Positions 1-64,000 of a stretch of DNA of 64,000 nt are shown in pieces. Within the stretch, counting starts at the first letter, position 1. Each line of letters starts with the position of its first letter. The translations under genes were made by a program, and so were the position numbers. The notes below the pieces were generated by a model, which searched no databases, was not told where the DNA came from, and saw nothing but the letters and a program-made list of their open reading frames with translations. Source of the DNA: Geodermatophilus marinus (GTDB lineage Bacteria > Actinomycetota > Actinomycetes > Mycobacteriales > Geodermatophilaceae); the NCBI RefSeq assembly GCF_003428645.1, contig NZ_QVQH01000020.1:1-64000 (forward strand), written 5' to 3'.

Positions 1-2
1 CC

Positions 3-107
3 TACCTCGCCCTGGCCGCGGCCATCGTCACCGTCCGTGCGCTGTGTCGGGCCGCCTGGCTGCTCTACCGCTGGGACACCCGACCACGATCACGACGCAT
101 CCGATGA
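3..107 (+). CDS. IS5-type transposase, C-terminal fragment (cut by window edge)
   Basis: Only the last 34 residues are present, reading YLALAAAIVTVRALCRAAW and then an LLYRWDTRPRSRRIR tail before TGA. A C-terminus with an 'R(W)DTRP' tail after a hydrophobic helix is what I recall for actinobacterial IS5-superfamily DDE transposases. The catalytic residues would lie left of the window, so intactness cannot be judged. It lies next to rpmB in the opposite orientation, so it may mark the end of an insertion sequence. I see no clear terminal inverted repeat in the 16 bases that follow before the rpmB stop codon. Confidence 0.45.
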   Translation, partial: YLALAAAIVTVRALCRAAWLLYRWDTRPRSRRIR

Positions 108-123
108 CCTACTGGCGGGGGCT

Positions 124-315
124 CTAAGCGCGGGTCACCTTGCCGGCGCGGATGCACGAGGTGCACGCCTTGATCCGGCGACGGTTGCCGGGGGCGACCA
201 GGGCCCGCACGGACTGGATGTTCGGGTTCCACCGGCGCGGCGTGCGGCGGTGCGAGTGCGACACCGACATACCGAAACCGGGCCCCTTGCCACAGACATC
301 GCACACGGCAGCCAC
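124..315 (-). CDS. rpmB: 50S ribosomal protein L28 (zinc-ribbon form)
   Basis: A 63-residue protein beginning MAAVCDVCGKGPGFGMSVSH, a typical bacterial L28 that binds 23S rRNA near the E site. It has the two CxxC pairs (Cys5/Cys8 and Cys51/Cys54 in CTSCIRAGKV) that bind zinc; actinobacterial genomes often also carry a cysteine-free paralogue made under zinc limitation, and this is the cysteine-containing version. It is monocistronic and divergent from the DAK2-type kinase gene at 492. Length and ends match the family, and the ATG start is the only reasonable one. Confidence 0.96.
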   Translation of the reverse strand: MAAVCDVCGKGPGFGMSVSHSHRRTPRRWNPNIQSVRALVAPGNRRRIKACTSCIRAGKVTRA

Positions 316-399
316 GGCGGATCACTCCCAGATGAGTCGTTCACAGACGGCGGCGCACCCACGGCAGCCGCACACAGACCGTCGGCGAGTCTAGCCGTT

Positions 400-449
400 C
401 CCGGCAGCCGCTGCCGGGGCAGGCCCGGCGCCGTCCCCGCTGCCGGGCC
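400..449. promoter_or_regulatory. Mutually exclusive hairpins in the rpmB/DAK2 divergent spacer
   Basis: CCCGGCAG (400-407) pairs perfectly with CTGCCGGG (411-418) across a 3-nt loop. GGCCCGGC (422-429) pairs perfectly with GCCGGGCC (442-449). CTGCCGGG occurs a second time at 440-447, so the first arm can pair with either copy and the two hairpins compete. The region lies between the divergent rpmB and DAK2 starts. A role in rpmB leader control or as a cruciform is only a guess. Confidence 0.3.
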
Positions 450-479
450 GGCGCGGGGCGACCCCGTCGGGACCGTGGG

Positions 480-485
480 TACCCT
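480..485 (+). promoter_or_regulatory. -10 hexamer of a leaderless promoter for the DAK2 gene
   Basis: TACCCT fits the actinobacterial TAnnnT -10 pattern and lies 6 nt before the GTG start at 492. Transcription would therefore begin at or next to the start codon, giving a leaderless mRNA. No Shine-Dalgarno sequence precedes the GTG, which agrees with this. Confidence 0.5.
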
Positions 486-491
486 CCGCCC

Positions 492-2093
492 GTGCTGGAG
501 GCGCTCGACGACGCCGCGGTCGGCCGCTGGTGCCGGGCCGCGCACGCGGCGCTGGCCGGAGCACGCGGGGAGCTCGACGACCTCAACGTCTTCCCGGTGC
601 CCGACGGGGACACCGGCACCAACCTGCTGCTCACCGCCGAGGCCGTGCTCGCCGCGCTGGACGGCCGGGTCGACGGCGAGCCGGCCTGGGTGGTCGTGGC
701 CCGCGGCGCGGTGCTGGGCGCCCGGGGCAACTCCGGGACCATCCTCGCCCAGCTGCTGTCCGGCCTGTCCGAGCGGCTGGCCGGGAAGGGGCCGGCCGAC
801 GGGCCGGCTTTCGCCGAGGCGCTGCACCGGGCCGGCCGGACGGCCTACGGCGCGGTGGCAGACCCGGAGGAGGGCACCTTCCTCACCGTCGCCCGCGCCG
901 CCGGGGAGGCGGCCACCGCGGCCGTCGCGGGCGGGTGCACCGCGCTGCCCGAGGTGGTGCGGGCCGCCGCCGACGGGGCGCGGGCCGCGCTCGACGCCAC
1001 CCCCGGCCAGCTCGCCGCGCTCCGCGACGCCGGGGTCGTGGACGCGGGCGGAGCCGGGCTCAGCCTGGTCCTGGACGCGCTGGTGACCACGGTGACCGGC
1101 GTGGAGCCGGCCCGCCCGCCGCTGGTCCGCCGGCCGGCCCGCCCTCACGCGCACGGCGGGGACCGGCCGCACCAGCCGCCGCCCGGCCCCGGGAGCGAGG
1201 TGCAGTACCTGCTCGCCGACAGCGACGAGCAGGCCGTGGCCCGGCTGCAGGAGCGGCTCGCGGCGCTCGGCGACAGCCTCGTGGTCGTCGGCGTCGACAC
1301 CGCCGCCGGCCGGGAGTGGAACGTCCACGTGCACGTCTCCGACGTCGGCGCGGCCATCGAGGCCGGCATCGAGGCGGGGCGGCCGCACCGCATCGCGGTC
1401 ACCCCGCTGGCGCCGCAGCCCCCGCCGGCCCCGGACCCCGCGGCGCGGGCGGTGGTGGCGATCGTGCCCAGCGAGGGGATGGCCCGGCTCTTCGAGGCCG
1501 AGGGCGTCCGCGCGGTGACCTGCGGGCCCGACGGCCTCACCGAGGAGGAGCTGGTGGCCGCCGTCGTCGACTCGGGGGCGGCGACCGTCGTGCTGCTGCC
1601 CAACGACGCGGCGCTGACCGCGGCCGCCTCGCACGCCGCGGAGCACGCCCGGGGCCTGGGGCGCGACGTCGCCGTCGTCCCGACCCGGTCCCCGGTGCAG
1701 GCGCTGGCGGCGGTGGCCGTCGCCGACCCGGCGCGCCGCTTCGGCGACGACGTCATCACGATGGCCGAGGCGGCGGCCGCCACGCGCTGGGCCGAGGTGA
1801 CGGTGGCCGACCGGGAGGCGCTGACCAGCGCGGGGCGCTGCCACCCCGGTGACGTGCTCGGCTCGGCCGAGGGCGACGTCGTGGTGATCGGCCGCGACCC
1901 CGCCGAGGTGGCCTGCGACCTGCTCGACCGGCTCCTGTCGGCCGGCGGGGAGCTGGCCACGGTCGTCGTCGGTGCCGAGGCGGGGCTGGGCGACGCGGTC
2001 TGCGCCCACCTGGCCGGCCGGCACCCGACCGTCGAGGTGGCCCGCTACGACTGCGGGGCCGGGGGTGTCCCGCTGCTCGTGGGGGTGGAGTGA
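492..2093 (+). CDS. DAK2 domain fatty-acid-kinase-like protein (FakA/YloV family)
   Basis: A 533-residue protein. Residues about 10-200 form a DhaL/DAK2 kinase domain with the metal-ATP site NVFPVPDGDTGTN (residues 32-44) and GARGNSGTILAQL (about 77-89). The C-terminal half (about 200-533) is the DAK1-like/FakA C-terminal region that in FakA contacts the fatty-acid-carrying FakB. No DegV/FakB partner gene lies in the window. Its stop codon overlaps the recG start (TGATG), the usual actinobacterial pairing of this gene with recG. It starts with GTG and appears leaderless. Kinase activity on acyl-FakB is inferred from the family. Confidence 0.85.
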   Translation: MLEALDDAAVGRWCRAAHAALAGARGELDDLNVFPVPDGDTGTNLLLTAEAVLAALDGRVDGEPAWVVVARGAVLGARGNSGTILAQLLSGLSERLAGKGPADGPAFAEALHRAGRTAYGAVADPEEGTFLTVARAAGEAATAAVAGGCTALPEVVRAAADGARAALDATPGQLAALRDAGVVDAGGAGLSLVLDALVTTVTGVEPARPPLVRRPARPHAHGGDRPHQPPPGPGSEVQYLLADSDEQAVARLQERLAALGDSLVVVGVDTAAGREWNVHVHVSDVGAAIEAGIEAGRPHRIAVTPLAPQPPPAPDPAARAVVAIVPSEGMARLFEAEGVRAVTCGPDGLTEEELVAAVVDSGAATVVLLPNDAALTAAASHAAEHARGLGRDVAVVPTRSPVQALAAVAVADPARRFGDDVITMAEAAAATRWAEVTVADREALTSAGRCHPGDVLGSAEGDVVVIGRDPAEVACDLLDRLLSAGGELATVVVGAEAGLGDAVCAHLAGRHPTVEVARYDCGAGGVPLLVGVE

Positions 2094-4276
2094 TGGCCGT
2101 CGACATGGCGACCCGGCTGGACCGGGTCCTGGGCGCGAAGACGGCCCGGGTGATGGCCGAGCAGCTGGGTCTGCACACCGTGCGGGACCTGCTGCGCCAC
2201 TACCCGCGCCGCTACGCCCGCCGCGGTGAGATGACCCGGCTCGAGGACCTCCAGGTGGGGGACCGGGTGACGGTGCTCGCCCAGGTGCGCAAGGTCACCA
2301 CCCGCAAGATGCGCAACCGTCCGGGCACGCTCACCGAGGTGACCGTCGGCGACGGCGCCGGGTCCATGCAGCTGGTGTTCTTCAACCGCAAGCACGCCAA
2401 CCTGCGGGAGGGGGCCTGGGGCCTGTTCGCCGGCACGGTCGGCGAGTACCGCCGCGCCAAGCAGTTCGCCCACCCCGACTGCCACCTCATGACCGGGGAC
2501 GACGACGAGGACTGGGCCCGCGCGCTCATCCCCATCTACCCGGCCACCAAGGACGTCTCGAGCTGGGTCATCCAACGCTCGGTCAAGCTGCTGCTCGACG
2601 CGACGGGCGGGTTCGGCTTCGTCGAGGACCCGCTGCCCGAGGAGGTCCGCGCCCGGCACGGCCTGCCCGGCCTGGCCGCCGCGCTGCTCGACATCCACCG
2701 GCCGACCGGCGAGGAGGACGTCGAACGCGCCGAGCAGCGGCTCAAGTGGGACGAGGCGCTGACCCTGCAGCTGGTCCTCGCCGGCCGGCGGCGCGCGGCG
2801 ACCCTGGAGCCCGGCATCGCCCGGCCGCGGCGCCCCGGGGGGCTGCTCGACGCGGTCGACGCCGGCCTGCCGTTCGCGCTCACCGAGGGGCAGCGCGCGG
2901 TGGGCGAGGAGCTGGCCCGAGAGCTGGCCCGGGAGCAGCCGATGCACCGGCTGCTGCAGGGGGAGGTCGGCTCCGGCAAGACCGTGGTGGCGCTGCGGGC
3001 GATGGCCCAGGTCGTCGACGCCGGAGGCCAGGCGGCGCTGCTGGCGCCCACCGAGGTGCTCGCCGCGCAGCACGCCCGGGGCATCCGCGCGCTGCTGGGC
3101 CCCCTCGGCCGGGCCGGCGAGCTCGACGGCGACCCGGCCGGCACCCGGGTGGCGCTGCTCACCGGGTCGCTGAAGGCGGCCGCCCGCCGCGAGGCGCTGG
3201 CCGAGGTCGCCGAGGGGCGGGCCGGCATCGTCGTCGGCACCCACGCCCTGCTGCAGGAGACCGTGGAGTTCGCCGACCTGGGGCTCGTCGTGGTCGACGA
3301 GCAGCACCGCTTCGGCGTGGAGCAGCGCGACGCGCTGCGGGCCAAGGGCAGCCGGCCGCCGCACGTCCTCGTCATGACGGCCACGCCGATCCCGCGGACG
3401 GTCGCGATGACCGTCTACGGCGACCTGGAGACCTCCACGCTGCGCCAGCTCCCGAGCGGGCGGGGCGGGGTGCGCAGCTCCGTCGTGCCGGTCCGCGACA
3501 GGCCGGCCTGGCTGGACCGGGCGTGGGAGCGGCTGCGCGAGGAGGTGGCGGCCGGCCGGCAGGCCTACGTCGTCTGCCCCCGCATCGGGGAGGAGGCCGG
3601 CGCCGAGGAGGAGCCGGGGGACGCCGACGGCGCGCCGGCCGAGGAGGGCGGCGACGAGCGCCGCCCGCCGCTGGCGGTGCTCGACGTCGCCGAGGCCCTG
3701 CGCGAGGGTGCGCTGGCCGGCCTGCGCCTGGAGGTCCTGCACGGCCGGCTGGCGCCCGAGGAGAAGGAGGCCCGGATGCGGGCCTTCGCCGCCGGGGACG
3801 TCGACGTCCTGGTCGCCACCACCGTGGTCGAGGTCGGCGTGGACGTGCCCAACGCCACCGTGATGGTCGTCATGGACGCCGACCGGTTCGGCGTCAGCCA
3901 GCTGCACCAGCTGCGCGGCCGGGTCGCCCGCGGCAGGCACGAGGGCCTCTGCCTGCTCGTCAGCGAGGCCTCCGGCGGGTCGGCGACCGGGCAGCGGCTG
4001 GCGGCCGTCGCGGCCACCTCCGACGGCTTCGAGCTGGCCCGCCTGGACCTCGAGACCCGCCGCGAGGGCGACGTCCTCGGGGCTGCGCAGTCCGGCCGCC
4101 GGTCGGGCATCAAGCTGCTCTCGCTGCTGGAGGACGAGCAGCTCATCGCCGAGGCCCGCGCCGAGGCCACCGCGCTGCTGGCCACCGAGCGCGGCCTGGC
4201 CGACCACCCGGGCCTCGCGGCGGAGGTCGCCGCCCTCGCCACCGACGAGCGCGCCACCTACCTGGAGAAGGCGTGA
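2093..4276 (+). CDS. recG: ATP-dependent DNA helicase RecG
   Basis: A 727-residue superfamily 2 helicase that remodels stalled forks and branched DNA. It has an N-terminal wedge/OB region (about 60-150), Walker A in LLQGEVGSGKT (about 288-298), the DExx box as VVVDEQHRFGVEQR (about 400-413), and C-terminal helicase motifs in TTVVEVGVDVPN and QLRGRVARG (about 575-615). I chose the ATG at 2093, which overlaps the upstream TGA; a GTG 3 nt earlier is possible. A Glu/Asp-rich insert near residues 500-522 separates parts of the second helicase lobe. It is followed by rsmD after 7 nt. Confidence 0.96.
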   Translation: MAVDMATRLDRVLGAKTARVMAEQLGLHTVRDLLRHYPRRYARRGEMTRLEDLQVGDRVTVLAQVRKVTTRKMRNRPGTLTEVTVGDGAGSMQLVFFNRKHANLREGAWGLFAGTVGEYRRAKQFAHPDCHLMTGDDDEDWARALIPIYPATKDVSSWVIQRSVKLLLDATGGFGFVEDPLPEEVRARHGLPGLAAALLDIHRPTGEEDVERAEQRLKWDEALTLQLVLAGRRRAATLEPGIARPRRPGGLLDAVDAGLPFALTEGQRAVGEELARELAREQPMHRLLQGEVGSGKTVVALRAMAQVVDAGGQAALLAPTEVLAAQHARGIRALLGPLGRAGELDGDPAGTRVALLTGSLKAAARREALAEVAEGRAGIVVGTHALLQETVEFADLGLVVVDEQHRFGVEQRDALRAKGSRPPHVLVMTATPIPRTVAMTVYGDLETSTLRQLPSGRGGVRSSVVPVRDRPAWLDRAWERLREEVAAGRQAYVVCPRIGEEAGAEEEPGDADGAPAEEGGDERRPPLAVLDVAEALREGALAGLRLEVLHGRLAPEEKEARMRAFAAGDVDVLVATTVVEVGVDVPNATVMVVMDADRFGVSQLHQLRGRVARGRHEGLCLLVSEASGGSATGQRLAAVAATSDGFELARLDLETRREGDVLGAAQSGRRSGIKLLSLLEDEQLIAEARAEATALLATERGLADHPGLAAEVAALATDERATYLEKA

Positions 4277-4283
4277 GCCGCGG

Positions 4284-4838
4284 GTGACCCGGATCGTCTC
4301 CGGCGCCGCACGCGGGCGCCGGCTGAAGGTCCCGCCGTCGGGGGTGCGGCCCACCGGCGAGCGGGCGCGCGAGGCGCTGTTCAACAGCCTGGGCAGCCTG
4401 CTGGACCTCGAGGGCGCGACCGTCCTCGACCTGTACGCCGGCTCGGGGGCGCTCGGGCTGGAGGCCCTGTCCCGCGGCGCGGACGGCGTGGTCCTCGTCG
4501 AGAACGCGCCGCGGGTGCTGCCGGTGCTGCGGGCCAACCTCGCCGCCGTCGGGCTGCCCGGCGGGCGCGTGGTGGTCGGCTCGGTACCCGCGGTCGTCGC
4601 CGGCCCGCCGCCGGCGCGCTTCGACCTCGTGCTCGCCGACCCGCCGTACGCCACGCCCGCCGCCGGGGTCGTCGCCGTGCTGGGATCCCTGGTCAGGGGC
4701 GGGTGGCTGGCCGAGGGCGCCGTCGTCGTCGTCGAGCGGCCGGCGCGCGAGGAGCCGTGGCCCTGGCCGACACCCCTGCGCGGACTGCGCGATCGACGCT
4801 ACGGCGAGGCCGTGCTCCGGTACGGTCGCTGTCCGTGA
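4284..4838 (+). CDS. rsmD: 16S rRNA (guanine966-N2)-methyltransferase RsmD
   Basis: A 184-residue class I SAM-dependent methyltransferase that modifies G966 of 16S rRNA in the 30S subunit. The N-terminus MTRIVSGAARGRRLKVPP is typical of RsmD. The SAM loop is LDLYAGSGALGLEALSRGA (about 49-67), and the N-methyltransferase catalytic motif DPPY sits at about 119-122. It starts with GTG seven nt after recG, and its TGA overlaps the coaD GTG (GTGA). The rsmD-coaD pair is conserved across bacteria. Confidence 0.95.
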   Translation: MTRIVSGAARGRRLKVPPSGVRPTGERAREALFNSLGSLLDLEGATVLDLYAGSGALGLEALSRGADGVVLVENAPRVLPVLRANLAAVGLPGGRVVVGSVPAVVAGPPPARFDLVLADPPYATPAAGVVAVLGSLVRGGWLAEGAVVVVERPAREEPWPWPTPLRGLRDRRYGEAVLRYGRCP

Positions 4839-5317
4839 GACGTGCGGTCTGTCCCGGGTCGTTCGACCCCGTCACCAACGGGCACGTCGACGTCATCACC
4901 CGGGCGGCGGCGCTCTACGACGAGCTCGTGGTGGCCGTCCTGGTGAACCCCGGCAAGGCCGGGTTGTTCACCGTCGAGGAGCGGATGGCGCTGCTGCGCG
5001 ACGCGGTCGCCGGCCTGCCCAACGTCACCGTCGACAGCTTCTCGGGCCTGCTGGTCGACTACTGCCGCGCCCACGACGTCCCGGTGATCGTCAAGGGCCT
5101 GCGCGCCGTCTCGGACTTCGAGTACGAGCTCCAGATGGCGCAGATGAACCGCGAGCTCGCGGGGATCGAGACGCTGTTCGTACCGACCGCGCCGCAGGTC
5201 GGGCACCTGTCCTCCAGCCTGGTCAAGCAGATCGCCACCTTCGGCGGGGACGTCTCCAGCCTGGTGCCCAAGGCCGTGCTCGACCGGCTCGTCGCCGCGC
5301 GGGGGGAGCGGTCGTGA
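4835..5317 (+). CDS. coaD: Phosphopantetheine adenylyltransferase
   Basis: A 160-residue protein, exactly the usual CoaD length. It transfers AMP from ATP to 4'-phosphopantetheine in coenzyme A synthesis. The nucleotidylyltransferase T/HxGH motif appears in GSFDPVTNGHVD (about 8-19), and the ISSTxxR-type motif as HLSSSLVKQ (about 126-134). I chose the GTG at 4835 because it gives the standard VRRAVCPGSFDPVT N-terminus and a GTGA overlap with rsmD. A longer frame exists upstream but lies inside rsmD. Its stop overlaps the next gene's GTG. Confidence 0.96.
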   Translation: MRRAVCPGSFDPVTNGHVDVITRAAALYDELVVAVLVNPGKAGLFTVEERMALLRDAVAGLPNVTVDSFSGLLVDYCRAHDVPVIVKGLRAVSDFEYELQMAQMNRELAGIETLFVPTAPQVGHLSSSLVKQIATFGGDVSSLVPKAVLDRLVAARGERS

Positions 5318-6000
5318 CGGAGGTCGTCTACCGCCTCTACGAGACCGTCGACGAGCTCAGCAGCGTCATCGAGAACGCCCGCAGCGTGCCGATGTCGGGC
5401 TCGTGCATGGTCCCCCGCGACCACCTGCTCGACCTGCTCGACGACCTCCGGGAGAACCTGCCCGACGAGGTGCACAAGGCCGGGGCGATCGTCGAGCAGC
5501 GCACCGAGATCCTCCAGCAGGCCCAGGCGGAGGCCGAACGGCTGACCGGCCGCACCCGCAGCGAGAGCGAGCAGGTCGTGGTGGCCGCCCGGCGGCAGCG
5601 CGAGGAGATCCTCGGCACCGCCCGGCGCCAGCGCGACGACCTGCTGGCCCGCGCGCAGGCCGAGGTCGAGGACCTGCTGGCCCGGGCCGAGGAGGAGGCC
5701 GAGCGGATCGTCGAGGAGGCCCGCCGGCACCACGAGGCGGTCCTGGCCGACGCGCAGGTGCAGCAGGCCGAGCTGCTCGCCGCCGCGCAGGCCGAGCACG
5801 ACCGGCTGGTCACCGAGACCGAGGTCTACCGCAGCGCCGTCGAACGCGCCGACGAGGTCGGCGCGCAGAGCCAGGCCGACGCCGCCCGCGTGCGCGGCGA
5901 GGTCGACGAGTACGTCGACACCCGCCTGGCCGACTTCGGCACGACGCTGGAGCGCATGCTGCGCTCGGTGGAGAAGGCCCGCGGCGCGCTGCGCGGCTGA
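5314..6000 (+). CDS. sepIVA: DivIVA-like septal protein SepIVA
   Basis: A 228-residue protein that matches my recollection of mycobacterial SepIVA (Rv2927c): an N-terminal YRLYETVDELSSVIENAR segment, a PMSGSCMVPR turn, a long charged coiled coil (about 45-190), and the C-terminal VDEYVDTRLADF signature. In mycobacteria SepIVA is an essential cytoplasmic factor for polar and septal envelope growth. It follows coaD with a GTGA overlap and precedes yceD-rpmF-rnc, the same neighbourhood as in Mycobacterium, which supports the call. It could also be labelled simply 'DivIVA domain protein'. Confidence 0.82.
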   Translation: MTEVVYRLYETVDELSSVIENARSVPMSGSCMVPRDHLLDLLDDLRENLPDEVHKAGAIVEQRTEILQQAQAEAERLTGRTRSESEQVVVAARRQREEILGTARRQRDDLLARAQAEVEDLLARAEEEAERIVEEARRHHEAVLADAQVQQAELLAAAQAEHDRLVTETEVYRSAVERADEVGAQSQADAARVRGEVDEYVDTRLADFGTTLERMLRSVEKARGALRG

Positions 6001-6126
6001 GAGGCCCCTCCCGGCCCGGAGCCCGGTCCGCACCGATCGGGTAGTCTCGACGTCCGGTCCGGCTGCCGGTCCCGCACCCGGCGGGTCCGCCCGGTCACCT
6101 CCCCGCTGCCTACCGCGAGTACCGAC

Positions 6127-6786
6127 ATGCCTGCCGCACCGACGCCCCGTCCCGGCGCCGCGTCCCCGGACGCCCGGCGCCCCTCAGCCGACCCGTGGCG
6201 CGTGGACCTGCGCGAGCTCGGCCGGCGGGCCGGCTCCCTGCACGAGCTCGAGCGGAGCATCCCGGCGCCGGCGGACTGGCGGGTCGAGCTCATCGGCGTC
6301 CCCGAGGGAGCGCCGATCGACCTGCGGCTGCGGCTGGAGTCGGTCATGGAGGGCGTGCTGGTCTCGGGCGAGGTCGACGCCCCCGTGACCGGGTCCTGCG
6401 CGCGGTGCCTCGAACCGATCGAGGAGACCCTCGAGCTCGACGTCCAGGAGCTGTTCGCCTACGAGGGCAGCACCACCGAGGCGACCAGCGAGGAGGACGA
6501 GGTCCGGCGCGTCGAGGGCGACCACCTCGACCTCCAGCCCATGGTCCGCGACCTCGTCGTCCTCAGCCTGCCGCTGGCGCCCACCTGCACCGAGGACTGC
6601 TCCGGGCTGTGCGCCGACTGCGGCCAGCGGCTCGACGAGCTGCCGGCCGACCACGCGCACGAGGTGACCGACCCCCGCTGGGCCGGGTTGGCCCAGCGCT
6701 TCGGCGTCGGCCCGGGTGCCCCGCAGGCCGACCGTCCCACTCCCGCACCGGGCACCCCCGGTCCGGACAACCCAGAGGAGAACTGA
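6127..6786 (+). CDS. DUF177/YceD family protein (23S rRNA accumulation)
   Basis: A 219-residue YceD-family protein. The core (about 25-190) has the Cys pair in [10 protein letters not shown] and a second Cys cluster [14 protein letters not shown]; these CxxC sets are typical of the family and may bind zinc. The Pro-rich tail (about 195-219) looks disordered. It directly precedes rpmF with a 2-nt gap, the near-universal yceD-rpmF pairing, and the family is known to affect 23S rRNA/L32 levels in E. coli and plants. A 126-nt gap from sepIVA contains nothing distinctive. Confidence 0.88.
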
Positions 6787-6788
6787 CC

Positions 6789-6968
6789 GTGGCCGTCCCG
6801 AAGCGGAAGATGTCCCGCGCCAACACCCGTGCCCGCCGGTCGCAGTGGAAGGCCACCGCCCCGACGCTGACCCCGTGCCCGAACCGGGCCTGCGGCGCGC
6901 TCAAGCCCCCGCACCAGGCCTGCCCCACCTGCGGGCAGCACCAGGGCCGCCAGGTCCTGTCCGTCTGA
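6789..6968 (+). CDS. rpmF: 50S ribosomal protein L32
   Basis: A 59-residue protein beginning [20 protein letters not shown], which is the canonical L32 start. It has a zinc ribbon formed by CPNRAC and CPTC (about 30-48). The GTG start lies 2 nt after yceD, with the RBS AGAGGAGAA inside the end of yceD. It is a structural protein of the large subunit. The zinc-binding cysteines are intact. Confidence 0.96.
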
Positions 6969-6985
6969 GCGCCGGCGCACCGGCC

Positions 6986-7897
6986 GTGGGGACGCCGCCG
7001 CCGTCGGGTGGGCCGCCGGGCTCCCCGGCCGGTGCGGTGCACGCCGCGCGAGCGGCTGCCTGGCTGCGCGACGCGCTGGACGTCGAGCTGCCCGGCGGCC
7101 TGCTGGCGCTGGCGCTCACGCACCGCTCCTACGCCTACGAGAACGGCGGTCTGCCGACCAACGAGCGCCTGGAGTTCCTCGGCGACTCGGTGCTGGGGCT
7201 CGTCGTCACCGACGAGCTCTACCGGCGCTACCCCGAGCTGCCCGAGGGGCGGCTGGCCAAGCTGCGCGCCTCGGTGGTCAACATGAACTCCCTCGCCGGG
7301 GTCGCCCGGCAGCTGGGGGACGGCGGCCTCGGCCCGCACCTGCTGCTGGGCCGCGGTGAGGAGACCACCGGCGGCCGGGACAAGGACTCGATCCTGGCCG
7401 ACGCCGTCGAGGCCCTGATCGGCGCGGTGCACCTCGGCCTGGGGCTGGAGGCGGCCGCGGTCATCGTGCACCGGCTGTTCGACCCGCTGCTGGACCACGC
7501 CGCCACCCGGGGGGCCGGCCTGGACTGGAAGACCAGCCTGCAGGAGCTCGGTGCCGCCCTCGGCCTGGGCGCACCCACCTACCAGGTGGCCGACACCGGC
7601 CCCGACCACGCGAAGACCTTCACGGCCGCGGTGCTCCTCGCCGACGTCGTCCGCGGCCGCGGCAGCGGGCGGACCAAGAAGGCCGCCGAGCAGGAGGCGG
7701 CGGAGGCCGCCTGGCGCGCGCTGTCGCCCGCCGCCGCCGGCACCGCGGCCCCGGCGGAGACCAGGGGCCCGGGGTCGGACCCGGCACCGGCGAGGGACCC
7801 GGCGTCCGCGGAGGGGACCGCACGCCCGCCGGAGGACGCGGCGTCCGCGGAGGAGACCGCGTCCCGGGCGCCGGCCCCCGCGCCGGTAGGGGACTGA
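6986..7897 (+). CDS. rnc: Ribonuclease III
   Basis: A 303-residue double-strand-specific endoribonuclease for rRNA and mRNA processing. The signature [13 protein letters not shown] lies at about 59-71, the second acidic metal site at [14 protein letters not shown] (about 133-146), and a dsRNA-binding domain at about 178-250 ([13 protein letters not shown] ... [13 protein letters not shown]). An Ala/Pro/Glu-rich tail of about 50 residues follows and is probably disordered. The start could be GTG 6986 or GTG 7037; I took the first, 17 nt after rpmF. The gene order yceD-rpmF-rnc-mutM is classic. Confidence 0.93.
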
Positions 7898-7899
7898 CC

Positions 7900-8808
7900 G
7901 TGCCGGAGCTGCCCGAGGTCGAGGTCGTCCGGCGGGGCCTCGAGCGCTGGGTCGCCGGCCGCACCGTGGCCTCCGTCGAGGTCCGCCACCCGCGGGCGGT
8001 GCGCCGGCACCTCGAGGGCGCCGACCACTTCGTGGCCGCGCTGACCGGCCGCACCCTCACCGCGGCCCGGCGGCGCGGCAAGTACCTGTGGCTGCCGCTC
8101 GCCGAGCCGGACGGCACGGCCGTCGGGCAGGCCCTGGTGGCGCACCTGGGCATGAGCGGGCAGCTGCTGGTGGAGAAGCCGTCCCAGCCCGACGAGACCC
8201 ACCTGCGGGCGCGGTTCGTCTTCACCGACGGCGGCCGGGAGCTGCGCTTCGTCGACCAGCGCACCTTCGGGGGGCTGGCGGTGGAGGACACCGCCGACGA
8301 CGAGGGGGCGGCCCCGGGCGCGCTGCCGCCCCGGCTGCGGCACATCGCCATCGACCCGCTGGACCCCTCCTTCGACGAGGCCGGGTTCAGCGCGGCCCTG
8401 CGCCGCCGCCGCACCGAGGTCAAGCGGGCCCTGCTCGACCAGACGCTGATCGGCGGTGTGGGCAACATCTACGCCGACGAGGCGCTCTGGCGTGCCCGGC
8501 TGCACGGCAACCGGCCCACCGACCGGCTGACCCGCGCGCAGGTGCACGACCTGCTCGAGGGGGTGCGGGACGTGCTGGGGGAGGCGCTGGCGCAGGGCGG
8601 CACCTCGTTCGACTCCCTCTACGTCGACGTCAACGGGCAGAGCGGGTACTTCTCCCGCTTCCTCGCCGTCTACGGTCAGGGGGACCGGCCCTGCCCCCGC
8701 TGCGGGACACCCATCGTCCGGGAGTCGTTCATGAACCGCTCCAGCTACAGCTGCCCGGTGTGCCAGCCCCGGCCGCGCAGCTCCGCGGCACGGTCCCGCC
8801 GGTCGTGA
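7900..8808 (+). CDS. mutM: Formamidopyrimidine-DNA glycosylase
   Basis: A 302-residue base-excision repair enzyme for oxidised purines such as 8-oxoguanine. The catalytic N-terminal PELPEVE motif (Pro2, Glu3) is intact, the RRGKYLW lysine loop is present (about 55-61), and the C-terminal zinc finger has CPRCGTPIV and CPVCQ (about 265-288). It starts with GTG 2 nt after rnc and ends with a GTGA overlap with the acylphosphatase gene. Its length is somewhat above the 270-290 usual for the family because of a short basic tail. Confidence 0.96.
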
Positions 8809-9074
8809 CCCGCCGCGCCGTCGCGCTCGTCTCCGGCGCCGTGCAGGGCGTGGGCTACCGCTGGTTCGCGCGCAGCCGCGCGGAGGCGGCCGGGCTGGCC
8901 GGCTCGGCGACGAACCTGGCCGACGGGCGGGTCGAGGTCGTCCTCGAGGGGGACGACGCCGTGGTCGCCGCCGTCCTGGCCGACCTGGACGGCCCCGGGG
9001 CACCCGGGCACGTGACGGACGTGCAGGTGCGGGACGAGCCGCCACGCCGGGGGACGGGCTTCACCACGGCGTGA
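8805..9074 (+). CDS. acyP: Acylphosphatase
   Basis: An 89-residue protein with the acylphosphatase fold motif [12 protein letters not shown] (about 10-21, catalytic Arg) and the catalytic-Asn region [12 protein letters not shown] (about 36-47). It hydrolyses acyl phosphates such as carbamoyl and acetyl phosphate. It overlaps the mutM stop by GTGA and ends the long operon that began at 492, since a hairpin follows at 9087-9104. The GTG start gives the family's standard length. Confidence 0.93.
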
Positions 9075-9086
9075 CCAACGCGACAT

Positions 9087-9104
9087 ACCCCTGACACAGG
9101 GGGT
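9087..9104 (+). terminator. Short hairpin after acylphosphatase
   Basis: CCCCTG (9088-9093) pairs with CAGGGG (9097-9102) around ACA, and the flanking A/T extends the stem with one bulge. It lies 13 nt after the acyP stop and ahead of a TTGACC hexamer at 9119. It is a plausible 3' end for the mutM-acyP operon, with no U tract. Confidence 0.4.
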
Positions 9105-9223
9105 CTGCAGTGTGGCCGTTGACCTGCGTGCTTGGTCCTGTCACCCTGGGAACACCACGACCGCGCCGACCGTCGTACGGGGCGCAGGTCCAACCCTCAC
9201 GCAGTCGAAAGGCCGTTGTTGCC

Positions 9224-9415
9224 ATGGCCAAGGCCCTGTTCGGTCACGTCGTCGCCCCCGCGGAGCTCCGGGTAGCCGAGGAGAACGCCGTCCTGCGGGC
9301 CAAGGTGCGCCGACTGGAGCAGGAAGTCGCGCAGCTGCGCGCCGAGCGCGACGCCCGCATCGCCCACGAGCTGCTCACTATGGCCGGCGAGAACGCCGAG
9401 CCCGCGCTCGCCTGA
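9224..9415 (+). CDS. Small conserved actinobacterial coiled-coil protein
   Basis: A 63-residue protein starting MAKALFGHVVAPAELRVAEENAVLRAKVRRLEQEV. After a short MAKALFGHV head, nearly all of it (about 14-45) is a Leu/Glu/Arg heptad coiled coil, followed by a loose acidic tail. I recall similar 'MAKALxGHV/YVGG' proteins in many actinobacteria, without known function. The ATG at 9224 has a GAAAGG sequence 14 nt upstream and gives the conserved start. It stands alone between acyP and smc, with hairpins on both sides. Confidence 0.72.
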   Translation: MAKALFGHVVAPAELRVAEENAVLRAKVRRLEQEVAQLRAERDARIAHELLTMAGENAEPALA

Positions 9416-9455
9416 GCAGGATCCCGCCGCCCCCACCGCGCGGGGCCGCACGCGT

Positions 9456-9490
9456 CCCGCCCGCCCCTGAACTGCCGGGGGCGGGGCGGG
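9456..9490 (+). terminator. G+C-rich hairpin between the small coiled-coil gene and smc
   Basis: CCCGCCCGCCCC (9456-9467) is almost perfectly complementary to the G-rich run at 9477-9490, with one bulge and a loop of about 9 nt. It lies 40 nt after the upstream stop and just before the smc promoter region. It fits a factor-independent or hybrid terminator without a U tract. Confidence 0.45.
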
Positions 9491-9513
9491 CGACCGGCTA
9501 AGGTCCGGTACTC

Positions 9514-12500
9514 GTGCACCTGTCGAGCCTGACGCTGAAGGGCTTCAAGTCCTTCGCGTCCCCGACGACGCTGCGGCTCGAGCCCGGCATCACCGCCGTC
9601 GTCGGCCCCAACGGCTCCGGTAAGTCCAACGTCGTCGACGCCATCGCCTGGGTCCTCGGGGAGCAGGGCGCGAAGAGCCTCCGCGGCGGCAAGATGGAGG
9701 ACGTGATCTTCGCCGGCACCGCCGGCCGCCCCGCCCTCGGCCGGGCCGAGGTCACGCTCACCATCGACAACACCGACGGCGCCCTGCCGATCGACTACAC
9801 CGAGGTGTCGATCACCCGCCGCATGTACCGCTCCGGTGAGAGCGAGTACGAGATCAACGGCGACAAGGTCCGCCTGCTCGACGTCCAGGAGCTGCTGAGC
9901 GACTCGGGCATCGGGCGGGAGCAGCACGTCATCGTCGGGCAGGGGCAGCTCGACGCCGTCCTCTCCGGCCGCCCGGAGGACCGCCGCGCCTTCGTCGAGG
10001 AGGCCGCCGGCGTCCTCAAGCACCGCAGGCGCAAGGAGAAAGCGCTCCGCAAGCTCGACGCGATGCAGGCCAACCTCGACCGGCTGGCCGACCTGACCGC
10101 CGAGCTGCGCCGCCAGCTCAAGCCCCTGGGGCGGCAGGCCGAGGTGGCCCGCCGCGCCGCCGGTGTCCAGGCCGACCTCCGCGACGCCCGGCTCCGGCTG
10201 CTCGCCGACGACCTGGTACAGCTGCGGGAGGCGCTGGAGCGCGACGTCGCCGACGAGGCCGCGGCGCGTGCCCGCCGCGCGGTCGTCGAGGCGCAGCTGG
10301 CCGAGGCCGCGCGCCGGGAGGCCGCGCTCGAGTCCGCCCTGGCCGCCGACGCGCCGCGGCTCGGGGCCGCGCAGGAGACCTGGTACCGGCTGTCGGCGCT
10401 GGGGGAGCGGTTCCGCTCCACCGCCCAGCTGGCCGCCGAGCGGCACCGGCACCTCTCGGCCGCCCCCGCGGCACCGGCCCCCGGCCGCGACCCCGACCAG
10501 CTCGACGCCGAGGCCGAGCGGGTGGCCGCCACCGAGGCCGAGCTGGCCGCCGGGCTGGCCGCGGAGCGGGAGCGGCTGTCGGCCGCCGTCACCGAGCGGA
10601 CCGCGGTCGAGGCGGCGCTGACCGAGGCCGAGCGGGCCTGGGTGGCCGCCGCGCGGGCGCTGGCCGACCGCCGGGAGGGGCTGGCCCGGCTCTCCGGCCA
10701 GGTCGCCGCCGCCCGCTCCCGCGTCACGGCCGGCGAGGCCGAGATCGAGCGGCTCACCGCCGCCGCCGCCGGGGCGACCGAGCGCGCCCAGGCCGCCGCG
10801 GACCGGCTCGCCGCGCGGCGCGCCGAGGTGGGCGACCCCGAGGACGCCGACGTCCGGCTCGTCACCGCGCACGCCGACGCCGTCACCACGCACGCGGAGG
10901 CCGCCCGCCAGGTCACCGAGCTCACCGCCGCCGAGCGGGCCGCCGAGCGCGACCGCGCCTCCTGGCAGGCCCGCCGCGACGCCCTGGCCCTCGGGCTGGC
11001 GCCGGCCGACGGCGCGGCCGCGGTGCTGGCCGCCGCGCTGCCCGGGGTGCAGGGCCCGGTCACCGAGCAGATCACCGTGGCCCCGGGCGCGGAGCTCGCG
11101 GTCGCCGCCGCGCTGGCCGGCCTGGCCGACGCGCTGGTCGTGGGCTCGGTCGCCGAGGCCGCCGCCGCCCTGGCGCACCTCAAGGACACCGGCGCCGGGC
11201 GGGCCGGGCTGCTGGTCACCGCCGGGCTGCCCGCCCTGCCCCGGGAGGGCTGGCCCGAGCTGCCCGAGGGGGCGCGCTGGGCGCTGGACCTGGTGCAGGC
11301 GCCCGGGGAGCTGGCGCCCGCGCTGGCCCGCGCGCTGGACCGGGTGGCCGTCGTCGCCGACCTGGCCGCCGCCGTCGGGCTGGTGACCACCCACCCCCGC
11401 GTCCGGGCGGTGACCGCCGACGGGGACCTGGTGGGCGCCGACTGGGCGGCCGGCGGGCAGGCCGACGCGCCCTCCGGGTTGGAGGTGCGGGCCCGGGTCG
11501 ACGAGGCCGAGCGGGAGCTGGCCACCGCCGCCGCCCGCGCCGCGGAGCTCGCCGACCGGCTGGCCGCCGCCCGGGAGACCGCCCGGCAGCGCTCGGCCGA
11601 CGTCGACGCCGCCCTCGCCGCCCGCCAGGCGGCCGACCGCACCCGCTCGGCTGCCGCCGCCCAGCTGGCCGAGCTCGGCGCCGCCGCCCGCTCCGCGAGC
11701 GCGGAGGCCGAGCGCTCGACCGCGGCCCGCGGGCGCGCCGAGGAGGCCCTCGAGCAGGCCCGGGGGGCGCTCACCGCGCTGGCCGAGCGGCTGGCCGGGG
11801 CCGAGGCGGCACCGGTCGAGGACGAGCCCGACCCCGCCGAGCGCGACCGGCTGCGGCTGGAGACCGCCGCCGCCCGCCAGGCCGAGACCGAGGCCCGGCT
11901 GGCCGTGCGCACCGCCGAGGAGCGTGCCCGCTCGCTGGCGGGCCGGGCCGAGTCGCTGCGCCGCCAGGCCCGCCAGGAGCGGGCCGCCCGGGAGCGGGCC
12001 GCGGTGGCCCGGGCCGCCCGGCAGCGGGGCGCGGCGGTGGCCGCCCGGGTGCGCGCCGGCGCGGAGGCGGCGCTGACCGCGCTGACCGACTCCCTGGCCC
12101 GTGCCGCCGCCGAGCGCGACGAGCTGGCCCGGGTCCGCAGCACGCGGGAGGCCGAGCTGTTGGAGGTGCGCACCGCGGTCCGCGCGGCGACCGCGGAGCT
12201 GGAGCGGCTCACCGACGAGGTGCACCGCGACGAGGTCGCCCGCACCGAGCAGCGCTACCGGATCGAGTCGCTCGAGGCCAGGGCCGCCGAGGAGTACGGG
12301 GTCGACCTGCCGACCCTGGTCGCCGAGTACGGGCCGGCCGCCCCCGTGCCGCCGTCCCCCGCCGACGTGGCCTCCGCCGAGGCGGCCGGGCAGGAACCAC
12401 CGGCCCCGACCCGGTACGACCGGGCCGCCCAGGAGCGGCGCGCGGCGCGGGCCGAGCGGGACCTCGCCACGCTCGGCAAGGTCAACCCGCTGGCCCTGGA

Positions 12501-13080
12501 GGAGTTCGCGGCGCTGGAGGAACGGCACTCCTTCCTCGCCACCCAGCTGGAGGACCTCAAGGCCACCCGGCGGGACCTGCTCACCGTCGTCCGGGAGGTC
12601 GACGAGCGGATCCACGACGTGTTCGCCGCGGCCTTCGCCGACGTGGCCCGCGAGTTCGAGCAGGTGTTCGCCACCCTCTTCCCGGGCGGGCAGGGGCGGC
12701 TGGTGCTCACCGACCCCGAGGACATGCTCACCACCGGGGTGGAGGTGGAGGCGCGCCCGCCGGGCAAGCGGGTCAAGCGGCTGTCGCTGCTGTCCGGCGG
12801 CGAGCGGTCGCTGACCGCGGTGGCGCTGCTGGTCGCGATCTTCCGCGCCCGCCCGTCGCCGTTCTACGTGCTCGACGAGGTCGAGGCGGCGCTGGACGAC
12901 GTCAACCTCGGCCGGCTGCTCACCCTGGTCGAGCAGCTCCGCGCGACGTCGCAGCTGATCGTCATCACCCACCAGAAGCGCACGATGGAGATCGCCGACG
13001 CCCTCTACGGGGTGAGCATGCGCGGCGACGGCATCACCGGCGTCATCAGCCAGCGCCTGCGCGAGGCCGAACCCGCCTGA
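9514..13080 (+). CDS. smc: Chromosome segregation protein SMC
   Basis: A 1188-residue SMC ATPase, the usual length. It forms the V-shaped condensin dimer that, with ScpA/ScpB, organises and segregates the nucleoid. Walker A is GPNGSGKSNV (about 31-40), two long Ala/Arg/Glu-rich coiled coils flank a hinge (about 500-655), the ABC signature is LLSGGERSL (about 1092-1100), and Walker B is FYVLDEVEAALDD (about 1117-1129). The GTG start yields the canonical HLSSLTLKGFKSFA N-terminus. scpAB are not in the window. smc followed at a distance by ftsY is the common actinobacterial order. Confidence 0.97.
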   Translation: MHLSSLTLKGFKSFASPTTLRLEPGITAVVGPNGSGKSNVVDAIAWVLGEQGAKSLRGGKMEDVIFAGTAGRPALGRAEVTLTIDNTDGALPIDYTEVSITRRMYRSGESEYEINGDKVRLLDVQELLSDSGIGREQHVIVGQGQLDAVLSGRPEDRRAFVEEAAGVLKHRRRKEKALRKLDAMQANLDRLADLTAELRRQLKPLGRQAEVARRAAGVQADLRDARLRLLADDLVQLREALERDVADEAAARARRAVVEAQLAEAARREAALESALAADAPRLGAAQETWYRLSALGERFRSTAQLAAERHRHLSAAPAAPAPGRDPDQLDAEAERVAATEAELAAGLAAERERLSAAVTERTAVEAALTEAERAWVAAARALADRREGLARLSGQVAAARSRVTAGEAEIERLTAAAAGATERAQAAADRLAARRAEVGDPEDADVRLVTAHADAVTTHAEAARQVTELTAAERAAERDRASWQARRDALALGLAPADGAAAVLAAALPGVQGPVTEQITVAPGAELAVAAALAGLADALVVGSVAEAAAALAHLKDTGAGRAGLLVTAGLPALPREGWPELPEGARWALDLVQAPGELAPALARALDRVAVVADLAAAVGLVTTHPRVRAVTADGDLVGADWAAGGQADAPSGLEVRARVDEAERELATAAARAAELADRLAAARETARQRSADVDAALAARQAADRTRSAAAAQLAELGAAARSASAEAERSTAARGRAEEALEQARGALTALAERLAGAEAAPVEDEPDPAERDRLRLETAAARQAETEARLAVRTAEERARSLAGRAESLRRQARQERAARERAAVARAARQRGAAVAARVRAGAEAALTALTDSLARAAAERDELARVRSTREAELLEVRTAVRAATAELERLTDEVHRDEVARTEQRYRIESLEARAAEEYGVDLPTLVAEYGPAAPVPPSPADVASAEAAGQEPPAPTRYDRAAQERRAARAERDLATLGKVNPLALEEFAALEERHSFLATQLEDLKATRRDLLTVVREVDERIHDVFAAAFADVAREFEQVFATLFPGGQGRLVLTDPEDMLTTGVEVEARPPGKRVKRLSLLSGGERSLTAVALLVAIFRARPSPFYVLDEVEAALDDVNLGRLLTLVEQLRATSQLIVITHQKRTMEIADALYGVSMRGDGITGVISQRLREAEPA

Positions 13081-13110
13081 GGCGGGCCCGCCGGGGGCCG
13101 GCAGGACCAT

Positions 13111-13157
13111 CGCCGGCGGCGCGGGACCCGCGAACCCCGCGGACGCAGCCGCCGGCG
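13111..13157 (+). terminator. Long hairpin between smc and the convergent phosphatase gene
   Basis: CGCCGGCGGC (13111-13120) pairs perfectly with GCCGCCGGCG (13148-13157). The enclosed segment contains a smaller CGCGG/CCGCG hairpin. It sits 30 nt after the smc stop and 26 nt before the stop of the convergent gene, so it could end transcription from both sides. Confidence 0.5.
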
Positions 13158-13183
13158 CGGGGATCGGACGCCTCCCGCGAACA

Positions 13184-13978
13184 TCAGACGCCGCTCGGGA
13201 CCTCCAGGTCGACCACCAGCGGGCGGTGGTCCGACGCGCCGGCCCCCTCCAGGACGCGGGCCGCGGCGACGGTGACCCCCGCCGTGACCCACACGTGGTC
13301 CAGGCGCCGCACCGGGCGGCGGGCGGGGTGGGTCTCGCCGTGCTCGCGGTGCCAGAACCGCCAGCCGACCTCGTCCTCGCGCTCCCGGGCGAGCTGCCAG
13401 GCGTCGGTGAACCGCTCGCGCAGCGGGGCCAGCTCGGCCGCGTCCGGCTCGGTGTTGAGGTCACCGACCAGCACGCCGGCCCCCATCGGCGTGGTCTGCA
13501 GGTCCAGCAGCGCGCGGACCTGCGCGGCGCGGTGGGGGGCCGGCCCGGTGGTGAGGTGGGTGGTGGTCACCCAGAGCGTGCCGCCGTCGAGCTCGACGAG
13601 GGTCCGCAGCGCGCTGCGCGGCTCGCCGCTCCCGGGCAGCGCGTGGACGTCGCTGACCAGCAGCGGCAGCCGGGAGAGCAGCGCGTTGCCGTACTGCCGC
13701 GACCCGTCGCCGCCCCGGGGACGGTCGATGGCCGGCCCCCAGGCCAGCTGCATGTCCAGCGCCCGCGACAGCAGCAGCGCCTGGTCGACCTCCTCGCTGC
13801 GCTCCCCGAAGCGCCGGTCGACCTCCTGCAGGCAGATGAGGTCGGCGTCGGCGTCGGCCAGCACCGTGGCCAGGCGCGGCAGGTCGTGCCGGCCGTCCAG
13901 CCCGACCCCGTGGTGGGTGTTGAAGGTGACCAGCCGGACCGGGACGGGCGGCTGGTCGGGTCCGGGTGCGGGCTTCAC
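13184..13978 (-). CDS. Endonuclease/exonuclease/phosphatase family protein
   Basis: A 264-residue protein with the EEP metal-dependent fold: VTFNTHHG (about 15-22), LICLQEVDRR (catalytic Glu, about 52-61), VLVGDLNTEP (about 165-174), and SDHRPLVVDL near the C-terminus (catalytic Asp-His). The family hydrolyses phosphodiesters or phosphoesters, but the substrate cannot be told from sequence. The GTG start at 13978 lies 5 nt after the PhoD-like gene's stop, so the two phosphoesterases probably share one mRNA. No signal peptide is seen. Confidence 0.82.
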   Translation of the reverse strand: MKPAPGPDQPPVPVRLVTFNTHHGVGLDGRHDLPRLATVLADADADLICLQEVDRRFGERSEEVDQALLLSRALDMQLAWGPAIDRPRGGDGSRQYGNALLSRLPLLVSDVHALPGSGEPRSALRTLVELDGGTLWVTTTHLTTGPAPHRAAQVRALLDLQTTPMGAGVLVGDLNTEPDAAELAPLRERFTDAWQLAREREDEVGWRFWHREHGETHPARRPVRRLDHVWVTAGVTVAAARVLEGAGASDHRPLVVDLEVPSGV

Positions 13979-13983
13979 ACCGG

Positions 13984-15663
13984 TCAGCCTGGCAGCCCGG
14001 CGGGGACGTCGGCGGAGAGGGGCAGGTCGGCCACCAGGCGCACCGACTCCCGCGCCTCGTCGTCCCGCTCGCTGACCCAGAGCCGGAGGCGCGCCGCCCG
14101 GCCCTCGAGCACCAGCTCGCCGAGCTGGTTGCCGAAGAAGGGGCCGGCGGCCAGCGCCCAGTCGAGCTGCGACGGGCGGACCCGGGCCAGCCGGCCCAGC
14201 GCCGTGGTCAGCCGCCGCGCCCACCGGCTCCAGCCCGCCCGGAAGCCCAGCCGGACCACGGAGGGCGCCCGGTTGTGCAGCGGGGACACGGTCAGCTGGT
14301 GCACGCGGGTGCGCAGGTCACCGGGGGCGACCAGCTCGGCGGCGTAGGCGTGGTGGACGTCGCCGGAGAGGACCAGCGCCGTCGCGGGTGCACGCCCGTG
14401 GTCCCCGCGGGCCAAGGCCACCAGCGCGCGGCCCAGCCGCTCGAAGGAGTTCCCGAAGGCCGCCCAGTGCTCCAGGTCGGCCGCCTGGCGCAGGGCCTCG
14501 GACAGCCGGCCCAGCGGGCCCCCGCGGTGCCGGGCCACCAGCGTCTCGTTCCACCGCTCGAGCTCGTGGATCGCGTGCGGCAGCAGCCAGGGCAGCGAGC
14601 TGCCGACGACGAGGTGCTCGACGCCCTCGTCGACCGCGCGGCGCAGGGCGGCCTCGACCCAGGCCATCTCGTCGTCGTCGAGCATCTGCCGCGCGCCCTC
14701 GTCCAGCACCCGGCCGGCGCGGGTGTCCACCATGACCAGCCGTGCGTCCCCCCAGTGCCGGACGAAGCTCCACCGGAACGACCGCGGGTCGGCGTCGGCG
14801 GCCTCGGCCATGGCGCGCAGCACCGGCTCGGCGTCCCCCTCGGCCTGCCGGACCGCCGCCCACGTGGGGTCGGCGGCCAGCTCCTGCGGGCTGAGGTTGC
14901 CCAGGTGCTGGTGCACCCAGTAGCTGACCAGACCGCCGACGATGCGCTCGTGCCACCAGTCGGTGGCGCCCACCCGGCGGCGCCACGCCGCCGAGGTGTT
15001 CCAGTCGTCGATCATCTCGTGGTCGTCGAACACCATGGACGACGGGACGGTCGACAGCAGCCAGCGGACCTGGGGGTCGCTCCAGGACTCCGCGTAGAGC
15101 CGGGTGTACTCCTCCCGGTCCCGCACGTGCGCGTGCGCCGGCACCGGCTCGCCGCGGTGCACCTCCAGCCAGGCGCGCGTCGCAGGGGTGAGCTCGTCGG
15201 CGTAGACCTGGTCGCCGAGCAGGACCAGCGCGTCGGGCCAGGTCTCCTCGGGCCGGGTGGCGAGGTCCGCGGCGTAGCAGTCCAGCGCGTCCGGCGGGAT
15301 CCCCTCGGTCAGGTCGACGGTGCTCGGGGTGGCGTACCGGCAGGAGCCGAACACCACGCGGAAGGGCCCCGGCCGCCCGGGGGTGCGGATCCGGCTCGGC
15401 GGGAACGGGGAGGACGCCTCGGGCCACACCCGCGCCCCGTCCAGCCGCACCTCGTACGGCGTGCTGCTGCCGGGCTCCAGGCCGTCGACCACGACCAGCG
15501 CGTAGTGGTGGCCGCCGACCTCGAAGGTCCGCGCGGTCCGGCCGAGGACGTCGACGTCGCACGGCCGGTCGGTCTCCACCCAGACGGTAGCCGACACCGG
15601 GTCCACGTGCCGCAGCAGCGGCCCCAGGAGGAGGGCGGGGGCGTCCCCGGCGGTCAACGGCAT
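13984..15663 (-). CDS. PhoD-like metallophosphatase
   Basis: A 559-residue PhoD-type phosphatase. Metal-ligand motifs are in order: FGSCRY (about 115), LVLLGDQVYAD (about 148-158), SSMVFDDHEMIDDWN (about 204-218) and LVLSGDVHHAYAAEL (about 426-440). It lacks the Tat signal peptide of secreted PhoD enzymes, so it probably acts inside the cell. The ATG start at 15663 has GGAGGAGG about 10 nt upstream. It is followed by the EEP phosphatase gene and is divergent from ftsY. The substrate is unknown; alkaline phosphatase or phosphodiesterase activity is family knowledge only. Confidence 0.83.
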   Translation of the reverse strand: MPLTAGDAPALLLGPLLRHVDPVSATVWVETDRPCDVDVLGRTARTFEVGGHHYALVVVDGLEPGSSTPYEVRLDGARVWPEASSPFPPSRIRTPGRPGPFRVVFGSCRYATPSTVDLTEGIPPDALDCYAADLATRPEETWPDALVLLGDQVYADELTPATRAWLEVHRGEPVPAHAHVRDREEYTRLYAESWSDPQVRWLLSTVPSSMVFDDHEMIDDWNTSAAWRRRVGATDWWHERIVGGLVSYWVHQHLGNLSPQELAADPTWAAVRQAEGDAEPVLRAMAEAADADPRSFRWSFVRHWGDARLVMVDTRAGRVLDEGARQMLDDDEMAWVEAALRRAVDEGVEHLVVGSSLPWLLPHAIHELERWNETLVARHRGGPLGRLSEALRQAADLEHWAAFGNSFERLGRALVALARGDHGRAPATALVLSGDVHHAYAAELVAPGDLRTRVHQLTVSPLHNRAPSVVRLGFRAGWSRWARRLTTALGRLARVRPSQLDWALAAGPFFGNQLGELVLEGRAARLRLWVSERDDEARESVRLVADLPLSADVPAGLPG

Positions 15664-15735
15664 GCCGGCCAGCCTCCTCCACCGACCCGGGTTCCGCCCA
15701 GAGCCGGGTGTGCGCCGGCTGGGAGACTGGCGGCC

Positions 15736-16965
15736 ATGGAGTTCGTGCTGATCGCGATCGCGATCCTCGTCGTCGCCCTGATCGCCGGGGTCGGCCTGCT
15801 GGTCGGCCGCGGTCGCCGCACCACCCGGCTCGACGAGGACGCCGCCGGCGGCACCACCCTCACCCGGCCGCGCCCGCCCGCGCCGCCGCGCGAGGAGCCA
15901 CCGCCCCCGTCCGGGGCCACGGCGTCGGGGCTCGGCGCACCGCCGGCGGAGCCGGACGCCGTCACCCCCGAGGCCCCGCCGGAGGTGGAGCTCCCGCCGG
16001 CGGAGCCCGACCGGGGCGTGGTCTTCGAGACCCCGCCGCCCTCGGCCGGCCGGCTGGTGCGGCTGCGCTCCCGCCTGGCCCGGTCCCAGTCCTCCCTCGG
16101 CCGCGGGCTGCTGACCGTCCTGGCCCGCGAGCGGCTGACGGAGGACGACTGGGAGGAGATCGAGGAGACGCTGCTGGCCGCCGACGTCGGCGTCGCGGCC
16201 ACGACCCAGATCGTCGACCGGCTGCGCACCCAGTCGATGGTGCTGGCCACCGCGTCGGGCGCCGACCTGCGCCGGCTGCTGGTCCGCGAGCTGACCGCCG
16301 TCCTCGGCCCGGACCTGGACCGCTCGCTCGGCGTGGACCGGCGCGAGGGCCGCCCCGGGGTGGTGCTCGTCGTCGGCGTCAACGGGGCCGGCAAGACCAC
16401 GACGGTCGGCAAGATCGCCCGGGTGCTGGTGGGCGACGGCAGGAGCGTGGTCCTGGGAGCCGCCGACACGTTCCGCGCCGCCGCGGCCGACCAGCTCGAG
16501 ACGTGGGGTGAGCGGGTCGGCGTGCTCACGGTGCGCGGCCGGGAGGGTGCCGACCCGGCCTCGGTCGCCTTCGAGGCGGTGCGCACCGGCGTGGAGGCCG
16601 AGGTGGACACCGTCGTCGTCGACACCGCCGGCCGGCTGCACACCAAGGGCGGCCTGATGGACGAGCTGGGCAAGATCAAGCGGGTCGTGGAGAAGCAGAG
16701 CCCGGTGACCGAGGTGCTGCTCGTGCTCGACGCGACGACCGGCCAGAACGGCGTCGTCCAGGCGCGGGTGTTCACCGAGGCCGTCACCGTCACGGGGGTG
16801 GTGCTCACCAAGCTCGACGGCACCGCGAAGGGCGGCATCGTCGTCTCCGTGCAGCGGGAGCTGGGCATCCCGGTGAAGCTGATCGGGCTGGGGGAGGGGG
16901 CCGACGACCTGGCGCCGTTCGAGCCGGAGGCCTTCGCCGAGGGGTTGGTGGGCGGGGAGGACTGA
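15736..16965 (+). CDS. ftsY: Signal recognition particle receptor FtsY
   Basis: A 409-residue SRP receptor GTPase that docks Ffh-ribosome complexes at the membrane. It starts with a real membrane segment (MEFVLIAIAILVVALIAG, residues 1-25), as in other actinobacteria. An acidic, Pro-rich linker follows (about 30-110), then the NG domain: GVNGAGKTTTVGKIA (about 213-227), DTAGRLHTKGGLMDEL (about 296-311) and TKLDGTAKGG (about 356-365). It is divergent from the PhoD-like gene; a GAGACT hexamer 7 nt before the ATG could be a leaderless -10. Its partner ffh is at 27957. Confidence 0.97.
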   Translation: MEFVLIAIAILVVALIAGVGLLVGRGRRTTRLDEDAAGGTTLTRPRPPAPPREEPPPPSGATASGLGAPPAEPDAVTPEAPPEVELPPAEPDRGVVFETPPPSAGRLVRLRSRLARSQSSLGRGLLTVLARERLTEDDWEEIEETLLAADVGVAATTQIVDRLRTQSMVLATASGADLRRLLVRELTAVLGPDLDRSLGVDRREGRPGVVLVVGVNGAGKTTTVGKIARVLVGDGRSVVLGAADTFRAAAADQLETWGERVGVLTVRGREGADPASVAFEAVRTGVEAEVDTVVVDTAGRLHTKGGLMDELGKIKRVVEKQSPVTEVLLVLDATTGQNGVVQARVFTEAVTVTGVVLTKLDGTAKGGIVVSVQRELGIPVKLIGLGEGADDLAPFEPEAFAEGLVGGED

Positions 16966-17181
16966 GCGTTGGTGGGCGGCAGGAAGGGGGCGGCAGGAAG
17001 GGGGCGGGGGCGACGTCGAAGACGCGCGCGAAGTCCGGGGCCGGGAGGTCCCCCGGTCGCCGTGCGTCCCGCTCGGCCGACGCGCGGTGCTCGCCCTCCC
17101 GTCCGCAGCCCGCCACGGGCTCCTCCTGGTGCTCGGGTCTGCATACCCGCGGCCCGGCGCGGCGGTGAACGTGCCGTCGGC
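16966..17181. other. Convergent spacer between ftsY and cbiO
   Basis: No coding potential that I trust in 216 nt. It contains a perfect tandem direct repeat of the 14-mer GGCAGGAAGGGGGC (16978-16991 and 16992-17005) and a small CGGGT/ACCCG hairpin near 17136-17150. It probably only separates two convergent transcripts. Confidence 0.5.
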
Positions 17182-17955
17182 TCAGGCGACCGAGCGCGGG
17201 TCGAACCCGAAGGGCAGCTCGAGGCGGTGGGCGGCGAGCAGGTCGGCGTCGGCGAGCAGGTCGCGGGTGGGCCCGTCGGCGACCACGACGCCGCCGTCGA
17301 GGACCACCGAGCGCGGGCACAGCTGCAGGGCGTAGGGCAGGTCGTGGGTGACCACGAGGATGGTCACCGGGAGCGCCTCGAGCACCTCGGCGAGCTCCCG
17401 GCGCCCGGCCGGGTCGAGGTTGGACGACGGCTCGTCGAGCACGAGGACGTCGGGGTGCATCGAGAGCACCGTGGCCACCGCCACCCGGCGCCGCTGGCCG
17501 GAGGACAGGTGGTGCGGCGGCCGCTCGGCGGCCCCGGGCATGCCGACCTGGTCCAGCGCGGCCGCGACGCGGGCGGCGACCTCGGTCTCCGGCAGGCCCA
17601 GGTTGCGGGGGCCGAAGGCGACGTCCTCCCCGACGGTCGGCATGAACAGCTGGTCGTCGGGGTCCTGGAAGACGATCCCGACCCGGCGGCGCACCTCCGG
17701 GAGGTGGTCGCGGTCGACCGGCAGCCCGGCGACCGAGACCCGGCCCCGGCCGGCGGTCAGGATGCCGTTGAGGTGCAGCACCAGGGTGGTCTTGCCCGCC
17801 CCGTTGGGCCCCAGCAGCGCGACCCGCTCGCCGGGGTCCAGGCGCAGGTCGACGCCGAAGAGCGCCTGGTGCCCGTCGGGGTAGGCGAAGGCGAGGTCCT
17901 CGACCAGCAGGGCGGGCCCGGGGCGGGACGGGGAGGGCATGCCGGTCGGGGTCAC
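17182..17955 (-). CDS. cbiO: Nickel/cobalt ECF transporter ATPase CbiO-type
   Basis: A 257-residue ABC ATPase: Walker A LLGPNGAGKTTL (about 41-52), Q-loop IVFQDPDDQLF, signature HLSSGQRRRVAVA (about 142-154), Walker B DVLVLDEPSSNLD, and the H-loop VTHDLPYA. It powers the energy-coupling-factor importer made with the upstream cbiQ, PDGLE/cbiN-like and cbiM genes. The GTG at 17955 overlaps the cbiQ stop (GTGA); an internal ATG 15 nt later is possible. It is the last gene of the operon. Confidence 0.92.
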   Translation of the reverse strand: MTPTGMPSPSRPGPALLVEDLAFAYPDGHQALFGVDLRLDPGERVALLGPNGAGKTTLVLHLNGILTAGRGRVSVAGLPVDRDHLPEVRRRVGIVFQDPDDQLFMPTVGEDVAFGPRNLGLPETEVAARVAAALDQVGMPGAAERPPHHLSSGQRRRVAVATVLSMHPDVLVLDEPSSNLDPAGRRELAEVLEALPVTILVVTHDLPYALQLCPRSVVLDGGVVVADGPTRDLLADADLLAAHRLELPFGFDPRSVA

Positions 17956-18734
17956 CCGACCAGCATGCCCGCGGCCAGGACCGCGGCGGCGGCCACGGGG
18001 AGGCTGAGGGCGGCCAGCCACTCCCGGGGTGCCACCGCCGCGCCCGGCCCGGTGGGCACCCGGCCGGTGTAGCCGCGCGCGAGCATCGCCAGGTGCACCC
18101 GCTCGCCGCGCTCGTAGGAGCGGACGAAGAGCGCGCCCGCGGTGGCGGCCAGCACCCGCAGCGCGCCGGGGCCGCGACCGCGGAAACCGCGGGACTCCCG
18201 GGCCACCCGCATGCGGCGCAGCTCGCCGCCGACCACGTCGACGTACCGGATCATGAACATCAGGATCTGGGTGAGCGCGGAGGGCAGCCGCAGCCGTTCC
18301 AGGCCGCGCACCAGCGCCCGGGGCTCGGTCGTCGCGGCCAGCACGGTGGCGGCCAGCACCGCCAGGGTGGCCTTGGCCAGCAGCCCGCCGGCCGCCGCGA
18401 GCCCGCTCTCGGACAGCGACAGCCCGCCGACCTCGACGCGGGGACCGCGCGCCACGACGGGCAGGAGCAGCGCGAAGACCACGAAGGGGATCTCGACGAC
18501 CAGCCCGCGGACCAGCCGGCCCGGCCGCACCCGGGCCACCGCCGCGGCGGCGAGGACCAGCACCAGGTAGCCGCCGTAGGCGGCCGGCGCCCAGCCGGCG
18601 TGCACGGGGGTGGCCACGACGACCACCGCGAAGGCCAGCACCGCCAGCAGCTTCAGGTGCGCCGGCAGCCGGTGCGCCGGGGTGTCCGCGGCGACGTAGG
18701 CGGCGCCGAGCGCACCGCCGTGCCCCGCGCCCAC
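17952..18734 (-). CDS. cbiQ: ECF transporter transmembrane subunit CbiQ-type
   Basis: A 260-residue integral membrane T-component with about six hydrophobic segments. Two Ala-Arg-x-x-Gly coupling helices are visible, as ARESRGF and MLARGYTG (about 180 and 218), the motif that docks onto the ATPase. It links CbiO to the metal-binding CbiM. It lies between the PDGLE gene (1-nt gap) and cbiO (GTGA overlap) in the order M-N-Q-O usual for nickel/cobalt systems. Confidence 0.92.
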   Translation of the reverse strand: MGAGHGGALGAAYVAADTPAHRLPAHLKLLAVLAFAVVVVATPVHAGWAPAAYGGYLVLVLAAAAVARVRPGRLVRGLVVEIPFVVFALLLPVVARGPRVEVGGLSLSESGLAAAGGLLAKATLAVLAATVLAATTEPRALVRGLERLRLPSALTQILMFMIRYVDVVGGELRRMRVARESRGFRGRGPGALRVLAATAGALFVRSYERGERVHLAMLARGYTGRVPTGPGAAVAPREWLAALSLPVAAAAVLAAGMLVG

Positions 18735-18735
18735 G

Positions 18736-19074
18736 TCAGCCGGTCCGGCCGGCGGGGGCGTCCGCCCGGTCGCGCCCGCGCCGGCGCACGAGCAGGGTCA
18801 CCCCGCCGGCGAGGACGAGCGTCGCGGCGACCCCGACGACCCCGGCCAGCCCGCCGGAGAGCCGGGCGTCGTCGACCCCCGTGACCGCGTAGTCGGCCAG
18901 GGGCGACCCGGCGACCGCGCTGTCGCGCGCGGTGTCCCCGAAGCCCTCCTGCTCGGCCGACCACTCCAGGCCGTCGGGGTGCGAGGAGGCGTAGTAGCTG
19001 CCGACCCCCGCGACGAGCAGGGCGAGGAGCAACCCGGCCAGCAGGAAGCCGCCGGTGCGGCGCGCGCGGGTCAC
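18736..19074 (-). CDS. PDGLE-domain (CbiN-like) small membrane subunit
   Basis: A 112-residue protein with two membrane helices (about 8-28 and 78-98) that enclose an extracytoplasmic loop carrying SSHPDGLEWSAE, the PDGLE motif. PDGLE proteins replace or accompany CbiN in nickel/cobalt ECF transporters and are needed with CbiM for metal uptake. The GTG start overlaps the cbiM stop (GTGA). A basic tail follows the second helix. Confidence 0.88.
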   Translation of the reverse strand: MTRARRTGGFLLAGLLLALLVAGVGSYYASSHPDGLEWSAEQEGFGDTARDSAVAGSPLADYAVTGVDDARLSGGLAGVVGVAATLVLAGGVTLLVRRRGRDRADAPAGRTG

Positions 19075-19772
19075 CGGGCACCGCCCACGGCCGTGGCCGG
19101 GCGGTCGGCCAGCGTCGCGGTACCGCGCAGGCGCCGCGCGGCGTGGACGAGGTCGGGCCGCACGGCGAGCACGGCGCCGAGCACGGCGACGGTGATGGCC
19201 GCCTCGCCCAGGCCGATGAGCAGGTGGACGCCGGTCATGGTCGCCGCCATCGCGCCGAGCGGGACGTCGACCGCCCCACCGACGGCGAACAGCCCCACGA
19301 AGGCCAGCGCGGCCACCGGGACCGACAGGAAGGCGCCGATCCCGCTGCCGGCGAGCAGGGCGGCGCGGCTGCGCGGTGCCAGCGCGGTCGCCAGGCGGGT
19401 GCACAGGTACCCCACCGCGACGGTGACCGCGCCGATGAGCACGACGTTCGTGCCCAGCGCGGTCAGCCCCCCGTCGGCGAACAGCAGCGCCTGGACGACG
19501 AGGACGCAGGTCACCGAGAGCACCGCCGTCCAGGGGCCGACCAGCGCGGCGGCCAGCGCCCCACCCATGAGGTGCCCGCTGGTCCCGGCGCCGACCGGGA
19601 AGTTCATCATCTGCACTGCGAAGACGAAGGCGGCGGTCAGGCCGGCCAGGGGAGCGGTGCGCTCGTCGAGCTCGGCGCGCGCCCCCCGCAGCGCCACGGC
19701 CACGGTGCCCGCGGCCAGGACGGCGGTGCCGGCCGACGTCGTCGCGTCCAGGAACCCGTCGGGGACGTGCAC
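19071..19772 (-). CDS. cbiM: Nickel/cobalt ECF transporter substrate subunit CbiM
   Basis: A 233-residue membrane protein. The N-terminus VHVPDGFLDATTS keeps His2 and the HxPDG motif that binds the metal at the N-terminus in the CbiM/NikM family. Further His/Asn-containing segments (MMNFPVGAGTSGHLMGG, about 58-74) match the metal site. The GTG start at 19772 has GAGGAGG 8 nt upstream, and it makes His the second residue, as the chemistry requires. Whether it carries Ni or Co is not decided by sequence; a Nur-like box upstream hints at nickel. Confidence 0.92.
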   Translation of the reverse strand: MHVPDGFLDATTSAGTAVLAAGTVAVALRGARAELDERTAPLAGLTAAFVFAVQMMNFPVGAGTSGHLMGGALAAALVGPWTAVLSVTCVLVVQALLFADGGLTALGTNVVLIGAVTVAVGYLCTRLATALAPRSRAALLAGSGIGAFLSVPVAALAFVGLFAVGGAVDVPLGAMAATMTGVHLLIGLGEAAITVAVLGAVLAVRPDLVHAARRLRGTATLADRPATAVGGAR

Positions 19773-19824
19773 GCTGCCTCCTCTCGGCGCCGGTCCCGCT
19801 GCGGGGCCGGCCTCGGTGACCTTA

Positions 19825-19841
19825 TTGCACCCTCCTTGCAG
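19825..19841 (-). promoter_or_regulatory. Nur-like operator upstream of cbiM
   Basis: TTGCAC-n5-TTGCAG read on the + strand resembles the nickel regulator Nur box of Streptomyces, which I recall as tTGCaa-n5-ttGCAA. It lies 53-69 nt before the cbiM GTG. TGCACC/GGTGCA at 19827-19832 and 19841-19846 also form an inverted repeat across the site. If functional it would repress uptake when nickel is sufficient. No regulator gene is nearby. Confidence 0.35.
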
Positions 19842-19943
19842 GTGCACTTCGTTCGCAGGAGGAACCGTCCGGTCGGGCAGGGTGCCCCGGCGGGCGGCGG
19901 CGCAACACGGCCGGAACACGGGGTGGGGACACGCGGGCCGGAG

Positions 19944-19982
19944 TTCACCGCGCGGAAACAGCGGCGCGCCACCGCGCGAAAC
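19944..19982 (+). promoter_or_regulatory. GlnR-box-like repeats upstream of amtB
   Basis: TTCAC-n6-GAAAC (19944-19959) is followed by GCCAC-n5-GAAAC (19968-19982). The actinobacterial GlnR consensus, as I recall it, is gTnAC-n6-GaAAC repeated about every 22 bp; the two GAAAC sites here are 23 bp apart. The site lies about 140 nt before the amtB start, and amtB-glnK-glnD is the classic GlnR target, which supports it. Confidence 0.5.
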
Positions 19983-20118
19983 AGGTCGGCGGCACCGTGA
20001 ACGCCGCGTCGGCCGGCCTCCGGACGACGGCCCCACCAGCACACCGCCCGGCGTTCCCCCTGCGCCGGTGGACCCGACCGATGCGGCCGATGGCCCACGA
20101 CACGTACAGGAGGTTGCC

Positions 20119-21782
<1,664 letters not shown>

Positions 21783-21790
21783 AAGGACCC

Positions 21791-21990
21791 CGTCCTCCTC
21801 ACCGTGGAAGGACCCCGTCCTTCCCGCCCTTCGCGAGCTCAGGGCGGTGCCCTGGACGGGGCCGCGGCGAGCCTCGGGACGGGGCCGCCCGTCCTCCTCA
21901 CCGTGGAAGGACCCCGTCCTTCCCGCCCTTCGCGAGCTCAGGGCGGTGCCCTGGACGGGGCCGCGGCGAGCCTCGGGACGGGGCCGCCCG
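21791..21990 (+). repeat. Two-copy 99-bp tandem repeat carrying hairpin elements (glnK-glnD spacer)
   Basis: Copies run 21791-21889 and 21890-21988 and look identical along their length. Each has a hairpin element at 21810-21863 (second copy 21909-21962): an arm GGACCCCGTCC, a CCGCCCT/AGGGCGG inner stem, the loop TCGCGAGCTC and a closing arm GGACGGGGCC. A partial left arm also directly follows the glnK TAG (21785-21795). Each copy also holds a segment at 21864-21886 whose exact reverse complement recurs at 62062-62084. The remaining spacer to 22164 holds only the glnD RBS region. Confidence 0.85.
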
Positions 21991-22164
21991 TCCCCACCCC
22001 GCGCACGCTCGGGGGCGGGACCCTGCAAGGGGGGCCGAGAACACCCGTCGGCCGGGGTGGCGGAGCCCCGCCACCCCGGCCGACGCCGTCCCGGGGTACC
22101 GATCCACGACAGCGATCCGGCACACGCCGCCGCACCGCGGCGCACCGCAGACCGAGGGGGACCC

Positions 22165-24525
22165 GTGCTCGACACCGAGGCGCTGCCCGCGCTGCCGCGG
22201 GCGCGGCGGGCGGAGGCGCTGGAGGCCTGGCTGCGCGGCCTGCTCGAGGACGCGGCCGCCGGGACACCGCCGCCGCGGAGCCGCCGGGGCGGTCCGCCCC
22301 GCACCGGCACCGACGGCCTGGCCCTGGTGGCGGTGGGCAGCCTGGGTCGCCGGGAGCCCCCGCCGTACGGCGACCTGGACCTGGTCCTCGTGCACGAGGG
22401 ACGGCCGGAGATCGCCGCCCTCGCCGACGCCGTCTGGTACCCCGTCTGGGACGCCGGCCTGCGGCTCGACCACTCGGTGCGCACCGTCGCCGAGGCGGTC
22501 ACCACCGCCTCGACCGACGTGAAGGCCGGTCTCGGGCTGCTCGACGCGCGCTTCGTCGCCGGGGACGCCGACCTCGCGGCCGCCCTGCGCACCGCCACCC
22601 TGGCCAGCTGGCGGCAGTCGGCCGCCCGGCTGATGCCGCAGCTGCGGGACCTGCGCCGGGGCCGCGCCCGCCAGGTGGGGGAGCTGGCCTTCCTGCTCGA
22701 GCCCGACCTCAAGGAGGCCTACGGCGGCCTGCGGGAGGGCCAGGTCCTGCGCGCCGCGGCCGCCGCGCAGCTCGCCGACGAGCCCTCGGCCGAGGTCGGG
22801 CAGGCGTACGCGTTCCTGCTCGACGTCCGCGACGAGCTGCGCCGCCGGACCGGCCGTCCGGCCGACGTGCTGGTCCGGCAGGAGCAGCGCCCGGTCGCCG
22901 CCGCGCTCGGGCTGGCCGACGAGGACGCGCTGCTGCGCGAGGTGAGCCTGGCCGGCCGGCGGCTGGCCTTCCTCGCCGACGAGACGTGGCGGCGGGTCGA
23001 GGCCGGCCTCGAGCGCCGCCCCCGCGGGCGCTACCGCCGGGTGCGTCGCGAACCGCTGGCCGAGGGCGTGGTGCGCCAGGGGGACGAGGTGGTCCTCGCC
23101 CGGGACGCCCGCCCGGCCGGGGACCCGGGCCTGGTGCTGCGCGGGGCCGCCGCCGCCGCCCGCGCCGACCTCCTGCTGTCGCCGTACACGCTCAAGGTCC
23201 TCGCGGTGCACTCCCCGCCGGTGCCCGAGCCGTGGCCGGCCGAGGTCCGCTGGAACTTCCTGCGGCTGCTGGCCAGCGGGCGCGCCGCCGTCCCGGTGCT
23301 CGAGCAGCTCGACCAGGAGGGGCTGCTGGTCCGCCTGCTGCCGGAGTGGGACCGGGTGCGCTCCCTCCCGCAGCGCCACCCGTGGCACCGCTACACCGTC
23401 GACCGGCACCTGGTGGAGGCCGCGGCGGCCGCGGCCGAGCTGACCCGGGACGTCGACCGGCCGGACCTGCTGCTGGTCGGTGCGCTGCTGCACGACATCG
23501 GCAAGGGCTGGCCGGGCGACCACAGCGTCGTCGGGGCGCCGGTCGCCGGGCGGGTCGCCGCACGGATGGGCTTCGCGCCGGCCGACGTCGCCACGCTCAC
23601 CGCCGTCGTCCGCCACCACCTGCTGCTGCCCGACATCGCGGTCCGCCGGGACATCGACGACCCGGCGACGGTCGAGCGGGTGGCGGCGACCCTCGGCCAC
23701 GACCCGGCGCTGCTGCAGCTGCTGCACGCCGTGGCGCAGGCCGACGGCGCGGCGACGAGCACCTCGGCCTGGTCGCCGTGGAAGGCCCACCTGGTGGCCG
23801 CGCTGGTGGCCCGCGTCCAGGCGCGGATCGGCGGCTCCGCCGCGCCCGACACCGAGCCCGTCCTGCACCCGGGGGATCCCGCCCCGGGGGTGGAGGCGGA
23901 CGGGGCGGTGACCGTGACCGTGGAGGACGTCGCCGACGGCCAGCAGGTGACCTTCCGCGCGCCCGACCGCCCGGGGCTGTTCAGCTGCCTGGCCGGCGTC
24001 CTCGCGCTCAACCAGCTCGACGTCCGGGCGGCCAAGGTCAACACCGACGGCTCCCGCGCCACCGCGGTGTTCGCCGTCCGCCCGCGCTTCGGCCGACCGC
24101 CGGTGCCCGCGATCCTGGCCGACGCCGTGCGGGCCGCACTGGAGGGGACGCTGCCGCTGTCGGCCCGGCTGCGGCAGCGCGAGGCCGACTACCGGCAGGA
24201 CGACGGCCGCGCGGCCCCGCCCCGCATCTCCTGGCACAACGGCGAGGTCACCGGCGACGCCACCGGCATCGTGGAGGTGCGGGCCGGCGACCGGGCCGGC
24301 CTGCTCTACCGGCTCACCGCGGCGCTGGCCGCCGAGGGCCTCGACGTCACCTCCGCGCGGGTGGAGACCCTCGGGGCCGACGCCGCCGACCACTTCTACG
24401 TGACCGACGCCTCCGGGACGCCCATCGACGGGGAGCAGCGGGCGCGGGTGGAGGCGGCGCTCGCGGCCGCGGCCCGGGGTGCGGTGCCCGACCCGGTGCC
24501 CGGGGGCGCGGACACGCCGGGCTGA
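22165..24525 (+). CDS. glnD: PII adenylyl/uridylyltransferase GlnD
   Basis: A 786-residue bifunctional nitrogen sensor. The nucleotidyltransferase motif GSLGRREPPPYGDLDL is at about 58-73, an HD hydrolase domain has LLHDIGKGWPGDHS (about 440-453), and two ACT domains for glutamine sensing lie at about 582-650 and 699-755. It modifies GlnK Tyr51 under nitrogen limitation and reverses this when glutamine is high. The GTG at 22165 has GAGGGGGA upstream; longer frames run only into the repeat array. It shares the amtB-glnK operon but is separated by 382 nt of repeats. Confidence 0.95.
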   Translation: MLDTEALPALPRARRAEALEAWLRGLLEDAAAGTPPPRSRRGGPPRTGTDGLALVAVGSLGRREPPPYGDLDLVLVHEGRPEIAALADAVWYPVWDAGLRLDHSVRTVAEAVTTASTDVKAGLGLLDARFVAGDADLAAALRTATLASWRQSAARLMPQLRDLRRGRARQVGELAFLLEPDLKEAYGGLREGQVLRAAAAAQLADEPSAEVGQAYAFLLDVRDELRRRTGRPADVLVRQEQRPVAAALGLADEDALLREVSLAGRRLAFLADETWRRVEAGLERRPRGRYRRVRREPLAEGVVRQGDEVVLARDARPAGDPGLVLRGAAAAARADLLLSPYTLKVLAVHSPPVPEPWPAEVRWNFLRLLASGRAAVPVLEQLDQEGLLVRLLPEWDRVRSLPQRHPWHRYTVDRHLVEAAAAAAELTRDVDRPDLLLVGALLHDIGKGWPGDHSVVGAPVAGRVAARMGFAPADVATLTAVVRHHLLLPDIAVRRDIDDPATVERVAATLGHDPALLQLLHAVAQADGAATSTSAWSPWKAHLVAALVARVQARIGGSAAPDTEPVLHPGDPAPGVEADGAVTVTVEDVADGQQVTFRAPDRPGLFSCLAGVLALNQLDVRAAKVNTDGSRATAVFAVRPRFGRPPVPAILADAVRAALEGTLPLSARLRQREADYRQDDGRAAPPRISWHNGEVTGDATGIVEVRAGDRAGLLYRLTAALAAEGLDVTSARVETLGADAADHFYVTDASGTPIDGEQRARVEAALAAAARGAVPDPVPGGADTPG

Positions 24526-24612
24526 GGCTCCCCGGTTCTGTCGGTGGTCCGTGCCACCGTCGGTGACGGAGAGGGGACGGAACGGTCCCACCCCGCCGGG
24601 AGAGGAGCCCGC

Positions 24613-24828
24613 ATGACCGACCGCTTCGCCGTCGCGACCGCCGAGGGGCGGGTCTGGGCCTGCGCGGTGTGCGGCGACGACCGCGAGTTCGTGCAGCCCC
24701 CGTGCGCCGACGGCCACACCGACGACGGCGGCGAGTGCCCCGACTGGGCGTGCGGCGAGTGCGGCGCCGCCGTGTGGGCCGGGGCGCCGGCGCCGGCCGC
24801 CGCCACGCGGGTGACGCGCGCGGCCTGA
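24613..24828 (+). CDS. Small Cys-rich putative zinc-ribbon protein
   Basis: A 71-residue protein with paired cysteines in VWACAVCGDD and CPDWACGECGAAVW (about 17-20 and 43-50) plus one lone Cys, consistent with a zinc ribbon. It has an Ala/Thr-rich tail. The ATG is preceded by GGGAGAGGAG. A small CGGTGG/CCACCG hairpin sits between it and glnD. I do not recognise a function; it begins the block of accessory genes between glnD and ffh. Confidence 0.6.
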   Translation: MTDRFAVATAEGRVWACAVCGDDREFVQPPCADGHTDDGGECPDWACGECGAAVWAGAPAPAAATRVTRAA

Positions 24829-24847
24829 CCGGGCCGGGCCCCGGTGT

Positions 24848-25894
24848 TCACCGCACGGTGAGCGCCACCCGGCCGTGGTCGGCCAGCGCGCCGTCGGTGA
24901 CGAGGGCGACCCAGCCGCCGCGCAGCAGCACGACCTCGATGACCTCGTCGACGAGGTCGTCCACGACGTCGGGGTGGTCGACGTCGTCGGCCGGGGTGAC
25001 GAAGTCCCCGTCCGGGCTGAGCCGGGCGGGGAAGACGTAGCCCTCCTCCACCGCGAGCATCTCCGGCCGTTCCCGCCGCGCCGCCAGCCACACCGCCTCG
25101 ATGCCGTCGACCACCGCGTGCCGCGACCGGCGGCGGTCGAGCAGCGCGAGGGCCTCGTCCTGCCGGGAGAGCAGGTAGGCGTCCAGCACCTCGCGGATCC
25201 GCGGTACCAGGTCGGGCAGCGGGGCCCGGGTCAGGCCCCCGGTGACCGTGCCCGCGAGCCGGCCGAGGTTGCGCGACACCCGGCGGAAGCGGGCCAGCGT
25301 GCGCTCGGCGCCGACCAGCACGAGAGGCGCCGGGTGCAGCCGCAGGTGGGTGCCCAGGGACTCGTCGATCCGGCGGAGGAAGGCGTCCCGGCCCGTGCCC
25401 TCGGCCAGCACGGGGAAGGGTGAGCGGGGCGGGGGGCGCAGGTCCTCGGCCACCCCCTCCAGCAGCCGCGCCTCCCGCTCGGAGAGCAGGAGCACCAGGT
25501 GCCGGGGGGTGCGGTGCAGGGCGCGGACCAGGTCGCGGGTGGCGAACGTGGGGTCGACGACGACCCGGTCGGCCACCGGCACGGGGAGCCGGACCACCTC
25601 GCGGACCGCGGGGTTGACGAACACCGCGATGCCGTGACCGGTCGGGCCGGCCCGCGCACCGGCGACGGTCTCGGCCAGCGCGTCGGCGAGCTCGGCCCCG
25701 GCGCGGCCGTGCCCGGCGAGCCGGGTGGCGGCTCCGGCGGCCAGGCGCCGGAGCGTCGCGGCGTCGGCCTCGGTCATCCGCGGCGCGGGCCGGGTGGTGG
25801 CCAGCAGGGAGACGCAGGGGTCGGTCCGCACGGACTGCAGCAGCAGCACCTGCTCGGGGGTGGGCCAGCCGACCCGCCCGGGCGCGGCCGTCAC
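24848..25894 (-). CDS. Bacterial archaeo-eukaryotic release-factor-like (baeRF) protein
   Basis: A 348-residue protein that resembles the baeRF families (eRF1/Pelota-related). It has an N-terminal PCVSLLATTRPAP start, a central domain with HLVLLLSEREARLLEG (about 134-149), VLVGAERTLARFR (about 192-204), a long helical segment, and a C-terminal L7Ae-like part with VLLRGGWVALVTDGALADHGRVALTVR-type strands. The exact subfamily (perhaps baeRF3) is uncertain. Release or rescue activity in bacteria is only proposed for the family. Its GTG overlaps the stop of the USP-like gene (GTGA), so they form a two-gene operon. Confidence 0.6.
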   Translation of the reverse strand: MTAAPGRVGWPTPEQVLLLQSVRTDPCVSLLATTRPAPRMTEADAATLRRLAAGAATRLAGHGRAGAELADALAETVAGARAGPTGHGIAVFVNPAVREVVRLPVPVADRVVVDPTFATRDLVRALHRTPRHLVLLLSEREARLLEGVAEDLRPPPRSPFPVLAEGTGRDAFLRRIDESLGTHLRLHPAPLVLVGAERTLARFRRVSRNLGRLAGTVTGGLTRAPLPDLVPRIREVLDAYLLSRQDEALALLDRRRSRHAVVDGIEAVWLAARRERPEMLAVEEGYVFPARLSPDGDFVTPADDVDHPDVVDDLVDEVIEVVLLRGGWVALVTDGALADHGRVALTVR

Positions 25895-26316
25895 CGGGGC
25901 GCGCCCACGACGACGGCGTCGAGCCGGCGCGCCAGCCGGGCGGCCGTGCGCTCGAGGACCCGCCGGCGCCGCCGCCCGGACAGGCCCGGGCAGCGGTGCA
26001 GGGCGACGGTCGCGGGCACGCCCGCCGCCGCCAGCGCCTGCCGGACCTCCGCGCGCAGGTCGTGGGCGAGGCGGTCGGAGAGCTCGACCAGCAGGGCCGC
26101 GAGCTCGGCGTCGACGGCGGAGGGCGGTCGGGGGAGGACCACGGCGACGTGCAGCGGTGCGCGGCCGCGCCGGGCCGCGGCGAGCGCGGGGCCGAGGTCG
26201 GCGGCGACGTCGCTCCGGTCGGTGACGACGGCGAGCAGTCTCCGGGGCCCCGGGCGGGGCGGGGGCGCGCCGCGCTGGGGTGCGGGGGCCGGTGGGGGCG
26301 GGCCGAGGACGGTCAC
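25891..26316 (-). CDS. Universal-stress-like (Usp-fold) protein
   Basis: A 141-residue protein. After a Pro-rich start it shows a Usp-like alpha/beta pattern: RRLLAVVTDRSD (about 27-38), PLHVAVVLPRPP (about 51-62), a long amphipathic helix, VPATVALHRCPG (about 95-106) and a final ARRLDAVVVGAPR. The usual ATP-binding GxxG(S/T) ending is shortened. The GTG at 26316 has GGGAG 8 nt upstream. It is co-transcribed with the baeRF-like gene. Function beyond the fold is not predictable. Confidence 0.5.
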   Translation of the reverse strand: MTVLGPPPPAPAPQRGAPPPRPGPRRLLAVVTDRSDVAADLGPALAAARRGRAPLHVAVVLPRPPSAVDAELAALLVELSDRLAHDLRAEVRQALAAAGVPATVALHRCPGLSGRRRRRVLERTAARLARRLDAVVVGAPR

Positions 26317-26451
26317 GGGGATCTCCCAGCGGTGCGGCGAGGTCTCCCCCGACCCCGGGTGGGGCCGGCCGGGCCCGGGCCGGGGCCGGGACTGACGGGC
26401 GGCGGCTGCGCAGGGTGCGCTCGGGTACTCCCCTCGCACGAAGCATCTTAC

Positions 26452-26462
26452 GCGAAATTCGC
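26452..26462. promoter_or_regulatory. GCGAA-A-TTCGC palindrome between divergent USP-like and wHTH genes
   Basis: A perfect inverted repeat of 5 bp around one base, in an unusually A+T-rich patch of a divergent spacer. It lies 136 nt before the - strand start and 97 nt before the + strand start. This is a plausible binding site for the neighbouring wHTH protein. Confidence 0.35.
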
Positions 26463-26545
26463 TGCCATGGACACGCGTCGGCGTGGTGCCGTGCCGCGGT
26501 GGCGCCGCGCAGTGGTCGGCGTCCTGGCCCGCGTCCTGGTCCGCG

Positions 26546-26551
26546 TAGTGT
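26546..26551 (+). promoter_or_regulatory. -10 hexamer of a leaderless promoter for the wHTH gene
   Basis: TAGTGT fits TAnnnT and ends 7 nt before the GTG start at 26559. No Shine-Dalgarno sequence is present, so the mRNA is probably leaderless. Confidence 0.5.
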
Positions 26552-26558
26552 CCTCCCG

Positions 26559-26897
26559 GTGACCGGGACCTCTCCGGGGTGGACCTTCCTGTCCAACCAC
26601 GGGCACGTGCTCGTCAGCCTCGCCGCGGACCCCGAGGTCCGCATGCGGGACATCGCGACCCGGGTGGGCATCACCGAGCGGGCGGTGCAGATGATCGTCG
26701 GCGACCTGGAGCAGGCGGGCTACGTGGTCCGCGAGCGGGTGGGGCGCCGGAACCACTACACGGTCGTGGACCGGGGGCGGTTCCGGCACCCGCTGGAGCA
26801 GCACGTGCGGATCGGGGACTTCCTCGCGCTCGTGCTGCGGGGCGCCGGGGGAGGGGCGTCGGTCAACGGGGCCGAGCGGGCCGGCCGGCGGGCGTGA
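26559..26897 (+). CDS. Small winged helix-turn-helix regulator (MarR/ArsR-like)
   Basis: A 112-residue protein. It begins GWTFLSNHGHVLVSLA, then a winged HTH: DIATRVGITERAVQMIVGDLEQAGYVVRERVGRRNHYTV (about 32-70). An unassigned basic tail follows a HPLE segment. I recall this 'WTFLTNHAHVL' family as common small actinobacterial regulators, but the ligand is unknown. It converges with the heliorhodopsin gene (7-nt gap) and diverges from the USP-like/baeRF operon, which it may control. Confidence 0.75.
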   Translation: MTGTSPGWTFLSNHGHVLVSLAADPEVRMRDIATRVGITERAVQMIVGDLEQAGYVVRERVGRRNHYTVVDRGRFRHPLEQHVRIGDFLALVLRGAGGGASVNGAERAGRRA

Positions 26898-26904
26898 GCG
26901 CCCG

Positions 26905-27696
26905 TCACCCGGCCAGCGAGCCGGCGAAGACCTGCCAGGCGAGCGCGCTCTTGGCGACCAGGCTGAGCACCAGGTAGGCCTTCTCGCCGTAGGCGTAGCT
27001 GCGCCACGGGCCGACCTCGCGGTACTGCAGCCACTGGTTGACCGCGAAGCTCGTGAAGAACGCGAACAGCGACACGAAGATCCCGTAGACGAAACCCGGT
27101 ATCTGCTCGGCCCCGACGATGTTCGCGGTGATCGCCACCCAGGGCGCCGCCCCCGCGATGCACCCGAACCAGAACGGGAGCATCGTCGTCCCGGCGCGTC
27201 CGGGCGGGTTCGCCCGCTCCTGCAGCCAGCCGAACAGGATCATCGCGACGTTGGCGCCGGCGATGCCGATCAGCGCGGCGAGGCCGGTGATGCCGGTGTA
27301 GGCGCAGATGAGCAGCACCATGATCGTCGCGCTGAGCGAGTACTCCAGCCAGCGGAACCGGTTGATGCCGCGGCGCAGGTCCTCCTCGTAGCGCCGGCGC
27401 AGCACCGTGGCGGTGACCAGGTGGTCCACCGCGGCCAGCCCCAGGAAGACCGCGATCGCCGCGCCCACGCCGACGTCGACGAGCGGCTCCGGCGCCGGCA
27501 CCGCCGTGCCCGGCGGCCCGGCCGGGAACGACGACGTCACCGTGATCGCGAAGCCGCTGGCCAGCACGAGGACGGCGACGGCCTGCCCGGCGTGCAGCAC
27601 CGCCAGTGCGAGGTTCCAGCGCCGGAGGCCGGCCAGCCGTGCGTCGTCCACCCCTGTCGCGACCGGGGCGGGGGCGGGGGCGGCGGTGCGGGTCAC
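26905..27696 (-). CDS. Heliorhodopsin
   Basis: A 263-residue seven-helix membrane protein of the heliorhodopsin family. Diagnostic features: RRWNLALAVLHAGQ in helix 1 (His35), DHLVTA (His92), the counterion region RWLEYSLSATIM in helix 3 (Glu118), PFWFGCIAGAAPW in helix 5, and the retinal lysine in LVAKSALAWQVF of helix 7 (Lys249). The N-terminus is short and charged, in line with the cytoplasmic N-terminus of the family. The GTG start has AGGAGAA 6 nt upstream. Heliorhodopsins bind retinal but mostly do not pump ions; signalling or enzyme-regulating roles are proposed. No retinal-synthesis gene lies in the window. Confidence 0.9.
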   Translation of the reverse strand: MTRTAAPAPAPVATGVDDARLAGLRRWNLALAVLHAGQAVAVLVLASGFAITVTSSFPAGPPGTAVPAPEPLVDVGVGAAIAVFLGLAAVDHLVTATVLRRRYEEDLRRGINRFRWLEYSLSATIMVLLICAYTGITGLAALIGIAGANVAMILFGWLQERANPPGRAGTTMLPFWFGCIAGAAPWVAITANIVGAEQIPGFVYGIFVSLFAFFTSFAVNQWLQYREVGPWRSYAYGEKAYLVLSLVAKSALAWQVFAGSLAG

Positions 27697-27956
27697 GGCG
27701 TTCTCCTGGAGCGGGGAGGGTCCGGGCCGGTCGGCCCCATGGTGCCCCGCCGCCTGCGCTGCCGGCCCGGCGCTCCGGCGCCTCCGCGGCGCACCTCCGG
27801 GTGGAGTGGCCCCTCGTGGTCCCACCCCGGCGGTGCCGCGCTCGATACCCTGGCGGTCAGGAGGCGCGAGGGTCCGGCCCTGACCGGGCCCGTCGCCCGT
27901 GTCGCCGATCGGTTCGACCGGCAGGCCGCGCCCGCGAGCTCTGACGAGGACGTGCT

Positions 27957-29543
27957 GTGTTCGAGACCCTCTCCGACCGCCTGGACACGGTCTTCAGCGG
28001 CCTGCGCGGCAAGGGCCGGCTGACCGACGCCGACATCGACGCCACCGCGCGCGAGATCCGCATCGCGCTGCTGGAGGCCGACGTCGCGCTGCCCGTCGTC
28101 CGGTCGTTCATCAGCGCCGTCAAGGAGCGGGCGCGCGGGGCCGACGTGTCGCAGGCGCTCAACCCCGCCCAGCAGGTCATCAAGATCGTCAACGAGGAGC
28201 TCATCGAGATCCTCGGCGGCGAGACCCGGCGGCTGCGCTACGCCAAGCAGGCGCCGACGGTCATCATGCTGGCCGGTCTGCAGGGGTCCGGTAAGACGAC
28301 GCTGGCCGGCAAGCTCGGCCGCTGGCTCAAGGCGCAGGGCCACACCCCGCTGCTCGTGGCCTGCGACCTGCAGCGGCCCAACGCGGTCAACCAGCTGTCC
28401 ATCGTGGCCGGGCAGGCGGGGGTCGCCGTCTACGCCCCCGAGCCCGGCAACGGCATCGGCGACCCCGTCCGGGTCGCGGCCGACTCGCTCGAGCACGCCC
28501 GTCGCACGATGCACGACGTCGTCGTCGTCGACACCGCCGGCCGGCTGGGCATCGACGCCGAGCTCATGGCCCAGGCCGCCGGCATCCGCGACGCCGTCCG
28601 GCCGGACGAGACGCTGTTCGTCGTCGACGCGATGATCGGCCAGGACGCGGTCACCACCGCGGAGGCCTTCCGGGACGGCGTGGGCTTCAGCGGCGTCGTC
28701 CTCACCAAGCTCGACGGCGACGCCCGCGGTGGTGCCGCGCTGTCGGTCCGCTACGTCACCGGCCAGCCGATCATGTTCGCCTCCACCGGCGAGAAGCTGG
28801 CCGACTTCGACGTCTTCCACCCCGAGCGGATGGCCTCGCGCATCCTCGGGATGGGCGACGTGCTCACCCTCATCGAGCAGGCCGAGCAGGCCTTCGACGC
28901 CGACCAGGCCGAGCGCATGGCCGGCAAGCTCGCCTCCCGCGAGGGCTTCACCCTCGAGGACTTCCTCGAGCAGATGATGGCGATCCGCAAGATGGGGCCG
29001 ATCGCCAACCTGCTCGGGATGCTGCCCGGCGCCGGGCAGATGAAGGAGCAGCTCAAGCAGGTCGACGACCGCGACCTGGACCGGACGGCGGCCATCATCC
29101 GGTCGATGACCCCCGAGGAGCGGGTCAACTCCAAGATCATCAACGCCTCGCGGCGGGTGCGCATCGCCAACGGCTCCGGCGTGACGGTCACCGAGGTCAA
29201 CCAGCTGCTGGAACGGTTCGCGCAGGCCCAGAAGATGATGGGCCAGATGGCCGGCAGCATGGGCCTGCCCGGGATGGGCCCGATGTCGAAGAAGGCCCGG
29301 GGCCGGCAGATGCAGGCCCAGTCGAAGAAGGGCAGGAAGGGCAAGGGCAAGGGCGCCGCCGCGAAGAAGGGCGGCGGGCCCGCCCGCCGGCCCGCCGGCG
29401 TGCCCGGCCTGCCCCCCGGCGCCGGCCTGCCCGGCGGCGGGTTCCCCGGCGGGCAGATGCCGTCGCTGCCGCCCGGCCAGGGCCTGCCCGACCTCAGCAA
29501 GCTGGACTTCAGCAAGTTCGGGGACGAGCGGCCCGGCCGGTGA
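27957..29543 (+). CDS. ffh: Signal recognition particle protein Ffh
   Basis: A 528-residue SRP54 GTPase that binds 4.5S RNA and nascent signal sequences. The N domain starts FETLSDRLDTVFSGLRGKG; the G domain has GLQGSGKTTLAGKLG (about 106-120), DTAGRLGIDAELM (about 191-203) and TKLDGDARGGAAL (about 250-262). The methionine-rich M domain spans about 330-440, followed by a Lys- then Gly/Pro-rich tail to 528, long even for actinobacteria. A TACCCT hexamer at 27846-27851 may be its -10. It overlaps the next gene (GTGA). Confidence 0.97.
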   Translation: MFETLSDRLDTVFSGLRGKGRLTDADIDATAREIRIALLEADVALPVVRSFISAVKERARGADVSQALNPAQQVIKIVNEELIEILGGETRRLRYAKQAPTVIMLAGLQGSGKTTLAGKLGRWLKAQGHTPLLVACDLQRPNAVNQLSIVAGQAGVAVYAPEPGNGIGDPVRVAADSLEHARRTMHDVVVVDTAGRLGIDAELMAQAAGIRDAVRPDETLFVVDAMIGQDAVTTAEAFRDGVGFSGVVLTKLDGDARGGAALSVRYVTGQPIMFASTGEKLADFDVFHPERMASRILGMGDVLTLIEQAEQAFDADQAERMAGKLASREGFTLEDFLEQMMAIRKMGPIANLLGMLPGAGQMKEQLKQVDDRDLDRTAAIIRSMTPEERVNSKIINASRRVRIANGSGVTVTEVNQLLERFAQAQKMMGQMAGSMGLPGMGPMSKKARGRQMQAQSKKGRKGKGKGAAAKKGGGPARRPAGVPGLPPGAGLPGGGFPGGQMPSLPPGQGLPDLSKLDFSKFGDERPGR

Positions 29544-30625
29544 GCACCCCGCCGCTGCACCTCTCCGGCGTCGTCCTCCCGGACGGGGAGCACCGCGACC
29601 TCTGGGTGCGCGACGGCCGCTTCACCACCGAGCCGGTCCCCGGTGCGGAGACGGTCAGCCGCGGCGGGTGGCTGGTCCCGGGCCTGGTCGACGCGCACTG
29701 CCACGTCGGGATCGGCCGCGGCGGGACCCCGGTCGAGGACCTCGCCGGCCTGCGCGAGCAGGCGCTCGCGGAGCGCGCCGCGGGAGTGCTGGCGCTGCGC
29801 GACTGCGGTGCGCCGGTGGACACCCGGGCGCTGGACGACGAGCCGGACCTGCCGCAGGTCATCCGGGCGGGCCGGCACCTGGCCGCCCCGAAGCGCTACA
29901 TCCCCGGCCTGGCCGTCGAGCTCGGGCCCGCGGACCTCGCCGACGAGGTCCGCGTCCAGGCCCGCCGCGGGGACGGCTGGGTGAAGCTGGTCGGCGACTG
30001 GATCGACCGCGGCGTGGGGGACCTCGCCCCGGAGTGGCCCGAGGAGGCCGTCGCCGCGGCGATCGCCGCGGCCCACGAGGAAGGCGCCCGCGTCACCGCG
30101 CACACGTTCGGCACCGACGCGCTGCCGGCCCTCATCCGGTCGGGCATCGACTGCATCGAGCACGGCACCGGGCTGACCGAGGAGCTGGTCGCCGAGATGG
30201 CCGCGCGCGGCACCGCCGTCGTCCCGACGCTGGTCAACGTCGAGCACTTCCCGTCCTTCGCCGCCGCGGGGGAGAAGCGCTTCCCGGCCTACGCCAGCAC
30301 GATGCGCCGGCTGCACGCCGGGTCGGGGGCCGTCGTCCGCGCCGCGTACGAGGCCGGCGTCCCGGTCTTCGCCGGCACCGACGCGGGGGGCGGGATCGAG
30401 CACGGCCGGATCGCCGACGAGGTGCGCGCGCTGCACGAGGCCGGCCTGCCCGCCGAGGCGGCGCTGGCCGCGGCGTCCTGGGGTGCGCGGGCCTGGCTGG
30501 GCCTGCCCTGCATCGAGGAGGGTGCGCGGGCCGACGTCGTGGTCTACGACGCCGACCCGCGGGCCGACCTCGCGACCCTGGCCCGCCCCGCCCGGATCGT
30601 CCTGCGCGGCCGCGTGGTGGCCTGA
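29540..30625 (+). CDS. Amidohydrolase family protein
   Basis: A 361-residue metal-dependent hydrolase. Metal motifs: GLVDAHCHVG (about 47-56), a lysine/His segment GWVKLVGDWID (about 149), ARVTAHTFG (about 190-198), CIEHGTGLT and FAGTDAGGG (catalytic Asp, about 276-284). It resembles imidazolonepropionase-like or prolidase-like amidohydrolases found beside ffh in other actinobacteria. The substrate is not predictable. It overlaps ffh by GTGA and is convergent with the histidine kinase gene. Confidence 0.82.
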   Translation: MSTPPLHLSGVVLPDGEHRDLWVRDGRFTTEPVPGAETVSRGGWLVPGLVDAHCHVGIGRGGTPVEDLAGLREQALAERAAGVLALRDCGAPVDTRALDDEPDLPQVIRAGRHLAAPKRYIPGLAVELGPADLADEVRVQARRGDGWVKLVGDWIDRGVGDLAPEWPEEAVAAAIAAAHEEGARVTAHTFGTDALPALIRSGIDCIEHGTGLTEELVAEMAARGTAVVPTLVNVEHFPSFAAAGEKRFPAYASTMRRLHAGSGAVVRAAYEAGVPVFAGTDAGGGIEHGRIADEVRALHEAGLPAEAALAAASWGARAWLGLPCIEEGARADVVVYDADPRADLATLARPARIVLRGRVVA

Positions 30626-30628
30626 CCG

Positions 30629-31873
30629 TCAGGCCGCCGGCGGGCCCAGCTCCAGGGTGACCGCCGTCCCCGCCGGTGACGAGGCCAGCCGCAGCTCCCC
30701 GCCGGCGCCCTCGGCGGTGCGGCGGGCGATGTCCAGGCCCAGGCCGGTCGAGCCCCCGCCGCTGTGGCCCCGGACCGGCGCCGCCGCCGGCAGCCCCGGA
30801 CCGTCGTCGGCCACCTCGACCTCCGCCCCGCCACCGGCCCGGGCCCGGACGGCGACCCGGAGCCCGGCGCCCTCGGGGGTGTGGGCGAAGACGTTGCCGA
30901 GCAGGGCGTCCACGGCCGCGCCGAGGTCGGCGGGGGAGACCCGCACGGGCAGCTCCCCGTCGGGCAGGTCCACGGCCACCGGGCGGCCCTCCTCCTCGGC
31001 GAGCACCGTCCAGAACCGCACCCGCTCGCCGACCACCGCCACGGCGTCGCACCCGGCCCCCACCCCCTCGCGGACCGTGCGCCGGGCCTCCGAGATCACC
31101 TCGTCGATGCCGCGGCGCAGCGCGTCGACGTCGCCGGACAGCCGCTCGCGGTCGGCCGGCGGGAGCGCCTCGACGTCCAGCCGCAGCGCGGTCAGCGGCG
31201 TCCGCAGGCGGTGGGCGAGGTCGGCGGCGGTCTCCCGCTCGGCCGCCAGGAGCTCGCCGATGCGACCGGCCAGCCGGTTGAGCGCCGTCCCGACCTCGCG
31301 CACCTCCGGCGGGCCGTCCGGTGCCACCCGTGCGTCGAGGTCGCCGCTGCCCAGGAGGTGCGCGGTCGCGGCCAGGTCGGTGACCGGCCGGGTGAGCGAC
31401 CGGGCCAGCCGGTCGGCGACCACCAGCGCGAGGACGAACAGGACGACACCCAGACCGGCCAGGACCAGCCAGGTGCGGGCGACGCCGGCACGCAGCCGCT
31501 CCGCGGGCACGAAGACCTCGACGACGGCGGTGCCCTCGCCCCGCTCGACCGGCTGGAGCAGCTGGACGCCCGTCCCGGTCGCCGTCAGCCGCGGGCTGGC
31601 CGGGTCCACGTCGTCGGCGAGGGCGCCCTCGGTGCCCAGCCACGCCCCGTCGGGCCAGCGCACGCCCACACCGGTGAGCCCGACGACCGCGGCGGCGACC
31701 TCCTCGCGGTCGTCGAGGCCGACGGTCGGGACGAGGGCCTGCACCCGGGCCTGGGCGGCGTCGAGGGCGCTGGCCTCGGCGACCCGGGTGACGAGCAGGG
31801 CCGCCGGCACGAGGAAGGCCAGGAGGACCACCGAGGTGGTGGCCGCCACCAGCAGCGTGATGCGCCGCCTCAC
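30629..31873 (-). CDS. Two-component sensor histidine kinase
   Basis: A 414-residue membrane kinase. It has a TM helix at about 5-27, an extracellular sensor region (about 28-135), a second TM (about 138-160), a HAMP domain, the H-box DLAHRLRTPLTAL (about 218-230), N-box ALLGNVFAHTPEG, and G-boxes DDGPGLP and GGSTGLGLDIARR. Its GTG start overlaps the response-regulator stop (GTGA). The signal is unknown; the neighbouring exported protein on the opposite strand may be its target or ligand-binding partner. Confidence 0.92.
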   Translation of the reverse strand: MRRRITLLVAATTSVVLLAFLVPAALLVTRVAEASALDAAQARVQALVPTVGLDDREEVAAAVVGLTGVGVRWPDGAWLGTEGALADDVDPASPRLTATGTGVQLLQPVERGEGTAVVEVFVPAERLRAGVARTWLVLAGLGVVLFVLALVVADRLARSLTRPVTDLAATAHLLGSGDLDARVAPDGPPEVREVGTALNRLAGRIGELLAAERETAADLAHRLRTPLTALRLDVEALPPADRERLSGDVDALRRGIDEVISEARRTVREGVGAGCDAVAVVGERVRFWTVLAEEEGRPVAVDLPDGELPVRVSPADLGAAVDALLGNVFAHTPEGAGLRVAVRARAGGGAEVEVADDGPGLPAAAPVRGHSGGGSTGLGLDIARRTAEGAGGELRLASSPAGTAVTLELGPPAA

Positions 31874-32556
31874 GGCTCGGGCCCGGCCAGCCGCACGCCG
31901 ACCCCGCGCACCGTGTGCAGCAGCCGCGGCTGCGACGCCGACTCGCCCAGCTTGCGGCGCAGCCACGACAGGTGGACGTCGACGGTCCGGTCCGACCCGC
32001 CGTAGGGCAGCTGCCACACCTCGCCCAGGAGCTCCCGCTTGGTCACCACGGTGCCGGCGCGGGCGGCGAGGTAGGCGAGCAGGTCGAACTCCTTCGGGGA
32101 CAGCTCGACCGCGCGCCCGGCCCGGGTGACCCGGCGGCTGCGCGGGTCGACGGTCAGGTCCCCGACGGTCACCGCGGCCGGCCCGCCCTCCGCCCCGGCG
32201 GACCGCCGCAGCACCGCTCGGATGCGGGCCTCCAGCTGGCCGGCCGAGAAGGGCTTGACCACGTAGTCGTCGGCCCCCGCGTCCAGGGCCTGCACCATCC
32301 CGGCGTCGTCGTCCCGGGCGGTGGCCACGATGACGGGGACGGCGGACACCGCGCGGAGCATGCGCAGCAGCTCCCCGCCGTCGAGGTCGGGCAGGCCGAG
32401 GTCCAGGACGACGAGGTCGGGGCGCTCCTCGACCGCCTGGCGCAGACCGGTGAGCGCGGTGCCGGCCGAGGCGACGGCGTGGCCGCGCTCGCGCAGCGCC
32501 CGGATCAGGGCGGTGCGGATGCGCTCGTCGTCCTCCACGACCAGGAGCCGGGCCAC
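31870..32556 (-). CDS. OmpR/PhoB-family response regulator
   Basis: A 228-residue regulator. The receiver has acidic Asp9/Asp10 (VVEDD), phosphoacceptor Asp52 (VVLDLGLPD) and the conserved Lys in DYVVKPFS (about 101). A winged-helix DNA-binding domain follows (about 130-225) with LLGEVWQLPYGGSDRTVDVHLSWLRRKL-type sequence. It is the first gene of the kinase operon. A TAGCGT hexamer lies 6 nt before the GTG, so transcription appears leaderless. Confidence 0.95.
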   Translation of the reverse strand: MARLLVVEDDERIRTALIRALRERGHAVASAGTALTGLRQAVEERPDLVVLDLGLPDLDGGELLRMLRAVSAVPVIVATARDDDAGMVQALDAGADDYVVKPFSAGQLEARIRAVLRRSAGAEGGPAAVTVGDLTVDPRSRRVTRAGRAVELSPKEFDLLAYLAARAGTVVTKRELLGEVWQLPYGGSDRTVDVHLSWLRRKLGESASQPRLLHTVRGVGVRLAGPEP

Positions 32557-32562
32557 GGGCGG

Positions 32563-32568
32563 ACGCTA
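32563..32568 (-). promoter_or_regulatory. -10 hexamer of a leaderless promoter for the response regulator
   Basis: On the - strand TAGCGT is followed by CCGCCC and the GTG start at 32556. It fits TAnnnT with the 6-nt gap seen at other genes here. Confidence 0.5.
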
Positions 32569-32690
32569 GCGCCGGGCGGGCCGCCCGCGACGCCCCCACC
32601 GCGACCCCCTACCCAGGGGGATGAGATCCGCGCCGAGCCTTGGGACCGTCTTGACGTGCCCTTGACCGACCCGGCGACAGAGTCCACGCC

Positions 32691-33371
32691 ATGAAGCGAA
32701 CCGTTGGTTTCGGAGCCCTCTGGACCGCGTCGGCGGCGGTCGCCGTCGGCCTCGGCCTGCTCGCCGTCGACCTCGTCGACACCGGTGCGTCGGCGGACAC
32801 CGTGCCGGTCGCGGCCACGGATACCCCGTCGCCGTCCCGCGCGCCGGGCCCGTCGGCCGGGACCTCGACGTCCACCCCGCCGCCCGCCCCCGCACCGGTC
32901 CCGTCGTCCTCGGGCGAGCAGGTGACGGTCGCCGGCACGGTCTTCGCCTCCTGCGACGCCGCCGGTGTCCTCTCCCTCGCCAGCGCTCCCGCCCCCGGCT
33001 GGTGGCTCGACGACTCGCAGGACCCCGGCGAGGTCGAGTTCGAGAACGGCACCCAGGACCTCGAGGTGAAGGTCTCCTGCGTCGCCGGTGCACCCCGCTT
33101 CCTCGTCGAGGGCCCGCGCGCCGACTCCAGCGGCCGCGGCCGCGGCGGGGACGACACCGCGGTCGGCAGCACGGTGGCGCCGGCGCCGTCGAGCGGCACG
33201 CCGTCGGCCGGCACGCCGTCCGTCGTCGACGACTCCGACGGGCGGGTCGGTGGCGGGCACGGCTCCGACGACCCGCCCGGTGACGACTCGGCCGGCCGGG
33301 TCGACGACTCCGGTGACGACGACGGGGACGACGACCGCGGACGCGGGCGGGGCCGCGGCAGCGACGACTGA
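32691..33371 (+). CDS. Exported Ser/Pro- and Asp-rich protein next to the two-component system
   Basis: A 226-residue protein with an N-terminal signal peptide or anchor (MKRTVGFGALWTASAAVAVG, about 1-35). A Pro/Ser/Thr-rich spacer (about 42-75) leads to a small globular part with two cysteines, VFASCDAAGVL and VKVSCVAGAP (about 84 and 129), that could form a disulfide. The tail (about 145-226) is low-complexity Asp/Gly/Arg. I do not recognise a family. It is divergent from the two-component genes, and TTGAC hexamers at 32651 and 32663 may belong to its promoter. A perfect hairpin terminator follows. Confidence 0.65.
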   Translation: MKRTVGFGALWTASAAVAVGLGLLAVDLVDTGASADTVPVAATDTPSPSRAPGPSAGTSTSTPPPAPAPVPSSSGEQVTVAGTVFASCDAAGVLSLASAPAPGWWLDDSQDPGEVEFENGTQDLEVKVSCVAGAPRFLVEGPRADSSGRGRGGDDTAVGSTVAPAPSSGTPSAGTPSVVDDSDGRVGGGHGSDDPPGDDSAGRVDDSGDDDGDDDRGRGRGRGSDD

Positions 33372-33390
33372 CCGGCCCACCTCCCGGACC

Positions 33391-33432
33391 CGCCGCCGGG
33401 CTCGGTGACCCCCCGCACCGAGCCCGGCGGCG
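33391..33432 (+). terminator. Perfect 17-bp hairpin terminator
   Basis: CGCCGCCGGGCTCGGTG (33391-33407) and its exact complement (33416-33432) enclose an 8-nt C-rich loop. It lies 19 nt after the stop of the exported-protein gene and has no U tract, as is common for high-G+C terminators. Confidence 0.75.
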
Positions 33433-33457
33433 CCTCTCCGCGCCCGGCCGGGGGCGG

Positions 33458-33675
33458 GCTCCGCGGCGATGCGGGAGGGCACCTGGCCGCGGTGTGGGCG
33501 GGGGGAGCGGGGCCCGGAGGGTCCCCGAGCGGCGCTGGGTGGTGGGCGCTCCGCGGCGCTGCGGGAGGGCACCTGGCCGCGGTGTGGGCGGGGGGAGCGG
33601 GGCCCGGAGGGTCCCCGAGCGGCGCTGGGTGGTGGGCGCTCCGCGGCGCTGCGGGAGGGCACCTGGCCGCGGTGT
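33458..33675. repeat. 90-bp tandem repeat upstream of proS (about 2.3 copies)
   Basis: GCGGGAGGGCACCTGGCCGC recurs at 33471, 33561 and 33651, giving two full 90-bp units and part of a third. The units are near identical, with one difference (GAT/GCT) at the first junction. Because 90 is a multiple of 3 the frames stay open across the array, but I see no start codon with an RBS or family match. Each unit can form a small GGGGCCC/GGGTCCCC hairpin. It ends 13 nt before the proS -10. Confidence 0.85.
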
Positions 33676-33688
33676 CGGCCGGTAGGCC

Positions 33689-33694
33689 GACAAT
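33689..33694 (+). promoter_or_regulatory. -10-like hexamer of a leaderless promoter for proS
   Basis: GACAAT lies exactly 6 nt before the GTG at 33701. It deviates from TAnnnT only in the first base. If translation starts instead at the ATG 33713, the leader would be 12 nt without an RBS. Confidence 0.4.
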
Positions 33695-33700
33695 GTCGTC

Positions 33701-35449
33701 GTGCTGCTGCGGATGTCCACCCTGTTCCTGCGCACCCTGCGCGACGACCCGGCCGACGCCGAGGTCCCGAGCCACCGGCTGCTGGTGCGGGCCGGCTACA
33801 TCCGGCGGGCCGCGCCGGGCGGGTTCACCTGGCTCCCGCTGGGCTACCGGGTCTTCCGCAACGTGGAGCGCGTCGTCCGCGAGGAGATGGACGCGATGGG
33901 CGCCCAGGAGGTGCACTTCCCCGCGCTGCTGCCGCGCGAGCCCTACGAGGCCACCGGCCGCTGGACCGAGTACGGCGACAACCTCTTCCGGCTCCAGGAC
34001 CGCCGCGGGGTCGACCACCTGCTCGGCCCCACCCACGAGGAGATGTTCACGCTCCTGGTGAAGGACCTGTACTCGTCGTACAAGGACCTCCCGCTGTCGC
34101 TCTACCAGATCCAGACCAAGTACCGGGACGAGGCGCGGCCGCGGGCCGGCCTGCTCCGCGGCCGCGAGTTCACGATGAAGGACAGCTACTCCTTCGACGT
34201 GGACGACGCCGGGCTGGACAAGTCCTACGCCGCCCACCGCGACGCCTACATCCGCATCTTCGACCGCCTCGGCCTGGAGTACGTGATCGTCTCGGCCATG
34301 TCCGGCGCGATGGGCGGCTCGAAGAGCGAGGAGTTCCTGCACCCGACCGAGATCGGGGAGGACACCTTCGTCCGCTCGCCCGGCGGCTACGCGGCCAACG
34401 TGGAGGCGGTGTCCACCGTCGTCCCGGAGGCGGTCCCGCTCGACGGGCTGCCCGCGGCGCACGTGGAGGACACCCCGGACACCCCCACCATCGGGACGCT
34501 GGTGGCCGTCGCGCGGCAGCTGTTCCCCGACGCCGGGTACACGGCGGCGGACACGCTGAAGAACGTCGTCGTCACGCTCGTGCACCCCGACGGCGCCCGG
34601 GAGCCGGTCGTCATCGGCATCCCCGGGGACCGCGAGGTCGACGCCAAGCGGCTCGAGGCCCAGGTCGCGCCGGCCGAGGTGGCGCCGTTCGAGGACTTCG
34701 CGGAGCACCCGGTGCTGGTCAAGGGCTACATCGGCCCGCAGGTGCTCGGCGAGGGCAGCGCGTCGGGGATCCGGTACCTGGTCGACCCGCGCGTGGTGCC
34801 GGGCACCCGGTGGGTGACCGGGGCGAACGAGCCCGGCAAGCACGTGTTCGACCTGGTGGCCGGGCGCGACTTCACCTGGGACGGCGTCGTCGAGGCCGCC
34901 GAGGTGCTCCCCGGCGACCCCGCCCCCGACGGGTCCGGCGCCCTCGAGCTGGCCCGCGGCGTGGAGATCGGCCACATCTTCCAGCTGGGCCGCAAGTACG
35001 CCGAGGCGCTCGAGCTCAAGGTGCTCGACGAGAACGGCAAGCTCGTCACGGTCACCATGGGCTCCTACGGCATCGGCGTCTCCCGCGCCGTGGCGGCCAT
35101 CGCCGAGTCGACGCACGACGAGCTGGGCCTGTGCTGGCCGCGGGAGATCGCGCCGGCCGACGTGCACGTCGTGGCCACCGGCAAGGACGCCGCGGTCTTC
35201 ACCGCCGCCGAGCAGCTGGCCGGCGAGCTGGTCGCCGCCGGCGTGACGGTCCTCTACGACGACCGCCCCAAGGTCTCGCCCGGGGTCAAGTTCAAGGACG
35301 CCGAGCTGCTCGGGATGCCGACGATCGTGACGGTCGGGCGCGGTCTGGCCGAGGGCGTGGTGGAGCTGCGCGACCGGGTGACGGGGGAGCGCGAGGAGGT
35401 CCCGCTGGAGGACGCCGCCGCCCGGGTGCTCACCGCCGTGAAGGGCTGA
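33701..35449 (+). CDS. proS: Prolyl-tRNA synthetase (bacterial type)
   Basis: A 582-residue class II synthetase. The N-terminal catalytic core has [19 protein letters not shown] (about 28-46), the [11 protein letters not shown] motif (about 109-119) and [20 protein letters not shown] (motif 2, about 143-162). A bacterial-type editing insertion (INS) lies at about 225-400. Motif 3 is in [14 protein letters not shown] (about 452-465), followed by the anticodon-binding domain. The GTG at 33701 or the ATG four codons later could start it. It charges tRNA-Pro in the cytoplasm and stands alone in its transcription unit. Confidence 0.96.
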
Positions 35450-35463
35450 GCGGCGACCTCCTC

Positions 35464-35519
35464 CCGGTCGCGTCCAGAGGCTCGCGCCGAGCCTGCGAGG
35501 CGTGAGGGGGCCGGGGTCC
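35464..35519 (-). repeat. Hairpin element D (3' of the AraC-type gene)
   Basis: On the - strand it starts one nt after the AraC-type stop with GGACCCC. It continues into an inner stem CTCACGCC/GGCGCGAG with the A-C mismatch seen in other copies and the loop TCGCAGGCTC. The distal arm is degenerate and no longer matches the proximal arm, so only the inner hairpin remains strong. Confidence 0.6.
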
Positions 35520-35520
35520 T

Positions 35521-36462
35521 TCACCAGCCGCCCGCGGTCAGCCCCCGGTAGCGGGACGGCGTCATCCCGTAGGCCGCCCGGAAGGCGCGGCCGAACACCG
35601 TCGGGTCGGGGAAGCCGCAGCGGCGGGCGACCGCGGACACGGGCAGGTCGCGGGCACCCCTGCCGGCCAGCTCCTCCCGGGCCCGCTCCAGCCGGCGGTG
35701 CCGCACGTAACGGGACACGGTCTCCTGCTGCCCGGCGAACAGCCGGTGCAGCTGGCGGACGGAGACGAAGTGGGCCGCCGCGATCGCCGCCGGGTCGAGG
35801 TCGGGATCGGCCAGGTGCTCCTCGACGTAGGCCCGGACGGCGGTGAGCAGGGCCGCCTCGCCGCGCGACGGGCCGGTGACCGGCCGGGCGGCCGGCCCGG
35901 CAGCGGTGGTGACCAGGTCGAGCAGCTCGGCGGCGAGCCGGTCGCCGGGGTCACCGCCGACGACGTCCTCGCTGCGCAGCAGGTCGGTCATCATCCGGCT
36001 CAGCACGCCGGTGAGGCCGGTCGAGCCGTCCATGCGGCGGGCGGTCAGCGCGGGCGCCGTCGCCGCGGGCCGGCTCCAGGTGAGGACCAGCAGCGACCAC
36101 TCCGGCCCCGGGCCGCCGGAGAGCTCCCAGGTGAACGGGCGGGCGGTCTCGTAGAGCACGTAGTCCCCGGGGCCCAGCCGGCACTCCCGGCCGTCCTGCC
36201 GCACCCGCGCGACCCCGCGCTCGACGAGCCCGACCTGCACGTAGCTGCGCTCGTCGGCCCGGGCCAGCCCCGGGGTGCGCACCGCGTGCTGGTCCACCGA
36301 CCGCACCGAGGACAGCTGCAGCGAGCCGACGGCCCGGCTGCGCACCTCGCCGGCGAGCGGGCCGTCGGTGGCGGGGTGCACGTCGAGGTCGACGAAGTGC
36401 TCGCCCAGGAGGTCCTGCCACGGCCGGACCCCGGTGCAGCGGGTGCTCGGCGGTGTCGGCAT
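35521..36462 (-). CDS. AraC-family transcriptional regulator
   Basis: A 313-residue regulator. An AraC-binding-like N-terminal domain (about 20-190) contains RSYVQVGLVERGVARVRQDGRE, and the C-terminal double HTH spans about 210-310 with FVSVRQLHRLFAGQQ and SAVARRCGFPDPTVFGRAFRAAYG then TPSRYR. It is divergent from the molybdopterin oxidoreductase gene, separated by 187 nt, and may control it. The ATG at 36462 lacks a strong RBS. Its ligand is unknown. Confidence 0.88.
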   Translation of the reverse strand: MPTPPSTRCTGVRPWQDLLGEHFVDLDVHPATDGPLAGEVRSRAVGSLQLSSVRSVDQHAVRTPGLARADERSYVQVGLVERGVARVRQDGRECRLGPGDYVLYETARPFTWELSGGPGPEWSLLVLTWSRPAATAPALTARRMDGSTGLTGVLSRMMTDLLRSEDVVGGDPGDRLAAELLDLVTTAAGPAARPVTGPSRGEAALLTAVRAYVEEHLADPDLDPAAIAAAHFVSVRQLHRLFAGQQETVSRYVRHRRLERAREELAGRGARDLPVSAVARRCGFPDPTVFGRAFRAAYGMTPSRYRGLTAGGW

Positions 36463-36649
36463 GGGGCCTCGCTGGGGTGGGCCGCGCGTCGCGTTCCGGG
36501 ACGTCGGTCCCGAGCGTGCCACGGGCGGGGCCGCCGCGGGAAGTCGCCGGTCGTCGAGGGCGCGGCGCGCACCGTCGACCCGCCTCCCGGCGCGGGGTCC
36601 ACGCTCGCGGAACCGCGCCGAGCCGCCGGCGCCGGGGAGGAGGGCGACC

Positions 36650-38776
36650 ATGTCGGTGACCGACCTGCCGATGCCGGGGACGACCACGGTGCACGGCGCC
36701 TGCCCGCTGGACTGCCCGGACACCTGCGCGCTGGAGGTGACCGTCGAGGACGGGCGGGTCACCCGGGTCCGCGGGGACCGCACGCACCCTTACACCCGCG
36801 GCGGGCTGTGCGTGAAGATGAACGACTACGACCGCACGGTCAACAGCGAGGAGCGGGTCCTGCACCCGCTGCGGCGCACCGGCCCCAAGGGCAGCGGGCG
36901 CTTCGCGCGGATCTCCTGGGACGAGGCGCTGGACGAGATCGCCGACCGGTTCCGGGAGATCGCCGGCACCTCCGGCCCCAAGGCGATCATGCCGGTGAGC
37001 TACCTGGGCACCCAGGGCATCCTCAACGGGCTCAACGTCGGCGACGCGTTCTTCAACCGGCTGGGCGCCACGATCAGCGAGCGCACCTACTGCGACTCCG
37101 GCTCCTGCACCGCCTACGCGATGACGGTCGGCGCGACCGCCGGCGTCGACCCGGAGTCCTTCGTGCACGCCCGCTACATCGTCATCTGGGCCAACAACAT
37201 GCTCAGCACCAACCTGCACCTGTGGCCGTTCGTCGCCGAGGCGCAGCGGCGCGGGGCGAAGGTCGTCGTCATCGACCCGGTCCGGCACCGGACGGCGCAG
37301 CACGCCGACTGGTACATCCCCATCCGCCCCGGCACCGACGGCGCGCTGGCGCTGGCGATGATGCACGTGATCATCGGCGAGGGGCTGACCGACGCGGACT
37401 ACGTCGCCCGGTACACCGTCGGCTTCGACGAGCTGGCCGAGCGGGTGGAGACCTACACCCCGGAGTGGGCGAGCGGGGAGACCGGCATCCCCGCCGAGGA
37501 CATCCGGACGCTGGCCCGCGAGTACGCCGCCGCCGACCCGTCGGTCATCCGCATCGGGGTGGCCATCGAGCGGCACGCCGGCGGCGGGCAGACCGTGCGG
37601 GCCATCTCCTGCCTGCCCGCGCTGACCGGCGCCTGGCGGAAGCCCGGCGGCGGCCTGCTGCAGCTGCCCCTGTGGGCCTTCCCGGTCAACTGGCCGGCGT
37701 TCCTCGGCGCGGAGTTCATCCGCCCCGGCACCCGCGTGGTCAACCAGTTCCTGCTCGGCCGGGCGCTGACCGGTGAGCTGGGTCTCGATCCGCCGATCCG
37801 CGGGCTGGTGGTCTACAACAGCAACCCGCTGGTGGTGTGCCCCGAGCAGGACAAGATGGTCGCCGGGCTGTCGCGCGAGGACCTGTTCACCGTCGTCAGC
37901 GAGCACTTCCTCACCGACACCGCGGACTTCGCCGACATCGTGCTGCCGGCCACCACCCAGGTCGAGCAGCGCGACGTGATGTTCTCGTGGGGCCACCTGT
38001 ACGTGACCGTGAACGAGCCGGCGGTCCCGCCGATGGGCGAGGCGGTGCCCAACACCGAGCTGTTCCGCCGGCTGGCCGCCCGGATGGGCTTCACCGAGCC
38101 GGTGTTCACCCGCACCGACGAGCAGATGGTCGCCGAGGCGTTCGACTGGTCCTCCCCGGTCATGGCGGGCATCACGCCGGAGAGCCTGGCCCGCGACGGC
38201 TGGGCCCGGCTGCGGCTGCCCGGCCCCGACGAGTACGCCCCCCACGCCGAGGGCCGCTTCCCGACGCCGTCCGGGAAGGTGGAGTTCGTCTCCTCGGCGG
38301 CCGCCGGCGGCAACTTCGTCCTGCCGCTGTTCCGGCAGGGCAGCAACGAGCACCAGCCGGGCGACCCGGTGGACCCGCTGCCGCACTACGTGCCGCCGCG
38401 CGAACGACCCGACGGGCGCCACCCGCTCACCCTGCTGTCGCCGAAGTCGCACGCCTACCTCAACTCCAGCTTCGCCGACCGGCCGGGCCAGCAGCGGGTG
38501 CAGGGCGATCCCGCCCTGCACATGCACCCCGAGGACGCCTCCGCGCGCGGGCTCGCCGACGGCGCGGAGGTGCGCGTGGTCAACGACCGGGGCCGCTTCG
38601 CCGCCCGGCTGCACGTGACGGCGGACGTCGCGCCGGGCGTCGTGGTCTCGCCCATGGGCGCCTGGCGCAAGCACTCGCGGGGCGCGACGGTCAACGCGCT
38701 GAGCCCCTCGGTCTTCGCCGACCTGGGCAACGCGCCGACCTTCTCGGACAACCTCGTCGAGGTCGAGCCGGCCTGA
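36650..38776 (+). CDS. Molybdopterin-dependent oxidoreductase with N-terminal Fe-S cluster
   Basis: A 708-residue DMSO-reductase-superfamily enzyme. The N-terminal [4Fe-4S] ligands are Cys18, Cys22, Cys26 and Cys54 ([12 protein letters not shown]...GGLC). Molybdopterin-binding regions follow, with the likely metal-ligand segment [13 protein letters not shown] (about 145-155), [13 protein letters not shown] and [19 protein letters not shown]. The C-terminal barrel ends about residue 708. No Tat signal precedes it and no electron-transfer subunit is adjacent, so it is probably cytoplasmic. The substrate is unknown; formate-dehydrogenase-like is not implied. The ATG has GGGGAGGAGGG upstream. Confidence 0.88.
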
Positions 38777-38780
38777 GAAA

Positions 38781-38836
38781 GGGCCCCTCTGCCCCCCACC
38801 GCTCGCGGGCTCGCGGCGGGCCCCTGCAGAGGGGCC
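38781..38836 (+). repeat. Hairpin element A (3' of the molybdopterin oxidoreductase gene)
   Basis: Starts 4 nt after the stop codon. GGCCCCTCTGC (38782-38792) pairs perfectly with GCAGAGGGGCC (38826-38836). Inside, CCACCGC and GCGGCGG form a 7-bp stem with one A-C mismatch, closed by the 10-nt loop TCGCGGGCTC. Total span is 56 nt, the same as elements B and F3. Probably acts as a terminator or 3'-end-protecting structure. Confidence 0.75.
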
Positions 38837-38881
38837 GCCCGTCCGCCACCCACGGCCGGGAGGCCGGGGCCCGCCGTCTGG

Positions 38882-38887
38882 CATGAT
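38882..38887 (+). promoter_or_regulatory. Candidate -10 for the rpsP operon
   Basis: CATGAT within a GGCATGATGG context is typical of actinobacterial housekeeping promoters. It would start transcription about 130 nt before rpsP, leaving a leader of that length. The -35 is not clear. Confidence 0.35.
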
Positions 38888-39020
38888 GGACGGTCGAGCA
38901 CGGCGGTGGGCGGCCCTCTCACCGTTGCCGGCCGTGTCCAGCCGCACCGCCCCCGGCGTACCCCCACGCGCCGCCCGGGGCGCTGCACACGACCTGCGTT
39001 CGAGGAGAACACCGCACACC

Positions 39021-39455
39021 GTGGCCACCAAGATCAAGCTCATGCGCCTGGGCAAGATGCGCGCCCCGTACTACCGGATCGTCGTCGCCGACGCCCGCAC
39101 CAAGCGGGACGGCCGCGCCATCGAGACGATCGGCAAGTACCACCCGAAGGAGGAGCCCTCCTTCATCGAGGTCGACAGCGAGCGCGCCCAGTACTGGCTG
39201 GGTGTCGGCGCGCAGCCGACCGAGGCCGTCGCGGCCATCCTCCGCGTCACCGGTGACTGGCAGAAGTTCAAGGGCGAGCCGGCCCCGCCGCCCATGAAGG
39301 TCGCGGCGCCCAAGCCCGACCGCAAGGCCATCTACGAGGAGGCCGTGCGCAACGCCGGTGCCGAGGAGCCCGCCGGCGGCGCCACCACCCCGCGCAAGAA
39401 GGCCGCCCCCAAGGCCGACGACGCGGCCGCGCCGGCCGAGACGCCCGCCGAGTAA
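39021..39455 (+). CDS. rpsP: 30S ribosomal protein S16
   Basis: A 144-residue protein. Residues 1-80 are canonical S16 ([25 protein letters not shown] ... [18 protein letters not shown]). A C-terminal Lys/Ala/Pro/Glu extension of about 50 residues is typical of actinobacterial S16. The GTG start has CGAGGAGAAC upstream. It begins the conserved rpsP-khpA-rimM-trmD-rplS operon. Frames that extend upstream lack homology and are rejected. Confidence 0.97.
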
Positions 39456-39458
39456 GAC

Positions 39459-39695
39459 GTGCTCGAAGAGGCGCTCGAGCACCTGGTCAAGGGCATCGTC
39501 GACCACCCCGAGGACGTCACCGTCGACCTGGTCGGCGGCCGCCGGGGCAAGACGCTCGAGGTCCGGGTGCACCCCGACGACCTGGGCAAGGTCATCGGCC
39601 GCGGCGGGCGCACCGCCAAGGCCCTGCGCACGGTGATGACCGGGGTCGGTGGCCGGGGCCTGCGGGTCGACGTCGTCGACACCGACGGGCGCTGA
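39459..39695 (+). CDS. khpA: KH-domain RNA-binding protein KhpA
   Basis: A 78-residue single KH domain. The GxxG RNA-binding loop appears in KVIGRGGRTAKALR (about 45-58), flanked by VDLVGGRRGKTLEVRV and GLRVDVVD strands. KhpA with KhpB affects small-RNA and envelope functions in Gram-positives; here it is positioned between rpsP and rimM as in nearly all actinobacteria. The GTG start is 3 nt after the rpsP stop. Confidence 0.93.
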   Translation: MLEEALEHLVKGIVDHPEDVTVDLVGGRRGKTLEVRVHPDDLGKVIGRGGRTAKALRTVMTGVGGRGLRVDVVDTDGR

Positions 39696-39707
39696 GCCGC
39701 CGCCTCC

Positions 39708-40253
39708 GTGCAGCCCAGCACCACCCCACCCGACACCGTGGTGGTCGGCCGGATCGGCCGGCCCCACGGTGTCCGCGGTGAGGTGACCGTCGAGGTCCGC
39801 ACCGACGACCCGGACCTCCGCTTCGCCCCCGGCGCCGCGCTCCTCACCGAGCCCGCCGGGCGCGGGCCGCTCACCGTGACCGGGAGCCGCTGGCACCGCG
39901 AGGTGCTCCTGCTGTCCGTCGAGGGCCCCGGCGGCCGGCCGGTCGACAGCCGCGAGGCCGCCGAGGAGCTGCGCGACACCCTCCTGCACGTCCCGGTCGC
40001 CGAGCTGCCGCCGCTCGAGGACCCGGACGCCTACTACGACCACCAGCTGGTCGGGCTCACCGCCCGGCTGCCCGACGGCACCGAGCTCGGCGAGGTGGTC
40101 GCCGTCCGCCACGAGGGCGCCGACCTGCTCGTCGTCCGCCGGGTCGACGGCGGGGAGCTGCTGGTGCCGTTCGTCACCGCCATCGTGCCGACCGTGGACC
40201 TCCCCGGCGGGGCGCTGGTCGTCGACCCGCCCGAGGGGCTGCTGGACCTCTAG
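39708..40253 (+). CDS. rimM: Ribosome maturation factor RimM
   Basis: A 181-residue 30S maturation factor. The RimM N-terminal barrel begins VVVGRIGRPHGVRGEVTVEV (about 10-29), and the PRC barrel includes DPDAYYDHQLVGLTAR (about 104-119) and a PFVTAIVPTVDLPGG strand near the end. It binds S19 and aids 16S rRNA processing. It starts with GTG 12 nt after khpA and is immediately followed by trmD with no gap. Confidence 0.94.
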   Translation: MQPSTTPPDTVVVGRIGRPHGVRGEVTVEVRTDDPDLRFAPGAALLTEPAGRGPLTVTGSRWHREVLLLSVEGPGGRPVDSREAAEELRDTLLHVPVAELPPLEDPDAYYDHQLVGLTARLPDGTELGEVVAVRHEGADLLVVRRVDGGELLVPFVTAIVPTVDLPGGALVVDPPEGLLDL

Positions 40254-40985
40254 ATGCGCATCGACGTCGTCACGATCTTCCCCGAGTACCTCGCCCCGCT
40301 GCGCCAGTCGCTGCTGGGCAGGGCGGCCGAGCGCGGCCTGGTCAGCATCGGGGTGCACGACCTGCGGCAGTGGACCGACGACGTGCACCGCACCGTCGAC
40401 GACGCCCCCTACGGCGGCGGCCCGGGCATGGTGATGCGCCCGGAGCCGTGGGGGCGGGCCCTCGACGCCGTCCGGCCGCCGGGCACCCGCCTGGTCGTGC
40501 CCACGCCGGCCGGGGAGCTGTTCACCCAGGCCACGGCCGCGGCGTGGGCCGCCGAGCCGGGGCTGGTCTTCGCCTGCGGGCGCTACGAGGGCATCGACCA
40601 GCGGGTGGCCGACTGGGCCCGCGACGCCGGCCCGGTGTCGGAGGTCTCGATCGGCGACTACGTGCTGGCCGGGGGGGAGTCCGCGGTGCTGGTCATGGTG
40701 GAGGCGGTCACCCGCCTGCTCCCCGGGGTGGTGGGCAACCGGGAGTCGGTGGAGTTCGACTCGCACGCCGACGGCCTGCTGGAGGGCCCGGCCTACACCC
40801 GGCCGGCGTCCTGGCGCGGGCACGACGTCCCCGCGGTGCTGCTCTCCGGCGACCACGCCGCCATCGCCCGCTGGCGGCGCACCGAGTCGCTGCGGCGGAC
40901 GGCGACCCGCCGTCCCGACCTGATGGGCGCCCTCGACGAGGCCGCCCTCTCGCCGGCCGACCGGGCCGCGCTCGACGGTGCCTGA
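40254..40985 (+). CDS. trmD: tRNA (guanine37-N1)-methyltransferase TrmD
   Basis: A 243-residue SPOUT methyltransferase that makes m1G37 and prevents frameshifting. The N-terminus [16 protein letters not shown], the substrate motif [16 protein letters not shown] (about 45-60), and the trefoil-knot SAM site [11 protein letters not shown] (about 108-118) with [11 protein letters not shown] are intact. ATG starts directly after the rimM TAG. The Nudix gene overlaps its end by 8 nt. Confidence 0.96.
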
Positions 40986-41478
40986 CCGGCCGTGGGTCCG
41001 GCCGACCGCCCGGGTGGTCGTCCTGGACCCGGCCGGGCGGGTGCTGCTGCTCGGTGCGCGGCTCACCGACCCGGCGGTCCCACCGGGGGAGGTGCTGTTC
41101 TGGTACACCCCGGGCGGCGGTGTCGAGGACGGCGAGGGCGTCCGGGACGCCGCCGCCCGGGAGCTCGCCGAGGAGGTCGGCCTGGTCGTCGCCCCGGAGG
41201 CGCTGGAGGGCCCGGTGTGGCTGCGCCGGCACGTCGGGCCGTTCGCCGGCCGGCAGATCGACTCGCGGGAGACCTTCTTCGTCCTGCGGGACGTCGTGCA
41301 CGAGGTCGACCCCGGGGGGCGCACGGAGCTCGAGGTCCTCGGCGACGAGCCGCACCGCTGGTGGAGCGCGGCGGAGATCGCCGAGGCCGCGGTCGCCTTC
41401 GCCCCGGCCGAGCTCGCCCGGTTGCTCCCGGAGCTGCTCGCCGGCCCCTGGACGGAGCCGCCGCGCTTCGTCGGCTGA
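40978..41478 (+). CDS. Nudix hydrolase
   Basis: A 166-residue Nudix enzyme. The Nudix box [24 protein letters not shown] (about residues 43-66; spacing Gx5Ex7REUxEExGU) is complete. The family cleaves nucleoside diphosphate-linked compounds; the substrate is not predictable. It overlaps trmD by 8 nt, suggesting translational coupling, and inserts into the usual trmD-rplS pair, which I also recall in some other actinobacteria. Confidence 0.9.
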
Positions 41479-41622
41479 GGATGTGGCACAGTAGAGAGCT
41501 GCTGCGGACCGTCGGCACCCTCGACGTCAGCTCCTCCCGGAGCCCAGCCCCCCGGAACCACAGGCCGGGGCAGGCCGCTGTCCGCACCGAGACACCGCCA
41601 CCGCTAGGACAGGACTGCCGCG

Positions 41623-41979
41623 ATGAACACCCTGGACGCACTCGACGCCGACTCGCTGCGCGACGACATCCCCGAGTTCCGCCCGGGTGACACCGTGAAG
41701 GTCCACGTGCGCGTCATCGAGGGCAACCGCTCGCGCATCCAGGTCTTCCAGGGCGTGATCATCCGCCGCCAGGGCGGCGGCATCCGCGAGACCTTCACCG
41801 TGCGCAAGGTCAGCTTCGGCGTGGGTGTCGAGCGCACCTTCCCGGTGCACACCCCGGTCGTGGAGAAGATCGAGGTGGTGACCCGCGGTGACGTCCGCCG
41901 GGCCAAGCTGTACTACCTCCGCGAGCTGCGCGGCAAGGCCGCCAAGATCAAGGAGAAGCGCGAGACCGTCGCGCGCTGA
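41623..41979 (+). CDS. rplS: 50S ribosomal protein L19
   Basis: A 118-residue protein with typical L19 sequence: [32 protein letters not shown] (about 19-50) and the [20 protein letters not shown] end. It sits at the 30S-50S interface. The ATG start follows a 144-nt leader that has no coding content; it may hold its own promoter near a GGCACAGTAGAG sequence at 41485-41496. The RBS is weak (AGGACAGG). Confidence 0.96.
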
Positions 41980-41985
41980 CGTCCC

Positions 41986-42005
41986 GGGCCGCCGCAGCGC
42001 GGCCC
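41986..42005 (+). terminator. Hairpin after rplS
   Basis: GGGCCGC (41986-41992) pairs with GCGGCCC (41999-42005) around a 6-nt loop, seven nt after the rplS stop. A second CCGCGG repeat pair follows before lepB. No U tract. Confidence 0.45.
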
Positions 42006-42030
42006 GTCCGCGGCGGGTCCCCCGCGGCCG

Positions 42031-42036
42031 TACCCT
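42031..42036 (+). promoter_or_regulatory. -10 hexamer for lepB, near-leaderless
   Basis: TACCCT lies 8 nt before the lepB ATG. It is the same hexamer and nearly the same spacing as at the DAK2 gene, so lepB can be transcribed apart from rplS with almost no 5' leader. Confidence 0.45.
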
Positions 42037-42044
42037 GGCTCTCG

Positions 42045-42986
42045 ATGACCAGTGACCGGCCCGGGAGGCCCGCCGACGTCGTTCCGGAGCCCGAGGAGCC
42101 CGGTGCCGGCACCGGGCAGGGGCCGGCGGCCGCCGGCTCGCGGCGCCGGGCGCAGGACCCGAAGAAGGGCTCCCTGCTCCGCGAGCTGCCGGTGCTGCTG
42201 CTCGTGGCCTTCGTCCTCGCCCTCCTGGTGAAGACCTTCCTCGTGCAGGCCTTCTTCATCCCCTCCGGGTCGATGGAGCAGACGCTGCACGGCTGCCCCG
42301 GCTGCACGGGGGACCGGGTGCTGGTCAACAAGGTCCCGTACTGGTTCGGCGAGCCCGAGCCCGGCGACATCGTGGTCTTCGAGGGCCCCGACACCTGGTC
42401 GCCCGAGGTGACGGTGAGCGAGCCGGGCAACTGGTTCTCCGGCGCCGCCCTGTGGCTGGGGCGGGCGATCGGCGTCGCCCCGCCCAGCGAGGACGACTAC
42501 ATCAAGCGCGTCATCGCCGTCGGCGGGCAGACCGTCGAGTGCTGCGACGAGCAGGGCCGGGTCACCGTGGACGGCGAGCCGCTCGACGAGCCCTACCTCT
42601 TCGAGAACACCCCGCCGGAGTCGCGGGCCTTCGGCCCGGTCACCGTGCCGGAGGGCCGGCTGTGGGTGATGGGGGACCACCGCTCGGCCTCGGCGGACTC
42701 CAAGGCGCACATCGGCGACCGGTACTCCGGGACGATCGCGGTGGACGACGTCATCGGCAAGGCCGCGCTCATCGTCTGGCCGCTCGACCGGCTCGACGTC
42801 CTGGACTCCCCGGACATCCAGGGCACGGAGGCGCAGGGCCTGCAGCCCGCGGGCGCGGGGACCGCGACGCCGGGCGGCGGGGCCGCCGCGCTGGCCGCCC
42901 CCTACGCCCTCGGCCTCGCCGGCGCCCTGCCGCTGCGCGCCTGGCGTCGCCGGCGCGCCCGCCGCGGCAGGCATCGACCCGGCTGA
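42045..42986 (+). CDS. lepB: Signal peptidase I
   Basis: A 313-residue membrane protease that removes signal peptides. A cytoplasmic Pro/Glu-rich head (1-40) leads to one TM helix (about 47-66, LPVLLLVAFVLALLVKTF). The catalytic serine is in FFIPSGSMEQT (about 70-80), and the catalytic lysine is in DDYIKRVIAVGG (about 150-161). GDHRSASADSK is the conserved box E. An additional weak C-terminal hydrophobic stretch with an Arg-rich end (about 280-313) may be a second anchor. It is positioned after rplS, as in Streptomyces. Confidence 0.95.
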   Translation: MTSDRPGRPADVVPEPEEPGAGTGQGPAAAGSRRRAQDPKKGSLLRELPVLLLVAFVLALLVKTFLVQAFFIPSGSMEQTLHGCPGCTGDRVLVNKVPYWFGEPEPGDIVVFEGPDTWSPEVTVSEPGNWFSGAALWLGRAIGVAPPSEDDYIKRVIAVGGQTVECCDEQGRVTVDGEPLDEPYLFENTPPESRAFGPVTVPEGRLWVMGDHRSASADSKAHIGDRYSGTIAVDDVIGKAALIVWPLDRLDVLDSPDIQGTEAQGLQPAGAGTATPGGGAAALAAPYALGLAGALPLRAWRRRRARRGRHRPG

Positions 42987-43001
42987 GACCGAGCCGGCGG
43001 C

Positions 43002-43039
43002 CGACGGCCCGCACCCCGGACCCGGGGTGCGGGCCGTCG
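43002..43039 (+). terminator. Perfect long hairpin after lepB
   Basis: A 16-bp stem: CGACGGCCCGCACCCC (43002-43017) against its exact complement (43024-43039), with a 6-nt loop, 15 nt after the lepB stop. It is a strong candidate for the end of the rpsP-lepB operon. Confidence 0.75.
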
Positions 43040-43073
43040 TCGTCCCGGCGGGGGACGGTACGCGTCGCCATGT

Positions 43074-43094
43074 CGACAGAAATGGCAACTGTCG
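43074..43094. promoter_or_regulatory. CGACAG-n9-CTGTCG operator candidate upstream of the LuxR-type gene
   Basis: A perfect 6-bp inverted repeat with an A-rich 9-nt spacer, centred about 160 nt before the GTG start. It lies in the most A+T-rich part of the region. It could be an operator for this gene's own control; I recognise no known regulator consensus. Confidence 0.3.
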
Positions 43095-43243
43095 TCGAGA
43101 AGCGTTACGGATGTGACCCGGTGCCATTCTGAACTGGATTTCCAGGCGCCGCGAGAAAATGTCGGAAAAGCGTTCAAGCAACCGTCTCACCCGTCCGATG
43201 GAGAACGTGAGAGTTCCCCCCGAACGGTGAAACGGAGTCAGTT

Positions 43244-43945
43244 GTGTCCGCACCCATGGCGAGCGTCCGCGGTGTCACCCGCGTGCTCCTCCTCGCCGAT
43301 GCCCCCGTCGTGCGTCGTGGCCTGGTCAGCATGGTCAACGAGACCGCCGGCATGCAGGCGGTCGGCACCCCGGGTGAGGTGCGGCGCGCCCTCACGCTCG
43401 TCGAGACCGCCCGCCCCGACGCCGTCGTCGTCGAGCTCGGCCCCGGCCGCGCCGCCACGCTCAACGTCTGCCGGGACCTGCGCCGCCGCTACCCCCGGGT
43501 CACCATCATCGCCCTGGCCACCTCCGAGGACCCGGCCGTGGTGAACGAGGCCCTGGCCGCCGGCATCCGCGGGTACCTGCTGCTCAACACCTCGCCCACG
43601 CTGCTGGGCTGGGCGATCCTCGCCGCCCGCGCCGGGCGGGTCGTCGTCGACCCGCAGATCCGCCGGGTGGAGCCCTCGGCCGTCCCGGCGGGCAAGCCGC
43701 TGACCCCCCAGGTGCCGCTGACCCGGCGCGAGTCCGACGTGCTCGACGAGCTCATCCAGGGCCAGTCGAACCGGCAGATCGGCCGCAACCTGTTCATCAG
43801 CGAGGACACCGTCAAGTCGCACGTGAAGGCCATCCTGCGCAAGCTGGGTGCCCGGGACCGGGCGCACGCGGTGTCGCTGGTCCTCTCCTCGCGCAACCCC
43901 GGCTGCACCTGCGGGGCGCACAGCCTGGCGTCGGCCGAGGCCTGA
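43244..43945 (+). CDS. LuxR/NarL-type regulator with degenerate receiver domain
   Basis: A 233-residue protein. The N-terminal receiver-like fold (about 12-135) lacks the phosphoacceptor Asp: the site reads VVVELGPG with Glu64. It has only one acidic residue of the usual pair (Asp19), and the conserved Lys is replaced (GYLLLN, Leu114). The C-terminal LuxR HTH (about 158-213) is intact: LTRRESDVLDEL and NRQIGRNLFISEDTVKSHVKAILRKL. It should act without phosphorylation, perhaps in a locked-on state. The GTG has CGGAG 8 nt upstream. It interrupts the conserved lepB-rnhB order. Confidence 0.85.
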   Translation: MSAPMASVRGVTRVLLLADAPVVRRGLVSMVNETAGMQAVGTPGEVRRALTLVETARPDAVVVELGPGRAATLNVCRDLRRRYPRVTIIALATSEDPAVVNEALAAGIRGYLLLNTSPTLLGWAILAARAGRVVVDPQIRRVEPSAVPAGKPLTPQVPLTRRESDVLDELIQGQSNRQIGRNLFISEDTVKSHVKAILRKLGARDRAHAVSLVLSSRNPGCTCGAHSLASAEA

Positions 43946-43966
43946 GGGCCGCCCCCGACCGCCTCC

Positions 43967-43995
43967 GGTGGTCCCGGCCTCCTCCCGGGACCACC
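43967..43995 (+). terminator. Hairpin after the LuxR-type gene
   Basis: GGTGGTCCCGG (43967-43977) pairs perfectly with CCGGGACCACC (43985-43995) around a 7-nt loop, 21 nt after the stop codon. Confidence 0.6.
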
Positions 43996-44078
43996 CGGCG
44001 CCCGCCCGGGCCGTCCGCCTCCTCGGCGGCCCGGGCGGACGCCGCGCGGACCGGCCGGCGCTGCGGCGCCCGGCCCGA

Positions 44079-44115
44079 CCGGGAGCCGGCCCCCGACCCG
44101 GGGGCCGGCTCCCGG
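44079..44115 (+). terminator. 16-bp hairpin upstream of rnhB
   Basis: CCGGGAGCCGGCCCCC (44079-44094) and its exact complement (44100-44115) flank the loop GACCC. It is the last of several strong palindromes in the 257-nt spacer and ends 87 nt before the rnhB start. A GCCCGGGC/GTCCGCC palindromic cluster lies between this and the hairpin at 43967. Confidence 0.55.
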
Positions 44116-44202
44116 CACCTCCGGAGCCGGACCGGCCGGCCCGTCACGGTCCCGGGCGCCTCCCGGCCGGCCGCGGCCGCGGGGTCGTACTGTCGGGGAG
44201 CG

Positions 44203-44964
44203 ATGGCAGGACGCACCACCCCGACCCTCCCGGCGCCCCGCACCCGCGCGGCGGCCGGGCGGCCGGACGCTCTCTGGGAGATGGAGCGCTCCCTGCGGCG
44301 GCGCGGGTTCGCCGCCGTCGCCGGCGCCGACGAGGCCGGCCGCGGCGCCTGCGCCGGCCCGCTGGTCGCGGCCGCCTGCGTGCTGCCCGAGGGGCGGCGC
44401 GGGCGCGTCCCCGGCCTGGCCGACTCCAAGCTGCTGACCGCCGCCGCCCGGGAGCGGGTCTACGCGGAGGTGGTCGACCGGGCCGTGGCCTGGTCGGTGG
44501 TCGTCATCCCGGTCGCCGACCTCGACGAGCGCGGCATGCACGTGACGAACCTGGAGGCGCTGCGCCGGGCGGTGTGCACCCTCGACCCCGGCGCCGACTA
44601 CGTGCTCACCGACGGTTTCGCCGTGCCCGGCCTGGCCCGGCCGACCCTGGCCGTGTGGAAGGGCGACCGGGTGGCCGCCTGCGTCGCCGCCGCCTCGGTG
44701 CTGGCCAAGGTGACGCGCGACCGCATCATGCTCGACCTGCACGAGCGCTGGCCGCAGTACGACTTCGCCGTCCACAAGGGCTACACGACCGAGGCCCACA
44801 CCGCGGCCCTCGAGCGGTTCGGGCCCTGCCCCGAGCACCGGATGCGCTTCGTCAACGTGGCCCGGGCGCTGGGCGCACACGCCGGGCGGGGGCTCCCTCC
44901 GACCGGTTCGGCCGGCATGGTCGATGATGGGTCCATGCGCCCTGCGTCCGGAGAGCCGCGATGA
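44203..44964 (+). CDS. rnhB: Ribonuclease HII
   Basis: A 253-residue enzyme that cuts RNA in RNA/DNA hybrids and at single ribonucleotides. The catalytic start GADEAGRGACAGPLVAAA (about 44-61, Asp and Glu) is intact, and ASVLAKVTRDRIM (about 165-177) holds the last catalytic Asp. N- and C-terminal extensions are poorly conserved. TACTGT sits 9 nt before the ATG and could be its -10. It overlaps the DUF2469 gene (ATGA), the conserved actinobacterial pair. Confidence 0.95.
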   Translation: MAGRTTPTLPAPRTRAAAGRPDALWEMERSLRRRGFAAVAGADEAGRGACAGPLVAAACVLPEGRRGRVPGLADSKLLTAAARERVYAEVVDRAVAWSVVVIPVADLDERGMHVTNLEALRRAVCTLDPGADYVLTDGFAVPGLARPTLAVWKGDRVAACVAAASVLAKVTRDRIMLDLHERWPQYDFAVHKGYTTEAHTAALERFGPCPEHRMRFVNVARALGAHAGRGLPPTGSAGMVDDGSMRPASGEPR

Positions 44965-45281
44965 GCAGCGAGGACCTGGAGAAGTACGAGACCGAGATGG
45001 AGCTGCAGCTCTATCGCGAGTACCGGGACATCGTCCGCCAGTTCACCTACGTGGTCGAGACCGAGCGGCGCTTCTACCTGGCCAACGCCGTCGACCTGCA
45101 GGTGCGCGAGGCGGGGGGCGAGGTGTACTTCGAGCTCAAGCTCTCCGACGCGTGGGTGTGGGACATGTACCGGCCGGCCCGCTTCGTCCGCAACGTGCGC
45201 GTGCTGACGTTCAAGGACGTGAACGTCGAGGAGCTCGACAAGCCCGACCTCGAGCTGCCCGACGGCCCGCGCCTGCCCTGA
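44961..45281 (+). CDS. DUF2469 family protein
   Basis: A 106-residue conserved actinobacterial protein: MSSEDLEKYETEMELQLYREYRD, then YVVETERRFYLANAVDLQVR and YFELKLSDAWVWDMYRPARFV. It is acidic and probably soluble. Function unknown; its nearly invariant position after rnhB suggests a link to it, but this is inference. The ATG start overlaps the rnhB stop. Confidence 0.9.
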   Translation: MSSEDLEKYETEMELQLYREYRDIVRQFTYVVETERRFYLANAVDLQVREAGGEVYFELKLSDAWVWDMYRPARFVRNVRVLTFKDVNVEELDKPDLELPDGPRLP

Positions 45282-45409
45282 TCCCCGCACGCCCGGCAGG
45301 CTGCCACCGGCCGGGGGCGGCGGGGCCGCCGCCGTCCACAGCCTGCTGACCCGTCCACAGACCCCGGCCGGGTCCCCCGGCCGCCCCGGCGGCGGCGCAC
45401 GGTCGCCCG

Positions 45410-45766
45410 GTGCCTACCGACGACCTCGGCGGCCGTGGTGAACGCATCGCGGCCGCCTACCTGACCCACCAGGGCCTGCGGGTCCTCGACCGCAACTGGC
45501 GCTGCCGCGACGGCGAGGTCGACATCGTCGCCCGCGAGGGGTCCGCGCTGGTCTTCTGCGAGGTGAAGACCCGGCGCGCCACCGGCTTCGGCCACCCCGT
45601 CGAGGCGGTGACGCCGGCCAAGCAGCGCCGGCTGCGCGTCCTCGCGCAGCGCTGGCTGGCCGCCCACGACGAGCACGCCCCCGACCTGCGCTTCGACGTG
45701 GTCGGCGTGCTGGTGCGGCAGAGCGGCCCGGCCGAGGTCACCCACCTGCGGGGGGCGTTCACGTGA
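45410..45766 (+). CDS. UPF0102/YraN family endonuclease-like protein
   Basis: A 118-residue protein of the YraN family, with the restriction-endonuclease-like core GRGERIAAAYLTHQGLRVLDRNWRC (about 8-32), GEVDIVAREGSALVFCEVKTR (about 35-55, the D-ExK nuclease motif) and a C-terminal FDVVGVL strand. Activity is unproven in the family. The GTG at 45410 follows a 128-nt spacer. It overlaps comM by GTGA, a conserved arrangement with dprA. Confidence 0.88.
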   Translation: MPTDDLGGRGERIAAAYLTHQGLRVLDRNWRCRDGEVDIVAREGSALVFCEVKTRRATGFGHPVEAVTPAKQRRLRVLAQRWLAAHDEHAPDLRFDVVGVLVRQSGPAEVTHLRGAFT

Positions 45767-47283
45767 CGCTCGCCCGCACGTGGTCGGTCGGCCTCGCCGG
45801 GGTGCAGGGGGCGATGGTCGAGGTCGAGGTGGACATGTCCGCCGGGGTGCCCGGCGTCGTCCTCGTCGGGTTGCCCGATGCCGTCGTCCGCCAGTCGGTG
45901 GACCGCGTCCGGGCGGCGGTGGTCAACACGGGCGCGCGGTGGCCGCTGCGGCGCATCACCATCGGGCTGTCCCCGGCCGCCATGCCCAAGCAGGGCAGCG
46001 GCTTCGACCTGGCGCTGGCCGCGGCGGTCCTGGCCGCCGACGGGGCGGTGCCGGCCGCGGCGCTCGACCACCTGGTGCTCCTCGGCGAGCTGGGGCTCGA
46101 CGGCTCGGTGCGCGCGGTCCGCGGGGTGCTCCCGGCCGTGCTCGCCGCCGTGCGCACGGGCCACCCCGCGGTCGTGGTCCCGGCGGGCAACGCCGACGAG
46201 GCGGCCCTGGTCGACGGCGTCGAGGTCCTCCCCGCCGCGACGCTCGCCGACGTGGTCGCGCACCTCACCGGCCGCGCACCGCTGGTCCGGCACCACCGGG
46301 TCCGGGTCCCGCCGCCGCCACCGGGGCCCGACCTCGGCGACGTCCTCGGCCAGGCGGCCGGGCGGCGCGCGGTGGAGGTCGCCGCGGCCGGCGGCCACCA
46401 CCTGTTCCTCTCCGGCCCGCCCGGGGCCGGGAAGACCATGCTCGCCGAACGGCTGCCGGGGCTGCTCCCGCCGCTCGACGAGGCCGCGGCCCTGGAGGTG
46501 ACCGCGATCCACTCGGTGGCCGGCACCCTGCCGCCGGGGGCCCCGCTGGTGACCCGGCCGACGTTCGAGGCCCCGCACCACTCGGCCACGACGGCCGCGC
46601 TGGTCGGGGGCGGGTCGGGCCCGATCCGGCCCGGCGCGCTCTGCCGGGCGCACCGCGGCGTGCTCTTCCTCGACGAGGCGCCGGAGTTCCCCCGCGCCGT
46701 GCTCGACACGCTCCGCCAGCCCCTCGAGCGGGGTGAGGTGACCATCGCGCGGGCGCGGTCCGCGGCCACCTTCCCGTGCCGCGCGCAGCTGGTGCTCGCG
46801 GCCAACCCCTGCCCGTGTGCCTCCGCCGCCGGCGACACCGCCTGCACCTGCAGCCCGCTGGAGCGCCGCCGCTACCGCGCCCGGCTCTCCGGGCCGCTGC
46901 TCGACCGCGTCGACCTGCGCGTCGACCTGCCCCCGGTGACCCGCGCGGCGTGGCTGGACGGCGTCGCGGCGCCGGAGCCGACCGCCGTCGTCGCTCGCCG
47001 CGTGTCCGCGGCCCGGTCGGCCGCGGGGGAGCGGCTGCGCGGCACGGGGCTGCACCTGAACAGCGAGGTCCCGGGCCGTCTGCTGCGGGAGCGGTGGGCG
47101 CCGCCCCGGCGGGCGCTCGCGCTGGCCGAGCGGGCGTTGGAGCGCGGCGCGCTGTCCGTCCGCGGGCTGGACCGCGTCCTGCGGGTCGCGTGGACGCTGG
47201 CCGACCTGGCCGGCCGCCCGGTGCCCGACCCCGACGACGTCGCCGAGGCCCTGGGGATGCGGCTGCAGCGGGCCGCCGCGTGA
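45763..47283 (+). CDS. comM: YifB/ComM family Mg-chelatase-like AAA+ ATPase
   Basis: A 506-residue AAA+ protein. An N-terminal ChlI-like region starts [26 protein letters not shown]-like, Walker A is [15 protein letters not shown] (about 218-232), Walker B is [14 protein letters not shown] (about 300-313), and a C-terminal magnesium-chelatase lid has [18 protein letters not shown] zinc-like cysteines. ComM helicase promotes branch migration during transformation in Gram-negatives; in actinobacteria the role is unproven. It overlaps yraN and dprA by 4 bases each. Confidence 0.9.
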
Positions 47284-48566
47284 GCGCCGGACCCTCGCTC
47301 GACGAGGCCCTGGAGGAGGCCTCGGTCGGTGCCTCGGTCACGGTGTCCGGGCCGGCAACCGCGACCGGCCTGCGCCGTGCACGGGCCTGGCTGACCCGGG
47401 CCGCCGAGCCCGGCAGCGTGGCCTTCTGGCGCTTCGTCGACGAGTGGGGGCCGGTCGAGGCGGTGCGCCGGCTGCGGGCCGGCTCGGCACCCGACGCCGT
47501 CCGCGCGCTGGTCGGTCCCCGCGCGCAGCAGGACGCCACCCTCGCGGACCTGGCGCGGGCGCAGCGGTGCGGCGCGCGGCTGGTGACCCCGGAGGACGAC
47601 GAGTGGCCGGCCCTGGGGCTGCACGCCCTGACCGTGGCGGTGGCCGAGGAGCCGGGGCAACCCCGGTACCAGTCCCCGCGCACGGTCGCGCCCGTGCCGC
47701 CGGTGGCGCTGTGGGTCCGCGGGGCGGCGCGGCTCGACGAGCTGTTCGACCGGTCGGTCGCGGTCGTCGGGGCGCGGGCGTCGAGCGCCTACGGCGAGCA
47801 CGTGGCCGGCGAGCTGGGCCACGACCTCGCCGCCCGCGGCTGGACGGTCGTCTCCGGCGGGGCCTACGGCATCGACGGCGCCGCCCACCGCGGGGCGCTG
47901 GCGGCCGGGGGGCCGACGGCGGCCGTGCTCGCCTGCGGGGTGGACCGGCCCTACCCGGAGGGGCACGGCGCCCTCTTCCACCGCATCGCCGCCGACGGGC
48001 TGCTGGTCAGCGAGTGGCCACCGGGCGCCGCCCCGCACCGGCACCGCTTCCTCGTCCGCAACCGGCTCATCGCCGCCCTGACCCGGGGCACGGTGGTGGT
48101 CGAGGCCGCCGCCCGCTCCGGGGCGCAGGCCACCGCCCGGCGCGCCGAGCGCCTCGGCCGGCCGGTCATGGTCGTGCCCGGGCCGGTCACCTCGGCGATG
48201 TCGGTGGGCTGCCACGAGCTGCTGCGCGACGAGGCGCTGCGCGCGGCGCTCGTCGCCGACGCCGCGCACGTGGTCGAGGTGGTGGGCCGGATCGGTGCCG
48301 ACCTCGCCGACCCGCCGGCCCGGCCGCAGCAGGCCCGCGACTCCCTCTCCGACGTCGCGGTGCGGGTGCTCGACGCCTGCCCGGTGCGGCGGGGGGTCAG
48401 CGCCGAGCGGCTGGCGGCGACCGCCGGCTGCGAGGTGGTGGAGGTGCTGCGGGTGCTCCCGGCGCTGGAGCTCGCCGACCTGGTGCAGTGGACCGGCACC
48501 GGCTGGCGACTCACCCCGCGCCCCGGGGGCGCGGGGGACGGGCCGGAGGGCGCCGGCGGGGGCTGA
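47280..48566 (+). CDS. dprA: DNA processing protein DprA
   Basis: A 428-residue DprA/Smf family protein that loads RecA on single-stranded DNA. The Rossmann core has [18 protein letters not shown] (about 161-178), [16 protein letters not shown] (about 196-211) and the [21 protein letters not shown] region (about 256-276). A C-terminal winged-helix domain (about 350-410) follows. The GTG overlaps the comM stop. The N-terminal extension is longer than in classical DprA. Confidence 0.93.
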
Positions 48567-48622
48567 GAGCGGCACCGGCGCGGCAGCTTGACCGGGCCTC
48601 GCCGCCGGCGCACGGTGCCGGC

Positions 48623-49558
48623 GTGGGGGACCGGACCGAGGAGGTGCGCGCGGCTCTCGCGCCGCCGCTGGCCGGGGCGCTGGCCGTCTACGAGGACCAC
48701 CTGCGCGCCCAGCGGGAGCTGTCCGCGCACACCGTGCGGGCCTACGTCGGTGACGTCGTCCGGCTGCTGGACCACCTGGCGCGGCGCGGGGGCGGGCGGG
48801 TCGACGACCTCGACCTGGCCACCCTGCGCAGCTGGCTGGCGCAGGGCCGCACGCGCGGGGCGAGCCGGGCCACGACCGCCCGCCGCGCCGCGGCCGCCCG
48901 CTCGTTCACCGCCTGGTTGCGCCGGGCCGGGCTCACCCCCGACGACGTGGGCCAGCGCCTGGTCAGCCCCCGGGCCCACCGCACGCTGCCCGACGTGCTC
49001 GCCCCCGACCAGGCGCGGGCGGCCGTCGAGTCGCGGGCCGGCGCCGAGGACCCGGTGGGGCTGCGCGACGCCGTCGTCCTGGAGCTGCTCTACGCCAGCG
49101 GCATCCGGGTCAGCGAGCTCGTCGGCCTCGACGTCGACGACGTCGACCGCGGCCGCCGGCTGCTGCGGGTGCTGGGCAAGGGTCGCAAGGAGCGCAGCGT
49201 GCCCTACGGGGCGCCGGCCGAGCGGGCCCTCGACGCCTGGCTGACCCGCGGCCGGCCGGTGCTGGCCACCCCCGGCTCGGGCCCGGCCCTGCTGCTCGGT
49301 CGGCGCGGGCGCCGGCTGGACCCCCGGGAGGCCCGCCGGGCGGTGCACGCCGCGGTCGCCGCCGCGCCCGGTGCGCCGGACGTCGGCCCGCACGGGCTGC
49401 GGCACTCGGCGGCCACGCACGTCCTCGAGGGCGGCGCCGACCTGCGCTCGGTGCAGGAGCTGCTCGGTCACGCCAGCCTCGCGACCACGCAGATCTACAC
49501 CCACGTCACGGTGGACCGGCTGCGCGCGGTCCACGCCCAGGCGCACCCGCGAGCCTGA
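48623..49558 (+). CDS. xerC: Tyrosine recombinase XerC
   Basis: A 311-residue site-specific recombinase that resolves chromosome dimers at dif. The N-terminal SAM-like domain holds [23 protein letters not shown] (about 23-45). The catalytic residues are visible: Arg in [12 protein letters not shown], Lys in [21 protein letters not shown], the His in LGHASLATT and the Tyr nucleophile in QIYTHVT. The GTG at 48623 gives the standard length; longer frames overlap dprA. dprA-xerC-whiG is the expected order. Confidence 0.93.
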
Positions 49559-49675
49559 GAGGAGTTCGGCGTCCGTCTGGGAGAGTGGCCGTGGGTGCGA
49601 TCGGCACCGGCCGCCCACCCAGTGCCCGACCACGGCCTCACCGGAGGCCCACGACCCGCCGGGGGAGCGCGAACC

Positions 49676-50467
49676 GTGCCCGAGGTCACCATCGACCGGC
49701 TCGACGAGGCCGGTGACGACACCCTGGCCGAGCTGTGGTCGCGCTACGTCGTCGACCGCGACACCGCGCTGCGCGACCGGCTGATCCTGCACTACGCGCC
49801 GCTGGTGAAGTACGTCGCCGGCCGCGTCGGCAGCGGCCTGCCCGCCCACGTCGAGCAGGCCGACCTGGTGTCCTACGGCACCTTCGGCCTCATCGACGCC
49901 ATCACCCGGTACCAGCCCTCCCGCGAGGTCAAGTTCGAGAGCTACGCGATGGCGCGCATCCGCGGCGCGATCATCGACGAGCTGCGCAGCACCGACTGGA
50001 TCCCGCGGTCGGTGCGCATGCGGGCCCGCCAGTTCGAGCGCACCGTCGCGGCGCTGGAGAGCCGGCTGCAGCGCAGCCCCAGCGACGAGGAGGTGGCCGC
50101 CGAGATGGACATGGACGTCGAGGAGGTCCGCAAGTTCCTCGGCCAGCTGTCGCTGGTCAACGTGGTGGCGCTCGACGAGCTGCTCGGGGACGACGAGGGC
50201 GGCGCCCCCCGCCTGGTCGACACGCTGCAGGACTCCAGCGCCCTGGACCCGCAGGCGATGGCCGAGCACGGCGAGGCCCGTCAGCTCCTGGCCCGGGCGG
50301 TCGAGCAGCTGCCCGAGCGCGAGAAGGTCGTCGTCAGCCTGTACTACTTCGAGGGCCTCACGCTCGCCGACATCGGCCGGGTGCTGGGCGTCACCGAGAG
50401 CCGCATCTGCCAGCTGCACACCAAGGCGGTGCTGCACCTGCGGAGCCGGCTCGCCGACATCGCGTGA
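49676..50467 (+). CDS. whiG: RNA polymerase sigma factor, WhiG/FliA family
   Basis: A 263-residue sigma factor. Region 2 holds [29 protein letters not shown] and [14 protein letters not shown] (about 23-75), region 3 [12 protein letters not shown] (about 112-123), and region 4 [35 protein letters not shown] (about 210-244). In Streptomyces WhiG directs early spore development; FliA homologues control motility genes in motile actinobacteria. Its place between xerC and rpsB matches Streptomyces. The GTG has GGGGGAG upstream. Confidence 0.93.
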
Positions 50468-50566
50468 CGACGGCGGGGACGGCGGCCGGTAGCGACGGCG
50501 AGGCCCTCGAGCAGGCCCTGCTGCCGCGGCACCACCTCGACGACCCGTTCCCGGTCGTCGAGCACG

Positions 50567-51151
50567 TCACCGAGGTCCCGCGGGGGCTGCCGGGCTGAGC
50601 AGCGGCAGCAGCCGAACTGCGCGCGACAGCAGCGTCAGCGGGTCGAGGTAGGTCTCCCCGCGGCGCAGGCCCCAGTGCAGGCAGGCCTCGACCGGGCACC
50701 CGTCGTGCCCGGCGGCCAGGGTGCCCAGCGGCTCCCCCCGCAGCACCGCCCGGCCGGCGCCGACGAGGGCGGTCACCGGCTCGTACGTCGTCCGCAGGCC
50801 GCCGGCGTGCTCGACGCTGACCACGGGACGGCCGGCCACCATGCCCGCGAAGACCACCGTGCCGTCGCCGGCGGCGCGCACCACCCGGCCCGGTGAGCCG
50901 GCGAGGTCCACGCCCCGGTGCCCCGCCGCGTAGGGGTGCGGCAGGTCGTCGAACGGGCGCGTGACCGCGCCCTCCACCGGGCGCGTCCACGCCCCCGCCG
51001 CGGCCGCGGGGGAGGGCCGCGCCGGCTCCGCACCGGCCGCCCCGGCGGCGAGGACGGGGCCGGCGACGAGCAGGCCGACGGGGAGCAGGACGACCAGGGC
51101 CAGCCCGTGGAGGGACCGGAGCCGGACGACGCCGAGGGAGAGGGAGCGCAC
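50567..51151 (-). CDS. Secreted M23-family metallopeptidase
   Basis: A 194-residue protein with a signal peptide (about 1-40, [20 protein letters not shown]). The LytM/M23 fold has HRGVDLAG (His-x3-Asp metal ligands, about 78-85), [21 protein letters not shown] and the final HWGLRRG (about 159-165). It probably cleaves or binds peptidoglycan; the first ligand motif HxxxD and the HxH region look complete enough for activity. It converges on whiG and diverges from rpsB. The GTG start is preceded by GGGCAGG. Confidence 0.85.
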
Positions 51152-51246
51152 CTGCCCACGGTCCGCGGGGGAGGGGGTCGGGAGGGGCCGGGCGGCGGGC
51201 CTGTGGACGGCCCCCGGGGCGCGGGTGGGGGTGCCCGCGGGACGGG

Positions 51247-51252
51247 TATGCT
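51247..51252 (+). promoter_or_regulatory. Candidate -10 for rpsB
   Basis: TATGCT lies about 190 nt before rpsB in the divergent spacer from the M23 gene. The long G+C-rich leader that follows (to 51444) has no reading frame I would support. It could hold an S2 autoregulatory structure, which is known for rpsB in other bacteria, but I see no specific match. Confidence 0.4.
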
Positions 51253-51444
51253 GTCCGGTGCGGCCCGCTCCGGCGGGTCGACTTCGCGCGTCCTCCCCCG
51301 CCGGTCGGCGGGGCGGTCGTCACCTCGGTCCCTGCGGGGTTCGTGACGCCGCAGGACGCCAGGGCGGGCCACCACCCCGGTGCCCGCGTCAACCGAGGAG
51401 CGCGGCCGCCCGGCGGCCGCGCGCGTACAGAGAGGCTGCGCACC

Positions 51445-52401
51445 ATGGCAGTCGTCAGCATGAAGCAGCTGCTCGACAGCGGCGTCCACTTCGGGCACCA
51501 GACCCGTCGCTGGAACCCGAAGATGAAGCGGTTCATCTTCACCGAGCGCAACGGCATCTACATCATCGACCTGCAGCAGACGCTCGGGTACATCGACAAC
51601 GCCTACGAGTTCGTCAAGCAGACGGTCGCGCACGGCGGCACGATCCTGTTCATCGGCACCAAGCGCCAGGCGCAGGAGGTCATCGCCGAGCAGGCGCAGC
51701 GGGTCGGCATGCCCTACGTCAACCAGCGCTGGCTGGGCGGCATGCTCACCAACTTCCAGACCGTGCACAAGCGGCTGCAGCGGCTGAAGGAGCTCGAGGA
51801 CATGGAGCAGACCGGCGTGATGGCCAGTCTCTCCAAGAAGGAGACCCTCGGCCTGACCCGCGAGAAGGCCAAGCTGGAGCGCAGCCTCGGCGGTATCCGG
51901 GACATGCAGAAGGTCCCCAGCGCCGTCTGGGTCGTCGACACCAAGAAGGAGCACATCGCCGTCGGCGAGGCACGCAAGCTGGGCATCCCGGTCGTCGCGA
52001 TCCTCGACACCAACTGCGACCCGGACGAGGTCGACTACAAGATCCCGGGCAACGACGACGCGATCCGCAGCGCCGCCCTGCTCACCCGCGTGGTCGCCGA
52101 CGCCGTCGCCGAGGGTCTGATGGCCCGCTCGGCGGCGCAGGCCAACGCCGGGCGCGCGGACGGCGAGGCGCCGGCCATCGGCGGCGACGAGCCGCTGGCC
52201 GACTGGGAGCGCGAGCTGCTGACCGGTCAGCAGGACGCCGCCCAGGAGGCCGCCGCGCAGGACGCCGCCGTGCAGGCCGAGCCGCTGCCGGAGACCCCCG
52301 CCGCCGCGCCCGAGGTGACCGCCGACGAGGTCGCCCCGGTCGAGGGCGTGCCCGCGACCGGCGACACGACCACCGGCACCCAGGGCGCCCAGAACGCGTA
52401 A
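51445..52401 (+). CDS. rpsB: 30S ribosomal protein S2
   Basis: A 318-residue protein. Canonical S2 covers residues 1-235: [29 protein letters not shown] and [15 protein letters not shown] are family hallmarks. An Ala/Glu/Pro/Thr-rich acidic extension of about 75 residues follows, as in other actinobacteria. The ATG has GAGAGG upstream. It is followed without gap by hairpin element B, and then tsf. Confidence 0.97.
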
Positions 52402-52457
52402 GGACCCTGCTGCCCCCCACGCCTCGCACGCTCGGCGCGGGGCCCTGCAGCAGGGCC
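52402..52457 (+). repeat. Hairpin element B (rpsB-tsf spacer)
   Basis: Starts at the first base after the rpsB TAA. Arms CCCTGCTGC (52405-52413) and GCAGCAGGG (52447-52455) pair perfectly, extended by GG/CC across a single bulged A. The inner stem CCACGCC/GGCGCGG has the A-C mismatch, and the loop is TCGCACGCTC. Span 56 nt. It could attenuate read-through from rpsB into tsf, which has its own RBS 25 nt later. Confidence 0.78.
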
Positions 52458-52482
52458 GGACCTGACACCAGAGAGAAGAGAC

Positions 52483-53298
52483 ATGGCTGACTTCACCGCG
52501 GCCGACGTCAAGCGTCTCCGCGACGCCACCGGCGCCGGCATGATGGACTGCAAGAAGGCGCTCACCGAGGCCGAGGGCGACTACGACAAGGCCGTCGAGC
52601 TGCTGCGCATCAAGGGCGCCAAGGACGTCGGCAAGCGCCTGGAGCGCTCGACGACCAACGGCGTCGTCGTCAGCAGGGACGGCGCCCTGCTCGAGCTCGA
52701 CTGCGAGACCGACTTCGTCGCCAAGAACGCCGACTTCGTCGCACTGGCCGAGCGCCTGCTCCAGATCGGCCTGGACAGCAGGCCGGCCGACGCCGCCGGG
52801 CTGCTGGAGACCGAGGTCGACGGCCGGACCGTGGCCTCGCTGGTCGAGGGCGAGTCGGCCCGCATCGGCGAGAAGCTCGTGCTGTCGCGGTTCGTCGCCT
52901 TCGAGGGGCAGACCGCGACCTACCTGCACAAGCGCGCCACCGACCTGCCGCCGGCCATCGGTGTCGCCGTGCAGTACAGCGGCGGGTCCGAGGACGCCGC
53001 GCGCAGCCTGGCGATGCACATCGCCGCCGCGCGCCCCCGCTTCCTCTCCCGCGACGAGGTCCCGGCCGAGACCGTCGAGACCGAGCGCCGGGTCGCCGAG
53101 CAGACGGCCAAGGAGGAGGGCAAGCCCGAGCAGGCGATCACCAAGATCGTCGAGGGTCGGGTCAACGCCTACTACAAGGACTTCGTCCTGCTCGAGCAGC
53201 CGTCGATCACCGAGCCGAAGCGCACGGTCAAGCAGATCGTCGACGAGGCGGGCCTGACCGTGGAGCGCTTCGCCCGCTTCGAGGTCGGCCAGGCCTGA
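52483..53298 (+). CDS. tsf: Elongation factor Ts
   Basis: A 271-residue nucleotide-exchange factor for EF-Tu. Signature 1 is [19 protein letters not shown] (about 9-27), and the EF-Tu-contacting DFVAKNADF motif is at about 80-88. Two core subdomains and the C-terminal coiled region (about 190-240) are present. The ATG has GAGAGAAGAG upstream. rpsB-tsf-pyrH-frr is a universal cluster. Confidence 0.97.
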
Positions 53299-53313
53299 CA
53301 CCGGCGGAGCAGA

Positions 53314-53391
53314 GGACCCCGCCACCCCCGATCGGCCCCGCCGCAGGGGCCCGCGCCGCACCTGCGAGGCGCGGAGGGGGTGGCGGGGTCC
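53314..53391 (-). repeat. Hairpin element C (tsf-pyrH spacer)
   Basis: A perfect 16-bp outer stem (53314-53329 with 53376-53391; arm GGACCCCGCCACCCCC). It encloses two further hairpins: GGCCCC/GGGGCC with a 6-nt loop, and CGCGCC/GGCGCG whose loop, read on the - strand, is TCGCAGGTGC. The outer and inner helices together give a three-way junction. Loop orientation places this copy on the - strand, opposite to its neighbours. It is 15 nt after the tsf stop and is followed by CTTCTCC. Confidence 0.75.
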
Positions 53392-53521
53392 TTCTCCGTC
53401 CGGTTCCCGCGTCGGGACCGCGGGCCTGCCCGGGTACGGGAGGGGCGGCCGGTGCTCCGGGAGAACGACCAGGGGCCATGCGGCAGGATCAGGGGAACGC
53501 CGCCGAGCGAGGGAAGAACCG

Positions 53522-54307
53522 TTGACCGACACCGCCGCGCCGACCACCGCCGTCCCGCTGTCCGCGCCCAGCGCCTTCCAGCCCGCCGACGGCGCCGGCT
53601 ACACCCGCGTCCTGCTCAAACTCTCCGGCGAGGCCTTCGGCGGCGGCCGGGTGGGCGTGGACTCGGCCATCGTCCAGGGCATCGCCGAGCAGCTGGCGGC
53701 CGTCGTCCGCAGCGGCACGCAGGTCGCCGTCGTCGTCGGCGGCGGCAACTTCTTCCGCGGCGCGGAGCTCGCCGAGGCCGGGATGGACCGCCGGCAGGCC
53801 GACTACATGGGCATGCTCGGCACGGTCATGAACGCCCTGGCGCTGCAGGCGTTCTGCGAGCAGGTCGGCCTGCAGACGCGGGTGCAGACGGCGATCGAGA
53901 TGGGCCAGGTCGCCGAGCCCTACATCCCGCGCAAGGCGGTGCGGCACATGGAGAAGGGCCGCCTGGTCATCTTCGGGGCCGGCGCCGGCATGCCGTACTT
54001 CTCCACCGACACGGTGGCCGCCCAGCGGGCGCTGGAGATCGGCTGCCAGGTGCTGCTCATGGCCAAGAACGGGGTGGACGGCGTCTTCGACGACGACCCG
54101 CGCACCAACCCGGGCGCGGTGATGTACGGGGACCTCGACTACGCCACCGTGCTGGCCAAGCAGCTCAAGGTGGCCGACGCGACGGCCATCAGCCTGTGCA
54201 TGGACAACCGCATGCCGATCGTGGTCTTCAACCTGCTGCGCGACGGCAACATCGCCCGCGCCGTGGCAGGTGAGAGGATCGGGACGCTGATCAGCGACCC
54301 GGCCTGA
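53522..54307 (+). CDS. pyrH: Uridylate kinase
   Basis: A 261-residue hexameric UMP kinase. [12 protein letters not shown] (about 31-42), [14 protein letters not shown] (about 71-84), the UMP-binding [15 protein letters not shown] (about 95-109) and [17 protein letters not shown] (about 195-211) are diagnostic. It starts with TTG at 53522 with GAGGGAAG 6 nt upstream; no other start fits better. The first 28 residues are a variable extension. It is followed by frr after 72 nt. Confidence 0.95.
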
Positions 54308-54379
54308 CCCGCGGTGCCGACGACCGGCCCGCGTCCCGTGAGACCGGCGGCTCCGCCGCTGCCCCAGGAGGAGAGACCC

Positions 54380-54937
54380 GTGATCGACGACACCCTGCTC
54401 GACGCCGAGGAGCGGATGGACAAGGCCCTGTCGGTCGCGCGCGAGGACCTCGGCTCGGTGCGCACCGGTCGCGCCGCGCCGTCGATGTTCAACAAGGTGC
54501 TGGTCGACTACTACGGCGCCCCGACACCGGTGCCGCAGATGTCGTCGATCACCGTGCCCGAGGCGCGCATGGCGGTCATCAAGCCCTACGACGTCAGCCA
54601 GCTCTCGGCGATCGAGAAGGCCATCCGCGACAGCGACCTCGGGGTCAACCCGACCAACGACGGCCAGATCATCCGCGTGGTCTTCCCGCAGCTGACCGAG
54701 GAGCGCCGCCGCGACCTGGTCAAGATGGCCCGCTCGAAGGGCGAGGACGCCAAGGTCGCGATCCGCAACATCCGGCGCCGCAGCAAGGAGGAGCTCGACC
54801 GCATCGCCAAGGACGGCGAGGCGGGGGAGGACGACGTCCGCCGCGCCGAGAAGGAGCTCGACGACCTGACCGCCAAGCACGTCGGCAGCATCGACGAGGC
54901 GGTCAAGAACAAGGAGTCCGAGCTCCTCGAGGTCTGA
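54380..54937 (+). CDS. frr: Ribosome recycling factor
   Basis: A 185-residue protein, the standard RRF length. It has [30 protein letters not shown]-type start (about 3-32), the [23 protein letters not shown] hinge region (about 88-110), and a long basic helix to the C-terminus. With EF-G it splits post-termination ribosomes. The GTG start has CAGGAGGAGAG upstream. Confidence 0.97.
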
Positions 54938-54957
54938 GCGCCCCCGTCCCCCCTGCG

Positions 54958-55977
54958 ATGACCCGCGATCCCGACACCGGTCCGCTGCCCGCCTCCGGCC
55001 GGCCGGTCCCGCCGACGTCCCCGACCCGGCCGCCGGCCGAGCCCCGGACGGGCGAGCCCCGGACGGTCGAGCTGGCGGTCCCCGGGCCGGTGCCGGCCCG
55101 CGCGCCCGACGACGAGCCCACGACGGAGTCGGTCGGCCCGAGGCTGGTCGACCCGCCGGCGAAGCCGCGCGGCCGGGCCGGGCGCAACATGCTCGCCGCC
55201 ATCGGCGTCGGCGCCACGCTCGGGGCGCTGGTCCTGGTCTCGCTGCTGGTCTGGCGGCCGGCGTTCCTCGGCGTCCTGACCGTGGCGATCCTGATCGGGG
55301 TCGTCGAGCTGACCCGCGCCCTGGAGGCCGGGGACGTCCGGCCGCCGCTGGTCCCCGTCCTGGTCGGGACGCTGGCCATGATCGGCCTCGCCTGGACGCG
55401 CGGCCCCTCGGGGCTGGTCGTGGCCTTCCTCCTGACGGTCCTGGGGGTCCTCCTCTGGCGGCTGGCCGAGGGGCCCGAGGACTACCTGCGGGACGCCTCC
55501 GCCGGGGTGTTCGTCGCGTTGTACGTCCCCTTCCTCGCCGGGTTCGCCGTCCTGCTGCTGGTGCCCGACGACGGCGCCGTCCGCGTGCTGCTGTTCATCG
55601 CGACCGTGGTCGGCAACGACGTCGGCGGCTTCGCGGCCGGGGTGCTCCTCGGCCGGCACCCCATGGCGCCCTCGGTGAGCCCGAAGAAGTCGTGGGAGGG
55701 CATGGCGGGGTCGGTGCTGGCCTGCGTCCTCGTCGCCACGCCGATCGTCGTCCTGGCGCTGGACGGGCCCTGGTGGGGCGGCGTGCTGCTCGGCGTCGCC
55801 CTCGCGGTCAGCGCGACCGTCGGCGACCTGGCCGAGTCGCTGCTCAAGCGCGACCTCGGGATCAAGGACATGGGCAGCCTGCTGCCCGGCCACGGCGGGC
55901 TGATGGACCGGCTCGACTCGCTGCTGCCCTCGGCGGCGGTGGCCTACCTGCTGCTGTCCTGGGTCGTCCCGGCGTAG
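54958..55977 (+). CDS. cdsA: Phosphatidate cytidylyltransferase
   Basis: A 339-residue membrane enzyme that makes CDP-diacylglycerol. A long Pro-rich cytoplasmic head (1-70) precedes about eight TM helices. The CDS signature is split over KRDLGIKDMGSLLPGHGG (about 300-317) and MDRLDSLLP (about 318-326), with SPKKSWEG at about 240. The ATG start is 20 nt after frr. Its end overlaps the end of the convergent DUF952-GNAT gene by 34 nt. Confidence 0.94.
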   Translation: MTRDPDTGPLPASGRPVPPTSPTRPPAEPRTGEPRTVELAVPGPVPARAPDDEPTTESVGPRLVDPPAKPRGRAGRNMLAAIGVGATLGALVLVSLLVWRPAFLGVLTVAILIGVVELTRALEAGDVRPPLVPVLVGTLAMIGLAWTRGPSGLVVAFLLTVLGVLLWRLAEGPEDYLRDASAGVFVALYVPFLAGFAVLLLVPDDGAVRVLLFIATVVGNDVGGFAAGVLLGRHPMAPSVSPKKSWEGMAGSVLACVLVATPIVVLALDGPWWGGVLLGVALAVSATVGDLAESLLKRDLGIKDMGSLLPGHGGLMDRLDSLLPSAAVAYLLLSWVVPA

Positions 55978-57086
55978 GTCGTCGCGGGGCGCGTGGCGTC
56001 CCAGCAGGCGCCGACGTCGACGAAGCCCCGCCGGGCGTACCAGTGCCGCGGCCAGTCGTCGGCCGCGGCCTCGAGCACCACCAGGTCGCACCCGGCCGCG
56101 GCGGCCCGCCCGAGCAGCCGGGTCAGGACGGCGTCGGCGTACCCGCGGCCCCGCACCTCCGGCTCGGTCGCCACCCCCTCGACGGCCGCGGTGGCGCCGT
56201 CCACCCGCAGCTGGCCGGTGGCCACCAGCCGACCGGACTCGCGCACCGCCACGTCGGTGACCGCCACCACCGCCCCGGTGCGGTGCTCCCGGCCGACCAG
56301 CTGCGCCACGACCTCGTCGAGGTCCGGCCGCGCCGGCAGGTCGCGGCGCCAGGACCGCACCCAGAGGTCGTGCACCTCCTCCTGCGCGACGACCTCGGCG
56401 CGCCGGCCGCCGTCCACCGGTCCGTCCAGGCGCCGGGCCATGACCCGCAGCTCGCCCACCTCCCACCCGCGCCGGGCCAGCTCGGCGGCGACCTCCCCGC
56501 CGCCGGGTCCCCGCAGCGCCACCGACTCGGCCGGCCACCCGGCGTCGGCGGCGACCTCCCGCGCGGTGCGCGCCACGGTCGCGGCGTCGACCGGCGCGGT
56601 GAGCACGAGGGCGTTGTCGTCCCGGGAGAAGCGGTACGCGGGGTCGAGCACCGCGACCCCGCCGGGCACGTCGCGGACCTCGGGGGCGCGCCGGACCTGC
56701 AGCGAGGTGAACAGCGCGGTGGCCCGGCCGAGGGCGTCGTCCGGCCCCGGGAGCAGCGGCGGCACCGGCGGCCGGTAGGGCACCACGGCGGTCACCGCCC
56801 GGGTGGGCAACGGCCCGTGCAGGTGGGGGAAGCGCATCCCGGCCGGGTCACCGGGCGCGCCGGGCTCCCAGCGCAGCGGGTCGGGCAGCCGGGCGGGGTC
56901 GACGACGAGCAGCACGAGGTCCCGGCGGCCGGGGAACAGCCGCCGCGCGGGCAGGTGCACCTGGGCGGGCGTGGACAGGTGCACGAAGCCGGCCTCGGCG
57001 AGGGACGGCGGGCGCAGCGCGCCGGTGTCGAGCGCCGCCCGCCAGGCGGCCGGCTCGACCAGGTGCAGCAGGACGTCGTCGGGCAC
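55944..57086 (-). CDS. DUF952-GNAT acetyltransferase fusion protein
   Basis: A 380-residue protein with two parts. Residues about 1-110 match DUF952: LLHLVEPAAWRAALDTGALRPPSLAEAGFVHLST, PARRLFPGRRDLVLLVVDPARL and FPHLHGPL. Residues about 150-380 form a GNAT domain with VATEPEVRGRGYADAVLTRLL (acetyl-CoA loop, about 320-340) and HWYARRGFVDVG near the end. Substrates are unknown. The gene is divergent from the SpoU gene with only 17 bp between start codons, and its 3' end overlaps cdsA. Confidence 0.8.
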   Translation of the reverse strand: MPDDVLLHLVEPAAWRAALDTGALRPPSLAEAGFVHLSTPAQVHLPARRLFPGRRDLVLLVVDPARLPDPLRWEPGAPGDPAGMRFPHLHGPLPTRAVTAVVPYRPPVPPLLPGPDDALGRATALFTSLQVRRAPEVRDVPGGVAVLDPAYRFSRDDNALVLTAPVDAATVARTAREVAADAGWPAESVALRGPGGGEVAAELARRGWEVGELRVMARRLDGPVDGGRRAEVVAQEEVHDLWVRSWRRDLPARPDLDEVVAQLVGREHRTGAVVAVTDVAVRESGRLVATGQLRVDGATAAVEGVATEPEVRGRGYADAVLTRLLGRAAAAGCDLVVLEAAADDWPRHWYARRGFVDVGACWDATRPATTYAGTTQDSSR

Positions 57087-57091
57087 TCTGC

Positions 57092-57097
57092 GATCCT
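57092..57097 (+). promoter_or_regulatory. + strand -10 of a shared bidirectional promoter (SpoU gene)
   Basis: GATCCT lies exactly 6 nt before the GTG start at 57104. It overlaps the - strand -10 by five bases, so both genes seem to be started from one symmetric element. Confidence 0.5.
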
Positions 57098-57098
57098 G
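57093..57098 (-). promoter_or_regulatory. - strand -10 of a shared bidirectional promoter (DUF952-GNAT gene)
   Basis: Read on the - strand, CAGGAT lies exactly 6 nt before the GTG start at 57086. Together with the + strand hexamer it places two leaderless starts 18 bp apart. Confidence 0.5.
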
Positions 57099-57103
57099 CC
57101 CGG

Positions 57104-57940
57104 GTGACCGCCGAGCCCGAGCCCGGGGCCGGGCCGACCGAGTGGGGGAGCGCCGTCGGCGTGGGCCCCTGGGCCGGTCCCTGGCCCGAGGACCCCCGCT
57201 ACGACCCCGAGCTGCTGGCCGCCGGGGACCGCCGCAACGTCGCCGACCGCTACCGGTACTGGTCCGTGGAGGCGATCGTCGCCGACCTGGACACCCGCCG
57301 GCACCCCTTCCACGTCGCCATCGAGAACTTCGGCCACGACCTGAACATCGGGACGGTCGTGCGCACCGCCAACGCGTTCCTGGCCGCCGAGGTGCACGTC
57401 GTCGGGCGGCGCCGGTGGAACCGCCGCGGTGCGATGGTCACCGACCGCTACCAGCACCTGCGCCACCACCCCGACGTGGCGTCCCTCGCGGGCTTCGCCG
57501 CGGCCGCCGGGCTGCCCGTCGTCGCCGTCGACACCGGACCCGGGGCGGTGCCGCTGGAGACCGCCGTGCTGCCGGAACGCTGCGTGCTCCTCTTCGGCGC
57601 GGAGGGACCGGGGCTGACCCCGGAGGCGCGCGCGGCGGCCGCCGTCACCGTCTCCATCGCCCAGTTCGGCTCCACCCGGTCGATCAACGCCGGGGTGGCC
57701 GCGGGGATCGCCATGCACGCCTGGGTGCGGCAGCACGCCGACCGGGGGGGGCGCCCGGTGACTCAGGACAGCGGCGGGTCGGGGTCGACACCCCGGGCCC
57801 GCAACGCCTCCTCGACGGCCGTGCAGACGGTGCGGACGACGTCCACCCGGGCCCACCGCTTGTCGTCGCCGGCGACCAGGTGCCACGGGCCGGCGGGGTG
57901 GTCGGTGCGCTCGAGCATCTCCTCGACGGCCGACTCGTAG
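57104..57940 (+). CDS. SpoU-family RNA methyltransferase, probably with 3'-end frameshift
   Basis: A TrmH/SpoU SPOUT methyltransferase. Motif 1 is HDLNIGTVVRTANAF (about 79-93), motif 2 LLFGAEGPGLTPE (about 164-176), and motif 3 STRSINAGVAAGIAMHAW (about 190-207). The homologous part ends near residue 210. In the given sequence the frame runs on to 57940, overlapping the convergent PPK2 gene by 178 nt. One G fewer in the 8-G run at 57744-57751 would end the protein at a TGA at 57759-57761 after 218 residues, just before the PPK2 stop. The RNA target (tRNA or rRNA ribose) is not known. Confidence 0.85.
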   Translation: MTAEPEPGAGPTEWGSAVGVGPWAGPWPEDPRYDPELLAAGDRRNVADRYRYWSVEAIVADLDTRRHPFHVAIENFGHDLNIGTVVRTANAFLAAEVHVVGRRRWNRRGAMVTDRYQHLRHHPDVASLAGFAAAAGLPVVAVDTGPGAVPLETAVLPERCVLLFGAEGPGLTPEARAAAAVTVSIAQFGSTRSINAGVAAGIAMHAWVRQHADRGGRPVTQDSGGSGSTPRARNASSTAVQTVRTTSTRAHRLSSPATRCHGPAGWSVRSSISSTADS

Positions 57941-58527
57941 GCCCCCCGCTTCTCGCGGTTGCGCCAGTCCTCGTCGGTGAGCTTCCAGGCCCGGTAGGGG
58001 TCGCGGTGCCGGGACTCGAACCGGCGCAGCTGCTCCTCCGGGGAGACGTGCACCCAGAACTTCACGAGGACCGTGCCCTCCGCGGCCAGGGTCGTCTCCA
58101 GGTCCACGATCTCCCCGTACGCCCGCCGCCAGGCCTCCTCGGGTGCGAACCCCTCGACGCGTTCGACCAGCACCCGGCCGTACCAGGTGCGGTCGAGCAC
58201 GGCCATGCCACCCCAGCCGGGCAGCACGGGCCAGAACCGCCACAGGAAGTGGTGCCGCTTCTCGTCGTGGGTGGGCGCGGCGAACTGGGCGACGCGGACG
58301 TGCCGGGGGTCGAGGTGGTCGACCAGGCGCTTGATCGCACCCCCCTTGCCGGAGGCGTCCCAGCCCTCGAAGAGCACCAGCAGCGGCGGGCCGAGCTCGC
58401 CGGGGCCGATCTGGCCGCCCAGCAGCAGCCGCAGGTGGACCAGGCGCTCCTGCGCCGCGGCCAGCTGCCGCTTGCCCTCCCCCTTCGACAGGCGCAGGGA
58501 CAGGTCGACCTCGGCCAGCCGGCTCAT
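57763..58527 (-). CDS. Polyphosphate kinase 2 family protein
   Basis: A 254-residue PPK2-domain protein that transfers phosphate between polyphosphate and nucleotides. Walker A is LFEGWDASGKGGAIKRL (about 53-69), Walker B is VLDRTWYGRVLVERVEG (about 107-123), and WKLTDEDWRNREKR (about 180-193) is the lid/substrate region. The usual FDRSWYNR-type motif is changed to LDRTWYGR, as in several PPK2 subgroups. Whether it favours ADP, GDP or AMP cannot be told. CAGGCT lies 6 nt before the ATG, suggesting a leaderless mRNA. Confidence 0.9.
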   Translation of the reverse strand: MSRLAEVDLSLRLSKGEGKRQLAAAQERLVHLRLLLGGQIGPGELGPPLLVLFEGWDASGKGGAIKRLVDHLDPRHVRVAQFAAPTHDEKRHHFLWRFWPVLPGWGGMAVLDRTWYGRVLVERVEGFAPEEAWRRAYGEIVDLETTLAAEGTVLVKFWVHVSPEEQLRRFESRHRDPYRAWKLTDEDWRNREKRGAYESAVEEMLERTDHPAGPWHLVAGDDKRWARVDVVRTVCTAVEEALRARGVDPDPPLS

Positions 58528-58661
58528 GCGGCCAGCCTGGCAGCAGGGACGGGTGAGCAGCACCTCGGCCGTGCCTCCGGCGACCGACCGCCGGTGTCCG
58601 GCACCATCGCACCGACAGCGGTGAGTTGCCACAAAGACACTGTGCGTGGTCAGGAGGGTGG

Positions 58662-59978
58662 ATGGGGACGCCGGACGAGCGGGGCGGGGCCGACGGACCC
58701 CAGGCCCCCGACTGGGACGAGGCCTGGCTGCCCGGGTGGCTGGACGCCGGGGGTGCCGACGAGACCGCCGCCCCGGTCGCCGGGCCGCCGGCCGAGGACG
58801 GCCGGCCCGCGCCGGACGCCGCCGAGCCGGCCGTCGCCTCCGAGCCGGGGGCTGCTCCCGAGCCGGAGGACGCTCCTGAGCCGGTGGACGCTCCCGAGCC
58901 GGAGGACGCTCCTGAGCCGGTGGACGCTCCCGAGCCGGTGGACGCCGGGGAGCAGACGGACGCCACCGAGGCTGCGGAGGACGTTCCCGAGCCGGTGGAC
59001 GCCGGGGAGGCGGAGGACGCTTCCGAGCCGGTTGATGCCCTCGAGCCGGTGGATGCCGCCGAGCCGGTGGACGGGCCGCCGCAGGACGCCCCCGCCGCCG
59101 ATCCCCTGCCGGTGCTCGTCGCGGCCGCAGGGCCGCCGCCCGACCACGCCGCCGAGCCGGTGCGGACGGTGCCTCGGGCGGTCGCCGCACCGGCAGGGCC
59201 ACGCCGGACGAGGGCGGCCGTCGCCGGCCTCGTGGTCGCCCTGCTCGTCGCCGGTGGCGTCGCGGGCGCCTGGCTGCTGGGCGGGCCGGACACCCCCGCC
59301 ACCCGCTCGCAGGCCAGCGACCGGTCCGGCGAGGTCGGCGGCACCTGGACCGCGCCGGACCGCTGGGGCGCGGCGACCCCCGACGAGGCGCCCGCCCCCG
59401 GGTCGACCGCACCGGTCCCGGTGGCACCCCCCACCACGACCGCGTCCTCCGCGGTGGCGCCCGCACCTCCGCCGCCCCCGCGCCCCGCGGTCCGCGCGAC
59501 GGCACCGGCCCGCACGGCACCGGCCCGGACGGCACCGGCCCGCACGGCAGCGGCGCCCAGGACGCCGGCGCCACCGACGCGGGTCCTGCCCGGGGCCGGC
59601 ACGGGCTCCACGGGGACGCCGTCCGACCGGGACGCCGGACCCGTCCGCGAGCCGGTGCGGTCGACCGCCGCACCCTCCCCGACGGTGCCCCCCGAGACCA
59701 CCACGCCGACGACCGCGACCCCCACGAGGGCGCCCACCGCGACCCCCCGGTCGTCCGCGCCCACCCCCACGACGGCGCCGCGCACCCCGTCGGTCACGCC
59801 CACGACCCCGCCGCCGCCCACGAGCCCGTCGACCACGCCGTCCCCGGCGCCCACCGCGGACCCGGACGGGGACGCGGGCGAGGAGGCGGACGAGAGCCCC
59901 GGGGCGTCCCCCACGCCTCCGGCCGATCCGGGCGATCCGGGCGGGGAGCTCCTGCGCGCGACCGGCGTGGTGCCCTGA
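58662..59978 (+). CDS. Low-complexity single-pass membrane protein (acidic PEP-repeat head, Pro/Thr tail)
   Basis: A 438-residue protein. After a short conserved head, residues about 65-145 consist of imperfect [12 protein letters not shown] repeats. One TM helix (about 187-208, [22 protein letters not shown]) separates this acidic, probably cytoplasmic part from a Pro/Thr/Ala-rich outer region (about 225-438) rich in PTTTP-like runs, a possible wall-spanning or O-mannosylated stalk. No catalytic domain is seen. The ATG at 58662 has AGGAGGG upstream. It stands alone between PPK2 and rlmN. I do not know its function. Confidence 0.7.
58857..58952 (+). repeat. 18-bp coding tandem repeats ([12 protein letters not shown])
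   Basis: About five near-identical 18-bp units such as GAGCCGGTGGACGCTCCC alternate with a GAGCCGGAGG version. Looser copies continue to about 59085. The period is in frame, so copy-number change would alter protein length without frameshift. Confidence 0.75.
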
Positions 59979-60031
59979 GCCGCGGAGATCACGCGCGCCG
60001 TCCCCGTCCCGGGTGGGACCATGGGGGCGTC

Positions 60032-61258
60032 ATGACTGCCCTCCCTCTCGTGTTCGACGCCCCCCGCCGGGGCCGGCCCCCGCGGCACCTCGCCGACCTC
60101 ACCCGGGTGGAGGCGCGCGAGGCGGTCGCCGACCTCGGCCAGCCGGCCTTCCGCGCCGACCAGCTGGCCCGGCACTTCTACCGCGGGGTGAGCGACCCCG
60201 AGCGGATGACCGACCTGCCGGCCGCCGTCCGCAGCACCCTCACCGAGGCGCTGCTGCCCGGCCTGCTCACGCCCGTCCGGCACCAGTCGGCCGACGGCGG
60301 GCGCACCCGCAAGACCCTGTGGCGGCTCCACGACGGCGCCCTGGTGGAGAGCGTGCTCATGCGCTACCCGGACCGCGCCACGGTCTGCATCTCCAGCCAG
60401 GCCGGCTGCGGCATGGCCTGCCCGTTCTGCGCGACCGGTCAGCAGGGGCTGACCCGCAACCTGTCGGCCGCGGAGATCATCGGCCAGGCCGTGGCGGCCG
60501 CCGCCGCGATGGCGTCCGGCGAGCTCCCCGGTGGGGCGGGGCGGCTGTCCAACGTCGTCTTCATGGGCATGGGGGAGCCGCTGGCCAACTACGCCCGCGT
60601 CCGCCGCACCCTCGACGCCCTCGTCACCCCGGCGCCGCACGGGCTGGGGCTGTCGCAGCGCTCGGTCACCGTGTCGACGGTGGGCGTGGTGCCCGCGATC
60701 CGCCGGCTGACCGAGGAGGGCCTCGCGGTCACGCTCGCGGTCAGCCTGCACGCCCCCGACGACGAGCTGCGCGACACCCTGGTGCCGGTCAACACCCGGT
60801 GGAAGGTCGGCGAGGTGGTCGAGGCCGCCGACGCGTACGCCGGGCGCACCGGCCGGCGGTACTCGGTGGAGTACGCGCTGATCCGCGACGTCAACGACCA
60901 GCCGCACCGGGCCGACCTGCTCGGCCGCCTGCTCGCCGGCCGCCGCGCGCACGTCAACCTCATCCCGCTCAACCCGACCCCGGGCAGCCCCTGGGACGCC
61001 AGCCCGCTGCCCGCCCAGCGCGAGTTCGTCACCCGCCTCCGTGCGGCGGGTGTGCCGACGACGGTCCGCGACACCCGCGGCCAGGACATCGACGGCGCCT
61101 GCGGGCAGCTCGCCGCGGCCGACGGCGTCGAGGGTGTGCCGAGCGTCGCGGTCGGTCCCGTCGCGGGGGCCCGCCGCGAGCCGGTGAGCGGTGGGGGGCA
61201 CGGGGGTCCGGCAGCGGTCGAGCCCCCGGTCGAGCTCGGCGCCGAGTCGGACGGGTGA
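60032..61258 (+). CDS. rlmN: Dual-specificity 23S rRNA/tRNA methyltransferase RlmN
   Basis: A 408-residue radical-SAM enzyme that makes m2A2503 in 23S rRNA and m2A37 in tRNAs. The cluster motif CGMACPFC (about 126-133; CxxxCxxC) is intact, as are GMGEPLANY (about 182-190) and the resolving cysteine near [10 protein letters not shown] (about 355). The C-terminus has a non-conserved tail of about 45 residues beyond it. The ATG is preceded by a weak RBS. Its TGA overlaps the VIT gene's GTG. Confidence 0.95.
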
Positions 61259-61974
61259 GCGCGGGCGAGGCGCCCGCGGCCGAGGCGCACGAGCACAGCC
61301 ACGCCGACGTCTCCGGCGGGTGGCTGCGCGCAGCCACGTTCGGGGCGATGGACGGGTTGGTCACCAACACCGCGCTCGTCGCCGGCGTCGGTGGTGGGGG
61401 AGCCGCGCCGCGGGCGATCGTGCTGGCCGGCGTGGCCAGCCTGGTCGCCGGGGCGATCTCCATGGCCCTCGGCGAGTACACCTCGGTCAAGACGCAGAAC
61501 GAGCAGCTCGACCTCGAGGTGGCCAAGGAGCGCCGCGAGTTGCAGCGCAACCCCCGCGGCGAGCTCGCCGAGCTGGTCGCCATGCTCCGCGCGCGAGGGG
61601 TGGACGCCGACCTCGCCCAGCGGGTCGCCGTCCAGCTGCACCGCGACCCGGACGTCGCCCTGCGGCTGCACGTCGTCGCCGAGCTCGGCCTGAACCCGGA
61701 GGACAAGCCCAGCCCGCGGACGGCGGCGGTCTCGTCGTTCCTGACCTTCGCCACCGGCGCGGTGATCCCGCTGCTGCCGTACCTGCTCGGGTTCTCCCTG
61801 CTGGGGGTCGCCCTGCTGTGCGGCGGCGTCGGGCTGGCCGCCGCCGGCGCGTTGAGCAGCCGCTTCACCCCGCGCCCCTGGTGGTACGCCGCGGGCCGGC
61901 AGCTGCTCTTCGGAGCCGCGGCGGCGGGCCTGACCTACCTGATCGGCGCGGCGATCGGCGTGAGCATCACCTGA
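61255..61974 (+). CDS. VIT1/CCC1 family transporter
   Basis: A 239-residue membrane protein of the vacuolar iron transporter family. It shows [25 protein letters not shown] (TM1, about 24-48), [20 protein letters not shown]-like TM2 (about 62-85), a long amphipathic cytoplasmic metal-binding stretch with many Glu (about 85-145), and three C-terminal TMs. It probably moves Fe2+ or Mn2+ outward. A His-rich head (EAHEHSHAD) may bind metal. The GTG start overlaps the rlmN stop. Confidence 0.9.
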
Positions 61975-61995
61975 GCGCACCATCCGGCGCCGACC

Positions 61996-62253
61996 CCGGT
62001 GACCGGGTGGAACGGCCCCCTCCCGGGGGCCCGCGCCGAGTGCTCGAGGCGGGGGGCAGGTGGCCCCGTCCCGAGGCTCGCCGCGAGCCGGTGACCGGGT
62101 GGAACGGCCCCCTCCCAGGGGCCCGCGCCGAGTGCTCGAGGCGGGGGGCAGGTGGCCCCGTCCCGAGGCTCGCCGCGAGCCGGTGACCGGGTGGAACGGC
62201 CCCCTCCCAGGGGCCCGCGCCGAGTGCTCGAGGCGGGGGGAGGGAGGGGGTCC
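61996..62253 (-). repeat. 92-bp tandem hairpin-element array (about 2.7 copies)
   Basis: Units start at 61996, 62088 and 62180 with a 92-bp period and differ at only one or two bases. Read on the - strand each carries a hairpin element. The complete one (62198-62253) has arms GG-A-CCCCCTCCC and GGGAGGGGGCC with a bulged A, inner stem CCCCGCC/GGCGCGG, and loop TCGAGCACTC. It begins 2 nt after the DUF2631 stop. It fills the whole convergent spacer between the VIT and DUF2631 genes. Confidence 0.85.
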
Positions 62254-62255
62254 TC

Positions 62256-62582
62256 TTACTGGCTCCGCCAGGCGTTCTTCCGCCGGAACCAGTCGTAGAC
62301 CTTGAGCAGGATCATGAGGCCGACGACGGCGATCAGCCAGATGTCCTCGACCCGGCCCTCGTGGTTGCCGATCAGGTAGGCCGCGATGAACAGGATCGCG
62401 ATCCAGGAGGCGATGCGGCCCCACTTGCCGGTCTCGCCGTGCCAGCCCCAGTCCTCGGGCCGCTCGTGCTCGATCGGCGCGGCGTCGTGGCGGACCAGCG
62501 CCTCCTCGCGGCCGGGCTGGTTGACCCGCTCGGTCGCGGGGGAGTTCGTGGAGATCCGCTCGCGGTGGGTCTGCTCGCTCAC
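62256..62582 (-). CDS. DUF2631 membrane protein
   Basis: A 108-residue protein. The N-terminal half is polar ([13 protein letters not shown] ... [15 protein letters not shown]), followed by two TM helices: [17 protein letters not shown] (about 61-77) and [20 protein letters not shown] (about 83-102). The HRERxS, WGWHG and GNHxGRxED pattern matches DUF2631, found beside dxr in actinobacteria including mycobacteria. Function unknown. CAGGAT lies 7 nt before the GTG, suggesting leaderless transcription. It is divergent from dxr. Confidence 0.85.
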
Positions 62583-62673
62583 GCCCTCCATCCTGCCAGC
62601 CGGCCACGGGGCCCACCCGCGGAGGTGGGGCGGCGCGTCGGTGGGTGCGCCGGCCGTCGGGGAGGATGCGGGC

Positions 62674-63876
62674 GTGAGCACCGCGCGCGAGGTGACCGTC
62701 CTCGGCTCCACCGGCTCGATCGGCCGGCAGGCGATCGAGGTGGTCCGCCAGAACCCCGATCGGCTGCGGGTGACCGCGCTGGCCGCGGGCGGGGGTGACG
62801 TCGGGCTGCTCGCCGAGCAGGCGCTCACCCTGGGCGTGCGCACCGTCGCCGTGGCCCGCGCGACCGCGGCCCAGGACCTGCAGCTGGCCTTCTACGCGGC
62901 GGCCCAGCAGCGCGGCTGGGCGCAGGGCCAGTACGCCCTGCCCGAGATCCTGGCGGGCCCGCGGGCCGCCGAGGAGCTCGCCGCCCGCCCGGCCGACGTC
63001 GTCCTCAACGGGATCACCGGCTCCATCGGCCTCGGGCCCACCCTGGCGGCGCTGGCCGCCGGGCGGACCGTGGCGCTGGCCAACAAGGAGTCGCTGGTGG
63101 CCGGCGGTGACCTGGTGACGGCCGTGGCGCAGCCGGGGCAGCTGGTCCCCGTGGACTCCGAGCACTCGGCCCTCGCCCAGTGCCTGCGCGGCGGGGCCCG
63201 CGCGGAGGTGGCCCGGCTGGTGCTGACCGCCAGCGGCGGGCCGTTCCGGGGCCGCACCGCCGCCGAGCTCGAGGGCGTCACCGTCGCCGATGCCCTGGCC
63301 CACCCGACCTGGGACATGGGGCCGGTGGTGACCATCAACTCGGCCACGCTGGTCAACAAGGGGCTCGAGCTCATCGAGGCCCACCTGCTCTTCGGCGTCC
63401 CGTACGCCGACATCGACGTGGTCGTGCACCCGCAGTCGATCGTCCACTCGATGGTCACCTTCGCCGACGGCGCCACCATCGCCCAGGCCAGCCCGCCGGA
63501 CATGCGGCTGCCGATCGCCCTCGCGCTCGCCTGGCCCGACCGGCTGCCGCACGTCCAGCCGGCCCTGGACTGGTCGGCCGCCAGCACGTGGGAGTTCGCG
63601 CCGCTGGACGACGAGGCGTTCCCGGCGGTGCGCCTGGCCCGCGCCGCCGGAGAGGCCGGGGGCGTGCTGCCGGCCCTCTACAACGCCGCCAACGAGGAGG
63701 CGGTGGCGGCGTTCACCGCGGGTCGGCTGCCGTTCCACGGCATCGTGGACACCGTCGCGCGTACGCTCGACGACGCGCCGGACCTCGGCGCCCCCACCTG
63801 CGTCGAGGACGTCCTGGCGGCGGAGGGGTGGGCCCGGGACCACTCCCGGGGTCTGATCGCCGGAGGCCAGAGCTGA
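62674..63876 (+). CDS. dxr: 1-deoxy-D-xylulose 5-phosphate reductoisomerase
   Basis: A 400-residue enzyme, second step of the MEP isoprenoid pathway. NADPH-binding [14 protein letters not shown] (about 11-24), [12 protein letters not shown] (about 131-142), metal-binding VDSEHSAL (about 157-164), [30 protein letters not shown]-type region (about 210-240) and a C-terminal helical bundle are all intact. GAGGAT lies 6 nt before the GTG. Its TGA overlaps the CTG that probably starts the Rip1 gene. The dxr-rip1 pairing is conserved. Confidence 0.96.
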
Positions 63877-64000
63877 GCGGGTTCCTGCTGACCGTCCTCG
63901 GGATCGTCGCCTTCGCCGTCGGCCTGCTGTTCTCGATCGCCTTCCACGAGGCCGGTCACTTCTTCTGGGCCCGCAGGTTCGGCATGCGGGTGCCGCAGTT
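63873..64000 (+). CDS. Rip1/RseP-type M50 intramembrane metalloprotease (partial, cut by window edge)
   Basis: The first 42 residues are visible: [20 protein letters not shown], then [22 protein letters not shown]. The HExxH zinc motif (HEAGH) in the first TM helix and the ARRFGM continuation match site-2 proteases that cut anti-sigma factors. No ATG, GTG or TTG lies in a suitable place; a CTG at 63873-63875 overlaps the dxr TGA and gives the right N-terminus, so a CTG start is likely. The rest of the gene is outside the window. Confidence 0.85.

Follow-up and report, generated by a model that had tools for sequence, protein, structure and literature searches.

Heliorhodopsins have been described as regulatory partners (PMC11109279, PMC8612252). 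Published operons place them with TerC, photolyase, glutamine synthetase and others (PMC11109279), and a promiscuous genomic context is the published view of the family (PMC8612252). Every firm gene association helps to narrow down what heliorhodopsins do. The family itself is known, and the host of the gene analyzed here, Geodermatophilus marinus, is a soil actinobacterium of a family, the Geodermatophilaceae, with rhodopsins already described, reportedly by Tarlachkov et al. in 2020. The gene lies in a 64-kb stretch of the host genome (here called the window, 64,000 nucleotides), in which the following features were considered:

22165..24525, plus strand: glnD, left flank of the site (profile match)
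24613-24828, plus strand: 71-aa gene, left flank with glnD, between glnD and the Balon-like gene
24848..25894, minus strand: Balon-like ribosome hibernation factor (baeRF family 3), 348 aa (NF052287, PDB 8rd8)
25891..26316, minus strand: USP-like alpha/beta protein, 141 aa (fold model), with a 4-base overlap with the Balon-like gene
26452..26462, no strand: palindrome GCGAA-A-TTCGC in the divergent region between the regulator and the USP-like and Balon-like genes, proposed operator of the regulator
26559..26897, plus strand: MarR-like single winged-helix regulator, 112 aa
26905..27696, minus strand: heliorhodopsin gene, 263 aa, running from a GTG start at 27696 to a stop at 26905
27697..27956, no strand: divergent intergenic region between heliorhodopsin and ffh, 260 bases, expected site of the heliorhodopsin promoter
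27957..29543, plus strand: ffh (SRP54), right flank of the site (profile match)

The gene order was glnD (+), 71-aa gene (+), Balon-like (-), USP-like (-), regulator (+), heliorhodopsin (-) and ffh (+). The window protein is an ordinary heliorhodopsin for its family. It matched the Pfam profile PF18761 with 333.8 bits (E = 6.8e-100; cut-off, 26.7) over model positions 1-242 of 242 and the NCBIfam equivalog NF038020 'HeR' with 279.3 bits against a cut-off of 100, both scores being far above chance level. The choice of start is supported by an AGGAG ribosome-binding site six bases 5' of the GTG codon. In a phmmer search the protein matched the structures of 48C12 (E ~1.6e-70); the window stretch FRWLEYSL paired with FRWVEYSL of 48C12, and SLVAKSALAWQ was identical in both. 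The counterion and lysine of 48C12 are Glu107 and Lys241. When the AlphaFold model of the window protein (pLDDT 85.6, pTM 0.80) was compared with known structures using Foldseek, the best ten matches were all heliorhodopsin chains, with TM scores of 0.84-0.86 (query length) over 241-254 alignment columns. Seven helices and an SxxxK motif in helix 7 are the family criterion according to PMC8612252; the motif was found as Ser245-Leu-Val-Ala-Lys249, and Glu118 occupies the place of the helix 3 Glu counterion.

Conservation was assessed in an 88-row alignment of the window protein, 80 loci fetched with peptide patterns out of at least 434 loci matched, and 7 family loci. The alignment did not include 4 duplicate rows, the split gene of genome G085 or the relic of genome G006. 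His35, His92 and Glu118 were identical in 88/88 rows, with the invariance of Glu118 being partly selection because this residue sits within a peptide pattern used for fetching the 80 loci; His35, His92 and Lys249 lie outside the patterns. Lys249 and Ser245 were identical in 87/88 rows, and the remaining row had a gap. The description of the gene in the earlier note was confirmed: the coordinates are correct, although the gene is read from the minus strand, and Pfam, NCBIfam, phmmer and Foldseek agree on a heliorhodopsin; Lys249 and Glu118 are intact, the helix-1 and helix-2 histidines are present as His35 and His92, and the structure comparison that it had proposed returned the fold of 48C12 (TM 0.86).

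Among the matches listed, the closest named relatives of the window protein were from Modestobacter and Blastococcus (87-88% identical). A survey of 112 Geodermatophilaceae genomes, the G. marinus genome included, gave heliorhodopsin matches in 14 (12 full, one split in G085 and one fragment in G006) and type-1 rhodopsin (PF01036) matches in 52. The split gene of G085 (L095) runs over two frames and could reflect decay or an assembly error. In the whole host genome PF18761 matched once and PF01036 not at all, and a type-1 rhodopsin was rejected as a partner in the host on the latter ground. Two records of the plasmid collection had a heliorhodopsin match; one of them, a Lactococcus petauri plasmid record of 10.5 kb, carries an annotated heliorhodopsin (39% identical; NZ_CP141705.1:4161-4913).

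The neighboring proteins were also largely as the earlier note had characterized them (a small regulator, a USP-like and a baeRF-like protein). The regulator has a MarR-like winged helix, and its gene converges on the heliorhodopsin gene with 7 bases between the stops. The Balon-like protein matched NF052287 with 207.8 bits, under the equivalog cut-off of 330, and is thus a homologue rather than an equivalog. It matched chain B of PDB 8rd8, the structure of Balon (PMC10901736), with an E value of 1.1e-19 over residues 20-148 and 171-344, so that homology extends over both halves of Balon. The USP-like protein matched no Pfam family, Usp included, at E 0.1; its fold model was weak (pLDDT 62.6), and the best 16 Foldseek matches were all titled universal stress proteins, one of them the USP domain of KdpD, with none below an E value of 0.001. 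In a scan with anti-phage models, the regulator gave only weak winged-helix matches, and three further proteins gave no match. Balon-like genes were present in 14/112 family genomes (E 1e-20) and the regulator family in 39/112 (E 1e-12). A regulator copy lay within 1.3 kb of the Balon-like gene in 13/14 carriers and was divergent from it in 11/14. The winged-helix regulator divergent from the USP-like and Balon-like genes is a genuine unit.

The palindrome at 26452 was the sole GCGAA-N0-9-TTCGC in the 64-kb window (rate over all loci, 0.014 per kb), in a post hoc count of a motif that had been read by eye after the sequences were seen. Two Streptomyces loci (L050, L064) also carried the motif ahead of their homologue of the regulator gene, and none of nine Geodermatophilaceae family regions checked did so; it is at most a candidate operator. 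An operator common to regulator and heliorhodopsin was rejected, as the palindrome stood before the heliorhodopsin in 0/101 heliorhodopsin-bearing loci, duplicates included. Between 26200 and 28000, no sigma-70 promoters or intrinsic terminators were found.

We lean, by a little, towards regarding the gap between glnD and ffh as a tolerated insertion site where the heliorhodopsin and the unit arrived separately, so that their closeness is meaningless. Indeed, the contents of the site differ among relatives. In the 80 relatives compared (up to 4.5 kb before ffh, out of 106 with an ffh match), the end of glnD was present in 79/81 regions, the window counted, and a Balon-like gene (at least 65% identity) stood at the site in 8/80 (G014, G020, G021, G050, G052, G061, G089 and G091) without a full heliorhodopsin there. 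The whole unit was found in 6 of those 8; G014 had no regulator at the site, and G020 had no USP-like gene at the threshold used (USP-like matches, 7/80, were counted at 40% identity or more over at least 130 residues, and those of ~30% identity were dropped because composition correction was off). Position therefore proves little, and neighbor conservation was rejected as proof of function because of these sites and because the context of other heliorhodopsin loci varies. The suggestion in the earlier note that the neighbors hint at the role of the heliorhodopsin is not sustained by their position, given the 8/80 sites, the convergent regulator and the operator count of 0/101.

Heliorhodopsin context in general was little conserved, the largest neighbor cluster comprising 13 loci (80 of at least 434 loci plus 8 family loci), and orthologues within the family stand elsewhere. 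In G061, which belongs to the genus of the host, a V/A-type ATPase run (L230:875-10279; D, a weak G-like match under the cut-off, I, c, E, C, F, A and B) ends with the heliorhodopsin gene (9488-10279), which shares 4 bases with the gene of subunit B; genes for V/A-ATPase A, B and I turned up at none of the other heliorhodopsin loci in a set of 91 that contained some duplicates. The G091 gene lies tail to tail with a type-1 rhodopsin gene, 51 bases apart (L124:7551-9233), and that of G089 adjoins a sensor kinase and a response regulator. However, a relic matching heliorhodopsin residues 221-262, with the lysine kept, was found at the same site and in the same orientation in G006, a genome of another genus (L156:283-408). 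Heliorhodopsin has thus stood at the glnD-ffh site in two genera and has decayed in one, and its placement may be old. The genome-level co-occurrence described below also speaks against an entirely fortuitous arrangement.

Two further features of the surroundings were observed. The genes amtB, glnK and glnD adjoin the site (window 20119-24525), and in two actinobacterial MAG loci (L063, L069) heliorhodopsin and glnD share a strand, with glnD 2.4 and 2.2 kb downstream; regulation of glutamine synthetase by a heliorhodopsin has been published (PMC9529153). Past ffh and ~3 kb upstream of the heliorhodopsin gene, positions 30629-32556 encode a histidine kinase of the HAMP kind together with a response regulator of the OmpR type; two-component genes have been reported as enriched near heliorhodopsins (PMC8612252).

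Heliorhodopsin (14/112) and Balon-like genes (14/112) were found together in 7 genomes (Fisher p 0.0002). In a Pagel test the dependent model won (LR 16.1, p 0.003) on a tree of one protein, GlnD, which covered 79/112 genomes and on which some fitted rates were at the allowed bound. Off the tree were G056 (Balon-positive, without heliorhodopsin; no glnD found), G044 (short region) and 31 genomes with neither gene. Simulations without coupling reached an LR of 12.1 in 0/123 cases and 16.1 in none. The result held without the host genome (LR 13.4, p 0.0096) and without the relic holder G006 (p 0.017). Heliorhodopsin and the Balon-like gene thus co-occur beyond the tree-based null. The corresponding p values for heliorhodopsin with Blh, the RPE65 family and type-1 rhodopsin were 0.29, 0.45 and 0.21, and for the regulator 0.007 (all 39 genomes) or 0.051 (strict 14). 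Balon-like genes gave 0.73 with type-1 rhodopsin, 0.54 with Blh and 0.39 with RPE65. Type-1 rhodopsin was coupled with Blh (8e-8), as expected, and with the regulator (0.002).

One explanation of this pattern is a functional link between the heliorhodopsin and the winged-helix, USP-like and Balon-like unit, in which light or light stress sensed by the heliorhodopsin would tune entry into or exit from ribosome hibernation. The genes are adjacent in the window, and the association persists on the tree. In Nocardioides glacieisoli, TerC (3732-4760), a Balon-like gene (4757-5920; 51.6% identical to that of the window by tblastn) and heliorhodopsin (5989-6768) form an operon-like run on one strand, and in Streptomyces sp. 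HM190 a regulator homologue directly precedes the heliorhodopsin on the same strand. We nevertheless consider a tie of this kind unlikely. In 6/7 double carriers the two genes are not neighbors (five have an intact heliorhodopsin elsewhere, and G006 has only the relic), the Balon-like gene occupies the site in relatives that lack heliorhodopsin there, and N. glacieisoli is the only case among 87 other heliorhodopsin loci (surrounding stretch; two being second copies of named loci) with a Balon-like gene nearby. The regulator family also tracks type-1 rhodopsins, which suggests that lifestyle may explain part of the coupling, and the Balon-like gene was picked for testing because it is next door to the heliorhodopsin in the window. 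Varied placement, even within one genus (G061), is the main counterargument to membership in a dormancy unit, and it agrees with the promiscuous context published for the family (PMC8612252).

It is equally doubtful that, in some actinobacteria, heliorhodopsin provides a dormancy switch with its light input, working with the unit so that light conditions on dry soil would set the time of ribosome parking or release. On this reading, the unit and heliorhodopsin are kept together beyond descent and are sometimes joined in a locus or operon. Overall, membership in a dormancy unit is hypothetical, the evidence for it being real though modest, and the association with dormancy genes is a new testable hint. 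No paper on heliorhodopsin together with hibernation was found in the open-licence literature, and neither 'release factor' nor 'universal stress' occurs in the main text of PMC11109279. If true, coupling to the Balon-like protein would offer a concrete, testable output, namely, ribosome state and regrowth after dormancy.

For the retinal source that the earlier note had wanted sought in the rest of the genome, the results pointed both ways: carotenoid genes were present, Blh gave no match, and the single carotenoid oxygenase was ambiguous. The host carotenoid cluster (L115) contains CrtE- (polyprenyl-synthase), CrtI- and CrtB-type genes and two lycopene-cyclase domains, a pair of the beta (Yc/Yd) or the C50-epsilon (Ye/Yf) type. 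No Blh/Brp was detected in the host genome by the Pfam model. That the model had overlooked one was rejected, since a family-specific alignment (A2) that matched 3/3 known carriers and 0/13 other genomes, the host among the 13, gave no match either. Across the family, 33/112 genomes had a Blh match. The one RPE65-family gene of the host (G000:C67:199889-201232) encodes a protein that scored best with NF052295, '8'-apo-carotenoid 13,14-cleaving dioxygenase' (541 bits, under the cut-off of 675). RPE65-type genes were found in 2/14 heliorhodopsin holders (Pagel p 0.45, as above), and with this lack of co-occurrence a role of the oxygenase as dedicated retinal maker was not supported. The G091 genome, which holds both rhodopsins, had neither a Blh nor an RPE65 match.

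These results raise the possibility that the protein is an apo-opsin in nature, devoid of chromophore because the genome has no retinal-forming enzyme. With no Blh match and an RPE65-family gene that looks 13,14-cleaving, this could be argued, but we regard it as rather improbable. MtCCO has been reported to cut carotenoids at 13,14 and also at 15,15', giving some retinal (PMC5133782), and the actinobacterium Aurantimicrobium minutum to contain endogenous retinal without blh or diox1 (PMC7734400), so that a missing Blh does not refute function. Likewise, Blh gave no match in 21/52 family genomes with type-1 rhodopsin, an indication that Geodermatophilaceae have a different way of making retinal or take it up. 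Lys249 is kept, as is the lysine even in the G006 relic. Judging from the carotenoid genes, the double cleavage by MtCCO and the retinal of A. minutum, chromophore supply in the host appears plausible. The locus adds to the cases in which a genome with no Blh match encodes an intact retinal protein, and it bears on retinal synthesis in actinobacteria.

No transport activity is known for 48C12. It is very improbable that the window protein moves protons in light as the viral V2HeR3 does, for although one heliorhodopsin with transport has been published (PMC9448325) and the G061 orthologue closes a V/A-ATPase run, the closest solved relatives of the window protein are 48C12 chains and no ATPase gene was found among the window genes scanned.

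Taken as a whole, the window gene probably encodes a canonical retinal-binding regulatory photoreceptor of the Geodermatophilaceae that acts through a partner protein. The seven-helix membrane protein would hold retinal on Lys249, with Glu118 as the predicted counterion, and its N terminus would be cytoplasmic (inverted topology), as judged from the heliorhodopsin family alone. A light-driven change of shape may modulate the partner protein instead of pumping ions. The protein is the only match in the genome to the two rhodopsin families searched. The gene seems to have a transcript of its own, started on the side next to ffh. The retinal would most likely come from an endogenous ring-ended carotenoid, cut by the MtCCO-like oxygenase or by another enzyme.

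The described systems closest to this locus differ from it in distinct ways. The neighbor at 24848-25894 is homologous to the ribosome hibernation factor Balon (PMC10901736; PDB 8rd8) and lies in a stress-type setting, but it falls below the curated equivalog cut-off and its ribosome binding is only putative. The operon heliorhodopsins of PMC11109279 are of the same family, and a TerC vicinity recurs in 5/91 of the loci examined here, whereas the window gene stands in no evident operon. The 48C12 heliorhodopsin (PDB 6su3, 6su4, 6uh3, 9ljj) shares the fold and the lysine and counterion stretches, with 44-48% identity in the Foldseek alignments. In contrast to 48C12, the window protein has a longer N-terminal tail (the alignment begins at residue 21 versus residue 9 of 48C12) and belongs to another organism and another gene context. 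Ten further heliorhodopsins from the Geodermatophilaceae (Modestobacter, Blastococcus) are 84-89% identical and form one clade with the window protein (support, 0.996), while that of G073, a MAG, is 72% identical and falls outside this clade. Among the 14 heliorhodopsin holders, the ffh sites of which were all read, the host alone carries a full-length gene at the ffh-glnD site.
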